Below the pieces are notes generated by a model that was not told the origin of the DNA, did not search any database, and saw only the letters and a list, made by a program, of their open reading frames with translations. A stretch of DNA of 53,273 nucleotides, taken from positions 1-53,273 of the forward strand of contig JAFLEE010000029.1 of the NCBI GenBank assembly GCA_017302015.1. Reading direction: 5' to 3'. Below, piece by piece: positions 1 to 53,273 of this stretch; positions within the stretch are counted from its first letter, which is position 1, and each line of letters begins with the position of its first letter. Source of the stretch: Spirochaetota bacterium. GTDB taxonomy: Bacteria; Spirochaetota; UBA12135; COTS27; JAFLEE01. A program made the translations under genes and the position numbers.

Positions 1-1
1 C

Positions 2-85
2 GACAGCGCCAAGGTCGAACGTCTGTCGCGCGAGATCGAGGAAGGCCGCTTCGAGGTGAATGCCGAGCTCCCCCCCTCCGCCTGA
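2..85 (+). CDS. flgM: C-terminal tail of a FlgM-like anti-sigma factor (partial)
   Basis: Only the last 27 codons and the TGA are inside the window. The visible tail has the pattern of the FlgM C-terminus: a helix D-x-A-K-V-x-x-L with a following I-E-x-G-R-F-x-V-N segment. In FlgM this region binds and inhibits the flagellar sigma factor (sigma-28). No other flagellar gene is visible, so the assignment rests on this short match alone. It would fit a motile organism. The gene ends four bases before the convergent gene stop, with no clear terminator between them. An unrelated small helical protein cannot be excluded. Confidence 0.4.
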   Translation, partial: DSAKVERLSREIEEGRFEVNAELPPSA

Positions 86-88
86 TCC

Positions 89-1267
89 CTACAAAAACGG
101 CGGATAGGGATTCTTCTCCGCCTTGATCGCGATGCCTTCCATCTCGATGAGCCATTTGGGCCGGCACACGGTGCCCTTCACGGCGATGATGGGCAAGTGG
201 CTGGGCACTTCATCGCGGATGACCTTCATCACGGATTCGTAGCTGGCGGGGTTGCGGAGGTAGATGATCAGGTAGGCGAGGTCGTTTAAGTCCATGCCGT
301 GGGGCTTGAAGAGCGCCTTGATGTTCACGAGGGTGCGCCGCGTCTGCTTCACCGGGTCGTACTCGTGGACGATCTTCCCTTCGTGGTCGATGCTCGCCGT
401 GCCCGAGAGGTAGAGGTGGGAGCGGTCCCCGAACTTCACCCGGATGCCGCGCTCGAAGGTCACGTGGTAGGCGTGGGTCGGGCAGAGGTACTTGAGGGCC
501 TCCATGCGCACGATCTGCTCGGGCTTGAGGTTGGAGACGGAGAGGGCGTCCATGGAGACGAGGGTGTCGACCTCCCGGGATTTCCCCTCGATGCCGGTGC
601 TCGCCAGGTAGCGCGTGTCCTTCGTGAGGCCCGCCCGGTCGAAGAACTCGCGGCGCGAGTCGACCATGCCCTGGTAGTGGTTGTCGATGTCGCGCACGAA
701 GATCCAGGTGCGGACCGCGTTGTCGAGGAGCGTCTGCTTGTGCTCCTGCAGGATGGCGGTGTAGGTGTTGAAGATCTCGGTGGTCTGCTGGTGGGAATCC
801 ATCGAGTTCTTCCCGACCAGGTTCCCGGCGATGAGCGTGTCGTAATGGCGGCCCTTGAGCGAGACGAGGCTCTGCCACGGGTCGCCCAGGGGATGGGAGA
901 GGGTCTTCACCGGCGCCGCCTCGCCGTGGTCGACGAAATAGCAGATGAGGCGCAGGTGGCTGGCGTCGAGGGGCGCCTGCTCGATGATCGACACCGCCCC
1001 CGTGGTGCAGCGCAGGAAGGTCTTGGAGGCGAGGAGGCGGTCGCGCTGGTTGGCGATATCGCTCAGATAGATGCGCGTCCACGCCAGGCCCCGCACCGGG
1101 AGCATGAGTTTCTTCTGGGCCAGGACGAAGCGCTCGTCGAGGTCGTCGAGCGACTCCTTGTAATCGAGCCCCGGGCGGCTCTGGAGGACGAGGAAGGTCT
1201 CTTCCAGCCCCTCCGGGGTCGAGAATCGGGAATAATTTCCGTAGGCATCGAACTTCGCGATTTCCAT
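89..1267 (-). CDS. Tandem RidA (YjgF/YER057c/UK114) family protein
   Basis: 392 residues, about three times a single RidA domain. The C-terminal third ends in a typical RidA finish, with V-C-R-P-x-W-L-x-E-M-E near the C-terminus. RidA uses an equivalent arginine to bind the carboxylate of imine/enamine substrates. The N-terminal part (about 30-120) and the middle part (about 170-270) look like further diverged copies of the fold. Multi-domain relatives include the chorismatase family (FkbO/Hyg5, XanB2), which make hydroxybenzoates from chorismate, so a chorismate-acting enzyme is possible but not shown. The ATG at 1267 was chosen because the homology begins there and an AAGG lies upstream. 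The longer frame to 1396 reads through low-complexity arginine/proline codons. It is a lone gene; a shared terminator lies to its right. Confidence 0.6.
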   Translation of the reverse strand: MEIAKFDAYGNYSRFSTPEGLEETFLVLQSRPGLDYKESLDDLDERFVLAQKKLMLPVRGLAWTRIYLSDIANQRDRLLASKTFLRCTTGAVSIIEQAPLDASHLRLICYFVDHGEAAPVKTLSHPLGDPWQSLVSLKGRHYDTLIAGNLVGKNSMDSHQQTTEIFNTYTAILQEHKQTLLDNAVRTWIFVRDIDNHYQGMVDSRREFFDRAGLTKDTRYLASTGIEGKSREVDTLVSMDALSVSNLKPEQIVRMEALKYLCPTHAYHVTFERGIRVKFGDRSHLYLSGTASIDHEGKIVHEYDPVKQTRRTLVNIKALFKPHGMDLNDLAYLIIYLRNPASYESVMKVIRDEVPSHLPIIAVKGTVCRPKWLIEMEGIAIKAEKNPYPPFL

Positions 1268-1458
1268 GGGCACCAGCCTTTTACGGGAAGGGAATTGGAC
1301 GCAGGGGGGAGCGGGACTCGCGGGCCGGGGCCGCGGGGCGGCGCGGGTGGGAACGTTTACGTTTGCGCGCGGAGTCCCAAGAAATGGGGAGGTCACGGAG
1401 CGGGATCATCTCGGGGAATATCCTATCGGAGCGTCCTTAAATCCTACACCAAATCCAT

Positions 1459-1490
1459 AAAAAAAGCCCGGGCACGGCCGGGCTTTTTTT
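1459..1490. terminator. Bidirectional intrinsic terminator
   Basis: A perfect stem (AGCCCGG / CCGGGCT) is flanked by seven A on the left and seven T on the right, so it can end transcription on either strand. It lies between two minus-strand genes. On the minus strand it would stop read-through from the radical SAM gene into the RidA-family gene. Confidence 0.8.
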
Positions 1491-1503
1491 GGTGAACTTT
1501 TCG

Positions 1504-1536
1504 AAAAACCCCCGGAAACTCGGCCATTTCCGGGGA
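1504..1536 (-). terminator. Intrinsic terminator of the radical SAM gene
   Basis: Read on the minus strand, a stem CCCCGGAAA / TTTCCGGGG is followed by five T, starting 15 bases after the stop codon of the radical SAM gene. Together with the bidirectional hairpin at 1459-1490 it forms a double terminator. Confidence 0.75.
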
Positions 1537-1550
1537 TTCTTTGGGGGGCT

Positions 1551-2792
1551 TCAGCGCGCGGAGGCGACCTCTTTCTTGGGCACGGCCTGGAGGTAGCGCC
1601 CGTAGGACATCTGCTCCTCCAGCCGGCAGGACATGACCAGGCGATTGTCCCAAACGGTCATATCGGGGCAGGCGTCGCACATGCTCTGGCGGCCGTCTTC
1701 GAAGGTGTCCACGGGCTGGATGATCATGATCCCCTGCATGCGGATGGGGGAGAGGAGCGTCCAGGGGCGCAGGAGGGTGTAGAGCAGGTTGCGGCCCAGG
1801 GCGGCGCGCATGCCCTTGTCCCAAAGCCAGGCGAGGGCCATCCACACGCGGCCCCGGGCGAGGCCGAAGGGGCTGGTGTAGGCCATATAGGTGCCGAAGA
1901 AGAAATGGTAGGCGACTTGGGCGAACTCCATGAACTTCGGGCCCACGGCCCCGAAGGATTTCCCGGGCTGGACGAGGCGCACGCCGAAGGTCCACTTTTT
2001 CGCGGTGGGGTCCTCGGTGCCGTTCAAGTAGGCGGCGGGCGAGTAGAGGGGGTCGGCGATGCGGATCTGCTCGATGATGTCGTCGGCGCCGATGGTGATC
2101 TTGCGGCCCTTGTGCTCGCCGTAGACGAGTTCCTTCTCGGTGGGGATCTCGTTGGAGCCGTTCATGTAGACGTACTTGTCGGGGATGGCGGCGCGGAAGG
2201 CGATGAAGACCATGGAGTGGACGATCTTGGCGTTCTTCGTGGCCCAGCGCACGAGGTCGGGGACGTACTTGAGGGTCTCGTCGTAGATCGTGGCGTTGAA
2301 GGAGCACGCCATGCCGCCGACCTTGGCGACCATCTTGGCGTACTTCAGGCGCAGTTCGAGGAGTTCGATCTCGTTCTTGCCGTTCCATTCGGGGGCGCGC
2401 TGCTGCAGGCTATCGACGTGGAAGGTGAACCCCACGACGCCGGCGGCCTTGAGGTCGCGCATCATCTCTTCGGTCATGGCGTGGCCGTTGGTGTTCACGA
2501 TGGGCTGCATGCCCGTCTTGGCCACCATCTTCACGATCTCGACCACTTGGGGGTGGGTGAGCGGGTCGCCCCCGGCGATGGAGACGGAATGGCTCTTGCG
2601 ATTGCGCATAAAGACATTGAGGTCGTTCTGGACCTGCTCCAGCGTCTTATGGCTGGTCGGGTTGTTCTGGCTATAGCACCCTTCGCAATAGATATTGCAT
2701 TTTTTGGTGGGTTCGAGCCAATTGATGATGTTGTCGGAAAGGCTCCACGGCAGGCGATAGAGCTCGAGGTGATTGACGACGGGGGCGGCCAT
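1551..2792 (-). CDS. Radical SAM protein with C-terminal cysteine motif, unknown substrate
   Basis: 413 residues. The N-terminal half is a radical SAM core. C32, C36 and C39 form the C-x3-C-x2-C motif that holds the [4Fe-4S] cluster and cleaves S-adenosylmethionine, and A-G-G-D-P (73-77) is the GGE-like SAM-binding segment. After the barrel comes a long hydrophobic/aromatic stretch (about 285-360) and a C-terminal C372-x2-C375-x13-C389 motif. That motif could hold an auxiliary cluster, as in SPASM or related lipid-modifying radical SAM enzymes. No signal peptide or obvious peptide or sterol partner is adjacent, so the substrate is unknown. The ATG start is supported by AGGAG six bases upstream. 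The upstream DNA is AT-rich with four ATTCTA-type hexamers, suggesting its own regulated promoter. Confidence 0.75.
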   Translation of the reverse strand: MAAPVVNHLELYRLPWSLSDNIINWLEPTKKCNIYCEGCYSQNNPTSHKTLEQVQNDLNVFMRNRKSHSVSIAGGDPLTHPQVVEIVKMVAKTGMQPIVNTNGHAMTEEMMRDLKAAGVVGFTFHVDSLQQRAPEWNGKNEIELLELRLKYAKMVAKVGGMACSFNATIYDETLKYVPDLVRWATKNAKIVHSMVFIAFRAAIPDKYVYMNGSNEIPTEKELVYGEHKGRKITIGADDIIEQIRIADPLYSPAAYLNGTEDPTAKKWTFGVRLVQPGKSFGAVGPKFMEFAQVAYHFFFGTYMAYTSPFGLARGRVWMALAWLWDKGMRAALGRNLLYTLLRPWTLLSPIRMQGIMIIQPVDTFEDGRQSMCDACPDMTVWDNRLVMSCRLEEQMSYGRYLQAVPKKEVASAR

Positions 2793-2822
2793 ACGCGACT
2801 CCTGAAAATAACTAAGGGGTTA

Positions 2823-2867
2823 ATTCTACTATATAATATCGCATTATTCTAAAATAGAATGATTCTA
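2823..2867. promoter_or_regulatory. Cluster of four ATTCTA/TAGAAT hexamers upstream of radical SAM gene
   Basis: ATTCTA occurs at 2823-2828, 2846-2851 and 2862-2867, and TAGAAT at 2855-2860. The middle pair forms a 15-base inverted repeat (ATTCTA-AAA-TAGAAT, 2846-2860). The cluster lies 30-75 bases upstream of the radical SAM start codon, within probable minus-strand promoter DNA, so it looks like an operator array. The binding protein is unknown. Confidence 0.4.
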
Positions 2868-2931
2868 ATTGATCGGGTTTGAATAGACGGTAAATCCCGG
2901 CCTATGGCGCTGTATTTCGAATCCTTGAACT

Positions 2932-2993
2932 GGATGCCGCCCCACCCACCGTGGACCGATGGGTGGGATGTGATTGGAGCCTGGGCGGCATCC
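2932..2993. repeat. Nested inverted repeat (possible structured RNA)
   Basis: An 11-base perfect inverted repeat (GGATGCCGCCC at 2932-2942, GGGCGGCATCC at 2983-2993) encloses a second pair (CACCCA 2943-2948, TGGGTG 2960-2965). Folded, this is a continuous 17-base-pair stem interrupted by one 17-base bulge on the right side. There is no T run after it on either strand, so it is not an ordinary terminator. Confidence 0.5.
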
Positions 2994-3060
2994 CGTATGG
3001 GTAAATGACATGGGTTTGGGATCCCATTCATCGATCGAATGGAGGCCGTTCCGGGGATGT

Positions 3061-3076
3061 TTTTTGGATCCAAAAA
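3061..3076. repeat. Perfect 16-base palindrome TTTTTGGATCCAAAAA
   Basis: The 16 bases read identically on both strands. The palindrome is 173 bases upstream of the glycosidase start. It could be a dimeric repressor or activator site; no matching regulator family is recognised. Confidence 0.45.
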
Positions 3077-3248
3077 GAGAGTCGCCATAAACGAGAGGGC
3101 CCTGGGCGGGGCCCGTGGGGCCGAGTTCAACGTTGAGAACCGTTTCCATTACGGCCAAATCAGGCGGCGGGAGCGGAAAGGGGAGGCGCACCGGGATCGT
3201 CCAAGTAGTCGGGCACGGAATCCCCCAAGCTCCGGGCGGAGACTCCCC

Positions 3249-5108
3249 ATGAAAAAAATGCTTCTCGCGGGTTTAGTCGTGATCACCGCCCTCTTTCCCG
3301 CCGGGGGTCGGGTGAGCGTCCTTAAAAACGGCGGATTCGAAGCGGGCGGCGAAACGCCCGAGAGTTGGATGACAGAGTCCTCCGGCGTCGGGTGCGTCTT
3401 CTCCCGGGATCCCTCCGTCAAGCGCTCGGGGGCCGCCTCGGGCAAGATGATGACCGAACTCACCAATAAGCGCTCGTGGCCCGCCTTCGAGCAGGTGGTC
3501 GAGTCGGTGGTGCCCGGGCAGCGCTACGAGGCGGAGGCTTGGGTGCGCGGCCGCATGGGGATGAACCCGACTTCGGTTTATATGGCGTTCGAGTTCCTCG
3601 ACGCCGCCGGCAAGCGGGTCTCGGTGGCCTCGAGCGCCATGCCCACGGGCGATTTCGAGTGGACGCGCCTCTTCGTGAAGGCCACCATCCCCGAGCGGGC
3701 CGCCTCCCTGAAACTTCGGCTCATCCTCTACGGCGCGGGCACGGTCTGGCTCGACGACGTCGTCCTCGAGCGCAACGACGGCTACCAGGCCGAACCCAAG
3801 CTCGCCGCCGCCTCGGTGCGCCTGCGGCCCACCGGCGTCGTGGTGAAGGAATCCTTCGGCGGCTTCGGGGCCGAGATCGACCCCTGGCTCTGGAACGCGG
3901 AGAACCGCTCCAAGGGCGTGGGCGAAGAAGACGCCCAACTCATCGCCTCCCGCGTGGTTCAAATGCGCCTGCCCCTGGCGCGGATCTTCATCCAATGGGC
4001 GATCTTCAACCCCTCCGGCGACCGGGTGACCCTCGATTTCGAGAGCGATGGCATGCAGAGCCTGATGAAGACCCTCGCCCTGTGCCAGACGAATGGCATC
4101 GACGTCATCCTCTGCGGCGTCGAATGGGGGAAGCGGCCCTACGACGATCCGCCGGCGGCCGCCCGCGCCTGGGGCGAACTCTTGTCGCACCTCGTGAAGC
4201 AGCACGGATTCACGCGGATCAAGTGGTGGGAGGCCTGGAACGAGCCCAACCACACCTGGCGGAAATTCGGCTACGATTTCGACCGCTATATCCAGATCCA
4301 CGACCTCATGCGCGCCGAATGGAAGGCCCGCGGCCTCGACCTCGCCATGCTCGGCAGCGACGATTCGGGCGACCTGCCCTGGTTCACCGAGACCGCCAAG
4401 CGCATGCCCGACCGCGTCGAGGGCTACGCGACGCACCACTACTCGAAATACGACAATCTCGAAGAGGCTGCGGAGCGCACACGCGACCGCCAGGCGGTGA
4501 TGAAGGCCTACGACCCCCAATGGGCCAAGAAGAAGCTCTTCGTGGCGGAGTTCGGCATCCATGGCCCGGCCACTACCGACCGCGCGAACCTCTACATGCG
4601 CACCTTCGATTGCGGCCTGGGCATCGCGGCCGTCTGCCTCGAGCAGGCGGCCCTCGGCATCGACGGGGCGAGCCTCTGGTGCCTGCACCGCATCCATTAT
4701 CCCGGCTTCAACTTCATGGACTACGGCCTGTGGGAATATAAAAATGAGAATTGGAAACCCCGGCCGGTTTGGTACGCGTATTCCCTCTTCTCCCGCTTTA
4801 TGGCCCGGGGCAGCCGCCTCTCCCAGGTCGAGGTGAAGGACGGGGAGGGGATGGTGACATCGATCCTCGCCCAGGGTCCCGAGGGGCGATTCCTCTTCGT
4901 GGTGAACCTCTCCTACGGCGAGGTCGGTCTCGTCGCCGAGACGGGGATGGCCAAGGGCCTGAGCACGCGCTACCTCTACGACGAAGCGATCTCCCGCGCC
5001 CCCGCCGACCGGCCGCTCTACGTGGCGGGGCCCGCCACGGCGTTCAAGGGGGAACTGAAGGACAAACTGCCCAAGCGCAGTTTGGCGGTCTACCAATTGG
5101 CGCCGTGA
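3249..5108 (+). CDS. Secreted glycoside hydrolase with N-terminal carbohydrate-binding module
   Basis: 619 residues. A signal peptide (M-K-K, hydrophobic to about residue 19) is followed by a beta-sandwich carbohydrate-binding module of the CBM4/9/22 type (about 22-180; opens N-G-G-F-E and closes with a W-L-D-D-V-x-L-E strand). A TIM-barrel catalytic domain of clan GH-A type follows. E332 in W-N-E-P-N is the expected acid/base and E434 in A-E-F-G is the expected nucleophile. A short C-terminal beta domain (about 540-619) ends the protein. Families GH5, GH39 and GH51 share this layout, so the exact sugar is not determined. ATG 3249 was chosen over upstream in-frame codons because it starts the signal peptide and has GGAG eight bases upstream. 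It stands alone and is probably periplasmic or extracellular. Confidence 0.75.
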   Translation: MKKMLLAGLVVITALFPAGGRVSVLKNGGFEAGGETPESWMTESSGVGCVFSRDPSVKRSGAASGKMMTELTNKRSWPAFEQVVESVVPGQRYEAEAWVRGRMGMNPTSVYMAFEFLDAAGKRVSVASSAMPTGDFEWTRLFVKATIPERAASLKLRLILYGAGTVWLDDVVLERNDGYQAEPKLAAASVRLRPTGVVVKESFGGFGAEIDPWLWNAENRSKGVGEEDAQLIASRVVQMRLPLARIFIQWAIFNPSGDRVTLDFESDGMQSLMKTLALCQTNGIDVILCGVEWGKRPYDDPPAAARAWGELLSHLVKQHGFTRIKWWEAWNEPNHTWRKFGYDFDRYIQIHDLMRAEWKARGLDLAMLGSDDSGDLPWFTETAKRMPDRVEGYATHHYSKYDNLEEAAERTRDRQAVMKAYDPQWAKKKLFVAEFGIHGPATTDRANLYMRTFDCGLGIAAVCLEQAALGIDGASLWCLHRIHYPGFNFMDYGLWEYKNENWKPRPVWYAYSLFSRFMARGSRLSQVEVKDGEGMVTSILAQGPEGRFLFVVNLSYGEVGLVAETGMAKGLSTRYLYDEAISRAPADRPLYVAGPATAFKGELKDKLPKRSLAVYQLAP

Positions 5109-5246
5109 AGCTGCGCCCGGGCGGGCGAATCCCGACAGGGATCTTCAAGTATGCTATCCCTGTCCAGGGGGCGGGAATTTGTAATATCGGGATCCGAGGA
5201 ATATAGTTTCGGCTCCAGCCAGCGATGACCGGTCTCCTCGGAACCC
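5109..5246 (+). promoter_or_regulatory. Structured leader upstream of moaC
   Basis: Two inverted repeats fill this gap. The first is a nine-base perfect stem (5134-5142 with 5156-5164, 13-base loop). The second is an eight-base stem TCCGAGGA/TCCTCGGA (5193-5200 with 5235-5242), whose right arm ends only four bases before the moaC ATG and covers the sole GGA that could act as ribosome-binding site. A TAATAT at 5182-5187 may be a -10 box. Molybdenum cofactor genes are often controlled by the Moco RNA motif, but I cannot match its conserved core here. Confidence 0.4.
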
Positions 5247-5735
5247 ATGAAAAAACCTGCACCAACCCTTTCCCACCTCGACGCCGAGGGGCGCCCCGGC
5301 ATGGTGGATGTGGGGTCGAAATCGCCCACCGCGCGCACGGCCCGGGCCGAGGCCATCGTCGATTTCACCCCCGCGCTCGCCCGCGCCCTTCGGCGCACCG
5401 GCCGCAGCGCCAAGGGCAACGTCCTCGATACGGCCCGCGTCGCCGGGGTCCTCGCCGCGAAAAAAACCGCCGAACTCATCCCCCTCTGCCACTCCCTGCC
5501 CCTCGACCATGTGGATGTCCAGGGCCACTGGAAGGGCTCCTCCCTGGTCCTCACCTCCACGGCCTCCTGCCGCGGGGCCACGGGCGTCGAGATGGAGGCC
5601 CTCACCGCCGTGGGCCTCGCGGCCCTCACCGTCTACGACATGTGCAAGGCGGTGGACAAGGGCCTCGTCATCCGCGCCATCCGCCTCCTCGAAAAAACCG
5701 GCGGCAAGTCGGGGACCTTCCGGGCCGAAAAATGA
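5247..5735 (+). CDS. moaC: Cyclic pyranopterin monophosphate synthase MoaC
   Basis: 162 residues, the usual MoaC length. MoaC acts after MoaA and converts the 3',8-cyclo-dihydro-GTP product to cyclic pyranopterin monophosphate, the first tricyclic intermediate of molybdenum cofactor. The family hallmarks are present: M-V-D-V near the N-terminus, L-I-P-L-C-H-S-L-P with the active-site histidine, G-V-E-M-E-A-L, and Y-D-M-C-K-A with catalytic aspartate and lysine. It begins the plus-strand cofactor unit. Its stop overlaps the start of the next gene (ATGA). The 5' leader contains two stem-loops that may control translation. Its partner moaA is in the convergent nar operon. Confidence 0.95.
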   Translation: MKKPAPTLSHLDAEGRPGMVDVGSKSPTARTARAEAIVDFTPALARALRRTGRSAKGNVLDTARVAGVLAAKKTAELIPLCHSLPLDHVDVQGHWKGSSLVLTSTASCRGATGVEMEALTAVGLAALTVYDMCKAVDKGLVIRAIRLLEKTGGKSGTFRAEK

Positions 5736-6754
5736 AAGGCCCCCACGGCCCCGAGCGCCCGGCCCCGCTTCGCGCCGTTGTCCTCACCATGAGCGACCGC
5801 TGCTTGCGCGGCGAAACGGTCGACACCGCCGGCCCGGCGGTGGCGCGGATCCTCGAAGGCCGTCTCTCCGCCGCCGTGGCGCCCATTGAAATCCTCCCCG
5901 ATGAACGGGCGGCGCTCTCCCGGCGGCTCATCGAAGTCTGCGATGGCGGCTTGGCCGATTTCGTCGCGGTGGTCGGCGGCACGGGCTTTTCCCCCCGGGA
6001 TGTGACCCCCGAGGCCGTTCGCGACGTCGCCGAGCGCCTCACCCCGGGCCTCGACGAGGCCATGCGCGCCGAATCCCTCAAGAAAACCCCGCGCGCCATG
6101 CTCTCCCGGTGCGTCTCCGGCATCCGCCGCCAAACCCTCCTCGTCAGCCTCCCCGGCTCCGAGCGCAGCGCGGTGGAGAATCTCGAGGCGATCCTTCCGG
6201 CCTTGGCCCACGGCATCGCCAAACTCCAGGGCGACCCCGCGGATTGCGGGCCCCCGCGCGGCGGCGGGGCGGCGCAGCCGCGGGCGAAGGGCCCCTTCGT
6301 CCTGGGCATTTGCGGGTACAGCGGAAGCGGGAAGTCCACGCTTATCGAGGGCCTGGTCCCCGTTTTCCGCGGCCTCGATCTGCGCGTGGCCGTGGTGAAG
6401 CACGACGCCCACGCGCCCTCGGTCGATGCGCCGGGGAAGGATTCCGACCGTTTTTTCCGTGCCGGGGCCGATGTCTGGCTCCGCAGTCCCGGGGAGAACT
6501 TCTCGCGGCGCCACGGTCCCGGCGAAGATCTCGGCGCGTGCCTCGCGCGCCTCGAACGCGATTATGACGTTATCCTGGTTGAAGGCCATAAAGACGCCCC
6601 CCTCCCGTCGAAGATCTGGCTGCGCGCCGAGGATGGCGGCGATCCGCCCGCCTCCGCGGGACTTTTCCTCGATTGCCTCGGCCGCGGGGTTGATCGACAG
6701 AAAAGGGTGCTCGAGATTTTCGAGGCCTGGAAATTCGGGATCGCCGTCCGTTAA
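5732..6754 (+). CDS. mogA-mobB: MogA/MoaB-MobB fusion, molybdenum cofactor biosynthesis
   Basis: 340 residues with two enzymes in one chain. Residues 12-165 are a MogA/MoaB-type molybdopterin adenylyltransferase (T-M-S-D-R near the start, G-G-T-G-F-S-P-R-D at 82-90, and a P-G-S segment at 141-143). Residues 187-340 are a MobB-type GTP-binding protein (P-loop G-Y-S-G-S-G-K-S at 195-202, V-V-K-H-D at 221-225, V-E-G-H-K-D at 283-288). A G/A/P-rich linker (about 168-186) joins them. MogA adenylylates molybdopterin before Mo insertion by MoeA. MobB assists MobA, which adds GMP to the cofactor. The ATG overlaps the moaC stop by four bases. An upstream in-frame extension within moaC is only an overlapping frame. 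Confidence 0.9.
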   Translation: MKGPHGPERPAPLRAVVLTMSDRCLRGETVDTAGPAVARILEGRLSAAVAPIEILPDERAALSRRLIEVCDGGLADFVAVVGGTGFSPRDVTPEAVRDVAERLTPGLDEAMRAESLKKTPRAMLSRCVSGIRRQTLLVSLPGSERSAVENLEAILPALAHGIAKLQGDPADCGPPRGGGAAQPRAKGPFVLGICGYSGSGKSTLIEGLVPVFRGLDLRVAVVKHDAHAPSVDAPGKDSDRFFRAGADVWLRSPGENFSRRHGPGEDLGACLARLERDYDVILVEGHKDAPLPSKIWLRAEDGGDPPASAGLFLDCLGRGVDRQKRVLEIFEAWKFGIAVR

Positions 6755-6765
6755 AGGGGGATGCG

Positions 6766-7968
6766 GTGGCGAAGGACCTCCTCCCCTTACCAAGCGCCTG
6801 GGATCTCATCGCCCGGGAAGTGAAACCCTTGGGCGCCGAAGCGGTCGACCTCGAGGCGGCCCTCCACCGCGTGCTCGCCCAAAACGCCGTCGCGGAACGC
6901 GACCTTCCTCCGTTCCACCGGGCGACGATGGACGGCTACGCGATCCGCAGCGCCGAGTTCACCGACGGGAGCCGTTCGTTCCCCGACGCGGGATTCCTCC
7001 CCGCCGGCGGCGAACCTAGGGACCGAGTCCCCGCCGGGGCCGCCCTGCGCATCATGACGGGGGCCGGTGTGCCCCCCGAACTCGACGCCGTCATCCGCAT
7101 CGAGGATTGCGTCGTCGAGGGCGGTGCGGTTCGGTTCACCTGCGATCCCCCGCGCCCCTTCGCCAATATCGCGCGAAGGGGCGAGGACCTCGCCAAAGGG
7201 GCCGTCGTGGCTGCGGCGGGACGCCGCCTGCGCGCCATGGATCTCGGGGCGCTGGCTTCTTGCGGCGTTCTGCGGCCGAGGGTCGCGCGCCTGCCTCGGG
7301 TTTCCATCCTCTCCACGGGCGACGAGGTTGCGGAGGGCGAGGGACCGGTCTCAAGCTTCCAGATCCGTGATTCCAACCGCTACACCCTCCAAGCCCATCT
7401 GGGGGCCCATTGGGCCATCCATGGGCCACGCCTCGAGCGGCGGGCGGACCGGCGCGACGACTTGCTGGATTATTTCCAGTCCCAGGGGGATCGCGACCTC
7501 GTTCTCACCAGCGGCGCCGTCTCCGCGGGCGATCTCGACTTCATCCCGGATCTCGCCCAGGCCGCCGGATACCGCCGGGTGTTCCATGGCGTCGCCATCA
7601 AACCCGGGAAACCCGTTTTTTTCGGCCTACGGGAGGATGGCGGCGTCCTCCTCGCCCTTCCCGGAAACCCCTACGCGGTGCAGGCGGCCTGCGCCCTCTT
7701 CGTCGACCGCGTCATGGCCGCCTTCTCCGGGATGATGCCCGAGCCGTGGGCCGCCTTCGCCCTTTCGGGGGCCCGGACGGCCAAGACTCCCTTCGACGAG
7801 TTTTTCCCCGTCACGGACACGTCCGAGGGGCGGGTGCAAGGCGTGCCTTGGAACGGCTCGGGCGACGTGCGCGCCCTGGTCTCGGCGACCGGGATCGCTC
7901 GCCATCCGGCGGGCAAGAAGGGCCTCGAAGCCGGTGAGATCATCCCGGTCTATCGCTTCGATTCGTAG
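6766..7968 (+). CDS. moeA: Molybdopterin molybdenumtransferase MoeA
   Basis: 400 residues, normal length for MoeA, which inserts molybdate into adenylylated molybdopterin. Recognisable segments are A-T-M-D-G-Y-A (linker of domain I), I-M-T-G-A followed by P-x-x-x-D-A-V-I-R, S-T-G-D-E-V, D-S-N, T-S-G-x-V-S-x-G-D-x-D, and L-P-G-N-P. The start is GTG at 6766, five bases after a strong AAAGGGGG; no better ATG is in frame. It follows the mogA-mobB stop by 11 bases and precedes the permease by 16, so all four genes should be one transcript. Confidence 0.93.
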   Translation: MAKDLLPLPSAWDLIAREVKPLGAEAVDLEAALHRVLAQNAVAERDLPPFHRATMDGYAIRSAEFTDGSRSFPDAGFLPAGGEPRDRVPAGAALRIMTGAGVPPELDAVIRIEDCVVEGGAVRFTCDPPRPFANIARRGEDLAKGAVVAAAGRRLRAMDLGALASCGVLRPRVARLPRVSILSTGDEVAEGEGPVSSFQIRDSNRYTLQAHLGAHWAIHGPRLERRADRRDDLLDYFQSQGDRDLVLTSGAVSAGDLDFIPDLAQAAGYRRVFHGVAIKPGKPVFFGLREDGGVLLALPGNPYAVQAACALFVDRVMAAFSGMMPEPWAAFALSGARTAKTPFDEFFPVTDTSEGRVQGVPWNGSGDVRALVSATGIARHPAGKKGLEAGEIIPVYRFDS

Positions 7969-7984
7969 GCCCGGGGGACGCGAG

Positions 7985-8722
7985 ATGGATTCCCATGCGG
8001 TCCTATTGCCGGTGCTGTTCTTCGGGATCGCTTTCCTCTATAGCAGCGTCGGGCATGCGGGGGCCTCCGGCTACCTCGCGGTCATGGCGCTCGTCTCGGC
8101 GGCGCCCGAGTCCATCCGCCCCACGGCGCTGATCCTGAATATCGTCGTCGCCAGCGTCGCGAGCGTCCAATACCTCCGGGCGGGCTGCTTCGACGCGCGC
8201 GTGTTCTTTCCGTTCGCGCTCCTCGCCGTGCCTTCGGCCTACCTCGGCGGCCGCGTGGCGCTCCCCGGCCATGGCTTGAAGGCCGCCATCGGCGTGGTGC
8301 TCCTCGCCTCCGCCTGCCTCATGCTCGTGCGCGCTTTCCTTCGGCCCCGGGAGAGGGTGGGTCCGCCGCCGATCCCCATCGGCCTCCTCGGCGGCGGGGC
8401 GATCGGCTTCATCTCGGGGCTCACCGCCGTGGGCGGGGGCATCTTCCTCAGTCCCCTCCTGCTCTATTTCGGGTGGGCCGAGGCGCGCAAGGTCTCGGGC
8501 GTCGCGGCGGTCTTCATCCTCGTCAATTCCATCGCCGGGCTCCTCGGGCAGGCGGGCCGAGGCCTTCCCCATGGCCGGGCACTGTTCCTCGCCGTGGTCG
8601 CGGTCCTCGTCGGCGGGCTCATGGGTTCGCGCTTGGGAAGCACCCTTTTCGACCGGCGGGCGATCCTGAGCGTTCTCTTCCTCGTGCTCGTGATCGCGGG
8701 CGTGAAGATGATCGCGATCTGA
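7985..8722 (+). CDS. TauE/SafE family membrane permease
   Basis: 245 residues, almost entirely hydrophobic, with about eight predicted membrane segments in two similar halves. The two half-signatures are visible: Y-S-S-V-G-H-A-G-A-S-G-Y in the first half and G-L-T-A-V-G-G-G-I-F-L-S-P-L in the second. TauE/SafE proteins are inner-membrane carriers for sulfite, sulfoacetate or other small anions. Its place at the end of the moa/moe unit suggests an anion connected with molybdenum or sulfur handling, but the substrate is an inference. ATG 7985 begins the first membrane helix and has GGGGGA upstream. It ends ten bases from the convergent mobA stop, with no visible terminator between. Confidence 0.85.
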   Translation: MDSHAVLLPVLFFGIAFLYSSVGHAGASGYLAVMALVSAAPESIRPTALILNIVVASVASVQYLRAGCFDARVFFPFALLAVPSAYLGGRVALPGHGLKAAIGVVLLASACLMLVRAFLRPRERVGPPPIPIGLLGGGAIGFISGLTAVGGGIFLSPLLLYFGWAEARKVSGVAAVFILVNSIAGLLGQAGRGLPHGRALFLAVVAVLVGGLMGSRLGSTLFDRRAILSVLFLVLVIAGVKMIAI

Positions 8723-8731
8723 GCCCTCGCT

Positions 8732-9370
8732 TCAGCGCGCGCGGGGGTCCGAGGGAAGGGAATACCGGGCGTGAAGGCGTTCCTCAAGGAGTCCGGCGAG
8801 TTCGGGCGTGTTGGCGCTTTCGAAGGCGAGGGGTTCCTCGTCCAGGATCGCTTGGCCGTCGAGGCATCGGGGAGCGCTGGCCTCCAGTCGGCCCTTGAGC
8901 CCCGGAGAGCGACCTTCCACCCAGAGGCCCTCGCGGATACCGGCCCACCAATGGCGCGTGAGCAGGCAGGGCCAGGGTTCGAGTCGGCCTTCCAGTCGGT
9001 AGCACGCGTTTTGTCCGCTCTTCCTGAGGTCCCAGAGGGCTCGCAGGCCGCGCGACGGGAAATGGGGCATGTCGACGGGGATGAAAAGAATCGCCCGGGC
9101 GGGGGTGCGTTCGAATGCCGCCTCGATGCCGGAAAGCGGACCGCGTCCGGGATGCAGATCTTGGACCATGGGCATTCCGAGGATGCGATGGGCCTCGGGG
9201 CGATTAGTGATGAGAATGGGCTCGCAGGAAAGTTCCCGGAGGGTTTCGGCGATGCGGGTGGCGTATGAGCCGCGCCCGAGGGGGAGGAGCGCCTTATCGC
9301 GCCCCATGCGTAGGCTCTGCCCCCCCGCGAGGATCGCGCCTACCGCATCGATGGAACTCAACTGCCCCAC
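8732..9370 (-). CDS. mobA: Molybdenum cofactor guanylyltransferase MobA
   Basis: About 212 residues. It opens with the nucleotidyltransferase motif L-A-G-G-Q-S-x-R-M-G-x-D-K-A, which binds GTP, and has the metal-binding V-D-M-P segment about 75 residues later. MobA attaches GMP to Mo-molybdopterin to make the bis-guanine dinucleotide form used by NarG-type enzymes. The start is uncertain. No ATG is in frame close to the domain. GTG at 9370 is given; TTG at 9361 (GGGG just upstream) and TTG at 9421 (overlapping the stop of the preceding gene) are alternatives. It is the last gene of the minus-strand nar operon, which matches its role in maturing NarG. Confidence 0.85.
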   Translation of the reverse strand: MGQLSSIDAVGAILAGGQSLRMGRDKALLPLGRGSYATRIAETLRELSCEPILITNRPEAHRILGMPMVQDLHPGRGPLSGIEAAFERTPARAILFIPVDMPHFPSRGLRALWDLRKSGQNACYRLEGRLEPWPCLLTRHWWAGIREGLWVEGRSPGLKGRLEASAPRCLDGQAILDEEPLAFESANTPELAGLLEERLHARYSLPSDPRAR

Positions 9371-9417
9371 GCTTGGGGCGACCGTGTCGGGGAATGCCGC
9401 TCGGGACGCGCCATCTA

Positions 9418-9948
9418 TCAAACGCTCACGCCTTGGGGAGAAGGCGCGGTTTGGGGAACGCCGATGGTTTGCCCGTGGGCCTCCAAGGCGGCGGGAAGCA
9501 ATTCGATGGGATCGCCGGGAACGACGAAGCCGCCGTGGAGGACGCGGGCGAAAATGCCCTCCTTCGGCATCACGCAATCGCCCGTTTGGAAGGCGATGGC
9601 GCAGGGCTTATGGCAGACCTTCCCGATCTGGGTGACTTCGAGGAGGGCCTCGGCGCCCATGCGGAAACGGGTGCCCACGGGGATCTCGGGGAGCGAGAGG
9701 AATTCGCTGGTGATATTCTCCGCGAAGGCGCCGGGGCGCAGCCGGGGCATCTTCTCCCGCGCCTTGGCGATGCTCTCCATGGCGAGGAGGCTCACCTGGC
9801 GGTGGCCGGGGCCCGCGTGGGCATCGTGGCGGATGCCGGCCTCGGTCATGAGTTCGATGCGTTCGCAATTGACCTTGGGCATGCCTTTGCGTTCGCTGAT
9901 GGAGACGGCCACGACTCGGCCGACGGCGTTGGGGTTCTTCATGGTCAT
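9418..9948 (-). CDS. MOSC domain protein
   Basis: 176 residues, one MOSC (Mo cofactor sulfurase C-terminal) domain of the short YiiM-like type. Conserved features are a G-I-x-x-D-A-H-A-G segment, R-Q-V-S-L-L, G-x-F-A-E-N-I-T, and a C-x-K-P-C motif (K-V-C-H-K-P-C) with the cysteine typical of the family. MOSC proteins bind molybdenum cofactor or carry sulfur for it; some reduce N-hydroxylated compounds. It starts with ATG overlapping the moaA stop (ATGA), so translation is probably coupled. An alternative ATG lies two codons downstream. Confidence 0.85.
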   Translation of the reverse strand: MTMKNPNAVGRVVAVSISERKGMPKVNCERIELMTEAGIRHDAHAGPGHRQVSLLAMESIAKAREKMPRLRPGAFAENITSEFLSLPEIPVGTRFRMGAEALLEVTQIGKVCHKPCAIAFQTGDCVMPKEGIFARVLHGGFVVPGDPIELLPAALEAHGQTIGVPQTAPSPQGVSV

Positions 9949-10928
9949 CCTCCGATGGCCTGCATGGGGCGCGTCATCCGCGTGGCGAGATCCTGCGGGC
10001 TCTCATGCCCGGGGGATTTGAGGTCGAGGGATCCCTGGATGGCCGCGAGGAAGGCGTCCGCATCGCGCGCGGCGAGGGAGGGCCGCAGATCGACCTCTTC
10101 CCCCGGTTTGGAGAAGAGGCAGGGCCGGAAACGCCCCCGGCCGGTGATGCGCAGGCGGTTGCAGCCCCCGCAGAAACTGCGCGTCATGCTGGCGATGAAC
10201 CCGATGCGCCCAGGCTTCCCGGGGGAGGCGTAGTCCATGCTCACCGCGTGGGGGTCGGCGGCCAGGGCCTCGAGGCGATGGTTCGCCTGGAGGCGGGCGA
10301 GGAGTTCGCCATAGGGCACGAGGCGGCCGGAGCGCCAGCCATTGGAACCGAAGGGCATGTACTCGATGAAGCGCAGGTGGCGCCCGCTCTCCAGGGCCCA
10401 GGCGGCCGCCCCGTCCACTTCATCCAGGTTCATGTCGCGCAGCACCACCATATTGAGCCGGACCTTAAGCCCGGCTTCTTCCGCTTGGCGCACGGCCTCC
10501 AGAACGCCCGGGAGGGCGTCCACCCGGGTGATGGCCTTGAAGCGCTGGGCATTCAAGGAGTCCACGCTTACATTGAGGGATCGGATCCCCGCCCGCTCGA
10601 GGGCCGGGAGCCAGGAGGAAAGGTGCACCCCGTTGGTGGTCAGGGCGAGCTCGAACCCCAGTTCCCGCCGCAGCGCGCCGAGGCGGGAAAGGCCTCCGGA
10701 GAGGTCCCGCCGCACGAGCGGCTCCCCGCCGGTGAGCCTGATTTTTCGTACCCCCGCGCGTTCCACGAGGACGCGCGCGGCGAAGAGGATCTCGTCCCAG
10801 GTCAGTTCTTCGGGGACGATCTGCTCCCCGCCCACGGGGTGGCAATAGGCGCAGGCGAGATTGCAGCGCTCGGTGAGCGAGAGCCGCAGGTAATCGTGGG
10901 GTCGACCGAGCCGGTCCATGAGCACCAT
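9945..10928 (-). CDS. moaA: GTP 3',8-cyclase MoaA
   Basis: 327 residues, the expected length. This radical SAM enzyme makes the first committed intermediate of molybdenum cofactor from GTP. The N-terminal C22-x3-C26-x2-C29 cluster motif, T-G-G-E-P, and the C-terminal F-C-x2-C-N-R-L-R plus a distal P-C for the second cluster are all present. The chain ends in Gly-Gly, as in functional MoaA, where the tail reaches into the active site. It lies eight bases after the cytochrome gene in the nar operon, so cofactor synthesis is co-induced with the enzyme that needs it. Its partner moaC is in the convergent plus-strand unit. Confidence 0.95.
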   Translation of the reverse strand: MVLMDRLGRPHDYLRLSLTERCNLACAYCHPVGGEQIVPEELTWDEILFAARVLVERAGVRKIRLTGGEPLVRRDLSGGLSRLGALRRELGFELALTTNGVHLSSWLPALERAGIRSLNVSVDSLNAQRFKAITRVDALPGVLEAVRQAEEAGLKVRLNMVVLRDMNLDEVDGAAAWALESGRHLRFIEYMPFGSNGWRSGRLVPYGELLARLQANHRLEALAADPHAVSMDYASPGKPGRIGFIASMTRSFCGGCNRLRITGRGRFRPCLFSKPGEEVDLRPSLAARDADAFLAAIQGSLDLKSPGHESPQDLATRMTRPMQAIGG

Positions 10929-10936
10929 GGGTTGTC

Positions 10937-11527
10937 CTACTGGGGCGGGGAACTTCTTCGGTGCTGGAGGCGGTAGCGGGACTTGAAGGCCTTCAGGAGG
11001 TTCTCCAGGCCGTAGAGGAGGAAGAAGGTGGCCAGCACGCCCATCCCGATATGGAATAGGTTCTGCTTGAAACGGTGGGGGAAGAGGCGCCAGAATCGGC
11101 CGCTCTCTTCATCGGTGGGCAGGGTGCCTTCCCGGAGTTCGGTCTTGTCGGGGATGCCGTCGCGGTCGAGGTCGAGGTCTTCGGGGAGGGCATCGATCAT
11201 GGCCGCGGGGTTTTTGCGCCCCTCGGCGAGGGCGCTGCGCCCGAGGCGGAGGATGAGTTCGTTGCCGAAGGGATTGAGGATGGGGCTATGGACCTTCTGC
11301 CCCGGGGCGATGGCACGCCGCGAGGTGGCCAACCGCTCCAGTTCCTCCCCCTTCAGGGCGCCGAGTTGGCCTTCCTTCAGGCCTTCGGGGCCGTCGGCGT
11401 TGGCGTGGCAAAGGGCGCAATCGACCTTCGTGCCCGAGTTCGTGAGGATGAATTGCTGGAACTCGGGGTAGGCCGAGAGCCGGGCGGGCAGGAGGAGCAG
11501 GGCGAGGAGGGGAATCAATCGCATCAT
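10937..11527 (-). CDS. Membrane-anchored monoheme c-type cytochrome
   Basis: 196 residues. A signal peptide (about 1-19, ending L-S-A-Y) is followed by one haem c motif C37-A-L-C40-H41. A calcium-loop-like D-L-D-x-D-x-I-P-D segment lies near 118-127, and a C-terminal membrane helix (about 158-178) is followed by a basic tail. The soluble part would sit in the periplasm, anchored at its C-terminus. Placed directly after cytochrome b, it is the likely electron acceptor of the Rieske/cytochrome b module, in the position of cytochrome c1 or f. It is not a recognisable c1 or f sequence, so that role is inferred from order. A tandem ATG-ATG start lies two bases after the cytochrome b stop. Confidence 0.75.
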   Translation of the reverse strand: MMRLIPLLALLLLPARLSAYPEFQQFILTNSGTKVDCALCHANADGPEGLKEGQLGALKGEELERLATSRRAIAPGQKVHSPILNPFGNELILRLGRSALAEGRKNPAAMIDALPEDLDLDRDGIPDKTELREGTLPTDEESGRFWRLFPHRFKQNLFHIGMGVLATFFLLYGLENLLKAFKSRYRLQHRRSSPPQ

Positions 11528-11529
11528 GG

Positions 11530-12624
11530 TCAGTGCCCCTTGATCAGCAGGGTGATCGGCTCGCCGAAAACGGTGACGACGACGAGGTAGAGGAAGGCGA
11601 AGAAGGCGAGGAATCGCAGGGTCCGGCGCGAGGTATTGGCGAAGATCCAGGGGGTGAAGAAGAGGACCGCGCCGACGACGGTGGTGGCGACGAGAATGAC
11701 CCAGAAGGGGACGAGTTCCATGGGGTAATAGGCGAAGAAGAAGTACCATTCGGGCTTGATCCCGTCGGGGGTGGAGCCCAGGGCGTCGAAGGGCGCCAAG
11801 AGCGGGTAGCCGAAGAGGGATTCGAACGGGATGCACAGGGCGATGATGAACATGACGACGAAGAAGACCGCCCACACCCTGAGGTCGTTGACGATGAAAT
11901 CGGGGAAGAAGGCCTCGCTCTTGCCGGTGGGGCGGTCGACGCCCTGGCTCATGCCGTGGAATTGGATCTGCAGAAGGTGGAGGCCGAGGAGCGTCAGGAT
12001 GCTCACGGGGAGCACGACCACGTGGAGCACGAAGAAGCGCGAGAGGGTCGCTTGGCCGACCGAATCGCCGCCTTGGATGACGTGGATGAGTTGGCCCGGC
12101 AGATCCTTGAAGTTCCCGGGGAGGTAATCCTGGATGGCGCCGATGGACTGGAGCCCCACCTTGGTGGCGTTCACCGCCACCTGGTGCCAGGGGAGCAGGT
12201 AGCCCGTGAAGCCGAAGCCGAAGGTGATGAAAAGGAGGATCACCCCGCTCAGCCAGGTGATCTCCCGCGGCTTCACGAAGGCCTTCATGAAGAAGACGGT
12301 GAAGAGGTGGAGGAAGACGCAGGCGATCATGCAGGAGGAGGACCAGGCGTGGAGGTTGCGGATGACCGAGCCCCCGGGGACCTGATGGGAGATGTAGCGC
12401 ACCGAATCGTAGGCCCCGCTGACGGTGGGCTCGTAGTAGAAGAGCATGATGAGCCCGGTGACGGCGAGGATCGAGAAGAACAGCAGGGTGAGCCCGCCGA
12501 GGAAATAGGCCCACCGCAATTTGTGGATGGGGACGGTCTTCTTCTCGACCATGTCGTGGAGGTTCATCTTTTCGAGGGGAAAGCGTTCCCGAAGGAACGC
12601 CGCCACGCCGGTCCAGAGTCTCAT
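11530..12624 (-). CDS. Cytochrome b of a Rieske/cytochrome b complex
   Basis: 364 residues with about seven membrane helices, equivalent to cytochrome b6 plus subunit IV in one chain and shorter than mitochondrial-type cytochrome b. Four haem-ligand histidines are present. H92 and H106 (helix B) have 13 residues between them, and H201 and H216 (helix D) have 14, which is the b6-type spacing. The quinol-site motif P-E-W-Y is at 291-294, preceded by P-D-G-I-K. It should oxidise quinol together with the Rieske domain encoded just upstream. Its ATG overlaps the stop of the NarI-Rieske gene (ATGA), which favours tight co-production of the two subunits. Confidence 0.9.
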   Translation of the reverse strand: MRLWTGVAAFLRERFPLEKMNLHDMVEKKTVPIHKLRWAYFLGGLTLLFFSILAVTGLIMLFYYEPTVSGAYDSVRYISHQVPGGSVIRNLHAWSSSCMIACVFLHLFTVFFMKAFVKPREITWLSGVILLFITFGFGFTGYLLPWHQVAVNATKVGLQSIGAIQDYLPGNFKDLPGQLIHVIQGGDSVGQATLSRFFVLHVVVLPVSILTLLGLHLLQIQFHGMSQGVDRPTGKSEAFFPDFIVNDLRVWAVFFVVMFIIALCIPFESLFGYPLLAPFDALGSTPDGIKPEWYFFFAYYPMELVPFWVILVATTVVGAVLFFTPWIFANTSRRTLRFLAFFAFLYLVVVTVFGEPITLLIKGH

Positions 12625-13895
12625 GAGCGTTCTCCCTTGGCGATGAAGACTTGGTACTCGCCTAAGCGGGCCGCCTCCGGGGCGGTGACGAGGGCCCCCT
12701 TCGCATCCTTGAGCAGGTGGGGGATGGTCCGCAGCCCCGTCGGGGTGGGGCCGTCGACGCGCCCCCCGTCCGCCACGCGGAAATGGGAGACATGGCAGGG
12801 GCAGACGACCAGGCCGCCCTCGGCCTTATTATTGACGGTGCACCCGAGGTGCGGGCATTTGGCGCTGTAGAGCAGGGGAAGGCCCGCGGCGTCGAGGAAG
12901 GCCAGGCCGGGGGACATCTGGTAGTCGATGAAATAGGTTCCGCTGTCCCGTTTCAGGTCCTTCAGGTTCGCCACGAAGAGGGTCTCGGATTGCATGCGCT
13001 CGAGTTCCAGGGCCTTCTGCTCGGCGGTGGCCTTGAGTTTCTTCACCTTGAGGGAGAGGAGTTCCTCGCGCTCCTCCTTGGTGAGGTCGGGCCCCTTGAA
13101 GAACGGGACGACCTTGTCGAGGGTGCCGACGCCGATGAGCACCGCCCCGATGCCGACCCCGGTGGCCCCCCGCAGGAATTGGCGGCGGCTCTCGTCCTCG
13201 AGGGCGGCCCGCTCCACCAGGTCTTTCCGCCGCCTGAAATTCCAGATGACGATCTGGAGCCTGCGGGGAATATAAGTGAACGGGAGGGAGACCATGTGGA
13301 TGAGGCGGGAGAACGGGATGAGCCCCACGATGACGAATGCGAGGACGGCGTGGGCCTTGATGATGAAGGGGAGGTCCTTCACCAGGGCGAGGTCGGGTTG
13401 GAGGCGGAAAAGGGAGTCGAAATACGGGGCGAGGACCCCCGTGGCCCAGAGGCTCCCCCAGCGCTGCAGGGTCGCCGTGAGGATTCCCAGGCCGACCTGG
13501 AGGAGGAGCAGCACGAGCACCGCGAGGTCCATGGTCGTGGTCACCGATTGGATGCGCCCGGAGAACACCCGGCGCACGGTGAACAGCGCGAGGCCGATGA
13601 GCGAGATGAACGCCGCGATGAGGCCGGTGGCCTCGAAGGCGAGGAGGATGCGGTGGTCGGCGAGGAGGGCGCGGAAGAACCCCGGGAAGAGGAAGACCGC
13701 GAAATGCCCCAGGAGCACCGCGAAGATGCCCAGATGCCAGGGAAGCGAGGCCCAGAAGAGGGTCCGGTGCTCCAGGAATTGGGAGGAGAGGCTGGAGTAG
13801 GAGAAGCGCTTCACCGTGAAGCGCAGGATCCCGACGACCAGGCAGAGTGCGAGGGCGAGGTAGGGTAGCACGCCGAAGAAAAAAAGATCGAACAT
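12621..13895 (-). CDS. narI: NarI-Rieske fusion: nitrate reductase gamma subunit joined to a Rieske [2Fe-2S] domain
   Basis: 424 residues. Residues 1-210 are NarI, the membrane di-haem b subunit that feeds quinol electrons to NarH. All four haem histidines are present in NarI spacing (H54 and H64; H182 and H200). After a basic cytoplasmic linker comes R237-R238-Q-F-L-R-G and a hydrophobic helix (about 243-262), the layout of a Tat-type signal anchor as used by Rieske proteins. A charged helical segment (270-305) leads to a Rieske domain with C347-P-H349-L-G-C352 and C365-P-C367-H368, the full set of cluster ligands and disulfide cysteines. NarI alone is about 225 residues, so this is a true fusion in one uninterrupted frame. 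AGGAG lies eight bases before the ATG. The next gene is cytochrome b. Confidence 0.9.
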   Translation of the reverse strand: MFDLFFFGVLPYLALALCLVVGILRFTVKRFSYSSLSSQFLEHRTLFWASLPWHLGIFAVLLGHFAVFLFPGFFRALLADHRILLAFEATGLIAAFISLIGLALFTVRRVFSGRIQSVTTTMDLAVLVLLLLQVGLGILTATLQRWGSLWATGVLAPYFDSLFRLQPDLALVKDLPFIIKAHAVLAFVIVGLIPFSRLIHMVSLPFTYIPRRLQIVIWNFRRRKDLVERAALEDESRRQFLRGATGVGIGAVLIGVGTLDKVVPFFKGPDLTKEEREELLSLKVKKLKATAEQKALELERMQSETLFVANLKDLKRDSGTYFIDYQMSPGLAFLDAAGLPLLYSAKCPHLGCTVNNKAEGGLVVCPCHVSHFRVADGGRVDGPTPTGLRTIPHLLKDAKGALVTAPEAARLGEYQVFIAKGERS

Positions 13896-13949
13896 GGTCT
13901 GACTCCTAGGCTTCCCGGCGCGGCGGGCGGGGGTGGGGTTCGGGCCGGC

Positions 13950-14507
13950 TCATCCATTCGCTCCGAGGGGGACGGGCGGGGGCGCCGCGGGGACCGCGGC
14001 TTTTTGGGCATCATGGCACGCGGCGAGCCAGAGTTCGGCCACCGTCCGCCAAGGGGATCCCTGGAGCGCCACGACGCATTTCTCCAGCACGGGAAGGAGG
14101 ACTTCTTCGCGGAGGAGCCGGGCGCGGGAGGGGTCGCCCAGGCGGGAGGCGAGGGTGAGCACGTGGGGGAGGAAGTCGGGGAGTTCCCCCCCGAGGTCGA
14201 TGCCGTGGTCTTGGCAAGCTTCCTGGAGGCGCACGAGGAATTGGGTCCGGCGCTGGGTGTCTTCCCCGAACAAATGGTGGCCCGCGTAGAGCGGGGCGGC
14301 GGGCATGAGGTCGAAGGCCCGCGTGTAGCCCTCCTGGAGTTCGCGGAGCGGTAATTCGGCGAAGGCGAGGGAAACGCGGGAGAGCGCCTCGGCGAGGTGG
14401 GGGTTGCCCTCGGTGAGCGGGACGAGTTCGGCGAAGAGCCCGTCGCGGCTGGAGAGGGGATAGGCGCCGAGTCGGGAGAAGGATTCGAGGGGGCCCGGGG
14501 TTCCCAT
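13950..14507 (-). CDS. narJ: Nitrate reductase assembly chaperone NarJ
   Basis: About 185 residues, all-helical, of the NarJ/TorD chaperone family. NarJ binds the N-terminus of apo-NarG and is needed for cofactor insertion and membrane docking; it is not part of the final enzyme. The family pattern A-F-D-L-x-P with H-L-F-G-E-D is visible around residues 65-86. The ATG at 14507 overlaps the narH stop by one base (TGATG); a GTG one codon earlier is an alternative. Its place between narH and narI is the classical nar order. The last 20 residues are alanine/proline-rich. Confidence 0.88.
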   Translation of the reverse strand: MGTPGPLESFSRLGAYPLSSRDGLFAELVPLTEGNPHLAEALSRVSLAFAELPLRELQEGYTRAFDLMPAAPLYAGHHLFGEDTQRRTQFLVRLQEACQDHGIDLGGELPDFLPHVLTLASRLGDPSRARLLREEVLLPVLEKCVVALQGSPWRTVAELWLAACHDAQKAAVPAAPPPVPLGANG

Positions 14508-15997
14508 CACGCCCCCCGTTGCGGCGCCGGGTGCGACCCGAAGCCGTTGCAGCCCTTGCAGGCCTCCGCGTCGCGGCCCGCGTAGGTCGTTTCCTCCGCC
14601 TGGATCGGCGGCATGACGAACCGGTCGTAGACCGTCGCCATGGTGGTCATGCGGTAGATCTCGTCGGCGACCGCCGGGGTGAGGCCCGCGGCGCGCAGCA
14701 CCTCGCCCGCCTGGTCCGCGCCGGCCTCAGGCACGGAGAGGGAGCGGCGGTAGAGGCGCACGGCGAGGAGTTTCTTCATCACGTCCGTGACGACCCCCGT
14801 GTTCCCGGCGGAGAAGAGTTTGGAGAGGAAGGAGAGGGGGATGCGCGAGGCCTCGATGGTGGAGAAGAACTCCTGGGAGAGGGTGCTCACGACGCCCTGG
14901 TCGCTCTTGCCCATGGCGGGCAGGAGGGGCGGCACGTAGAAGAGCATGGGGTTGGTGCGGTACTCCACGTGGAGCGGCAGGGCCAATTTCCAGACCTTCA
15001 CGTACTTGTAGACCGGCGAGGCCTGGGCCGCGGCGATGAAGGCATCGGTGATCCCGTTGTCCTTGGCGGCCTGGATGACGGCGGGATCGTGGGGGTCGAC
15101 GAAGAGGTCGCGCTGGCTCTCGACGAGGTGCTCGTCCTTCACGCACATGGAACTCGCCACCTTGTCGGCGTCGTAGAGCAGCACGCCCAGGTAGCGGATG
15201 CGCCCGACGCACGAGTGGAAGCAGGCCGGCGGCTGGTTCGTCTCCAGGCGCGGGTAGCAGAGGATGCATTTCTCCGATTTGCCGGTCTTCCAATTGTAGT
15301 AGACCTTCTTGTACGGGCAGGCCCCCACGCACGCGCGCCAGCCGCGGCACTTGTCCTGGTTGACGAGCACGATGCCGTCCTCCCCGCGCTTGTAGAGGGC
15401 ACCCGAGGGGCAGGCGGCCACGCAGGAGGGGTTGGCGCAATGGTTGCAGATGCGCGGCACGTACATCATCGCCACCCGCTCGACCTCGAAGAGCTGCTGG
15501 CGCTCGAGTTCGCTGAGGGCGGAGAGGTTGGGGTCGTTCTCGGCGTACACCGGGGATCCGGAGAGGTCGTCGTCCCAATTTGGGCCGGCCTTGATCTCCA
15601 TGGGCGCCCCGGTGATCTGCGAGATGGGGATCGCCGTGGGCTGGTCGTCCCCGGCGTGGCTGTCGAACAGGTCCTGGTAGCGGTAGGTCCACGGTTCGTA
15701 GTACTCGTCGAGGCCCGGTTGGTTGGGGTTGTAGAAGAGGTTGAAGAACGCGCTCCCCTTGCTCTGGGACCGCAGGGTCAGACGACCCCCCTTGCGCTCC
15801 CAGCCGCCCTTGTACTTCTCCTGGTCCTCCCAGCCGATGGGGAACCCGGTGCCCGGCTTGGTCTCGACGTTGTTCCACCACATGTATTCCGCCCCGGCGC
15901 GGTCGGTCCACACGTTCTTGCAGGCGACGGAGCAGGTGTGGCACCCGATGCATTTGTCGAGGTGGAACACCATGGAGGTTTGGGCGCGTATGTTCAT
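14507..15997 (-). CDS. narH: Respiratory nitrate reductase beta subunit NarH
   Basis: 496 residues, normal for NarH. It carries four cysteine clusters that hold three [4Fe-4S] and one [3Fe-4S] centre and pass electrons from NarI to NarG. The first is C16-x2-C19-x2-C22-x3-C26. The third is C-R-G-W-R-A-C-x3-C-P, in which tryptophan replaces a cysteine, the NarH mark of the [3Fe-4S] site. The C-terminal cluster region C-x2-C-Y-P-R with V-G-R-I-R-Y-L-G-V-L-L-Y-D-A-D is very close to the E. coli protein. There is no signal peptide; it is cytoplasmic. It starts nine bases after narG. Confidence 0.97.
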   Translation of the reverse strand: MNIRAQTSMVFHLDKCIGCHTCSVACKNVWTDRAGAEYMWWNNVETKPGTGFPIGWEDQEKYKGGWERKGGRLTLRSQSKGSAFFNLFYNPNQPGLDEYYEPWTYRYQDLFDSHAGDDQPTAIPISQITGAPMEIKAGPNWDDDLSGSPVYAENDPNLSALSELERQQLFEVERVAMMYVPRICNHCANPSCVAACPSGALYKRGEDGIVLVNQDKCRGWRACVGACPYKKVYYNWKTGKSEKCILCYPRLETNQPPACFHSCVGRIRYLGVLLYDADKVASSMCVKDEHLVESQRDLFVDPHDPAVIQAAKDNGITDAFIAAAQASPVYKYVKVWKLALPLHVEYRTNPMLFYVPPLLPAMGKSDQGVVSTLSQEFFSTIEASRIPLSFLSKLFSAGNTGVVTDVMKKLLAVRLYRRSLSVPEAGADQAGEVLRAAGLTPAVADEIYRMTTMATVYDRFVMPPIQAEETTYAGRDAEACKGCNGFGSHPAPQRGA

Positions 15998-16006
15998 GGC
16001 GGGATC

Positions 16007-19000
16007 CTAGAAGACGACCTTGTCCATCTTTCGGACGGTGACGTGGGTTTCCCGGTTGACGCCGGTGGGCCCCCAGTAGTTGAAGCCGTAGGAGAATTGG
16101 CCGTAGCCGCCGATCATGAGGAGGGGCTTGAGCCGGATGCGCGTGAGGCTATTGTGCCCCCCGGCGCGGCGGCCGCCCCGCAGCGGCGATTTCGGAACCG
16201 AAAGCGTGCGCTCGGGGGAATGGTAGATCATGCAGATCCCCCGGGGGATGCGCGCGCTCACGTTGGCGCGCGTGCACACCACGCCGTTGTCGTTGTGCAC
16301 CTCGACCCAGTCGTTGTCGGCGATGGCGAGGACGGCGGCGTCCTTGTCGTTCATCCAGAACGGCTCGAGGCCGCGCGAGAGCGTGCGCATGCGCAGGGTG
16401 TCGCCGTAGGTGGAGTGGATCTCCCATTTTCCGTGGGGGGTGAGGTAATTGAGGAGCATCGAGTCGGGCCGCGTCTTGTCGAAGTCGCCATACTTCTCGG
16501 GCTGGATGCGCGCCTTATGGGTGGGCAGGTTCTCCCCGTAGGCCCGATAGGCCTCGTGGTCGAGGTAGAAGTGCTGGCGCCCGGAGAGGGTCCGCCAGGG
16601 GATGCCCTCCTCGACGTTGAGCACGTAGGCGTTATAGGTGCGGCCGCCGTTGATGTTCCCCGTCCAATAGGGGGTGGTGAGGTAGCGCTTGGGCTGGGAC
16701 ACGAGGTCGTCGAACTTCATGCGCACGCCCCGGTTGTCCCGGGAGAGGTGGGAGAGGTCGAGCCCCGTCTTGTGCCCCTCGGCCTCGAAGGCGCGGTGGG
16801 CCAGTTCGCCGTTGGTCTCCGGGGCGAAGTGGAGGATATATTCGCAGACGTCCCGGTCGTGGCGCAGGGAGGGGTAGGACTTGCCGTTCCATTTCTCCAT
16901 GGGATGGCCCTCGTGGTAGGCGTCGTAGAGGTCGTCGACCGGATAGAGGCATCCGTGGGCGCCCAGGCCGTTCTCCCGAACCCCCTCGCCCAGCGAGATG
17001 TACTTCCGGTACACCTGGGTGAGGTCGCGGCTGACCAGCTTGATGTTCGGCATGGTCTTGCCTGGGATGGCTTCGCATTCCCCGCTGATCCAATCCTTCA
17101 CCGCGGGTTGGGCGAGTTCGGCCGGGGTGTCGTGCAGCAGCGGCGTGAGCAGCACGTCGGGCACGGGATCGGGCAGGAATTCCTTCGCCATGGCCTCGGT
17201 GGCCTCCGCGATGCGCCGGAAGATCTCCCAGTCGCTCTTGGATTCCCAGCACGGAGTGACCGCCTTCTGGAGGGGATGGATGAAGGTGTGGAGGTCGGTG
17301 GAGTTGAGGTCGTCCTTTTCGTAGAAGGTGGCCGCGGGGAGCACGATGTCGGAATAGAGGGCCGAGGTGTCCATGCGGAAATTGAGGTCGACGACGAGGT
17401 CGAGCTTCCCCAGGGGGAGCTTCTCCACCCAGTTCACCTCCTTCACTTCCGAGCGCTCGATCTCCGGGGCGATGGCGTTGGTGTGGGTGCCGAGGTAGTG
17501 CTTGAGGAAGAACTCGTGGCCCTTGGCGGACGACAGGAGCGCGTTGCCCCGCCAGATGTACCAAACCCGGGGGAAACTCGCCTCGTTGTCCGGGTCCTCC
17601 ATGGCGAAGCGCAGGCGTCGGGCCTTGAGTTCGTCGATGAGGTACTGGGTGATCGAGGCCTCGGTGGTATGCCCGGCGGCCCGGGCTTCGGCGAGGACCT
17701 GGTGGTTGGGGCGATTGAACTGGGGATAGCAGGGCAGCCACCCGTTGCGCACCGCGCGGATCTGCTGGTCGACGGTGTGCCCGGTGGTCATGCGGTGCTC
17801 GGGGTCGGCGACGTTGCACACGTCACCGAATTTCTTGTCATAGCGCCACTGGTCGGAGTGGAGGTAGTGGTAGGAGGGGGCGTTCTGCAGCCGCGGGGGG
17901 ATCTTCCAGTCCGAACCGAAGGCGAGCGGCGCCCACGCGGAGACGGGGGCGAGTTTCTCCTGGCCGACGTAATGGTTGAGGCCGCCGCCGTTGACGCCGA
18001 TGCAGCCCGTGAGCATCTGGGCGGTGATAATGGAGCGGTAGACGAGGTTATTGTGGTACCAGTGGTTGGCCCCGGCGCCGATGATGACGGAGCATTTGCC
18101 CCCCGTCTGCTCCGCCGTGCGGGCCCATTCCCTGGCGAAACGGATGACGTCGGAGGCGCTGATGCCGGTGAAGGGCTCCTGCCAGGCGGGCGTGTAGGGG
18201 TGGCCGCCTTCGGCGTACTCCACGGGCCTTTCGCCGGGGAGCCCGCGGGAAACCCCGTATTGGGCGCACATGAGGTCGAAGCAGGTGGTCACGAGGACTT
18301 CGCCCCGTTCGGTCATCACCCGGCGCACCGGTACGCGGCGCGTCACGGTCGCACCCGATTCCCCATCGGTGAAGTCGGGGAGTTCCAGGGATTCCACGAG
18401 GTCGTGGGACTCGAGGAACGAAAGGCGCGGCACGAAATCCACCCCGTCCTCGGTCTTCCACTTCAGGTTCCACGCGCCTTTCTTCTTCTGCCAGCGGTGG
18501 CCCACGGTGCCCGCGGGCATGAGGGGGCCGTCGCTGCCCTCGTCCCAGATGAAGAACTTCCATTCCGCATGCTCGACCTGGGACGTCGCCTTGAATTGGG
18601 AGGCGCGCAAATAGGCCCCGGCGCGGTGGCCGCCGTTCTCCCCGGGTTCCAGGCAGACGAGGAAGGGGGCGTCGGTCTGGCGGCGCAGGTAATCCTCGAA
18701 GGCTCGGGTCTTCTTCTCCACATACCACTCGCGCAGGATCACGTGGGTGACGGCCATCCAGAAGGCGCTGTCCTGCCCCGCGTGGATGGGCACCCACTGG
18801 TCGGCGCCCTTGGCGACCTGGTTGAAGTCCGGGCTGAAGACCACGAGTTTCGAGCCGTTATGCTTGGCCTCCACCAGGAAATGGGCGTCGGGCGTGCGCG
18901 TCATGAACGGGTTGGAGCCGACGACGGCGATGAACTTGCTGTGGTACCAATCGGCGCTCTCGGCCACGTCGGTCTGCTCGCCCCAGACCTCGGGGGAGGC

Positions 19001-19630
19001 CGGCGGCAGGTCGCAGTACCAATCGTAGAAACTGAGGCTCACCCCGCCCATGAGCTGCAGGAACCGGGAGCCCGCGGCGTAGCTGATCATCGACATGGCG
19101 GGGATGGGGGAGAAGCCCACGACCCGGTCGGGGCCGTGCTTGCGGATGGTATGGAGATTGGAGGCCGCGATGAGTTCGGCGAGTTCTTCCCAGGTCCCCC
19201 GCCGGAAGCCGCCCTTGCCCCGCGCGCTGTGGTATTTTTCGCGCTTGACCGGGTCGCAGACGATGGAACCCCAGGCCGCCACCGGGTCCTTGGGGAACGC
19301 GGCGCGGGCTTCGGTCCAGAGGTCCCAGAGCGCTCCGCGTACATAGGGGTACTTCACACGCAGGGGGCTGTAGAGGTACCACGAGAACGAGATGCCGCGC
19401 TGGCAGCCGCGGGGCTCGTAGGGGGGCACTTCGGCGGAGAAGCGCGGGTAGTCGAGGGCCTGGAGCTCCCACGAGACCAGCCCGTTCTTCACGTGGATGT
19501 TCCACGAGCAGGAGCCGGTGCAATTGACCCCGTGGGTGCTGCGCACGACCTTGTCGTGGGTCCAGCGGTTGCGGTAGAAGTCCTCCCATTGGCGGACCTC
19601 GGGGTTGAGGATGTCCTTGATCCAACTCAT
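16007..19630 (-). CDS. narG: Respiratory nitrate reductase alpha subunit NarG
   Basis: 1207 residues, close to E. coli NarG (about 1247). It reduces nitrate to nitrite at a Mo-bis-MGD centre. The N-terminal FS0 cluster ligands are H33, C37, C41 and C76, the His-plus-three-Cys set of NarG. The segment [12 protein letters not shown], characteristic of NarG and part of the Mo site, is intact, as are [10 protein letters not shown] and R-T-P-D-A-H-F. The N-terminus (M-S-W-I-K-D) has no Tat signal, so the enzyme should face the cytoplasm as in E. coli. ATG 19630 was chosen because homology starts there. The longer frame upstream lies inside the preceding cytochrome gene. Confidence 0.97.
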
Positions 19631-19670
19631 GCGCGGCTCCTGGGGAGGGGGTGGGGATGGGCGGCGGGGA

Positions 19671-20453
19671 TCATCGCGCGGCTCCGGTGATGCGCGCGCG
19701 CACGCTGCGCAGGCGGCCCCGATAGGCCACGGCGAGGCCGGCGAAGAAGAGAAGCGCGCCGAGGGCGGCGACGGGGTGGAGGGGGAACTCGTTGGGGGCC
19801 GGGGGCTCCTTTTCGAGGGCGGCGAAGAACGCCACGAGGTGGACGGCCTCCTGGCGGGTGACGGGATGGTCCTTGTAGAGCGCCGACATGATCTTGAAGC
19901 CCGGCTGCTGGCAGGCGACGCGCAGGCTATCGCGGCCATAGCGCTTATAGACGTCGTGGAGGTCGGGCCCGAGGAAGGGGGAATTGCCCATGGGCCCCGG
20001 CCGCACGGAATGGCAGGAGGCGCAGGCGGTGCCCCCGGCGGCGAGCCGCCGCTGCCCCTGGAAGAGCGCCCGGCCTACCGCCGCATCGGGCGGATCGAGT
20101 TTGGCCTCGGCCAGCTTGTTCTGGCGCTGCTGTTCGCGGTCGAGGCGGGCGGCGGCGGCGGCGTCGCGCAGGAGCGCCGCGATGAGGGAGGCGTCGAAGG
20201 TCCCGATGACCTTGGACCGCATGCGCTCCAGGGCCGCATCGAGGGCGCTCGGGGCGAGGGTCTTGGCGGAGACAAGGTCGGGCCCGGTGAGTTTGCCCCG
20301 CCCGATGGTATGGCACCCCGAGCAGGACCGTAGGAACGCCGTCGCGTTCGGGTCGGCGGCCGTATTCGCGTCGGCGCCGCCTTCCGCGGCGGGGAGGGGG
20401 GCGAGGGCCGCGAGGGCGGCGAAGAGGATCCAAGGGGTTGGTTTCATGGGCAT
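19671..20453 (-). CDS. Membrane-anchored diheme c-type cytochrome
   Basis: 260 residues. A signal peptide (about 1-23) is followed by two haem c motifs, C44-S-G-C47-H48 and C144-A-S-C147-H148, and a single C-terminal membrane helix (about 227-246). Both haems would be periplasmic. It lies between narK2 and narG, the position of the diheme NarC in Thermus-type nar clusters. It may take electrons from, or deliver them to, the Rieske/cytochrome b module or a downstream reductase; the partner is inferred. ATG at 20453 has AGGA close upstream; ATG two codons later (20447) has better spacing to the same site. Confidence 0.8.
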
Positions 20454-20460
20454 ATTTCCT

Positions 20461-21957
20461 TCAGCACGGGGCTTCGGCCTTGGCGCGGGCGTAGTACCAC
20501 CAAGTGAGGGCGACGCAGGTGAGGTAGAAGGCGATGAAGCCCCACAGCGCGGCGTCGGCATGGCCCGTGGCGGCCAGCGAACTCCCGAAGCTCTTGGGGA
20601 TGAAGAAGCCGCCATAGGCGCCGATGGCGCCGGAGAATCCCAGGACCGCGGCGCTCTCGCGCCCCGCCTGCACGGGGTCGGCGGGCGCATCCTTCCCCCG
20701 GCCCCTGCCGAGGAAAATGATGGGGATCATGCGGAAGGTCGAGCCGTTGCCGATGCCGGAGAGGGCGAAGAGCGCGAGGAAGGAGGCGAGGAATCCGGGG
20801 AAGGATCCCTCGGACCCCTGCCGCGGCAGGAAATGGAGCACCCCCAGCACGCCGGCGATCATGGCGAGGAAGACGGCGAGGGTCACCCGGGCCCCGCCGA
20901 CCTTATCCGAGACCCATCCCCCCAGGGGGCGCAGGATCGCGCCCACGAGGGGCCCGAGGAAGGCGTACTTCACCGCGATCACGTCGGGGAATTGGGATTT
21001 GATGAGGATGCCGAAGCCGCTGGAGAAGCCGATGAAACTGCCGAAGGTGCCGAGGTAGAGCCAGCACATCACCCAGTTATGCTTTCGACCGAAAATGACC
21101 GATTGTTCGCGGAACGACGCCCGCGCCGTCGCGAGGTCGTTCATGCCGAACCAGGCGAGCAGCGAGAAGAGCAGGATGAAGGGGATCCAAAGGAAGGCCG
21201 CGTTCTGGAGCCAAACCTTCTTCGTGGCGGGCCTCGGGTGGCCCTCGCTGCGCGTTTCGATCGCCGCCGTCGCCGTGGCGGAAGCGGGGGCGGCGGCTTG
21301 GACTACCGGTTGCTTATGGGCGGTCGTTGGGGCCGCCTCCTGGGGCCCCCCGGCGACCGGGCCGAATAGCGAGAGGCCGATGGCGATGGGGGCCACGAAT
21401 TGGACCACCGAGACCCCGAGGTTCCCCAGGCCGGCGTTTAGGCCCGTGGCCAGGCCCTTCTTCGATTTGGGGAAGAAGAAGGAGATATTGGCCATGGAAG
21501 AGGAGAAATTTCCCCCGCCGAAGCCGCAGAGCGCCGCGATGGCGATGAAGACGGTAAACGGCGTCGCGGGGTCCTGCACCGCCCGGCCCATCCATAACGC
21601 GGGGATGATGAGGGAGAGGGTGGAGATCGCCGTCCACCTGCGCCCGCCGAGGATGGGAACGAGGAACGAATAGAAGATACGCAGGGTCGCCCCCACCAGG
21701 GGCGGGATGGAGGCCAGGAGGAATAATTGGTTGCGCGTGAAGGCGAAGCCGATGTCGTTCAGTTTGACCGCCACCACGCTCCAGAGCATCCAGACGATGA
21801 AGGCCAGCATGAGCGAGGGCACCGAGATCCAGAGATTCCGGTAGGCGACCTTGGAGCCGCCCGCGGCCCAGAAGGCCGGGTCGTCTGGGCGCCAATCCTG
21901 GATCTCCCGGCCGGCTCTCGTCTCCACGGGGTTCGCGCGCTTCGGATCTGGGTTCAA
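20461..21957 (-). CDS. narK: NarK2-type nitrate/nitrite transporter (MFS)
   Basis: About 498 residues, 12 membrane helices. It carries the nitrate signature as in E. coli NarK: G-N-F-S-S-S-M-A-N-I-S-F-F-F-P then K-G-L-A-T-G-L-N-A-G-L-G-N-L-G. A second G-x-N-G-S-T-F-R-M-I-P segment, typical of the second nitrate-binding motif, is in the C-terminal half. This type exchanges nitrate for nitrite. An alanine/glutamine-rich insertion of about 45 residues lies in the central cytoplasmic loop. No ATG is available near the start. TTG at 21957 has GGAG six bases upstream and follows the previous stop by 20 bases; GTG 21927 is the alternative. Confidence 0.88.
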   Translation of the reverse strand: MNPDPKRANPVETRAGREIQDWRPDDPAFWAAGGSKVAYRNLWISVPSLMLAFIVWMLWSVVAVKLNDIGFAFTRNQLFLLASIPPLVGATLRIFYSFLVPILGGRRWTAISTLSLIIPALWMGRAVQDPATPFTVFIAIAALCGFGGGNFSSSMANISFFFPKSKKGLATGLNAGLGNLGVSVVQFVAPIAIGLSLFGPVAGGPQEAAPTTAHKQPVVQAAAPASATATAAIETRSEGHPRPATKKVWLQNAAFLWIPFILLFSLLAWFGMNDLATARASFREQSVIFGRKHNWVMCWLYLGTFGSFIGFSSGFGILIKSQFPDVIAVKYAFLGPLVGAILRPLGGWVSDKVGGARVTLAVFLAMIAGVLGVLHFLPRQGSEGSFPGFLASFLALFALSGIGNGSTFRMIPIIFLGRGRGKDAPADPVQAGRESAAVLGFSGAIGAYGGFFIPKSFGSSLAATGHADAALWGFIAFYLTCVALTWWYYARAKAEAPC

Positions 21958-21977
21958 GGGGGGCTCCGGTTTCGGGA

Positions 21978-23309
21978 TCAGGAGGGCTGGGCGGGGAGGA
22001 TGGCGGCCTTCGCCTTCTCCTCGAATTGGTCGCGCAATTGCGGGGAGGCGCGGTGGAGGATGCGCCACACGACGATATGGAGCCAGCCGAGGGCGGCGAG
22101 GGTGAGCACGAGGAGGATGGCGAAGGTGGTCTGGGGGATGCCGCTCCATTTCAGGGCGTAGGCGAAGAGCGGGGGAAGGATGAAGCCCCCGAGCGCGCCC
22201 AGGAGGCCCACGAGGCCCCCCACGGCGCCGACGTCATGGGGAAAATATTCGGGGATGTACTTGTAGACGGCGGCCTTGCCGAGGCCCATCCCGCAGCCGA
22301 CGATGAAGATGAGGGCCGTGAAGAGGGCCGGCCCCATGACGAATTGCATGACGTTGAGTTGCCCGGAAGCGCTGATATGCTTGGGCACGTAGAGCACGAT
22401 GTGCCCCTCGGGCGCCGCCAAGAAGAAGAGCGCCGCCGACATGAGGGCGAAGACCCCGTACATCATGCGCCGCGCGCCGAACCGGTCGGAAAGCCATCCC
22501 CCCAGGGGGCGGAGCAGGCTCGCGGGAAAAATGAAGAGCGCGGTGAGGAGGGCCGCGGTGGAGAGCGGCAGGTGGAAGACGTCGACGTAGTACTTGGGGA
22601 GCCAGACCGAGAGCGCCACGTAGGCCCCGAACACCACCACGTAGTAGAAACTGAAGCGCCACACCCGCACTTGGGAGAGGGGCCGGAGGAGATCCGCCGC
22701 CTTCCGCCCGGCCCCCGGCTTGCGGTCGAGCTTGGGCGTCCCGAACCAGATGAGCGCCGCCATGAGCAGGCAGAGGGTGCCGTAGAGGAAGGGCACGAAG
22801 CGCCAGCCGCCCGGCACGAACCCGCCGACGAACCCCGCGGCGGGGATCACCGCGATGAGCAGCGGCCCGATGAACTTGGTCACCGAGGCGCCCACGTTGC
22901 CCGCGCCGAAGACGCCCAGGGCGAAGCCTTGGCGTTCGCGGGGGAACCAGGCGGCGTTCCACGCGATCCCGACGGAGAAGGCGTTGCCCGCGAGGCCGAC
23001 GAAGAACGAGAGCCAGAGGAGGTGGGTGAAGGTGTCGGCGCGGCTGATGAGGAAGGCCGGGATCGCCGTGACGGCGACGAGGAGCGTGAGCACGAGGCGC
23101 CCCCCGAACCGGTCGGTGAGGATGCCGAAGAGGAGGCGCCAGAGGGAGCCGTTTAGGATCGCCACCGCCGTGAGCCAACCGAACTGCACGTCGGTGAGCC
23201 CGAACTCCTTGCGGATCGGGATGCCCAGCACGCCGAACATGAGCCAGACCGCGAACATGAGCGTAAAGGCGCAGGTGGATAGGATCAGGATGGGGATGCG
23301 ACCGGTCAT
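21978..23309 (-). CDS. narK: NarK1-type nitrate transporter (MFS)
   Basis: 443 residues, 12 membrane helices, first gene of the nar operon. The nitrate-signature region reads G-N-A-F-S-V-G-I-A-W-N-A-A-W-F-P followed by G-F-A-L-G-V-F-G-A-G-N-V-G-A. This is the NarK1/NasA-like form, thought to bring nitrate in with protons. Pairing with a NarK2-type antiporter matches the NarK1-NarK2 pairs or fusions of other denitrifiers. NarK1 would start uptake before nitrite has accumulated. It is transcribed from the promoter at 23465-23493. The ATG start begins directly with the first helix. Confidence 0.88.
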   Translation of the reverse strand: MTGRIPILILSTCAFTLMFAVWLMFGVLGIPIRKEFGLTDVQFGWLTAVAILNGSLWRLLFGILTDRFGGRLVLTLLVAVTAIPAFLISRADTFTHLLWLSFFVGLAGNAFSVGIAWNAAWFPRERQGFALGVFGAGNVGASVTKFIGPLLIAVIPAAGFVGGFVPGGWRFVPFLYGTLCLLMAALIWFGTPKLDRKPGAGRKAADLLRPLSQVRVWRFSFYYVVVFGAYVALSVWLPKYYVDVFHLPLSTAALLTALFIFPASLLRPLGGWLSDRFGARRMMYGVFALMSAALFFLAAPEGHIVLYVPKHISASGQLNVMQFVMGPALFTALIFIVGCGMGLGKAAVYKYIPEYFPHDVGAVGGLVGLLGALGGFILPPLFAYALKWSGIPQTTFAILLVLTLAALGWLHIVVWRILHRASPQLRDQFEEKAKAAILPAQPS

Positions 23310-23425
23310 CTCGGGGTCCTGCGGGTGGGTCAGGGGATGCGCAATGCGAATCCGATGAAGCGACTTGGTGTGTGAATTCGAGCGAAGGAGCGGCCGGATT
23401 GAGGAAATTTCCAGGAAAACCCGCG

Positions 23426-23453
23426 AATTATCGATAATTGGATATACATATCC
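23426..23453. promoter_or_regulatory. Two adjacent palindromes between nar and Rrf2 genes (probable operators)
   Basis: AATTATCGATAATT (23426-23439) is a perfect 14-base palindrome. It is followed without a gap by GGATAT-AC-ATATCC (23440-23453), an inverted repeat with a two-base centre. They lie just downstream of the predicted nar start point and immediately upstream of the Rrf2 gene -35 box. A protein bound here could block the nar transcript and affect the regulator's own promoter. The adjacent Rrf2 protein is the natural candidate. Confidence 0.55.
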
Positions 23454-23455
23454 AT

Positions 23456-23484
23456 TTGACTTATATTATCGTAATGCCTATAAT
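23456..23484 (+). promoter_or_regulatory. Promoter of the Rrf2-family regulator gene
   Basis: TTGACT (23456-23461) and TATAAT (23479-23484) are separated by 17 bases, one mismatch from the sigma-70 consensus. The predicted start point, near 23491, gives a leader of about 55 bases before the TTG start codon at 23545. Confidence 0.75.
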
Positions 23485-23493
23485 CCTTGTCAA
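23465..23493 (-). promoter_or_regulatory. Promoter of the nar operon
   Basis: On the minus strand TTGACA (23493-23488) and GATAAT (23470-23465) are separated by 17 bases, one mismatch from the sigma-70 consensus. The predicted start is near 23458, about 150 bases before the narK1 ATG. It overlaps almost completely the opposite-facing promoter of the Rrf2 gene, so the two polymerases should exclude each other. Confidence 0.7.
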
Positions 23494-23544
23494 TAGCTCA
23501 GTGGGAAAAATCCGCTTCCAATCCATTTTTCAGGCGGGGTTTGC

Positions 23545-23958
23545 TTGATCTTCTCCCAAACCTCCGAGTACGCGCTGCGCGCCGTCGTGGAATTGGCCAT
23601 CCATAGCAACACGCCCCTGACGACCCAGCAGATCGCCGAGACGACGAAGATTCCCGCGGGCTACCTCTCCAAGGTCCTGCAATCCCTCGGGCGCTCGAAT
23701 CTCGTGCGGTCGCAGCGCGGCCTCCACGGCGGCTACCTGCTCACCCGCTCGCCCGAAACCATCACCGTCCTCGACGTGGTCAATGCCGTCGATCCGATCC
23801 AGCGAATCACCTGTTGCCCCCTCGACCTCAAGGAACACGGGGACAAACTCTGCCCCCTCCACCAAAAAATGGACACCGCCATCGGAAAGATGGAGGAATC
23901 CCTGGGCGGCTCGACGATCGCGGATATGCTGCCGAAGCCCGAATCCCCGGTTTCCTGA
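23545..23958 (+). CDS. Rrf2-family transcriptional regulator, probable Fe-S sensor
   Basis: 137 residues, standard Rrf2 length. A winged helix-turn-helix (about 5-70) contains the family segments S-E-Y-A-L-R-A, I-P-A-G-Y-L-S-K-V-L-Q and R-G-x-x-G-G-Y-L-L. The sensor region holds C90, C91 and C103 followed by P-L-H. NsrR, IscR and RirA use three cysteines in this region to bind an iron-sulfur cluster that senses nitric oxide, Fe-S status or iron. Here the first two cysteines are adjacent, unlike the spaced pattern of E. coli NsrR or IscR. It is divergent from the nar operon with overlapping promoters, so nar control by NO or redox state is likely. The start codon is TTG, six bases after GGCGGGG. 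Confidence 0.85.
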   Translation: MIFSQTSEYALRAVVELAIHSNTPLTTQQIAETTKIPAGYLSKVLQSLGRSNLVRSQRGLHGGYLLTRSPETITVLDVVNAVDPIQRITCCPLDLKEHGDKLCPLHQKMDTAIGKMEESLGGSTIADMLPKPESPVS

Positions 23959-23995
23959 TCGGCATCGGAGGAGCTTGCCGCCCCTCCCCGGGTTC

Positions 23996-24313
23996 TCAGG
24001 GGCGCTTCTTCGGGCCCCGCTTCCCGTCGACGAGGTGGAGGAGCGAGAGCAGGGGGTGCCGCCACGGCATGCGCGGCCCCGCGTAGCGCATGACGATCCG
24101 CATGGCCTCGCGCTTTTGCGGCTGGTAGCAATGCACGGGGCACTTTTTGCAGGTCGGCTTGGCGTCGCCGAATTGGCATCGGTTGAGGCGCTCCCGGGAA
24201 TAATCGAGGAGCGCGCGGCACTCGGGGCAGAGTTCGCGTTGGCCGTGCTGGTCGCGGCACCAGATGCCCACCATCGCCGATACGGTCACCTGCTCCCGTT
24301 CCAATCGTTTCAT
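23996..24313 (-). CDS. 'Nitrous oxide-stimulated promoter' family protein (small Cys-rich)
   Basis: 105 residues with six cysteines in three pairs or knuckles: C29-x2-C32, C46, and C55-x2-C58-x3-C62. They suggest a zinc or iron-sulfur site. The sequence fits the small family named after a nitrous-oxide-responsive promoter: it starts M-K-R-L-E-R-E, has L-C-P-E-C, F-G-x-x-K-P-T-C-x-K-C-P-V-H-C-Y and M-R-Y-A-G-P-R-M, and ends in a basic tail. The biochemical function is unknown. It lies next to the Rrf2 regulator and the nar operon, in line with a nitrogen-oxide link. ATG 24313 matches the family start. Confidence 0.8.
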   Translation of the reverse strand: MKRLEREQVTVSAMVGIWCRDQHGQRELCPECRALLDYSRERLNRCQFGDAKPTCKKCPVHCYQPQKREAMRIVMRYAGPRMPWRHPLLSLLHLVDGKRGPKKRP

Positions 24314-24462
24314 TGGGGTGGATCTTAATGTCGCCGGCCCCATAGGGCAAGCGGCCGATCGGGCGGCCCCGAAAAGTACAAGAATCCCCCCGCTTTCTCC
24401 ATGGGCGGCCCGCCCGCCGCGGCCTATCCTTTGTGCAGTCAAGGCGATTTTTAGGAGTCCCC

Positions 24463-25407
24463 GTGCGCGAAAAAGAATATATGGACCGTTTCCCCCGGCT
24501 GCCCGATGCCTTCATGGTCCAGCGGCTGGCCCTCCCGGCGGGCCAGAACGACATGGTCCTCGACACCGATACCTTCAACGAGGTCGACGACCAGTTCGCC
24601 CTCGCCGATTGCCTGCTGCTTCCGGCCCAGCTGCGGGTGGAGGCCGTCTACGCCGCGCCATTCCATAACGACCGCTCCGAGGGGCCGGGCGACGGCATGC
24701 AGCGGAGTTTCGACGAGATCCACCGGGTGCTCGAGCGTCTGCGCCTGGCGGGGACGGTGCCCGTGCTCAAGGGGTCGGACCGCTTCCTGGGCGACTCGGC
24801 CGCCCCGATCAAGAGCGCCGCGGCCCTCGACCTCGTGGAACGCGCCATGAAGCGCGCCGACAAGCCGCTCTACGTGCTGGCCATCGGCGCGCCGACGAAC
24901 ATCGCCTCGGCCCTGCTCCTCGAACCGCGCATCCGCGAGAAGATCGTCCTCGTGTGGCTCGGGGGGCAGCCCCTTTCCTGGCCGACGGCGCGGGAGTTCA
25001 ACCTGCAGCAGGACCCCCTCGCTTCCCAGATCCTCTTCAATAGCGGGGTGCCCATGGTCTTCGTACCCTGCACCCACGTCGCCGAGAAGCTCATGACCAC
25101 CCTGCCCGAATTTCGGGAATGCCTTCGGGGCAAGAGCCCCATCAGCCAATACCTCTACGAGATCGTCGAGGGCTACGCCAAGGGGAATCCCGATCCCACC
25201 TGGACGAAGGTCATCTGGGATGTGGCGACGGTGGCCTGGATGCGCGACCCGAACTTGGTGCCGAGCGAGCTGGTGCACGCACCCATCCTCACGGACCAGC
25301 TCACCTATAGTTTCGACCAAGGCCGCCACTTCATGCGCATCGCCACCAATATGTCGCGCAGCGGCGTGCTGGGCGACCTCTACCGGCGGCTGAACGCGGT
25401 GAAGTGA
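24463..25407 (+). CDS. Inosine/uridine-preferring nucleoside hydrolase family protein
   Basis: 314 residues, the usual length. The calcium-binding motif is present near residues 34-43 as D-T-D-x-F-N-E-V-D-D, a variant of the family D-x-D-x-x-x-D-D. These enzymes cut the N-glycosidic bond of ribonucleosides for salvage; many environmental members have unknown sugars. The start is GTG 24463, five bases after AGGAG (24453-24457). No neighbour is functionally linked. The gene is divergent from the small Cys-rich protein with a 149-base gap. Confidence 0.8.
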   Translation: MREKEYMDRFPRLPDAFMVQRLALPAGQNDMVLDTDTFNEVDDQFALADCLLLPAQLRVEAVYAAPFHNDRSEGPGDGMQRSFDEIHRVLERLRLAGTVPVLKGSDRFLGDSAAPIKSAAALDLVERAMKRADKPLYVLAIGAPTNIASALLLEPRIREKIVLVWLGGQPLSWPTAREFNLQQDPLASQILFNSGVPMVFVPCTHVAEKLMTTLPEFRECLRGKSPISQYLYEIVEGYAKGNPDPTWTKVIWDVATVAWMRDPNLVPSELVHAPILTDQLTYSFDQGRHFMRIATNMSRSGVLGDLYRRLNAVK

Positions 25408-25425
25408 GGGACCCAGGAAGCCGTG

Positions 25426-25459
25426 CCCGGGAATCGCGCCCGCCTAGGGCGATCCCGGG
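25426..25459. terminator. Possible terminator between convergent genes
   Basis: An imperfect inverted repeat (CCCGGGAATCGC with GCGATCCCGGG, one bulged A) lies between the convergent nucleoside hydrolase and monooxygenase genes. There is only a weak T run after it on the plus strand, so termination is plausible rather than clear. Confidence 0.35.
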
Positions 25460-25488
25460 GGCTTTCGATCGATCGGGGCCGCGGGCGA

Positions 25489-25776
25489 TCAAGCCACCGG
25501 TTTGAACCGGGTGACTTCCGGCGGCGCGACCCGCAGGGCGTTTAGTTTCGGGGCGATGGCCTTCACATGGGCCGTCTGGAAATGGGCGTCGAGGGCGGCC
25601 TCGTCGCGCCACTGCTCGATGACCGCGAAGGAGTCGGGAGACTTCAAGTCTTGGTGGAGGACATAGGAGAGGCAGCCGTCCTCTTTCCGCGTGGCTTCGA
25701 TGAGCGGGGCGGCTTCCTTCAAATACGCTTCGAGCACGCCGGGCTTGAGGGTAAAACGCGCGGTAACGACGATCAT
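25489..25776 (-). CDS. Antibiotic biosynthesis monooxygenase (ABM) domain protein
   Basis: 95 residues, a single dimeric alpha-beta barrel (ABM) domain. The start M-I-V-V-T-A-R-F, then E-D-G-C-L-S-Y-V-L-H-Q-D and E-Q-W-R-D-E-A-A-L-D-A-H are typical. Members act as small cofactor-free monooxygenases on quinones or polyketides, or simply bind ligands; the substrate is unknown. ATG 25776 was chosen for GGAG six bases upstream and the family start. Confidence 0.85.
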   Translation of the reverse strand: MIVVTARFTLKPGVLEAYLKEAAPLIEATRKEDGCLSYVLHQDLKSPDSFAVIEQWRDEAALDAHFQTAHVKAIAPKLNALRVAPPEVTRFKPVA

Positions 25777-25869
25777 GGGGGCTCCGGGCAAGGCGTATTC
25801 GCGGTGATTTACGGCGGCGCCGGGCAGGTTTTTTTGGCGCCGGGGCGGGCCTTGCGGGGGAATTTTGCC

Positions 25870-26835
25870 ATGGATAGTGGCATCGGGCGCTCTGGAGAAC
25901 CGGACAAATTCCTCTTGAAGCCAACAAGCGCGGGCATCTCGTAAGTCGAAACCAAATAGGGAACCTATTTGAATATTTCCTTAAGGGATCTGGAGTATGA
26001 ATATAGTAGCACTCGTCTGTTGTAATCGATGATTTCCGATAGAGACAAAACAACTTTCGGATTCCGAAAAGAGGAGATCTCTCTTGCGAACACAGAACTG
26101 ATTCTTTCAGAAAGTTCAAACCTCTGGTAGTTGCTCTCAATAGAGCATTTTTTTAGTTGGAACAACTTGTCGCAGTCAAATAGTATTCCAAGTTCGTATT
26201 GTTTCGATGGATCAAAGTATTTGATGTCAATTTCAACATCTAAAACAATTTCCTCTGGACGCTCTGCTGAGCCATTGATTTCGAGTGTGTTAATTTTTAT
26301 ACTCCCCAACTTGGGCGCTGGCACCGAAGGGGCACGCAAAGACGCATTGTCTGGGAATAAAGATGCAAAGGTGGATGCATTCAAAGTTTCGATTTCGGCT
26401 GGAGATTGAATGACGAAGTGGATGCGATTGAGCGTGAGGCCACTTTTATTGTGGTAAAGATTCAAATTAACAACATAAACATTTCTGAACAACCCAACCC
26501 AACCGTACATCGAATATTCAATGTTGGTTAACTCGCCAATGGAGGCAATATAACTCGCGTTCGTTGAGTTCACAAGCGATAGAGACTCTTAGGAGACTCG
26601 TTTTAATAATTCGGGGCGTTTGATGATTTCACAAAATCCGAGATAGGATAGTTTATTTTCGATCAATGTTATTATTTGCTGCGTTGTGGGCGGGGGAATG
26701 TTGACAGAATCCAGATTCAAAATTGCTAAGGATTTTGAGCAAACGAGAGTAGGCACTGCAAGAAATAAGAAAAGTAGTTGTTTCATTACATTTTCCTGAT
26801 TTTCAAGTATATTTTGTCTTGGTTTTGCCTAACGC
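25870..26835. other. AT-rich island with foreign base composition
   Basis: Base composition drops visibly to roughly 40% GC or lower here, against well over 60% on both sides. Codon use in the contained gene is AT-rich. The shift is sharp at both ends: near 25880 after the ABM gene leader, and near 26830 just before the sulfatase stop. There is no transposase, tRNA or flanking direct repeat that I could find, so the route of transfer is not visible. Confidence 0.7.
25965..26786 (-). pseudogene. CsgG/LpoB-like lipoprotein-type gene interrupted by an in-frame TAA
   Basis: One reading frame of 274 codons, broken only by TAA at 26589-26591 (codon 66). The 65 codons before the stop give a signal peptide (M-K-Q-L-L-F-L-F-L-A, with a C near 16) and the start of a CsgG/TolB-N-like fold (A-I-L-N-L-D-S, then I-I-T-L-I-E-N-K-L, then I-K-R-P-E-L-L). 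After the stop the frame continues with a matching second part (A-S-Y-I-A-S-I-G-E-L-T-N-I-E-Y-S-M-Y-G) and a novel C-terminal half. The two pieces together resemble the family; neither alone does. AGGA precedes the ATG. A GTG at 26573 could restart the downstream piece. It may be a recent nonsense mutation, a sequencing error or read-through. Family assignment is tentative. Confidence 0.55.
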
Positions 26836-26857
26836 AGAACTCGTCTTTCGCCCATCT

Positions 26858-28285
26858 TCAAGACATTCTCGCCGAAACATGCGGCAACGTCTTCCGAACC
26901 GCCGCGCCAGGTTTGAGTCGCCCCTCCACCACGAACCCCTCGCAGCGTTGACCGAGTTCCCCGATGAGATGCTCCCTAAACCGGCGCAAAGGTTCCTGGT
27001 ATTCGGCTTTCCCGCTCAGGTCGGTCAATTCACCGGGGTCGCTGGCCAGGTCGAAAAATTGTTCCCGCCCGTCCGAGGGGCGCCAAATGTACTTGCGCTG
27101 GCCATTGGTGAGGGCGTGCCAACTCTGGCCGGGTTCCCGGGCCATCTCGAGATGGAGGATCCTGGGAGAGGATTCGGGTAGTGAACCGCTTAAGTCGGGC
27201 ACGAGGTTTCTTCCATCCACCGACTCGGGGCAAGGCACCCCGGCGAGGGCCAAGATCGTCGGCATCACATCTTCGAGGCATGCCGGGGTTTCGAGCCGCG
27301 CGCCCCGCGGGAAGCCGAAGGACGGTGGAGCCTGGAGGATCAGCGGGATGCGGCTCGCCCCCTCATAGGGCGCGCTCTTTCGGAATAGGTGGTGGTCCCC
27401 GAGCATTTCCCCGTGGTCGGAGGTATAGAGGATGACCGTATTGGAGCGGGTCTTGTCATCCAGCTCCCCGTGGGGATTGAGGAGCCGGTGGATCTGGTCG
27501 TCGATGTGGTTGATGAGGCCGTAATAGCCGGCGCGGCAGGAGAGGAGCGCCTCGCCCTGGAGGTTCACCGCGTGGCTATCGGGGGCCGCCCCGAGACCCC
27601 CGTGGGCCGGGGCCGTTTCCCAGGTGCCGAGGAGCGGTTTCGGCACCCCGGTGCGCAGATATCGGTCGAAGTAGAAGGCGGGGGGATAGAGGGGCGGGTG
27701 CGGGGCGGCGAAACTCACCACGAGGAAAAACGGGCATTCCGGGTCGCGGCGCGAGAGAAAATGGAGGGCGGCGTCGACGGTGCGGTAGCTGGGGTGGAGG
27801 TCGTCGGCCAAATGCCAGGGGCGCGCCGTCCATCCATTGGCGTCGAGGCCGTGGCTCCAGGAGGGATTTTCGCCGTGGCCGGGGAGGGGACCGGTGACAT
27901 CGTCTGGGTGCACATCGCCGGTGTGGACCATCTGGTCGAATCCGAATCGCTTGCGGCGCGGGCTCTGGTGCATGTCCCGCCCCACCAGCACCGTCTGGTA
28001 CCCGGCTTTCCGGAGTTCGCCGGGAAGGGTGGCCGGGGGGTACCATGGAATATTGTCTTCCATCCCCACCATGCCGTGGGTCGAGGGGAATTGACCCGAG
28101 AGCAGGGAACGCCGCGCGGGGATGCATACCGGGCAGGTGCTATAGGCATGGGCGAAGGAACCGCCGCTGGCCGCCAAGTGGTCGAGGGTGGGGGTGAGGA
28201 GGACCGGATGGCCTTCGATGCCGAGGCAATCGCCCCGGTGCTGGTCGGAAATGATGAGTATGAAATTGGGCTTCTCGGTAGGCAT
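26858..28285 (-). CDS. Sulfatase (formylglycine-dependent, arylsulfatase-like)
   Basis: 475 residues. C54-I-P-A-R58 is the sulfatase C-x-P-x-R motif, whose cysteine is turned into formylglycine. D14 near the N-terminus and S-D-H-G-E-M-L-G-D-H further on are the metal-binding segments. No signal peptide is seen, so it may act in the cytoplasm on a sulfated sugar already imported. A matching sulfatase-maturing enzyme is not in the window unless the orphan radical SAM protein serves, for which there is no evidence. ATG 28285 has GGAGG five bases upstream. It is the last gene of the isomerase/oxidoreductase/ThuA operon. Its stop borders the AT-rich island. Confidence 0.88.
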   Translation of the reverse strand: MPTEKPNFILIISDQHRGDCLGIEGHPVLLTPTLDHLAASGGSFAHAYSTCPVCIPARRSLLSGQFPSTHGMVGMEDNIPWYPPATLPGELRKAGYQTVLVGRDMHQSPRRKRFGFDQMVHTGDVHPDDVTGPLPGHGENPSWSHGLDANGWTARPWHLADDLHPSYRTVDAALHFLSRRDPECPFFLVVSFAAPHPPLYPPAFYFDRYLRTGVPKPLLGTWETAPAHGGLGAAPDSHAVNLQGEALLSCRAGYYGLINHIDDQIHRLLNPHGELDDKTRSNTVILYTSDHGEMLGDHHLFRKSAPYEGASRIPLILQAPPSFGFPRGARLETPACLEDVMPTILALAGVPCPESVDGRNLVPDLSGSLPESSPRILHLEMAREPGQSWHALTNGQRKYIWRPSDGREQFFDLASDPGELTDLSGKAEYQEPLRRFREHLIGELGQRCEGFVVEGRLKPGAAVRKTLPHVSARMS

Positions 28286-28481
28286 GCTTCCTCCCGAAGG
28301 ATTCGGGGTGGCTGGGCCCAAGCATAATCCTTAAGTTGGAGAATTGCCATGCATCGTGGTGGCCGGTATGTTTCCCTCCGCCATGGGGCGTCGGACGGAC
28401 TCCGCACCGCTTTTAGAGCGAGTGCCGAAGCGAGGTTACTCGATAGAATCGGGGCGCGGGGTTCGGTTTCGCCCTGGTGGA

Positions 28482-29273
28482 TTAGGGTGTGACGATCCCC
28501 GCCTTCCCGTAAGTTCCCGCCTTCTCCTCGATCGGCTCCAAACTCTCGGGCCGATGCGTCTTCGGGTAGGGCGCGGAAAGGATGGGCGCCGCCCAGTGGA
28601 TGGCGTTGCGGAGCACCTGGAGCACGTGGGGGTTTTCGTAGGTCGGGTAGGCCTCGTGGCCCGGGCGGAAATAGAATACACGCCCATGGCCGCGCTGGAA
28701 CGTGAACCCGCTTCGGAAGACCTCGCCCCCTTCGAACCAGGAGAGGAAGACCACATGGGCGTCGCCCGCGATCATGAACGGCTCCCCGTACATCTCCTCG
28801 ACGGGGAGGACGAAGGTTTCGGGGAGGCCCCGGGCGATGGGATGGGCCGGATCGATGGTCCATAGCCGCTCCCGTTCGGCGGCCTCGCGCCAATGGAGTT
28901 TGCCGCTCGTGCCGCTGAGCGCCCGAAAGATCTTCGACCTATGGGCCGAGTGGAGGGCGAGGAGTCCCATCCCTTCCCACACGCGCTCCTGGACGCGACG
29001 GACGACCTCGTCGGAAACCTGCTCGTGGGCGGCATGGCCCCACCAGAGGAGCACGTCCGTCTGACGGAGGACCTCCGCGGATAGCCCGTGCTCCGGTTCC
29101 TCGAGGGTCGCCGTGCGCAGGGCGAGGCCCGGGCCCGCCAAGCGCTCGGCCAGGGCCCCGTGGATGCCGCGGGGGTAGAGTTTTTGAACCTCCGGGTTCT
29201 GCTTCTCATGGACGAACTCGTTCCAGATCGTCACCCGAAGCGGCGCGTGGTCGATGAGGGGGGATGGATTCAT
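28482..29273 (-). CDS. ThuA-like trehalose-utilization domain protein
   Basis: 263 residues of the ThuA-like family, which has a glutamine amidotransferase-like fold. Typical segments are V-T-I-W-N-E, the W-W-G-H strand-turn, [14 protein letters not shown], and a C-terminal R-G[12 protein letters not shown]. ThuA takes part in trehalose/sucrose use in rhizobia. In sugar clusters like this one it is usually next to Gfo/Idh oxidoreductases and helps turn over 3-keto sugars; that role is inferred. ATG 29273 has GGAGG six bases upstream; the upstream gene stop at 29294 is 20 bases away. Confidence 0.85.
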
Positions 29274-29293
29274 GGGTCGCCTCCGCAGCGTTT

Positions 29294-30328
29294 TCATCGG
29301 ATGGCATTCGACGGTTGAACGGGGAGTTGGAAGCCCGCCTCGTTCTGGTTTGGCTTAAAGCGGAAGGTTTCGCCGGTTTCCGAAGCTTCAAGAACGCCGA
29401 GGGCCACCTCCACCGAATGGAGCCCCTCCGCGAGCCCCACGCGGGGCGGGGCGCCGGAGGAGACCATGTCGATGAAAGCCTCCATCTGGGCGAGATAGGG
29501 CGGTTTTCCGGGGCAGGCGAGCTCGGTCTGCTCCCCGGCGCGGTAGAGGCGGAGCTTGTCCGAACCCTCGTAGATCGCGGCCCCTTCGTCGCCGTAGAGT
29601 TCGATTTTGTCGTATCCCACGCCATAACGCTGCCAGCTCCCTTCGATGCCCGCGATCGCCCCATTGCGGTAGGCCAAGGTGGCGGAGACGTAGTCGACCG
29701 GCAGCGGCATGGACCGGCTTAAGCGCAGGCAGCGGCCGCAGGCGCTCTCCGCTTCCCCCAGGATCCAATGGAGCTGGTCGAAAAGGTGGCTCATCATGTC
29801 GAGGGTCACCCCGCCCGACCGCCCGTAATCGGCGAAGAAATCGCCCCATTCCCGGGCGTACCCGGGGTGGCAATAGGCGACCTTCGCCATGCGGATCGTC
29901 CCCAAGCGCCCCTCACGGGCGACCCGCTGGAGCATGGCGTAACCGGCCTGGTAGCGGCGATGATGCCCCACCATCACCCGGGCCCCCGCCGCGTGCGCTT
30001 CCCGAAGGAGTTCCCGCCCTTCCTCGACTCTGCGCACCAGGGCTTTTTCGCAGAATACGGCGGTCTTCCCCGCCGCGAAGAGGTCCAGCAGGGTCCGGTG
30101 GTGCAAGTCGGTGTAATGGCAGACGAGCACGCCATCGATTTCCCCATCGGCGTAGAGTTCATGGGCATTGGCGTAGCATTTCGGGACCTGGTACGCGGCC
30201 GCGAAACTTTGGGCGGCCGCTTGGCTGGGATCATAGACGCCGAGGATCCGAACGCCGGAGAGGCCCCTCAGGGCGCTGGCGTGGGTCTGGGCCATGCGGC
30301 CGGCGCCGATGAATGCGAGTTGGACCAT
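29294..30328 (-). CDS. Gfo/Idh/MocA family sugar oxidoreductase
   Basis: 344 residues. An N-terminal Rossmann fold has G-A-G-R-M-A (8-13) for NAD(P). The usual E-K-P is E-K-A here (C-E-K-A-L, about 93-97), a small change at the lysine-containing catalytic motif; the lysine is kept. The C-terminal domain has [10 protein letters not shown], which supplies the catalytic aspartate/histidine. Members oxidise or reduce sugars and inositols. It is in an operon with a sugar isomerase and a ThuA-like protein, a common arrangement for keto-sugar breakdown. ATG has GGAGG seven bases upstream. Confidence 0.9.
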
Positions 30329-30347
30329 GGGACACCTCCCGGTGCGC

Positions 30348-31121
30348 TCAGATGACGAAATGGGTTTGGAGGAACTCGAAGCTTTCTTGGAACGAGGAGA
30401 AAGGGTCGGGGCAATCCCCGTCGTGCTCCACGACGAAGGTTTTCACCCCTGCCGCTTCCGCCGCGGGGAGGAGGGTTTTCCAATCGAGATTGCCCCGCCC
30501 CACGGGGAACATGGCGCGACTGCCGCATTTTTCGGCGCTCGCCATCCCGTAGTCTTTCAGGTGGATCACCTCCATGCGCCCACCCATTCGCGAAATCCAT
30601 TGGAGCGGCGAGGCGCCGCCGGCGTGGACCCAATAGGTATCGAGTTCCGCCTGCAGCGCCGGGGCCTCCTCGTAGAGCACCTCGAGCAGGAGTAGCCCTT
30701 CCACCCGGGCGAACTCGATGTCGTGGTTGTGGTAGGCCAGCGCCACGCCGCCCGCCGCCAGGGCCTTGGCGGCCCCTTCCAATTCGCTGGCCAGGAGACG
30801 CACGGACTCGATGGTGGTCATCGGCCGGTGGGGGAACGGGTAGGCCACGTGCGGGCAGCCGAGGGCGCACAGCCGCTCCAAGACGCGCGGCGTCTCGCTG
30901 AGGATGGCGGCCCCGCTTTCATGGGCCGTCGGGGCGCGGAACCCCTCTCCCTCGAGGATCGCCCGCAATTCGGTCTCGGGCATCGCCGGGAGGCAGGTGC
31001 TGAGCTGCACGCTGCGGTAGCCGATGGCGAAAAGGCGCCCCAGGGTCTTGCGAAGATCCGCGGGCGTCTTGAGATGCTCGCGGAAACTATACAGTTGGGC
31101 AGCGAGTTGGTGGCTTTTCAT
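30348..31121 (-). CDS. Sugar phosphate isomerase/epimerase (xylose isomerase-like TIM barrel)
   Basis: 257 residues of the AP endonuclease 2 / xylose isomerase-like family. Metal ligands are suggested by Y-H-N-H-D-I-E-F, E-L-D-T-Y-W and H-L-K-D-Y, followed by G-R-G-N-L-D-W. It starts Q-L-A-A-Q-L-Y-S-F-R-E, typical of these epimerases and 3-keto-sugar-acting enzymes. It is the first gene of the minus-strand sugar operon, read with GAGG six bases before ATG. The AraC regulator is divergent from it across a 126-base AT-rich gap. Confidence 0.88.
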   Translation of the reverse strand: MKSHQLAAQLYSFREHLKTPADLRKTLGRLFAIGYRSVQLSTCLPAMPETELRAILEGEGFRAPTAHESGAAILSETPRVLERLCALGCPHVAYPFPHRPMTTIESVRLLASELEGAAKALAAGGVALAYHNHDIEFARVEGLLLLEVLYEEAPALQAELDTYWVHAGGASPLQWISRMGGRMEVIHLKDYGMASAEKCGSRAMFPVGRGNLDWKTLLPAAEAAGVKTFVVEHDGDCPDPFSSFQESFEFLQTHFVI

Positions 31122-31247
31122 GGGGGGCCTCGGGAGGAGCGATTCGGGCGATTTGACCTTTATGGTGAAATGATAGACCTGATATTCCTAGTTGTGGATG
31201 GGCTAAAGAAGCATTAATATATACAAAACGAACATCGGGGAGGGTGC
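31122..31247. promoter_or_regulatory. Divergent promoter region of the sugar operon and its AraC regulator
   Basis: A 126-base gap, clearly richer in AT than its neighbours from 31150 to 31235, separates two divergent genes. It should contain both promoters and the AraC operator. No single pair of -35/-10 boxes stands out enough to name. Confidence 0.45.
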
Positions 31248-32060
31248 GTGGACTATTACGGGGGGCTGGAGTTCAGCCTGGGGGGCAGCCAACCGCGCTG
31301 CACCGATTGGTACCGCCATGTGCCGATCTACTACGGCATCCAATACAACCACGCCGGGATCCTGCGCCTGCGGGTGGACCGGAAGGCGGAATACGAGATG
31401 CGCGGCCCCTGCGCCTTCATCAGCCATCCCGGCGCGTTCATCGAGTACGGCACGGCCGACGGCAAGCCGCGCCACCATAATTTCGTCTGCTTCTTCGGGC
31501 CCCGCATCGAGGCCTACAAGACCGGCGGCCTCCTGCGCCTTCCGAGCCCGAAGCCCCTGGTGCGCATCGCCGACGGCATCCGCTTCCATGGGGCGCTCCA
31601 GGCGCTCTGCGAGGCGATCCACGGCCGAAGGCGCCTTTCGTCGGCTCGGCGGGTCGTCGCCCTGGAAGAACTCCTCCTCCAATTCAGGGAGAATGAGGCG
31701 GGGGAAACAGCGGGCCATCCCCCGGGACCGCTGACCGAACTACTCTTCGCCGTGGAGGCCGCGCCGGAGCGGGCCTGGGATTTCCGGGGCGCCGCATCCC
31801 GCTTCGGGTGGACCGAGCCGCATTTTCGCCGGGTGTTCAAGGCGCGCGCCGGCATGGCGCCCCAGCAATATGTCATCCAATTACGCTTACGGAGGGCTTC
31901 CCGCCTCCTCGTCGAAACGAGCGAGCCCATCCTCGCCATCGCCCAGCGCATGGGCATCGAGAACGGGTTCTATTTCTCCCGCCTCTTCAAGGAACGCTTC
32001 GGCCTGTCGCCGCTGCAGTACCGAAACGAGTTCCGGGCGGCGACCAAGCCGCCGGGATGA
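31248..32060 (+). CDS. AraC-family transcriptional regulator
   Basis: 270 residues. The N-terminal part looks like a cupin sensor domain (V-P-I-Y-Y-G, P-G-A-F-I-E-Y, H-N-F-V-C-F-F-G). The C-terminal 95 residues hold the double helix-turn-helix, with F-G-W-T-E-P-H-F-R-R-V-F-K in the first and I-A-Q-R-M-G-I-E-N-G-F-Y-F-S-R-L-F-K then P-L-Q-Y-R in the second. It most likely senses a sugar and activates the divergent isomerase/oxidoreductase/ThuA/sulfatase operon. The start is GTG at 31248 after GGGGAGG; an ATG is not available near by. Confidence 0.88.
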   Translation: MDYYGGLEFSLGGSQPRCTDWYRHVPIYYGIQYNHAGILRLRVDRKAEYEMRGPCAFISHPGAFIEYGTADGKPRHHNFVCFFGPRIEAYKTGGLLRLPSPKPLVRIADGIRFHGALQALCEAIHGRRRLSSARRVVALEELLLQFRENEAGETAGHPPGPLTELLFAVEAAPERAWDFRGAASRFGWTEPHFRRVFKARAGMAPQQYVIQLRLRRASRLLVETSEPILAIAQRMGIENGFYFSRLFKERFGLSPLQYRNEFRAATKPPG

Positions 32061-32082
32061 ACGAGGGTGGCCCCCGTCCGGC

Positions 32083-33027
32083 TCAGTCCGCCTTTTCCAC
32101 CTGACGGAACCGGATCGCGGAGATCCAGACTTTGGCCGTTTGGGCGTTCTCTTTGCTGCGGATTTTGAGGCTCACCAGGCGGCTTTGGAGGTCGGGGAAG
32201 GCCTTGAAATCCTCGGGGATGTCCACCGTCAACGAATAGGGGGCCCAAGCGGGGCCCACCTTCACCGACCGGCTCTTCCACCAATGGCCCCCGAAGTGCC
32301 GGTACATCGACCAACCGTTGACATCCAGGGCGAGGACCGCTTCGGCATCGGCTTTTCCCCAGAAACTGGCCTCGAACCGCTTCCCCGGAATCATGGGGAG
32401 TTGGATCGAGGAGATCGAGGTGACGCCCTTTTCCTGGGGAGCGATTTTGAGGAGCAGAGCCTGGTCGCCGGCGAGGAAATCGGCCTGCTTCTCGATGCGG
32501 GCGGGGAGCTGCGGGGTGCCGTCATCTGGCTTCCACATCACCGGGATGCCGCTGGCGCCGTGGAAGTACCCCTCGGGCATCAGGTTCCCCTTGAACGCGT
32601 CCGCCTCGATTTTCCGAAGTTCGAGGGCGCTGAGATCGATCTTCTTCGGCTTGGAAGAGCTGCAGAATAATTTAAACGGGATGCTCGAGGCGCTTCCGCT
32701 GTAAAAATAGAAGGTATACACGTTCGGGGCGGCGCTCACGGGGTAGGATTTCGAGAAGGAACCGTAATCCCCGATCTCGCCGTTCACGGTGAACACCGGC
32801 CGCAATTCCTCCTGCGAAGCTTTCATATTCCACGTGAGCGCATAATAGGTTTCGGGGGAGACTTGGGAAGTCCAGGATAGCCCCTGGTCATTCTTCCCGT
32901 CATAGTCGGCCTGGAATCGCCCCGAGACGCCCTCCCAGGGCGATCCCGGCGAGATGTTCGGCGGGACTTCGGCGGAGACCCAAAGGACCAGAGCCATCGC
33001 GGCGATTAGGGACGTTGAGATTTTCAT
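32083..33027 (-). CDS. Secreted protein of unknown function, beta-sandwich-like
   Basis: 314 residues with a signal peptide (M-K-I-S-T, hydrophobic to about 19). The remainder is rich in beta-type sequence with many aromatic residues and two similar halves. Each looks like a carbohydrate-binding module of the CBM4/9/22 kind (the second has I-P-G-K-R-F-E-A-S-F-W-G-K-A-D and ends V-W-I-S-A-I-R-F). No catalytic motif is seen. It follows the large glycosidase by 16 bases in the same operon, so a role in binding the same polysaccharide is likely. No named family is recognised. Confidence 0.65.
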   Translation of the reverse strand: MKISTSLIAAMALVLWVSAEVPPNISPGSPWEGVSGRFQADYDGKNDQGLSWTSQVSPETYYALTWNMKASQEELRPVFTVNGEIGDYGSFSKSYPVSAAPNVYTFYFYSGSASSIPFKLFCSSSKPKKIDLSALELRKIEADAFKGNLMPEGYFHGASGIPVMWKPDDGTPQLPARIEKQADFLAGDQALLLKIAPQEKGVTSISSIQLPMIPGKRFEASFWGKADAEAVLALDVNGWSMYRHFGGHWWKSRSVKVGPAWAPYSLTVDIPEDFKAFPDLQSRLVSLKIRSKENAQTAKVWISAIRFRQVEKAD

Positions 33028-33043
33028 GGCGGGAGTTCCCCTT

Positions 33044-36000
33044 TCAATCGATGCGCAGGAGGCCGAAACTGAGGCGATTCTTGTAGGCGTCCCCGGTGGA
33101 ATTCCACATCCATTGGGCCTCCGCCTTCGCGGGGCCCTGGGCGTCGTCCACCGCCAGATCGAACCCGATCAAGCGGCCGGGAAGCCTGGGCCCGAGTTCG
33201 AGGGAGGCGAAGGGGATCGTCACGGTCGCCTGGTATCCCCCCGGCCGCGGATCCAAGGCGACGCGGACCTGCTCGGCGCCGAAGGCGGAAAGTTTCCCGC
33301 TTTGGAACACCGCCTGACGGCCCTTGGGGGCGTATGGCAGGAGGAACATGCGGGCCACGCGGTCGTGGTAGACCCCGCCGCCCTTCATTGGCATGTAGTC
33401 GGGATCGGGATCGATGAAGAGTTCGATGGCATCCTGTTCCCAGGGACTTCGCGCCCCGGGCTCACCCGAGGGGGTGGCGTCGGCGACCTCGATGACGAGG
33501 CGGAGCTTCTGCCCGTCGTGGGAGGCCCGGAAGGAGGCGCGGTGGGAGGGCGCATTCCCCCGAGCGCGATTCGTGAGGGCCTGGGAGGGGCCGGGGTCCC
33601 GCCCGACCGCGTAACAGAGGGGCGGCGTGGCGAGCAGGACGGGGAACTCATAGATCCTTCCCCCGCCATGGACCATGAAGCGCGCCGCACCGGCGGGAGC
33701 GCCCGGTTTCAGGAGCAGCGGCACCTCCACGATCCCCGCAGCGCCGGGAGGAAGGACTCGCTCGGCGATCTCCAGTGCCGTGGCCGACTCCCCCCGGAGC
33801 CCGCAGGCGATAGGGAGGGGGGCGCCCAAATTATTCTGGACCGAAGCCGTGACGGCCCAATTCCCCCCGGGGCGGGGCAGGACGCGGGCGGCGCCGAAGG
33901 TCACGGCGTTGGCCGCCTTCAGTTCGGCGCCGGCAAGGATTTTTTGGAACTCGCTCGCATCGCCCCCGTTCCAGACGACATAGAAGGGGCGGCCATCGAG
34001 GGGGAACGGCGCGGATTTAAATGAGAGGCGATTGCCATAAAGATCGTAGAGTTCGGCGCGCGCGTCGTCGAGGGCGAGGCGGATCGACACGCCCTCCGCG
34101 GCGCCGTAGCGCCAGAACGCGGCCAGCGTCTTGCCCTCGCGCTCGAAGACGTAGCAGATGCTGTCCGGCACCCAGCGGATCTTCCCGACGGGCTTCGCGC
34201 CCTCGAAGAACCGGGCCAGGGCGTTGTAGACCGAGAACACGCCCGACGGGTGCGCCACGTCGAAGACATAGGTAGCCTGGAAATGGGCCGCCTGGGCCCG
34301 CTTCCAGATCGTCTGGGCGCATAGGGGGGTGGATTGCTTCACGCCCTCGCCCAGATCCGTGAGGAAGCGCGCCGCCGCGTCCTCGGGCAGGCACAGGCCC
34401 TTGTCCTGCCCCGGCCCCCGGTCCTTCAGGTAATAGACCTCCGTGTTCCATAGGGCTTTCCCGCCCGCGCCGGCCTTTTCGAGCATGCCGCGGATGCCCT
34501 CGATGGGCGCATCGGGGGCGGTAAGGCTTGCGAAATGGGGCGAGTCGTAGGGGTGGAACGAGACGGCATCGGCGTAGGCGGCCCCGCCCTGCTTGAAGCA
34601 TTCCCCGAGGAAGCCCACGAGGTTGCCGCCCTTATCGCCGGTGGAGCAGAAGCCCACGACCTTCGCCTTCGGGTCGGCCGCGTGGATCGCCTCGTAGGCC
34701 GGCCTGAGGAACTCCATGTATTCCGCTGAGCTCATATAGCCGCTGGCCTCGTTGATGATCTCATAGTGGGAGATCCGCCCCTTGAAATGGGCGGCCACCG
34801 CCCCGACGAAGTTCTTCCACGGCCCCATGGGGGGGAGTTTCACGTCCTTTTTCCAGGCGCCATTGTCTTTCATTACGCGGCATTGGTCTTCGATCCACGC
34901 CGGCCACCCGGCGGTGCCCGTCTTCTTCCAATCCACGAACTCGACCCCGCCGAGCACGGGGAGCACGCGGATGCCGAACTTGGCGGCGTCGTCCACGGTC
35001 TTGTCCGCGAAGCGGAAATCGTACTTGCCCGGCTCGACCTCGATGTCTTTCCAGGTGAAGGCGGGCGTCCCGTAATCCCAATCGCGGAAGAGGCGGATGC
35101 CCAGATCCGCGTACATGCGGATATAGTCGAGCTGGTCCATGGAAACGGCGTAGGCCGGCACGTCGAGTTCGCCCCAACTCGGGGGTTTGCGCAAGCCCCC
35201 GCCGGCGAAATTGATCCCCGCCACGTAGGTCGTCTCCAGGTTGGGCAGGCCCGCCTTGCGCGCCAGGGGCCAGACGGCCACCGCATAGTCGGGGGAACAG
35301 AGGCCCTTGACGGGGGAAACGAAGGCGGTCTCCAGGCGGAAGGCGCCGTAGCGCTTCAGGTCGACCCGAGTTTCGATGCGCCTCCGTTCCCGGGGCGCGA
35401 GGCTCAGGTGGAGCTTCGCCAGTTCGATGCTCGCGCCGTCGATGGGATCCTCCTGGCTCCCGGAATGGTCCTCCACCAGGCGAAGGACCGCGTCGGCCTC
35501 GACCCGGGCGTCCCCGTGGTTGATGGCGAGGGTGGTCAGGAGCGCGGGCGTCCCGCCTTCGGGGATGGGGAGCACGCTCTTCTCGAAAAGCGTCGTCGCC
35601 TCGAGTTCGGCGGCGGGCTGGTAGGCGCCCTTCGAATCCGACGGGCTCAACCGGAGGCTATCGAACCAGAGGTTTCCGCCCTTCGGTTCCTTCCCGTAGC
35701 CATAATCGATGCGCAGGCTATAGAAGGGCTGTTTCCAGCCGGCCTTTGTCCTCCACGTGAAGGTGTAGGTCTTCCAATCCCCCGCAAGTTGGAACTCCTT
35801 CCCGGCCACGTCCCAACCCGCCACGCTCACGGAGGTCGCGTAGACGTAGACGGCCGCGGGGCCGCCCTCCGTTTTGGCCGCAAACGAGAGGGTGTACTCC
35901 ACGCCGGGAACGAGGGGGCATTCCGGGAGGAGGAGCCGCCCCTTCTCCGCGAAGGGATTGGGGATCTTGAGGGATTGCCGCCCGGAGTCCGCGGTCGACG

Positions 36001-36181
36001 TATCCGCGATGACCTTGGTGTATTTCAGGCCCGGATTCGACGCCGGGTTCAGGTAGCGCGGGAACCCGAAGCCCGCCTCCCCGAGTTCGAATCCCGAATT
36101 GAAGAGGAGGTTCTGGGCCGGGAGGCTCGCGAGCAGGGCGAGAGCGACCAACCGTAGGCGGAAATGCGGGATCGGAAACAT
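33044..36181 (-). CDS. Large secreted glycoside hydrolase with two flanking carbohydrate-binding regions
   Basis: 1045 residues. A signal peptide (about 1-23) precedes an N-terminal CBM4/9-like module (about 25-180; N-S-G-F-E-L-G at the start, N-L-W-F-D-S-L-R at the end) and a beta region (190-300). A TIM-barrel glycosidase follows, with I-I-N-E-A-S-G around E478 as acid/base and W-N-T-E-V-Y-Y around E581 as nucleophile, the GH-A layout close to GH39. Next are further beta domains (620-840). The C-terminal module (about 860-1045) has W-E-Q-D-A-I-E-L-F-I-D and ends W-N-S-T-G, the CBM9/DOMON-like sugar-binding pattern. ATG 36181 was preferred for GAGAGG upstream; ATG 36196 is the alternative. 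It forms an operon with the secreted protein downstream. Confidence 0.75.
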   Translation of the reverse strand: MFPIPHFRLRLVALALLASLPAQNLLFNSGFELGEAGFGFPRYLNPASNPGLKYTKVIADTSTADSGRQSLKIPNPFAEKGRLLLPECPLVPGVEYTLSFAAKTEGGPAAVYVYATSVSVAGWDVAGKEFQLAGDWKTYTFTWRTKAGWKQPFYSLRIDYGYGKEPKGGNLWFDSLRLSPSDSKGAYQPAAELEATTLFEKSVLPIPEGGTPALLTTLAINHGDARVEADAVLRLVEDHSGSQEDPIDGASIELAKLHLSLAPRERRRIETRVDLKRYGAFRLETAFVSPVKGLCSPDYAVAVWPLARKAGLPNLETTYVAGINFAGGGLRKPPSWGELDVPAYAVSMDQLDYIRMYADLGIRLFRDWDYGTPAFTWKDIEVEPGKYDFRFADKTVDDAAKFGIRVLPVLGGVEFVDWKKTGTAGWPAWIEDQCRVMKDNGAWKKDVKLPPMGPWKNFVGAVAAHFKGRISHYEIINEASGYMSSAEYMEFLRPAYEAIHAADPKAKVVGFCSTGDKGGNLVGFLGECFKQGGAAYADAVSFHPYDSPHFASLTAPDAPIEGIRGMLEKAGAGGKALWNTEVYYLKDRGPGQDKGLCLPEDAAARFLTDLGEGVKQSTPLCAQTIWKRAQAAHFQATYVFDVAHPSGVFSVYNALARFFEGAKPVGKIRWVPDSICYVFEREGKTLAAFWRYGAAEGVSIRLALDDARAELYDLYGNRLSFKSAPFPLDGRPFYVVWNGGDASEFQKILAGAELKAANAVTFGAARVLPRPGGNWAVTASVQNNLGAPLPIACGLRGESATALEIAERVLPPGAAGIVEVPLLLKPGAPAGAARFMVHGGGRIYEFPVLLATPPLCYAVGRDPGPSQALTNRARGNAPSHRASFRASHDGQKLRLVIEVADATPSGEPGARSPWEQDAIELFIDPDPDYMPMKGGGVYHDRVARMFLLPYAPKGRQAVFQSGKLSAFGAEQVRVALDPRPGGYQATVTIPFASLELGPRLPGRLIGFDLAVDDAQGPAKAEAQWMWNSTGDAYKNRLSFGLLRID

Positions 36182-36308
36182 CGTGGGCCTCTCCATTTAT
36201 CTTGGCCGAATCCGGGGGGCCTTCGGCGGTCGAGGATGAGCTTAAGCGATGGGCGCCGCGGGCGCCATGGTTGGATCGCCCTTCCGCATACGCCAATCGA
36301 CCATCCAT

Positions 36309-37232
36309 TTAGCCCTGCGGGCTCCCCGGGAAACCCCGTCGCCAGGCGTCGGGCGCCATGCCGAAGACCCGGCGGAAGGCGGTGGAGAACGAGAACTCGC
36401 TCTGGTAGCCGACGCGGGCGGCGATTTCCCTAAGGCGAATCCCCCTTGTTTTAAGCATTTCCTGGGCCCGCAGCATGCGGAGTTCGGCGACGAGGCGCTG
36501 GGGCGACTTCCCGTACATTGCGGCGGCCAGGCGCCGGAAATGGGTCGTCGAGAGTCCCGCGCGCTCGGCGAGTCGCTGGACGGTCCAGGGTGACGCCGGA
36601 TCGACCATGACGGCCTCCCAAAGGGCGTCGAAGCTGCGGCGCTTCTCGTCGGCCTCTTGGGCCCCCAGGCCCGCCATCTCCCGCCCCAGGGCGTTGAGCA
36701 GGAGCCGGTGGTGGAGGAGGGCCGCATCGAAGGCGGCCCCGTCCCGTCGCTTCGACTCCCGCAGCGAGGCTTCCATCGAAGCGACGAGTTCCGCTCCCCA
36801 ACCGGCCCGCACGATTCGGATTTCTCGCCCGCGGAGGGGAAACGCGGGGCAGGGATTCCTGAAATGGAGCCAGGCGAGTTCCCAGCGGCGTCCGTGGACG
36901 CGGTAACGGTAGGCCGATTGGGCCGGCGCGAGGAGCAGATCGCCCGGGGCGAGTTTGACGGGACCCGGCGGGGTCTCCAGGAACCCCGCGCCCGCGGTGG
37001 TGAGGAGAACGAGATGCCAGCCGGCCCTTGGCCGCGACATCTCGTAACCGGCCACCACCGAACTGAGCCCCGCTTGGATCACCCCCGCTTCGAGGAGGGG
37101 CATGGCGGCGCGAGCCTGGAGGGATAAAAAACGTTCCCGGCACCCCTTCGGGATGGAGTGGATCGCCGGGATCTCGGGGGCCTCCTCACCCGTAGATTCG
37201 GCGCGCTCCTCCTTCTTCGTTCTTAGGCGCAT
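36309..37232 (-). CDS. AraC-family transcriptional regulator
   Basis: 307 residues. An N-terminal arabinose-binding-like cupin (L-A-P-G-D-L-L-L-A-P-A, then Y-R-Y-R-V-H-G-R-R-W-E-L-A-W-L-H-F) is followed by a C-terminal AraC DNA-binding domain (about 205-300). That domain has L-A-E-R-A-G-L-S-T-T-H-F-R-R-L and I-A-A-R-V-G-Y-Q-S-E-F-S-F-S-T-A-F-R-R-V-F-G. It lies 127 bases upstream of the large glycosidase on the same strand and is likely its activator. The ribosome-binding site before the ATG is weak. The first 25 residues are charged and may not be translated if a later start is used. Confidence 0.87.
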   Translation of the reverse strand: MRLRTKKEERAESTGEEAPEIPAIHSIPKGCRERFLSLQARAAMPLLEAGVIQAGLSSVVAGYEMSRPRAGWHLVLLTTAGAGFLETPPGPVKLAPGDLLLAPAQSAYRYRVHGRRWELAWLHFRNPCPAFPLRGREIRIVRAGWGAELVASMEASLRESKRRDGAAFDAALLHHRLLLNALGREMAGLGAQEADEKRRSFDALWEAVMVDPASPWTVQRLAERAGLSTTHFRRLAAAMYGKSPQRLVAELRMLRAQEMLKTRGIRLREIAARVGYQSEFSFSTAFRRVFGMAPDAWRRGFPGSPQG

Positions 37233-37271
37233 GGGTGCGAGCGACCAAGATCCCGGGGCGCGGGGCCCTGG

Positions 37272-38723
37272 TCAGGATTCCAGGAACGCCCGGTAGAACC
37301 GGTAGGCCTGGTAGACGTCGGACTTGCTCGTGAGTTCCACGGGGGAGTGCATGCCGAGCACGCAGGGCCCGGCGTCGACGCAGTCCATGCCGTAGCGGGC
37401 CATGAACTTGGAGATCGTGCCCCCGCCGCCGTGGTCGACCTTGCCGAACTCACCGGTCTGCCAGGGGATGCGCGATCGGGCGGCGAGGTCGCGCAGGAAA
37501 TGCATGTATTCGGCGTGGGCATCGTTGGTGCCGCCCTTGCCGCCGGCGCCCACGTATTTTTGGAGCGTGACGCCCCGGCCGAAGACCGAGGTATTGCTCG
37601 CTTCGTAGGGGCCCTTGAAGGTGGCGTCCAGGGCCGAGGTGACGTCGGCCGAGATCGATTTCGCCCGGGAGAGGAACTCCACGGGGTCCAGGCCGCCGGG
37701 GACCTTGGCGACATAGGCGCGGGCGAAGCGCTCCAGGAAATTGCTGTCGGCCCCCGTATTGCCGCTGCTGCCCGTCTCCTCCTTGTCCGAGACCCAGGCC
37801 ACGGCGGTATGGGCGGGGCGCGCCAGGGCCGTGAGCGCGCGGAAACTCGTGTAGGCGCAGACGCGGTCGTCCTGCCCGTAGCCGCCGAGGATCGCCCGGT
37901 CGAAGCCCACGTCCACGGGCTTACCCGCGGGCACCAGTTCAAGTTCGGCGCAGGCGAGGTCCTCCTCGCACAGGCCCCAGCGCTCATGGAGGTGGATGAG
38001 CACGGCGAGCTTGATGCGGTCCTTCACCGCCGGGTCGGGCACGGGCAGATGGCCGACGATGACGTTGAGTTCCTCCCCCTCCACCAGCCGCGCGGCCTCC
38101 TTCTTCATCTGCTCCTGGGCGAGGTGGGGGAGCAGGTCGGGGATGATGAACACCGGGTCGCCCTCGTTCTCGCCGAGGTGGATCTCCACGCGCCGCCCCG
38201 CCTTCGTGTGGGCCACCCCGTGGATGGCCAGGGGCAGATTGAGCCACTGGTATTTCTTGACCCCCCCGTAATAATGGCTGCGCAGCAGGGCGAGCTCCGC
38301 GCCGTCTTCGTAGAGGGGATGGGGCTTGAGGTCGAGGCGGGGGGAATCGCCGTGGCTGCCGATGAGGCGCAGGGAGGCGGGGTCCTTCCCCACGATCCCG
38401 GCGAGGATCGATTTGCCCCGGGTGACCTCGTAGAACTTCGCCCCCGGCGCGAGCTTCCCCTTCCCCGAAAACTCCGTGAACCCGTGCTTGCGGCAGAGGG
38501 CGGCGAGGCGGTCCACCGCGAGGCGTTCGGTCTTGGCCGCGGCGAGGAAGGCCTTGTACTCCTCGGCGAAAGCGAACACCTCGGCGTGGCTCGAGGCGTC
38601 TTTGCGCGTCCACGCGCTCTCGCGCTTCAGCAGGAGTTCTTCGGCCTTGGCCTGGAACCGGGATGGGCCGGGCTTCCCCGGGGAAGCCGCGGTGGATGAT
38701 TTTTTCTTCTTCGCAGTCGGCAT
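37272..38723 (-). CDS. M18 family aminopeptidase
   Basis: 483 residues, typical of the M18 (aspartyl aminopeptidase-like) dinuclear zinc family; cytoplasmic, forms dodecamers. Metal and catalytic segments: I-G-S-H-G-D-S-P-R-L near 118-127, G-x-D-D-R-V-C-A-Y-T, and S-D-K-E-E-T-G-S with the catalytic glutamate pair. A late H-G-G-G-G and V-L-G-M-H-S-P-V-E complete the ligands. The enzyme removes N-terminal acidic or neutral residues from peptides. A lysine-rich N-terminal 20 residues is an unusual extension. AGGAG lies six bases before ATG. It stands alone between the AraC gene and the RNase P RNA gene. Confidence 0.9.
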   Translation of the reverse strand: MPTAKKKKSSTAASPGKPGPSRFQAKAEELLLKRESAWTRKDASSHAEVFAFAEEYKAFLAAAKTERLAVDRLAALCRKHGFTEFSGKGKLAPGAKFYEVTRGKSILAGIVGKDPASLRLIGSHGDSPRLDLKPHPLYEDGAELALLRSHYYGGVKKYQWLNLPLAIHGVAHTKAGRRVEIHLGENEGDPVFIIPDLLPHLAQEQMKKEAARLVEGEELNVIVGHLPVPDPAVKDRIKLAVLIHLHERWGLCEEDLACAELELVPAGKPVDVGFDRAILGGYGQDDRVCAYTSFRALTALARPAHTAVAWVSDKEETGSSGNTGADSNFLERFARAYVAKVPGGLDPVEFLSRAKSISADVTSALDATFKGPYEASNTSVFGRGVTLQKYVGAGGKGGTNDAHAEYMHFLRDLAARSRIPWQTGEFGKVDHGGGGTISKFMARYGMDCVDAGPCVLGMHSPVELTSKSDVYQAYRFYRAFLES

Positions 38724-38886
38724 GGGAACTCCTGGTTCCGAGATCTTTCTATATTAAGGGATCAGTTGCATCGAGGGATATGCTGCGTCGGGGGCGCGGC
38801 TTTCGATCTTGGAGCCCCCGCCGCAGGCGCTTCGGGATCATAAATTCATTTCACGCCGGGGAATAGGCCTCCGGGCCCAATAGAAA

Positions 38887-38906
38887 CGCCCCGCTTGCGC
38901 GGGGCG
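38887..38906 (-). terminator. Terminator of the RNase P RNA gene
   Basis: An eight-base perfect stem CGCCCCGC/GCGGGGCG with a four-base loop begins nine bases after the RNA 3' end, followed on the minus strand by TTTCTATT. The T run is short, so strength is uncertain. Confidence 0.6.
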
Positions 38907-38914
38907 ATTCTATA

Positions 38915-39304
38915 CCAGCCCGGACGATAAGCCGGATTCTGTGGTGGGACCCATTTCTCTGGGGCACGCCTTTCGGCGGGCCTCTGGCAACCTACCTGTC
39001 CCCTTTCTCCGGAGTCTGGGCCCGTCCCGAAGGGCGGGTCCGCGGGGACTTCTTGGTCTTGCTCCCGGCGGGGTTTACCGTGCCGTCGGCATTGCGGCCG
39101 ACGCGGGGGTCTCTTACACCACCTTTTCACCCTTACCCCCTCCGCCGGCTTGCGCCGGTTTCGGGGGCGGTCTATTTTCTGTGGCCCTGTCCGTCACGGG
39201 GAAGTCGCCCTCCCCATGCCCGGGAATTACCCGGCGCCGTTTCCGGTTGGAGTCCGGACTTTCCTCCCCCCGTTTTGCGGGGAGCGGATCCCTGCCCGGG
39301 CTGG
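38915..39304 (-). ncRNA. rnpB: RNase P RNA (bacterial type)
   Basis: About 390 bases on the minus strand. The RNA opens with CCAGCCCGG, which pairs with CCGGGCTGG at the 3' end (helix P1). The universal 5' segment GAGGAAAGTCCGGAC and the 3' segment ACAGAATCCGGCTTAT are both exact. The middle contains the conserved AAGGGTGAAAAGGTG and GTAAGAGACC segments of the catalytic core. RNase P RNA is the ribozyme that removes 5' leaders from tRNA precursors. The ends are set by the P1 pairing and agree with the -10 box upstream. Confidence 0.95.
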
Positions 39305-39624
39305 CGGGGTATTATAGTGCGCGAACGCCCCCCGTGGAAACGCGGTGAGCGAAATCGAGCGAAGGGCTCCCAAGGGGCCCGGCGTGCCGTCTAGAATGAA
39401 AGAGAAGTCAGGGTGAGGGGATGGGATTTCGCCCCTGTTCGGGGAGCGGACACCGGGTTCCGTGGTTCCATCCGCGACAAAGGGGCCGTTTTCCCCTCAA
39501 AAATGGTGCTTTTAGGGGCAAAAATGGGCGATTGACAAATAAATTCGCTTATGTCAAGATGGAGGATCGCAAATTCGAAAAAAAATTCGCAAAAAAATTC
39601 AAGCTGGGGTGGAGGGGCCTTCGC
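39305..39624 (+). promoter_or_regulatory. 320-base region between rnpB and the coiled-coil gene, with its probable promoter
   Basis: The left end holds the minus-strand rnpB promoter. A perfect TTGACA lies at 39532-39537 on the plus strand, with a weak -10 candidate CAAGAT at 39555-39560 (17-base spacing). Just upstream are two direct copies of CAAAAATGG (near 39499 and 39520) and an imperfect CCCCT/AGGGG hairpin. In-frame codons upstream of 39625 have no ribosome-binding site and are not considered coding. Confidence 0.5.
39311..39316 (-). promoter_or_regulatory. -10 box of the RNase P RNA promoter
   Basis: A perfect TATAAT on the minus strand ends six bases before the first base of helix P1, as expected for a transcript starting at 39304. 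The -35 region (near 39334-39340) is a poor match. Confidence 0.7.
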
Positions 39625-42600
39625 ATGAATCTAGATCCCATCGGTTGGAACATGGCCTATCTCGGCCTCACCACGGTCGTGGTATGGTCGGTGAGCCGTT
39701 ATTACCGCCGGAAAGTCGACTTCACGAAGCTCAAGAAATATCTCGACCTGAAAGAGAAGAACCTTGAGCAGGAATTCGAGAAGAAGATCCAGACCCTCAA
39801 CGACGCCAGCATCCATATCGACGTCGACGCCAAGCGCTACAACCAACTCACCCACGTCGTCCAGGGCGACCTCCTCACCATCGAGAAGCGCCTCTCCGTC
39901 TTCGCCGAGATCGACAAGCGCATCGAGGGCAAGCTCGACACCTTCCGCCGGGAAGAGGACCGCATCCGCGCCCTCTCCGACGAGTTCGCCGGCCAACTGC
40001 GCGAACTCTCCGAGAAGCAGGACGATTTCCGCAAGCTCCAGAAGGACCTCAAGAAGGGCGAAGACCGCCTCGCCGAATTGGAGCAGGCCTCCGGGCGCTT
40101 CATCCAGGAACTGAAGGAGATCCACGCCAAGGAGCAGGCGGCCCTCGAGGCGCGCCTCGAGAAGGAAGTCTCCGCCACCCGCGCCGACGCCGATGAAAAA
40201 CTCGCCGCGCTCCGCGGCAAACTCGATGACGAAGCGAGATCGCGCGCCGAGGAGATCCTCCAAGAGGCCCGCACCCAAGCCGAGGCCAATCTCGAGGCTT
40301 CCCGCGCCGCCGCCGAGGCGAACCTGGCGGAGTCCCGTTCCGTGGCCAAGATCCTCCTGGAGGAGACACGGGCCCATAGCCAGAAACTCTCGAGCGAGGT
40401 CGACGCCGAACTCGCCCGCCTGGGCGAACGCACCCTCGTGCTCGCCGGCGAGATCGAGGCCAGCCGCGAAGAGATCATCCACCAGAACGCCCACGTTTCC
40501 GAGACCATCCTGAAGGACCTCGTGGGGAAGGTGCAGGAATACCAGCGCACCCTCGGCGACGACCTCGCCGCCCGCCACGAAGCGGCGGACAAGCGCCTCG
40601 CCGAACTCGACGCCCTGGTGGCCCAGGCCGAGGCCCGCGTGGTCGCCGCCGCCGACGCCAAACTCGCCGATATCCAGGGCGGGCTCTCCCAATTCGAGGC
40701 GCGCCTGGAGGAGGGCGCCAGCGAAACCACCCGGCGCTATGAAGAGATCCAGCAGGGTCTGCTGCGCGAGAGCCGCGAGGCCCTCGACGCCCTGCGCCAC
40801 GACCTCGCCCAGGCCGCCGTGGCGAGCGCGGAGAACGACGAGCGCCTCGGCCTCGTGGAAGAGAAGGCCGAGCGCCTCGACGCCGGCGTGTCGACCTTCG
40901 AGGGCCGCCTGGCCGAATCCCTCTCCCGCCAGGCCCAGGAATGGGAACGCCTCGTCGCCGAACGCATCCAGCAGGTCGAGCGCGGACTGCATCCCCGCCT
41001 GCGCGAACTCGAAGAGCGCGCCGGCGCGGCCATCGACGCCTTCACCGCCGCCGAGAAGAAGAACCTCGAACTGGTCTTCCGCGAGGCCGAGACCGGGGCG
41101 CGCGCGCGCCTCGACGGCCTCGAGCGCGATTGGACCGCCGCCGACGCGAACCTCAAGAACCTCGACGAGCAATTCTTCCTCCTGCGCGACGCCATGGACC
41201 GGGCCGAGAAGCAGCTCGACGTCGAGGGCTGGGTGCGGGCCGCCACCGAAGCCCTGCGCGAAGAGGCGGGGCGCCAGAAAGACGAGGTCGCGGCCTCCTT
41301 CACGGGGCTCGAAGCCCGCGCCAAGCGCCTCGAGGCCGCCCTCGATACGGGCCTGGCCGAACGCACCGAAGAAGCCGTCGCCCGCCTCGAGACCCTGCGC
41401 GGCGATTTCACCCAATTGGGCGGCCAGGTCGCCGAAGCGCGCCAAAGGGCCGAATCGCTGGAAGGGCTCGCCGAGGGCCTCCAGGAACAACGGAAGAAGG
41501 TCGCGGAAGGCCTCGCCTCGAAATTCGACGCCGGCCTCCAGGAACTCCTGGGGCGCCTGAAGGCCGAAGAAGCGCGCCTCAAGGCCGAGTACGAGAAGGC
41601 CGCCGACCACCGGAAAAAAGAACTCCTCATGGCATTCGAAGACGCCGCGGGCGAGTACCGCGCCCTCTTCCAAAGCGGCCGCGGCCGGGCCGACCAGAAG
41701 ATCGACCGCCTCCTCGGCGAAATGGAGCAGCGCCTCGAGCGCTCCATCGCCGCCTGGCAGGAAGAGAAGCTCCCCGCCCAGCAGGCCGCCCTCGACCGCG
41801 CCTCCACCTCCTTCCTCGACGCCTTCCGGGAGCGCCTCGGCGCCCTCGACCAGGAAGCCGCCGCTTTCCGCTCCGAGACCCGCGCCCAATGGGAGGGGCG
41901 CCTGGGGGAAGAGGCGAACGCCTTCGCCCAAGACGTCGCCCGCCGCAAAGCGGGCCTCGACGCCGCCGCCCAAGAACTCGGTCGCCTCAAGGACGAATTC
42001 GACGGCGCCCGCCGCGCCTTCGACGCCGAGAACGAAGCCCTGCGAGGCGAGTTCCTCGCCCGCCAGGGGGAGATCGAGCGTGAGGCCTCGGCCTACCGCG
42101 CCCAGACCCGCGAACAGTACGAAGCCCGCCTCGCCGCGGAAGTGCAGGACTTCTCCAAAGAGGCCGCCGCGCGCCGCGAAGCCCTCGAGGCCGCCGCGGC
42201 GGAGTTCGACGCCGTCGCCAACCACCTGGGCGAAACGCGCCGCGCCCTCGACGCCGATGCCGAGGGGCTTCGCGAGGAGTTCCGCCAGAAGCAGGATGTC
42301 CAGGGCCGCCAAGACGCCGAAGAGCGCGCCAAGTCGCGTGGCGCCTTCGAATCGCGCCTTACCTCGGAGGTCGAAGCCTTCGGCCAAGAGCTCGCCCGCC
42401 GCCGGGAGACCCTGGAGGAAGCCGCCTCCGATTTCCGGTCCCTCAAGAAGCACCTCGACGAGACGCGCAGCGCCGTGGAAGCCGACGCCGAGATCCTGCG
42501 CGCCGACCTGCGCGGCCGCCAAGACGGCTGGCTGAAGGAAGAGCACGCCTTCCGCGCCGATTTCCAGAAGGCCTACGAGGCCCGCCTCGGCGAGGCGGCC

Positions 42601-45309
42601 GACCGCTTCAACGCGGAAGTCGCCCGCAAAGAGGGCGAACTCGCCCGCCTGGCCGACCAGTGGAAGCGCCTGGAGGCCGTGCGCCAAGATTTCGAGAAGC
42701 GCCTCGACAAGTGGAACCACACCATGGTGCGCGGGGAGAAGACCCTCGAAGAGGTCTCCCGCCGCCTCGCCCAGAAGGCCTCCCAGGTCGAGGGCGAAGT
42801 CCTCGGCGCCCGGGAATCCGCCCGCGTCCAGATGGCCGCCTCGGTGGAGGCGATGAAGGTCGAGGCGAAGGCCGAAGTGAAGCGCGCCGCCGAACTCCAG
42901 GTCGCCAAGGTGGAGCGCCGCCTGGCCTCCTTCGAGGAGGAGGCGCGCCGCCAGACCGCCGACACCGCCCACTCGTTCGGCAAGGCCGTCTCCCGCCAGC
43001 AGAAGGATCTGCTGCGGCTCTCCAATCTCGCCCTCGAGCGCGAGAAACTCCAGGCGCGCGACCTCGAGGCCCGCAAGGAACAGGCCCGCGCCTTCTTCCA
43101 GAAGGTCGAGGAAGAGCAGAAGAAGATCCACCAGGTCGTCACCGGCCTGCCCGAGCAATTCCGCCGGGAGATCCGCGAGACCCTCGAGCGCGAGCGCGCG
43201 GCGATGCGCGGCGAGATCGGCCAATTCGGCCGGGAGATCCGCCTCGAGGCCGAACGGCGCCTCGGCGAAGCCGGCGCCTCCGTGCTCACCGAACTCGAGC
43301 GGGAGAAGCTCGACCTGCGAAAGGCCTTCGAGCAGCTCGCCCAGTACGCCCAGCAGGACCGCGACATCTTCCAGAACCGCCTCCTCCAATACCGCGCCGA
43401 ACTCGAGGAGAATATCCGCCACCTCCTCGACCACGCGGGCGCGCCCCAGGGAGGGGTCGAGACCCCCATGCTCTCCTTCGACGCCCGGCCCGCCGTCCTC
43501 ACCGAGGGCCAGGTCGAGGGCGCCCGGGAGCGCTGGCACGAGGAACTCTCGGCCGTCGACGAGCGCATCAAGACCCTCACCCTCAAGAAGGACCGCCGCT
43601 ACGAGCAGATAGAAGAGCAGATGAAGGAGGCCTTCGGCAAGGTCGAGAAGCGCCTGGGCCAGTTCGCCTCCCGCATGGACGACGCGGAGCAGAAGGTGGA
43701 GAAGCGCGCCAAGCGACGCTTCCTCCTCTTCCTCGAGCGCCTCAAGCAGAGCGCCGACAAGGCCGTGGCCGAGTCGGGCCGCAAGCAGGTCCAACTCGAC
43801 GAGATGCAGGCCTCGGTGGCCGACCGCATGAAGGAACTCGAGCAGTGGAGCCGGGAGCACCGCGCCCAGGAGGGCGAACTCCTGGCCCAATTCGAGCGGG
43901 AAGCCGGCCGCCTGCGCGGCGAACTCCAATCCGGCTGCGACCGCTTCCTCGAGGCCCAGCAGGGGCTCTTCCACAAGGCGATGGAGGCCTCCGCGGAGCG
44001 CCTCGCCGTCCAGGAAGCCGACGAAGCGGAGGCCCGCGCCCGGCGCGAAGCCGCCCTCGCCGAGGCCATGGACGGTCATGCCCAAGCCCTCGCGCGCTTC
44101 CTCGGAGAGCAGGAGGCCGCCGTGGCGGCGTCCCAGGCGAAGCTCGAGCGCCTCGAGTCGGAGTACGGCGCCCAGGCCGGGGAGCGCTTCGCCCGGGAAG
44201 AGAAGCGCCTCGACGCCTTCATCCTCGAGAAGCAGCGCGCCGTCGACGGCGGGCTCAGCGAGATGCGCGAGCGCCTCGCCCTCGAGACGGAGGACCGCTT
44301 CAAGGCGGTCAACGAGCAGATCCGCGTCATCCTCGACAAGATGGACCTCTTCCTCGGGCAGACCGACCTCTTCAAGAAGGTCGACGTGCTCCAGGAGCGC
44401 ATGGCCGGCGATTTGGAGGCCTACGAGAAGAAGGTCGCCGAGATCCGCGGGCACCTCGAATCCGCCGCCGGGTTCGAGGAGAAATTCGAGTCGTTCCGCC
44501 GCCTCGAGGCCGAGGTGCGCGAGGGCATGGAGGCCCTCGCCGACAAGCAGAAGAACCTGGGCCGCATGGAGGACCAGCTCGTCTACCTGGTGAAGATGTC
44601 GGAAGACCTGAGGAGCCGCGGCGAGATCCTCGAGACCCGCCGCACCGAACTGGTGAAGGCCGAGGAGACCCTCTCGCGCCACCTCGGAGAGGCCGCGCGC
44701 CTCTCGGAGACCTTCAAGAACTTCCTCGGCATGAAGGGCGAGATCGACGAGGTCCTCGGCGCCTTCGCCGGCGTGCGCAAGCAGGCCAGCGAGGCCCGCA
44801 CCCTCCAGGGGCAACTGAGCGGCCAGATCGAGGCCTCCGCCGGCCTGCAGCGCGATGTGCACCAGCGCCTGGCGGACCTCGAAGAGAAGAGCATGGTCAT
44901 CGCCAGCCAGCAGGGGCGCCTGGTGGAGTTCAAGAACCGTTTCGACCAACTCGACATGGCCTTCCAGGACATGGAGCAGCGCCAGAACGTGCTCAACCGC
45001 GCCCGCGGCGAACTCGCCGCGCAGAAGGAAGAACTCCAGGTACTGCGCGACCAGGTGGAGCGGGAGATCGAGGCGTGGAAGGGGATGATGCAGCAGCGCC
45101 CCCGTACGGCCCCCGAACCCGTGGCCGTGCGCCGCGCCGGGGCCAAGGGCGGCGAGACCACCCCCGCGCAGAACGCCCAGATCGCCGAGGAACTCCACAA
45201 GCTCGATTGGAAGATCGCCGACATCGCCGACCACTTGGAGGTCGACGAGCGGGAAGTCCGGCGCCTCCTGGGCATCCGGGCCGGCCGCGGCGAGGACCAG
45301 GACGGCTGA
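39625..45309 (+). CDS. Giant membrane-anchored coiled-coil protein with C-terminal HTH (SpiroCoCo-like)
   Basis: 1894 residues. A short N-terminus and one membrane helix (about 9-25) are followed by a basic stretch and then an almost unbroken, highly charged alpha-helical coiled coil (about 30-1830). It contains the segment I-H-I-D-V-D-A-K-R near residue 60. A 76-residue unit is tandemly repeated from residue 752. The last 35 residues (E-L-H-K-L-D-W-K-I-A-D-I-A-D-H-L-E-V-D-E-R-E-V-R-R-L-L-G) form a helix-turn-helix-like end. This architecture, including the terminal HTH, matches SpiroCoCo family proteins of spirochaetes, whose function is unknown; a structural or filament role is likely. ATG 39625 has GGAGG upstream. 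It ends at a strong bidirectional terminator. Confidence 0.75.
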   Translation: MNLDPIGWNMAYLGLTTVVVWSVSRYYRRKVDFTKLKKYLDLKEKNLEQEFEKKIQTLNDASIHIDVDAKRYNQLTHVVQGDLLTIEKRLSVFAEIDKRIEGKLDTFRREEDRIRALSDEFAGQLRELSEKQDDFRKLQKDLKKGEDRLAELEQASGRFIQELKEIHAKEQAALEARLEKEVSATRADADEKLAALRGKLDDEARSRAEEILQEARTQAEANLEASRAAAEANLAESRSVAKILLEETRAHSQKLSSEVDAELARLGERTLVLAGEIEASREEIIHQNAHVSETILKDLVGKVQEYQRTLGDDLAARHEAADKRLAELDALVAQAEARVVAAADAKLADIQGGLSQFEARLEEGASETTRRYEEIQQGLLRESREALDALRHDLAQAAVASAENDERLGLVEEKAERLDAGVSTFEGRLAESLSRQAQEWERLVAERIQQVERGLHPRLRELEERAGAAIDAFTAAEKKNLELVFREAETGARARLDGLERDWTAADANLKNLDEQFFLLRDAMDRAEKQLDVEGWVRAATEALREEAGRQKDEVAASFTGLEARAKRLEAALDTGLAERTEEAVARLETLRGDFTQLGGQVAEARQRAESLEGLAEGLQEQRKKVAEGLASKFDAGLQELLGRLKAEEARLKAEYEKAADHRKKELLMAFEDAAGEYRALFQSGRGRADQKIDRLLGEMEQRLERSIAAWQEEKLPAQQAALDRASTSFLDAFRERLGALDQEAAAFRSETRAQWEGRLGEEANAFAQDVARRKAGLDAAAQELGRLKDEFDGARRAFDAENEALRGEFLARQGEIEREASAYRAQTREQYEARLAAEVQDFSKEAAARREALEAAAAEFDAVANHLGETRRALDADAEGLREEFRQKQDVQGRQDAEERAKSRGAFESRLTSEVEAFGQELARRRETLEEAASDFRSLKKHLDETRSAVEADAEILRADLRGRQDGWLKEEHAFRADFQKAYEARLGEAADRFNAEVARKEGELARLADQWKRLEAVRQDFEKRLDKWNHTMVRGEKTLEEVSRRLAQKASQVEGEVLGARESARVQMAASVEAMKVEAKAEVKRAAELQVAKVERRLASFEEEARRQTADTAHSFGKAVSRQQKDLLRLSNLALEREKLQARDLEARKEQARAFFQKVEEEQKKIHQVVTGLPEQFRREIRETLERERAAMRGEIGQFGREIRLEAERRLGEAGASVLTELEREKLDLRKAFEQLAQYAQQDRDIFQNRLLQYRAELEENIRHLLDHAGAPQGGVETPMLSFDARPAVLTEGQVEGARERWHEELSAVDERIKTLTLKKDRRYEQIEEQMKEAFGKVEKRLGQFASRMDDAEQKVEKRAKRRFLLFLERLKQSADKAVAESGRKQVQLDEMQASVADRMKELEQWSREHRAQEGELLAQFEREAGRLRGELQSGCDRFLEAQQGLFHKAMEASAERLAVQEADEAEARARREAALAEAMDGHAQALARFLGEQEAAVAASQAKLERLESEYGAQAGERFAREEKRLDAFILEKQRAVDGGLSEMRERLALETEDRFKAVNEQIRVILDKMDLFLGQTDLFKKVDVLQERMAGDLEAYEKKVAEIRGHLESAAGFEEKFESFRRLEAEVREGMEALADKQKNLGRMEDQLVYLVKMSEDLRSRGEILETRRTELVKAEETLSRHLGEAARLSETFKNFLGMKGEIDEVLGAFAGVRKQASEARTLQGQLSGQIEASAGLQRDVHQRLADLEEKSMVIASQQGRLVEFKNRFDQLDMAFQDMEQRQNVLNRARGELAAQKEELQVLRDQVEREIEAWKGMMQQRPRTAPEPVAVRRAGAKGGETTPAQNAQIAEELHKLDWKIADIADHLEVDEREVRRLLGIRAGRGEDQDG
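41878..42561 (+). repeat. Three tandem 228-base (76-residue) repeats inside the coiled-coil gene
   Basis: Units start at 41878, 42106 and 42334, each exactly 76 codons, with a degenerate fourth copy from 42562 to about 42690. Shared positions include R-x-x-(W/Y/F)-E-x-R-L at 2-9, F near 16, A-R-R near 21-24, A-A/E-A near 29-31, and L-R near 55. Divergence is at the amino-acid level, with length exactly kept. Confidence 0.8.
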
Positions 45310-45383
45310 GGCGAACAATCACAAAGCGGACGACCGTCCACCTTGGACCGCGGTCCGGCGCGAACCGGATAGCCGCCAGAGAT

Positions 45384-45417
45384 AAAAAGAACCCCGCCGA
45401 TAGGCGGGGTTCTTTTT
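45384..45417. terminator. Strong bidirectional terminator
   Basis: A perfect 15-base inverted repeat (AAAAAGAACCCCGCC with GGCGGGGTTCTTTTT, four-base loop) serves both the coiled-coil gene on the plus strand and the secreted protein gene on the minus strand, whose stop codon lies within its T run. Confidence 0.9.
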
Positions 45418-45970
45418 ATAGGCCTTTCAGGAGCGCTTCTCGGGTGAGATCGGCGCCTTGGGCGAGCACGGAGGCGTTGGATTGGACGGACGCCAAATCC
45501 CGCAGGTCGATGTATTTCACGGTCGTGTCCCGCTCGAGGATGAGGAGGAGCTGGTTCGACGACCATTCCTGGCTGCGGAAGGTATAGACGCCGGGGGGTC
45601 CGTACTTCTCCTTGAGTTCCTTGAAGAGGTCGAGGTAGGAGTAGAGGCGGGGGTTGAACTCGAGGCGCAGGGTATAGAGGCGGCCCTTTCGGAAGAGGAA
45701 TTGGGCGGCGGTGAAATAGCGGTTGGCCTTGATGAGGATCTGGGCCTGGGAGGCGTCTCGGGGGGTATCGGAATTGAGGTCGGTGGTCGGCTCCATCCAG
45801 GGATGGCGGCTTTGGAGATTGCTCACCACGGACTCGAAGCGGTCGCCCAAGCGGTAGACATCCCATCCGGTGAAAGGCGGCGGGGCCGCATTGGAATTAC
45901 TCTGGGCCATGGCGGGGAGGACCCAGGCGGCCAGGAACAGGAGGATTCGGGGGGACGGGGCAAATCGCAT
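45416..45970 (-). CDS. Secreted protein of unknown function
   Basis: 184 residues. A signal peptide (M-R-F-A-P then hydrophobic, cleavage after A-M-A near 22) is followed by a mixed alpha/beta domain. It has aromatic-rich strands (F-L-F-R-K-G-R-L-Y-T-L-R-L-E-F) and K-E-K-Y-G-P-P, a pattern often seen in small periplasmic or outer-membrane-associated proteins. No family is recognised. It is transcribed toward the coiled-coil gene and shares its terminator. Confidence 0.65.
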   Translation of the reverse strand: MRFAPSPRILLFLAAWVLPAMAQSNSNAAPPPFTGWDVYRLGDRFESVVSNLQSRHPWMEPTTDLNSDTPRDASQAQILIKANRYFTAAQFLFRKGRLYTLRLEFNPRLYSYLDLFKELKEKYGPPGVYTFRSQEWSSNQLLLILERDTTVKYIDLRDLASVQSNASVLAQGADLTREALLKGL

Positions 45971-46093
45971 GGGGCGGGATCTCTCCCCTCGATTATCGGC
46001 AGGTTCGGCGCGGGGGAGGAGAACGTCCCCATCCCCACCACTCCTGCTTCCCCCCCCGGGACCGTCGCGTCCGCGCCGAGGGGATCCCCGGGC

Positions 46094-46122
46094 AAAAAAA
46101 AACCCGGCCGATGGGCCGGGTT
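46094..46122 (-). terminator. Intrinsic terminator of the HAMP protein gene
   Basis: Minus-strand stem AACCCGGCC/GGCCGGGTT with a four-base loop, followed by a run of nine T (46102-46094), 23 bases after the HAMP protein stop codon. Confidence 0.88.
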
Positions 46123-46144
46123 CGGGGGGCCGGAAAGGCCGTCT

Positions 46145-46792
46145 TCAGGTGTAGGTGATTTTGAATTGCTTGAGGAGGTTCTCGAGGGAGGAGACCCGGT
46201 CGATGAGGCGGCGCTTCGCCTCGGCATCGATATTCTCTTTTTCCACGTCGATCTGCAATTGGATGATGGTCTGCTGGATGCGGTTGACCTTATCGTTGAG
46301 GGAGGCGGTCATGCTGTTGAAGATGTCGCCGAGGTCCTTGAACTCGTCCTGGTCCCGCAGGTAGACCCGCATGGTCAGGTCGCCCTGCTCCAGGGCCTGC
46401 AGGCTCTTTTCGATGCGGTAGACCGGTCCCGCGATGCGGTGGCTGATGAGGAGGAAGACGGTGCCCGTGAGGAGGAGGGCGAGCACGAGGGAGGCGATGA
46501 AGGCCTTGACCATATTGCCGCGCAGGTTGTCGACGGCGATGCGCACGTTCTGGCCCACCATGGCGGTGCGTTTGAGGATATCGGTGGGGCCGACGTCCAC
46601 GGGGTTGATCTCGTTGAGGCTCTCGATATGCTTGACGATGGCGCCCTTGGCGGTCTTGAAGGAGAGTTCGTTGACGATGAAGAGCGAACCGGTGAGGAGC
46701 GCGATGATGATCGCGATGACGCTGAAGATCCGGAGCATCAGACGGACCTGGAACGAGCGTTTGACCATGTAATTCTTGCGCTTAAAGGCCAC
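46145..46792 (-). CDS. HAMP-domain membrane protein without output domain
   Basis: 215 residues. Two membrane helices (about 19-41 and 97-117) flank a small periplasmic part of about 55 residues. A HAMP linker follows (118-170; H-R-I-A-G-P-V-Y-R-I, G-D-L-T-M-R-V, then F-N-S-M), and then a coiled coil to the end. HAMP proteins usually carry a chemoreceptor, kinase or cyclase domain; here none is present. It may signal through a partner protein or act as a scaffold. The start is GTG with AGGAGG six bases upstream. It is divergent from the TPR-like gene. Confidence 0.85.
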   Translation of the reverse strand: MAFKRKNYMVKRSFQVRLMLRIFSVIAIIIALLTGSLFIVNELSFKTAKGAIVKHIESLNEINPVDVGPTDILKRTAMVGQNVRIAVDNLRGNMVKAFIASLVLALLLTGTVFLLISHRIAGPVYRIEKSLQALEQGDLTMRVYLRDQDEFKDLGDIFNSMTASLNDKVNRIQQTIIQLQIDVEKENIDAEAKRRLIDRVSSLENLLKQFKITYT

Positions 46793-46929
46793 GGGGGTCC
46801 TCCTGGGTCGATGGAAACTGGGCTTCCAGCGACTTTACCATCGGTGTAAAATGAGTGTCAAACCATGGTCTCCTCCTTAATAAGCCCTCGGTTTCGCCTA
46901 AATTCGCGCTTTTCGGCCGGGATCACCTG

Positions 46930-47811
46930 ATGGAATGGTGGATCCTTGTCAGCGGGGCGACCCTCCTTCTCCTGGCGGTATCGGGGGGGCTCACATGGAT
47001 GCTCTGGCGTTTTGCTTGGTTGCCGGGCCAATTCCGCCGAGGTCGGCCAGACGGGGTTTTGACGCTTCTTAGATCCCGGTTCCTGCGGGAGCAGGCCCGA
47101 AAGTCGCCGGATCCCCAGAGGCTCCTGGCCGCCTGGTGCCTTTGGGCCGAGGCCATGGACGCCTGCGGGCGGTCTTCCAAGACCCTGCCCGATTTCCAAG
47201 CCATGGGGAAGAAAGGGCTGTTGGATCTTGGCGTTCTCCCGCGGCGCCGGAGGGCCTGGTTCTACCCGGTGGTCCTGGAACTTCTCCGCAAAAACGGGGT
47301 TTGGACCGATTATCTCTATTATGTCCAGGAAGCCGACGCCTTCGCCGCACGCCACGGAGGGATTCCCCTTTGGCGCAACCGCCTCGAATGGGCCCGGGCC
47401 CTTGGCGCGAAGGACGACCGGGAGGGCGCGTTGGATACGCTCAACGAGGCCATCCGCATCCATCCCCATCCCGCCCTATTCCTGGAGCGCGGTCTGATCC
47501 AAGGGATGCGCCAGCAATCATTGGAGTCCGCTTCGGATCTGAGGCGGGCCAAGGCGGGCGGGAAGGATTGGGTGGCCCTCGCGGCGAGCTATCACCTCCT
47601 CCAGCACGAGGTGGCCCTGGGGAAACTCGCTTCGGCCAAGTCCCAATTCGACGATTTCCAACGTCTGCGCCGCCGGCTCGACGTGCACGGCGTCTACGGG
47701 GCCTGGGACCGGGGCGCCCGGGATCTGCTCGCCCGGTTGACCCTCCTTCCCCAAGGAGCCGCGGGTACGCAAACCATCGCGACAGGCCGCGGGTCGGGGG
47801 ATCTGCCATGA
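46930..47811 (+). CDS. Membrane-anchored protein with TPR-like helices, unknown function
   Basis: About 293 residues. An N-terminal membrane helix (about 4-26) is followed by basic, helix-rich sequence. Around 165-210 the pattern A-L-G-A-K-D-D-R-E-G-A-L-D-T-L-N-E-A-I-R-I-H-P is a recognisable tetratricopeptide-like repeat, and similar helices continue to about 270. TPR modules mediate protein-protein contacts. No enzyme motif is present. ATG 46930 was preferred because it starts the membrane segment; an in-frame earlier start at 46855 would add 25 unremarkable residues. It lies upstream of clpC but with a 174-base gap containing a separate promoter. Confidence 0.6.
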   Translation: MEWWILVSGATLLLLAVSGGLTWMLWRFAWLPGQFRRGRPDGVLTLLRSRFLREQARKSPDPQRLLAAWCLWAEAMDACGRSSKTLPDFQAMGKKGLLDLGVLPRRRRAWFYPVVLELLRKNGVWTDYLYYVQEADAFAARHGGIPLWRNRLEWARALGAKDDREGALDTLNEAIRIHPHPALFLERGLIQGMRQQSLESASDLRRAKAGGKDWVALAASYHLLQHEVALGKLASAKSQFDDFQRLRRRLDVHGVYGAWDRGARDLLARLTLLPQGAAGTQTIATGRGSGDLP

Positions 47812-47904
47812 CTCGCTTCGGCCCGCCCGCCCCGGCTTCCCGGGGTCCGCATCCCGCGCATCGGTTGCGGGAAAGAAAAGCCCCGCGCGGGGCGAAAAAT
47901 TGCG

Positions 47905-47933
47905 TTGTTTTATGCGGGGCCCTGTGTTAAATT
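47905..47933 (+). promoter_or_regulatory. Candidate clpC promoter
   Basis: TTGTTT (47905-47910) and TAAATT (47928-47933) are 17 bases apart, 52 bases before the clpC ATG. A GC hairpin GCCCCGCGCGGGGC lies just upstream (from about 47880). No CIRCE or CtsR-type heat-shock operator was seen. Confidence 0.4.
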
Positions 47934-47985
47934 GATGGGCGACGAAATGAAGCGGCACGCGAAGAAAAGATAGAAGGAAGGGAAC

Positions 47986-50469
47986 ATGTTCAGTGGACTC
48001 ACCGCCAAGGCCCAGAAGGTCATCAACCAGTATGCCCAGGAAGAGGCCAAGAAGCTCAACGCCGACCTCATCCAGCCCGAGCATATCTTCCTCGGCCTCA
48101 TCCGCGAGCCCGAGAGCGTGGCGGTGAAGGTGCTGCAGAAGCTCAATATCGACACCGATAAGATCCGCTACGAACTCGAGAACGCGGTCAAGAAGCCCAA
48201 CGCGACCCTCATGCTGGGCGACCTGCAGCCCAGCGAGCGCGTGAACAAGGTGCTCGCCCTCTCCGCCGAAGAGGCCAAGACCCTCAACCACCACTATATC
48301 GGCACCGAGCACCTGCTCCTGGGCATCTACCGGGAAGAGGAGGGCACGGTCTACAACCTGCTCGAGAACCACCAGGTGAACTTGGGCACCCTGCGGCGCA
48401 TCACGGTCGACATGCTCGGCTTCGGCGTGCTGCCCAAATCCCCCAGCAGCGAGAAGGCGAAGAAGACCCCCACGGTCGACACCTTCGGCCGCGACCTCAC
48501 CCAACTCGCCCGCGAGAACAAGCTCGACCCCGTCATCGGGAGGCAGAACGAGATCACCCGCCTCATCCAGATTCTCTCCCGGCGCACGAAGAACAACCCC
48601 ATCCTCATCGGCGAGCCCGGCGTGGGCAAATCGGCCATCGTCGAGGGCCTGGCGCTGCGCATCATCGAGAAGGAGATCCCCGACCTGCTCCAGGGCAAGC
48701 GCGTCGTCGTCCTCGACATGGCGGCCACCGTGGCCGGCACGAAGTACCGCGGCGAGTTCGAGGAGCGCCTCAAGAACATCATGCTCGAGGTGAAGCGCGC
48801 GGCGAACATCATCCTCTTCATCGACGAGGTGCACACCCTCATCGGGGCCGGCGGCGCCGAGGGCGCCATGGACGCCGCGAACATCCTCAAGCCCGCCCTC
48901 GCCCGGGGCGAACTGCAGTGCATCGGCAGCACCACGATGAAGGAGTACAAGCGCTATATCGAGAAGGATACCGCGCTCGTGCGCCGCTTCCAGCCCATCC
49001 TGGTCAACGAGCCCAGCGTGGCCGACACGCGCCTCATCCTCGAGGGCATCGCGAAGAAGTACGAGGAATTCCACAACGTCAGCTACGACCCCGAGGCCCT
49101 CGACGCGGCCTCGACGCTCTCCAAGCGCTACCTCACCGACCGCTTCCTCCCCGACACCGCCATCGACCTCATCGACGAGTCCGGCGCCCGGGCGCGGCTG
49201 CGCAACACCAACCGCCCCAAGCACCTGAAGGACATGGAACTCGAGATCGAAGACCTCACCCGCGAGAAGAACGAGGTGGTGAAGACCCAGGAGTTCGAGA
49301 AGGCCGCCCAGGTGCGCGACGCCATCGCCGCCAAGAAGGAGCACCTCGAGCGCGAGATCGAGAAGTGGAACGAGCAGCGCAAGAAAGAGGCCGTCCACAT
49401 CCACGTCGACGACATCACCGAGATCATCTCGAGCATGACGGGCATCCCCCTCATCCGCCTCGAGGAGTCCGAATCCTCCCGCCTCCTCAAGATGGAGGAC
49501 GCGCTCCACAAGCGGGTCGTCGGCCAGCACGAGGCCATCCAGGCCCTCTGCCGGGCCATCCGCCGCTCCCGGGCGGGCATCCGCAGCAAGAAGCGCCCCG
49601 CCGGCTCGTTCATCTTCATGGGGCCCACGGGCGTGGGCAAGACCGAGCTCGCCAAGGCCCTCGCCGAGTTCCTCTTCGGCACCGAGGATTCCATCATCCG
49701 CGTCGACATGAGCGAGTTCATGGAGAAGCATTCGGTCTCGCGCCTCATCGGGGCGCCCCCCGGCTACATCGGCTACGAGGAGGGCGGGGAGCTCACCGAC
49801 AAGGTGCGCCGGCGCCCGTACTCCATCATCCTGCTCGACGAGATCGAGAAGGCCCACTCCGACATCTACAACATCCTGCTGCAGATCCTCGAAGAGGGGC
49901 ACCTGAGCGACAACCTCGGCCACAAGGTCGACTTCACCAATACGATCATCATCATGACGTCCAACCTGGGCGGGAAGGATATCGTGAAGGGGCAGTCCCT
50001 CGGCTTCGGGCCCGCGCGCAACCTCGCCGACCTGGGCGAGATCAAGGCCATCGCCCTCGACGAACTCAAGCGCATCTTCAACCCCGAACTGCTCAACCGC
50101 ATCGACGAGACCATCGTGTTCCACCCCCTCACCGAGGAGCACGTGGGGTCCATCCTCGACATCCTCCTCCTCGAGGTGGGCGCCCGCCTCGAAGAGCAGA
50201 ACATCCACCTCGAACTGAGCGCGGCGGTGCGCAAGCACCTCATCGGCAAGGGCTACGACCGCAATTACGGCGCCCGGCCCCTGCGCCGCACGATCCAGAG
50301 CGAGCTCGAAGACCTGCTGGCCACCGCGCTCCTCGACGGGCGCATCAAGGCGGGGCAGAAGGCCCACGTCGACCTGGTGGAAGGAAAACTCGACGTGGTC
50401 GAAACCGTGGCTCCGGCGCCCCCGGCCGCCGATGCGGCCGCCGCCACCTCCGATTCCGCCCAGCTCTAA
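47986..50469 (+). CDS. clpC: ATP-dependent chaperone/protease subunit ClpC
   Basis: 827 residues. Two Clp N-terminal repeats (about 1-140) are followed by the first AAA+ domain (Walker A G-E-P-G-V-G-K-S at 209-216), a middle coiled coil with a UVR-type segment (about 415-450), and the second AAA+ domain (Walker A G-P-T-G-V-G-K-T). A Clp C-terminal domain follows. The short middle domain with UVR marks it as ClpC rather than ClpB or ClpA. An L-G-F loop in the second AAA+ module (S-L-G-F-G-P) corresponds to the loop that docks on ClpP, so it should unfold substrates for ClpP. clpP and mcsA/mcsB are not in the window. The tail after residue 805 is alanine/proline-rich. GAAGGGAAC precedes the ATG. 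Confidence 0.95.
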   Translation: MFSGLTAKAQKVINQYAQEEAKKLNADLIQPEHIFLGLIREPESVAVKVLQKLNIDTDKIRYELENAVKKPNATLMLGDLQPSERVNKVLALSAEEAKTLNHHYIGTEHLLLGIYREEEGTVYNLLENHQVNLGTLRRITVDMLGFGVLPKSPSSEKAKKTPTVDTFGRDLTQLARENKLDPVIGRQNEITRLIQILSRRTKNNPILIGEPGVGKSAIVEGLALRIIEKEIPDLLQGKRVVVLDMAATVAGTKYRGEFEERLKNIMLEVKRAANIILFIDEVHTLIGAGGAEGAMDAANILKPALARGELQCIGSTTMKEYKRYIEKDTALVRRFQPILVNEPSVADTRLILEGIAKKYEEFHNVSYDPEALDAASTLSKRYLTDRFLPDTAIDLIDESGARARLRNTNRPKHLKDMELEIEDLTREKNEVVKTQEFEKAAQVRDAIAAKKEHLEREIEKWNEQRKKEAVHIHVDDITEIISSMTGIPLIRLEESESSRLLKMEDALHKRVVGQHEAIQALCRAIRRSRAGIRSKKRPAGSFIFMGPTGVGKTELAKALAEFLFGTEDSIIRVDMSEFMEKHSVSRLIGAPPGYIGYEEGGELTDKVRRRPYSIILLDEIEKAHSDIYNILLQILEEGHLSDNLGHKVDFTNTIIIMTSNLGGKDIVKGQSLGFGPARNLADLGEIKAIALDELKRIFNPELLNRIDETIVFHPLTEEHVGSILDILLLEVGARLEEQNIHLELSAAVRKHLIGKGYDRNYGARPLRRTIQSELEDLLATALLDGRIKAGQKAHVDLVEGKLDVVETVAPAPPAADAAAATSDSAQL

Positions 50470-50494
50470 CGGGCCGCAGCCGAACGGGGATCAT

Positions 50495-50521
50495 GCGACC
50501 GCATCGGCGGTGATCGGTCGC
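50495..50521. terminator. Possible terminator between convergent clpC and DUF3108 genes
   Basis: A seven-base perfect stem GCGACCG/CGGTCGC with an inner CCGC/GCGG pairing lies 26 bases after the clpC stop. There is no T run on either side, so it may only be a weak or factor-dependent stop. Confidence 0.3.
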
Positions 50522-50532
50522 GCTCGTGGGGC

Positions 50533-51279
50533 CTACTGGCCCCGCCGGAATTCCACCAGCAGCCCATCGACGTCGATGGAGCCGATTTTCCACACCTGAA
50601 AGACCGGGAGTGTGACGCGCACTGGCACGTTCCCGTAGTCGGGGGCCAGGGCGATCTGGATCCTCGGGCCCAGGTTTTCATCCACCAAAATCGTTCGGAC
50701 CGCGTTCGTGCTTCCCCCGAAGATATCTGCCACGGGGCGGCCTTCGTGCAGGGTGACCTGGAAGGGCGAGGAGCCGCGGTAATCCCAGAAGGCGCAGCGC
50801 CACACTCCGCCGGGGGCGAGGGTCTGCCCGCGCAGGTGGTAGATGAGGCTCAGGAGCTCCACCGTATTCTCTTCCATCGCGTCGGTGCGGGAGGGCGCCG
50901 AGGCGCCCCGGGGGGTGTAGCGGACGCAGCGCCTCACGGCATCGAAGGCGAGGTCGAAATCCGAGGCCCAGCCGCCCTCGCGCAGGGACCGGCGGGCGCG
51001 GACGGGCAAGAGGCGATTGGTGTCGATCCACGCCTCGAAGGTATCGTCCAGGCGGTAGAGGGAGCGCACCCAGCCGGTGGACCGGGTGACCGAGTGGAGA
51101 TGCCAAGTCTCGACCCCATCGACCCGTTCCCGGTTCGTGACGACGGTCGTCTGCTCGCCCGCGAGGATCCCCTTGACCCGGATCTGGTAATAAAGCCGCT
51201 CCCCGACGGCGATGGGGAAGGGCGCCGCTTGGCAAAGGGCCCCGAGGAGCCCGAGGAAGAAAAGGAGGGAGCGATCCAA
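50533..51279 (-). CDS. Secreted DUF3108-family protein
   Basis: 248 residues. A signal peptide (hydrophobic 4-18, cleavage near A-A-P) is followed by a beta-rich domain with the DUF3108 pattern. It begins V-G-E-R-L-Y-Y-Q-I-R-V-K-G-I-L-A-G, has Y-R-L-D-D-T-F-E-A-W-I-D, and ends in a strand-rich region. Members are exported proteins of unknown function linked to the outer membrane. The likely start codon TTG (51279) sits inside the T run of the preceding terminator, and the only ribosome-binding-like sequence (GGGGA) is in the 3' arm of that hairpin. Expression may depend on read-through or on opening of the hairpin. Confidence 0.75.
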   Translation of the reverse strand: MDRSLLFFLGLLGALCQAAPFPIAVGERLYYQIRVKGILAGEQTTVVTNRERVDGVETWHLHSVTRSTGWVRSLYRLDDTFEAWIDTNRLLPVRARRSLREGGWASDFDLAFDAVRRCVRYTPRGASAPSRTDAMEENTVELLSLIYHLRGQTLAPGGVWRCAFWDYRGSSPFQVTLHEGRPVADIFGGSTNAVRTILVDENLGPRIQIALAPDYGNVPVRVTLPVFQVWKIGSIDVDGLLVEFRRGQ

Positions 51280-51321
51280 AAAAAATCCCCGTGGAAAGGA
51301 TCTTTCCTTTCCACGGGGATT
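51278..51321 (-). terminator. Strong terminator downstream of the ADP-ribosylglycohydrolase-like gene
   Basis: Minus-strand hairpin with 17-base perfect arms (51321-51305 and 51300-51284, four-base loop) followed by eight T (51285-51278). It lies 84 bases after the stop of the upstream gene and touches the start codon of the DUF3108 gene. Confidence 0.9.
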
Positions 51322-51404
51322 CTACCGTCCTTTTCGAGTAAGGGTGGCGATGGGGGCGCTCGCGGCGTCGCGAACGTCGCGATTGCGGCGCACCCCGTTT
51401 GGGC

Positions 51405-53168
51405 CTATTTCACCCCGTAATTGTAGACCCCGGCCGGCTTTCGGTAGAAGCGGTAGGGCACGAGTTGCTTGGTGTAGGCGTTGGCGAGCACGAGGGTCGC
51501 CTCCCCGAAGCGGATGGTCGCGCCGCGCCGAAAAAAGGTATCCCAGCGGTGCCAACCGGGGCGGAGTTCGATGTCGGCCAGGCGCTTGTCGCCGAACCGG
51601 TGGGGGGCGGGGATATTGGGGTAGGCGGTATCGAGCTCCACCACCTTGGCGCCGTCGATGAACGAGACCACCGGGGATTCGGCCGAGGGGAAGATGCGGT
51701 ACTTATTGAACGAGCCCAGGTGGATCCAGCCGCCCAGGTGCAGCCATTCCCCCGCGCCGGTCTTCTTCAGGTCGATGGTGCGCTCCATGAGTTGGAGCGG
51801 CTTGAGCGGGATGGGGAAGCGGTCGAAGGGCGCCTTGGCGAGGGCCTCGAACTCGGCCGGGTCCGTGGGCGCGCTCATCCACAGGTCATGGGGGGTGAGG
51901 ATGGCGAACCGGGCGAAGCCGCCCTTGGGCGTCTCGAGGACCACGTCCATCGAGCGGGGCAGGAACTCGGCCTTGGGGTCCAGCTTCAATTGGATCTTGG
52001 CGCCGACCTTCTTGGCGGAGAGGGGGTAGCGCGCATACGCGGCCTTCACGGCGCCCTTCACGCCGACGTTCATTGCCTTGGAGATGACGGGGAGTTTCCC
52101 GTAGTCGATCTCGAGGGTCTCGGCGCCGGCGCGCAGCACCTGGCGGCCCGGCCGCTTCAGGGAGGTGGCGATCTCGGCGGCGAGGGCGCTGTCTTTCATC
52201 TTCGCGTAGCGCTTCATCACGACTTTGGAGAGGAGGAGGATCCGCTTGGCCAGGCCCTCGAGGTCGGCGTCGAGGCCCATGTCGACGATGGGGTGGCTGG
52301 CGGTGAGGATGTTCCCGATGGGCTTCAGCCAGCGCTCGGGGAAATGGTCGCCCTTGGCCGCTCCCCAGATGGCGCCGATCGTGGCGGCGGTGCAGTCGGT
52401 GTCGTAGCCGCAATTGGTGGTGAGCAGCAGCGCCTTCTCGAAATCATCGGGATGGTAGAGGAGGCCGAAGAGGGTAAAGGCGATATTCTGGGGAGCATCG
52501 GTGAAATTGGGATGGCCGAATTTCTCGAGCACCGCGGCGCGCAGGTCGCGGAAATCGGGGTACTTGGGGAAGTTCTTGAGGGTGAACTCGACGGCCTGGT
52601 AGGTGCGGCTGTACTTGGGCGTGTATTTGAGGCCGATGGCCACGAGTTTGCGGAAATCGCTCTCGCCGAAGGCCGCCGCTTCGAGGGCCGCGAAGAGCAT
52701 GTCGCCAGCGATGCCCTCCAGGCCGTGGTCGACCACGGCGTCCTGCAGGGCGAAATAGGCGGCGAGCTGGGGCCGCCCCGGCGCCAGGAGGCCCCAGAGT
52801 TCGCTGCGGATGGGGCTGCCCATGCAGTGCTGGAAGGGGTTGTCGAAGGAACCGGTCTGGGGCGGCATGAGGCGGTTGGCCAGGTTGCCGATGCCCACGC
52901 CGTACTCGTCGAAGGGGAAGTTCACCCGCTCCCGCCACATGCGCGCCAGCAGATCGGCGCGCACCTCGCCCCCGTGGTTCTCCACCGTCTCGAGGGCGAG
53001 GAGTTGGAGGTCGAGGTCGTCATTGGGCAGGATGCCCTGGGGCACCGGGTCGTAATAGGTGAGTTCGAGCACCTGCATCTTGCCCTCGACGGGGGTGCCG
53101 AGGGTGCCTCCGATCGCCTTGCCCTTTAGGCATCCGAGCGTCTTGTCCATGGCCGGATCGATTTTCAT
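51405..53168 (-). CDS. ADP-ribosylglycohydrolase-fold protein with C-terminal extension
   Basis: 587 residues. The N-terminal half (about 8-300) is the ADP-ribosylglycohydrolase fold: G-C-L-K-G-K-A-I-G-G-T-L-G near the start, N-D-D-L-D-L-Q for the first metal-binding acidic pair, and G-Y-D-T-D-C-T-A-A-T-I-G-A-I for the second metal site. Such enzymes remove ADP-ribose from proteins or small molecules; many bacterial members have unknown targets. The C-terminal half (about 330-587) is beta-rich and aromatic, possibly a carbohydrate- or ligand-binding sandwich, and is not part of the usual 300-residue enzyme. No signal peptide is seen. AAGGAAT lies five bases before the ATG. Nothing recognisable is in the remaining 105 bases to the window end. 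Confidence 0.75.
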   Translation of the reverse strand: MKIDPAMDKTLGCLKGKAIGGTLGTPVEGKMQVLELTYYDPVPQGILPNDDLDLQLLALETVENHGGEVRADLLARMWRERVNFPFDEYGVGIGNLANRLMPPQTGSFDNPFQHCMGSPIRSELWGLLAPGRPQLAAYFALQDAVVDHGLEGIAGDMLFAALEAAAFGESDFRKLVAIGLKYTPKYSRTYQAVEFTLKNFPKYPDFRDLRAAVLEKFGHPNFTDAPQNIAFTLFGLLYHPDDFEKALLLTTNCGYDTDCTAATIGAIWGAAKGDHFPERWLKPIGNILTASHPIVDMGLDADLEGLAKRILLLSKVVMKRYAKMKDSALAAEIATSLKRPGRQVLRAGAETLEIDYGKLPVISKAMNVGVKGAVKAAYARYPLSAKKVGAKIQLKLDPKAEFLPRSMDVVLETPKGGFARFAILTPHDLWMSAPTDPAEFEALAKAPFDRFPIPLKPLQLMERTIDLKKTGAGEWLHLGGWIHLGSFNKYRIFPSAESPVVSFIDGAKVVELDTAYPNIPAPHRFGDKRLADIELRPGWHRWDTFFRRGATIRFGEATLVLANAYTKQLVPYRFYRKPAGVYNYGVK

Positions 53169-53273
53169 GGGAATTCCTTGCGGTAAATCGTTGGATTCTT
53201 CGCGAGACCGCTAAGGGGATGTTAGAGGTTCCCGGGCGGGGCGTCAACGCAGGGGGCGGGGCGTCTACTGTTT

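Follow-up and report, generated by a model that had tools for sequence, protein, structure and literature searches.

In the textbook account of the nitrate reductase NarGHI, NarI itself oxidizes quinol as part of a redox loop, and nitrate reductase and the bc complex are normally separate respiratory machines. In the stretch of DNA analyzed here, a 53,273-nucleotide contig from a Spirochaetota bacterium (the window), one gene joins NarI to a Rieske protein within a nar operon. This locus raises the question of whether such a fusion is genuine and, if it is, whether it ties nitrate reductase to a bc complex and by which route electrons would then reach nitrate.

The fusion gene is one uninterrupted frame of 424 amino acids on the minus strand (12621-13895) that encodes a NarI domain and a Rieske domain; stop codons are present on the plus strand across the same positions. 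In Pfam, Nitrate_red_gam matches residues 4-218 (1.1e-55) and the Rieske domain PF00355 matches residues 331-391 (4e-6, above the cut-off). The protein scores 120.7 bits against the NCBIfam narI model TIGR00351, for which the cut-off is 105.55, and its Rieske half reaches at best 28-35 bits against models of the bc1/b6f Rieske subunits, below their cut-offs of 97-275. Residues H54, H64, H182 and H200 align with the haem ligands H56, H66, H187 and H205 of E. coli NarI. The Rieske domain holds the [2Fe-2S] ligands C347/H349 and C365/H368 together with the disulphide pair C352/C367, and between the two domains lies the twin-arginine motif SRRQFLRG (residues 236-243, with the pair at R237-R238). 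An AlphaFold model of the protein, made from three sequences, has a pLDDT of 56 and low confidence for reach and contacts, and was too poor to be taken into a fold search.

A scan of a genome collection found two further fusions at 50 and 46% identity, one of them from Candidatus Melainabacteria, with both genomes falling in a single taxonomic order. Mapping the taxonomic spread of the two-domain protein, a check proposed in a first-pass annotation of this DNA, recovered full-length fusions in 20 of 289 sampled genomes of the Melainabacteria-type class and, among 296 sampled genomes of the window's own phylum, in the window genome only, giving at least 21 species in total (the window and 20 further genomes). 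Plasmid searches returned separate NarI proteins and no fusion, and a scan of viral contigs found no fusion relatives. The four NarI haem b histidines are invariant in all 21 fusions, as are the Rieske CxH and CxxH ligands and the disulphide cysteines; R238 is likewise present in every one and R237 in 20. Because 20 other genomes carry full-length versions with invariant ligands, the fusion is neither a chance product nor an assembly artefact, and a frame error can be rejected on the same grounds. The first-pass annotation had reported NarI and Rieske in a single uninterrupted frame, all four NarI haem histidines, a twin-arginine-type anchor at R237-R238 and complete Rieske cluster ligands. 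The frame, the 20 relatives, the alignment with E. coli NarI, and the motif with its following helix bear out all four points; the coordinates were also right, although the gene had not been recognized as lying on the minus strand.

Table 1. Features of the nar operon, its bc module and the domains of the fusion protein, in window coordinates.
Feature	Position	Strand	Basis
moaA, molybdenum cofactor synthesis, next gene past the operon	9945..10928	-	TIGR02666 above cut-off
Monohaem cytochrome c, C-terminal membrane anchor	10937..11527	-	CALCH motif, terminal helix; relatives at equivalent position
Cytochrome b, b6-like, single polypeptide with PEWY	11530..12624	-	PF00033/PF00032; closest solved relatives cytochrome b6
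Rieske [2Fe-2S] domain, residues 304-424	12624..12986	-	PF00355; invariant ligands
Charged linker, residues 268-303	12987..13094	-	Low-confidence model draws a helix
Twin-arginine motif and sixth transmembrane helix, residues 236-266	13098..13190	-	SRRQFLRG; lowest hydropathy among the six helices
NarI domain, residues 1-220, five helices, four haem b histidines	13236..13895	-	Pfam/NCBIfam matches; histidines invariant in 21
narJ, chaperone	13950..14510	-	PF02613
narH	14507..15997	-	TIGR01660, 628 bits
narG, cytoplasmic type without Tat signal	16007..19630	-	PF00384/PF01568; likely start 19630 from alignment with Thermus NarG
NarC-like dihaem cytochrome c, C-terminal anchor	19671..20453	-	Two CxxCH motifs; blastp E 7e-22 to Thermus NarC
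NarK-type MFS transporter	20461..22149	-	PF07690; homologous to relatives' nar-linked transporters
NarK-type nitrate/nitrite transporter	21978..23309	-	TIGR00886 match below its cut-off

The gene order NarC-NarG-NarH-NarJ-NarI:Rieske-cytochrome b-cytochrome c is found at every complete locus, wherever the contig reaches. The NarC gene upstream of narG is absent from the first-pass annotation, as are the relatives of the fusion. NarG is 60% identical to Thermus NarG and, as it has no Tat signal, is taken to be cytoplasmic. The start codon of cytochrome b overlaps the stop codon of the fusion gene, and its four haem histidines and PEWY Qo motif are invariant in 19 genomes. The cytochrome c that follows has 196 amino acids, one CxxCH motif and a C-terminal helix, and no Pfam family or solved structure matched it; its conservation was read from the relatives' rows of the alignment and not from the window's row. 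The b6-type cytochrome b and anchored cytochrome c that had been described after the fusion gene thus agree with the Pfam matches, the CxxCH motif and the helix. Given the narCGHJI order with a NarC homologue and the added Rieske, cytochrome b and cytochrome c genes, the operon is, on gene content, of the Thermus narCGHJI type with a complete bc module attached.

A calcium-type motif, DLDRDGIPD, stands after the haem site of the bc-module cytochrome c. Genes for molybdenum cofactor synthesis flank the operon at 5225-10928, encoding a MoCF_biosynth/MobB fusion protein, MoeA, a MobA-like protein and MoaA. Elsewhere in the window, a 1962-aa open frame at 39421-45309 on the plus strand is opposed by an 1895-aa frame on the minus strand and has a weak apolipoprotein-like Pfam match only, and a row of sulfatase, ThuA, GFO/IDH/MocA oxidoreductase and xylose-isomerase-like genes at 26858-31121 resembles a sugar-degradation cluster.

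The two halves of the fusion also occur apart. Three-gene Rieske-b-c modules without NarI are found elsewhere in the Melainabacteria-type class (loci L073-L084), and ordinary separate NarIs occur in that class (L085-L088) and in the same phylum (L092). Genome G653 has a second, independent bc-Nar association, in which an unfused Rieske and cytochrome b-c pair, different from these modules (L093:9994-12001), lies directly upstream of an unfused narCGHJI operon (L086). Four of the unfused modules (L073, L075, L076 and L077) lie near a recurring gene set that encodes a protein of about 430-500 amino acids, a CPVL-containing protein and an RR-signal protein of about 225 amino acids, headed in some of them by a small cytochrome c. 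These genes perhaps represent another respiratory system.

The fused NarI domains form one clade in the NarI tree (support 100/99), which suggests that the fusion probably arose once and disfavors several independent fusions. In the Rieske tree, Rieskes from separate modules nest among the fused ones, and a clade of fused Rieskes is marginally rejected (AU p 0.043). The simplest reading that fits this tree would be a single fusion event, after which the bc module was in places released or exchanged. Since the phylum samples for the window and for the Melainabacteria-type class have no genome in common, the two belong to different phyla. We infer that the window operon was probably either gained horizontally or retained from an unsampled lineage.

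Whether the fused NarI still oxidizes quinol bears directly on the route of electrons. In E. coli NarI we take K86 to mark the quinol pocket near the distal haem, and a K86-to-Ala variant is among the solved chains (1y5i). The aligned residue is hydrophobic (V/I/L/A/M) in all 21 fused NarIs, being Ile83 in the window protein, and in 23 separate NarIs it is Lys (12), Arg (5), Tyr (4), His (1) or Gly (1). A basic K or R is thus present in 17 of 23 separate NarIs and in 0 of 21 fused ones (the alignment is gap-free against Thermus-type NarIs, and the row of genome G313 was left out of these counts). The site itself varies, as the Tyr residues belong to four ordinary NarIs of actinobacteria and Niallia; a basic residue here is common but not universal in the NarI family and is missing from the fusion. 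All fused NarIs also lack an equivalent of Y28. The window protein has Arg82 beside Ile83, and three relatives also have R/K one residue earlier. As the fused NarIs are one clade, loss of the K86-equivalent residue counts as a single inherited event. On the Rieske side, S370 is kept and a Phe (F372) is present in 21 of 21 fusions, where high-potential Rieskes have Tyr; this suggests a somewhat lowered Rieske potential, which would suit menaquinol.

The carrier genomes were also searched for other acceptors that a bc complex might serve. NirK had no match above the cut-off in any of the 21 fusion genomes, and NirS had none in the window genome, with only weak, partial Cytochrom_D1 matches in seven other carriers. 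In the window genome the operon's cytochrome b is the only one of its family, and the other two Rieske proteins are not of the bc type. The oxidase chain of that genome is separate, with alternative complex III-like genes beside an aa3 oxidase operon and cytochrome bd near a qNOR-like protein (L102/L103; assigned by reading the sequences). Members of the COX1 family that are not oxidase-sized have, judged by length only, the length of quinol NOR. In some carrier genomes no oxidase was found. G537 and G675 each have a second bc operon, which in G537 directly adjoins a terminal oxidase and in G675 lies on a short contig from which an oxidase may have been lost by assembly. This operon in G675, together with the soluble cytochromes c of small-genome carriers, weakens the idea that such carriers are without a cytochrome c acceptor. 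With no NirK, no convincing NirS and separate oxidase chains, the nar-linked bc complex appears to lack an obvious periplasmic partner, and nitrate would be its nearest acceptor; the acceptors covered were NirK, NirS and the oxidases, in genomes of which some are incomplete.

The reading that we favor, at slightly better than even chances, is a hard-wired quinol:nitrate oxidoreductase, in which a Thermus-type NarCGHI is combined with its own bc complex, quinol is oxidized at the bc Qo site rather than by NarI, with a Q-cycle coupled to the reduction of nitrate. Menaquinol would be oxidized at the Qo site formed by cytochrome b and Rieske, with one electron recycled through the b haems. The high-potential electron would leave the tethered Rieske by way of cytochrome c and/or NarC, reach the distal haem of NarI, and then move through NarH to NarG, where nitrate is reduced in the cytoplasm. 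NarI would serve mainly as a haem wire, and nitrate reduction would carry a Q-cycle besides the Nar redox loop. The physical tethering of Nar to the bc complex is well supported by what the genes predict; topology, complex, electron direction and proton gain are what we infer from them. In Streptomyces, Nar1 requires and co-purifies with the bcc-aa3 complex, and Falke et al. proposed a route from QcrC to NarI haem bD that would yield 4 instead of 2 protons (PMC7931247). In Thermus, NarI has NarC as an interaction partner, which is believed to pass electrons to periplasmic acceptors (PMC7694296). By analogy, the NarI-Rieske fusion would be a covalent version of the wiring proposed for Streptomyces Nar1.

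The strongest competitor, which we hold to be unlikely though worth serious consideration, places two parallel quinol oxidases on one scaffold, so that NarI oxidizes quinol for nitrate while the bc complex feeds other periplasmic acceptors through cytochrome c or NarC. All NarI haem ligands are retained, Arg82 beside the K86 position could still act in the quinol site of the window protein, carriers have soluble cytochromes c, and periplasmic reductases are believed to receive electrons from NarC in Thermus. However, the basic residue is gone from the aligned position in every fused NarI, the carriers have no NirK and no convincing NirS, and the oxidase chains of the window genome and G537 have their own quinol:cytochrome c reductases. 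This bears on the first-pass annotation, which had placed two quinol oxidases side by side: the physical coupling of Nar and bc that it foresaw is upheld by the conserved fusion, the operon and the complete bc module, but the side-by-side oxidases are doubtful because the basic residue kept in most separate NarIs is lost from all fused ones and neither NirK nor a convincing NirS accompanies them. Its suggestion of electron bifurcation found no specific support beyond an ordinary Q-cycle.

It is improbable that the fusion serves only co-expression, stoichiometry or membrane assembly (Sec, then Tat), with the protein cut after assembly or its halves exchanging no electrons. Unfused bc modules and unfused nar operons both occur in the Melainabacteria-type class, and the Rieske tree suggests that the bc module can leave the fusion; yet inspection by eye found no signal-peptidase site at the linker, gene adjacency already provides co-expression, and the change at the NarI quinol site would go unexplained. 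That the complex runs in reverse as a nitrite oxidoreductase, the role of a Thermus-like cluster with a NarC homologue in Nitrobacter (PMC7694296), and sends nitrite electrons through NarI and NarC to cytochrome c, is very hard to credit when NarG is so close to the respiratory Thermus enzyme, the bc complex with its Qo site and the NarK transporters suit nitrate respiration, and some carriers have no oxidase that could be found.

The favored reading also includes a route of assembly. Sec would insert the five NarI helices (N-out, C-in), and Tat would then translocate the Rieske domain, already folded and carried on helix 6, so that it ends up outside and adjacent to cytochrome b. Because five NarI helices come first, the Tat motif would face the cytoplasm and the Rieske domain would be placed on the outer side, where a bc complex needs it. 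Among the six helices the last has the lowest mean hydropathy, 1.77 as a family average against 2.11-2.56 for the others. As in dual Sec-Tat proteins, the fusion has an RR motif ahead of a weakly hydrophobic last helix, but by hydropathy five helices precede the motif, where known dual Sec-Tat proteins are N-in with an even number. The survey of such proteins (PMC5449189) took in only those whose motif is preceded by an even number of helices, so the 5+1 layout of the fusion would have been passed over. The fuller proposal, that NarI gave up quinol oxidation and is fed by the covalently tethered bc complex, so that proton translocation by a Q-cycle is gained on top of the Nar redox loop, in a new dual Sec-Tat N-out layout of 5+1 helices, we put forward tentatively, at a little under even chances. 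If true, it would provide a natural way to raise the energy yield of nitrate respiration and a new case of Sec and Tat jointly assembling a multi-helix membrane protein.

All parts of this system are known; what is new is that Nar is covalently joined to a complete bc module, and no description of a NarI-Rieske fusion was found in the open-access literature searched. Two machines are probably wired into one, which may gain more energy from nitrate. As we understand the archaeal pNar systems, their nitrate reductase genes are clustered with Rieske and cytochrome b genes, as in the window operon; their NarG is presumably exported and NarI absent, whereas the window has a NarG without Tat signal and a NarI. 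The window module has in common with bc/b6f complexes the Rieske ligands, the four cytochrome b haem histidines, PEWY and a cytochrome c subunit, but its Rieske rides on NarI. Its cytochrome b has a b6-like N-terminus, yet forms a single polypeptide and lacks the haem-ci cysteine of b6. The actinobacterial dual Sec-Tat proteins (QcrA, Sco3746) share with the fusion a twin-arginine motif before a weakly hydrophobic last helix with a cofactor domain (PMC5449189). Thermus thermophilus NarCGHJI resembles the window operon in gene order, in its dihaem NarC and cytoplasmic-type NarG, and in having a cytochrome c as fourth Nar subunit (PMC7694296). In Thermus, however, NarI is a protein of its own (229 aa) whose quinol site has Arg, and the nar operon is without the Rieske, cytochrome b and bc cytochrome c genes, all three of which the window operon has. 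In Streptomyces coelicolor, Nar1 is tied to the bc complex (PMC7931247), much as proposed here, but NarI and the Rieske protein QcrA are separate and an oxidase is included, whereas the window has a covalent link and bc genes within the nar operon. The Streptomyces association is hard to pin down, and a covalent fusion would make a bc-fed nitrate reductase directly testable in one complex.
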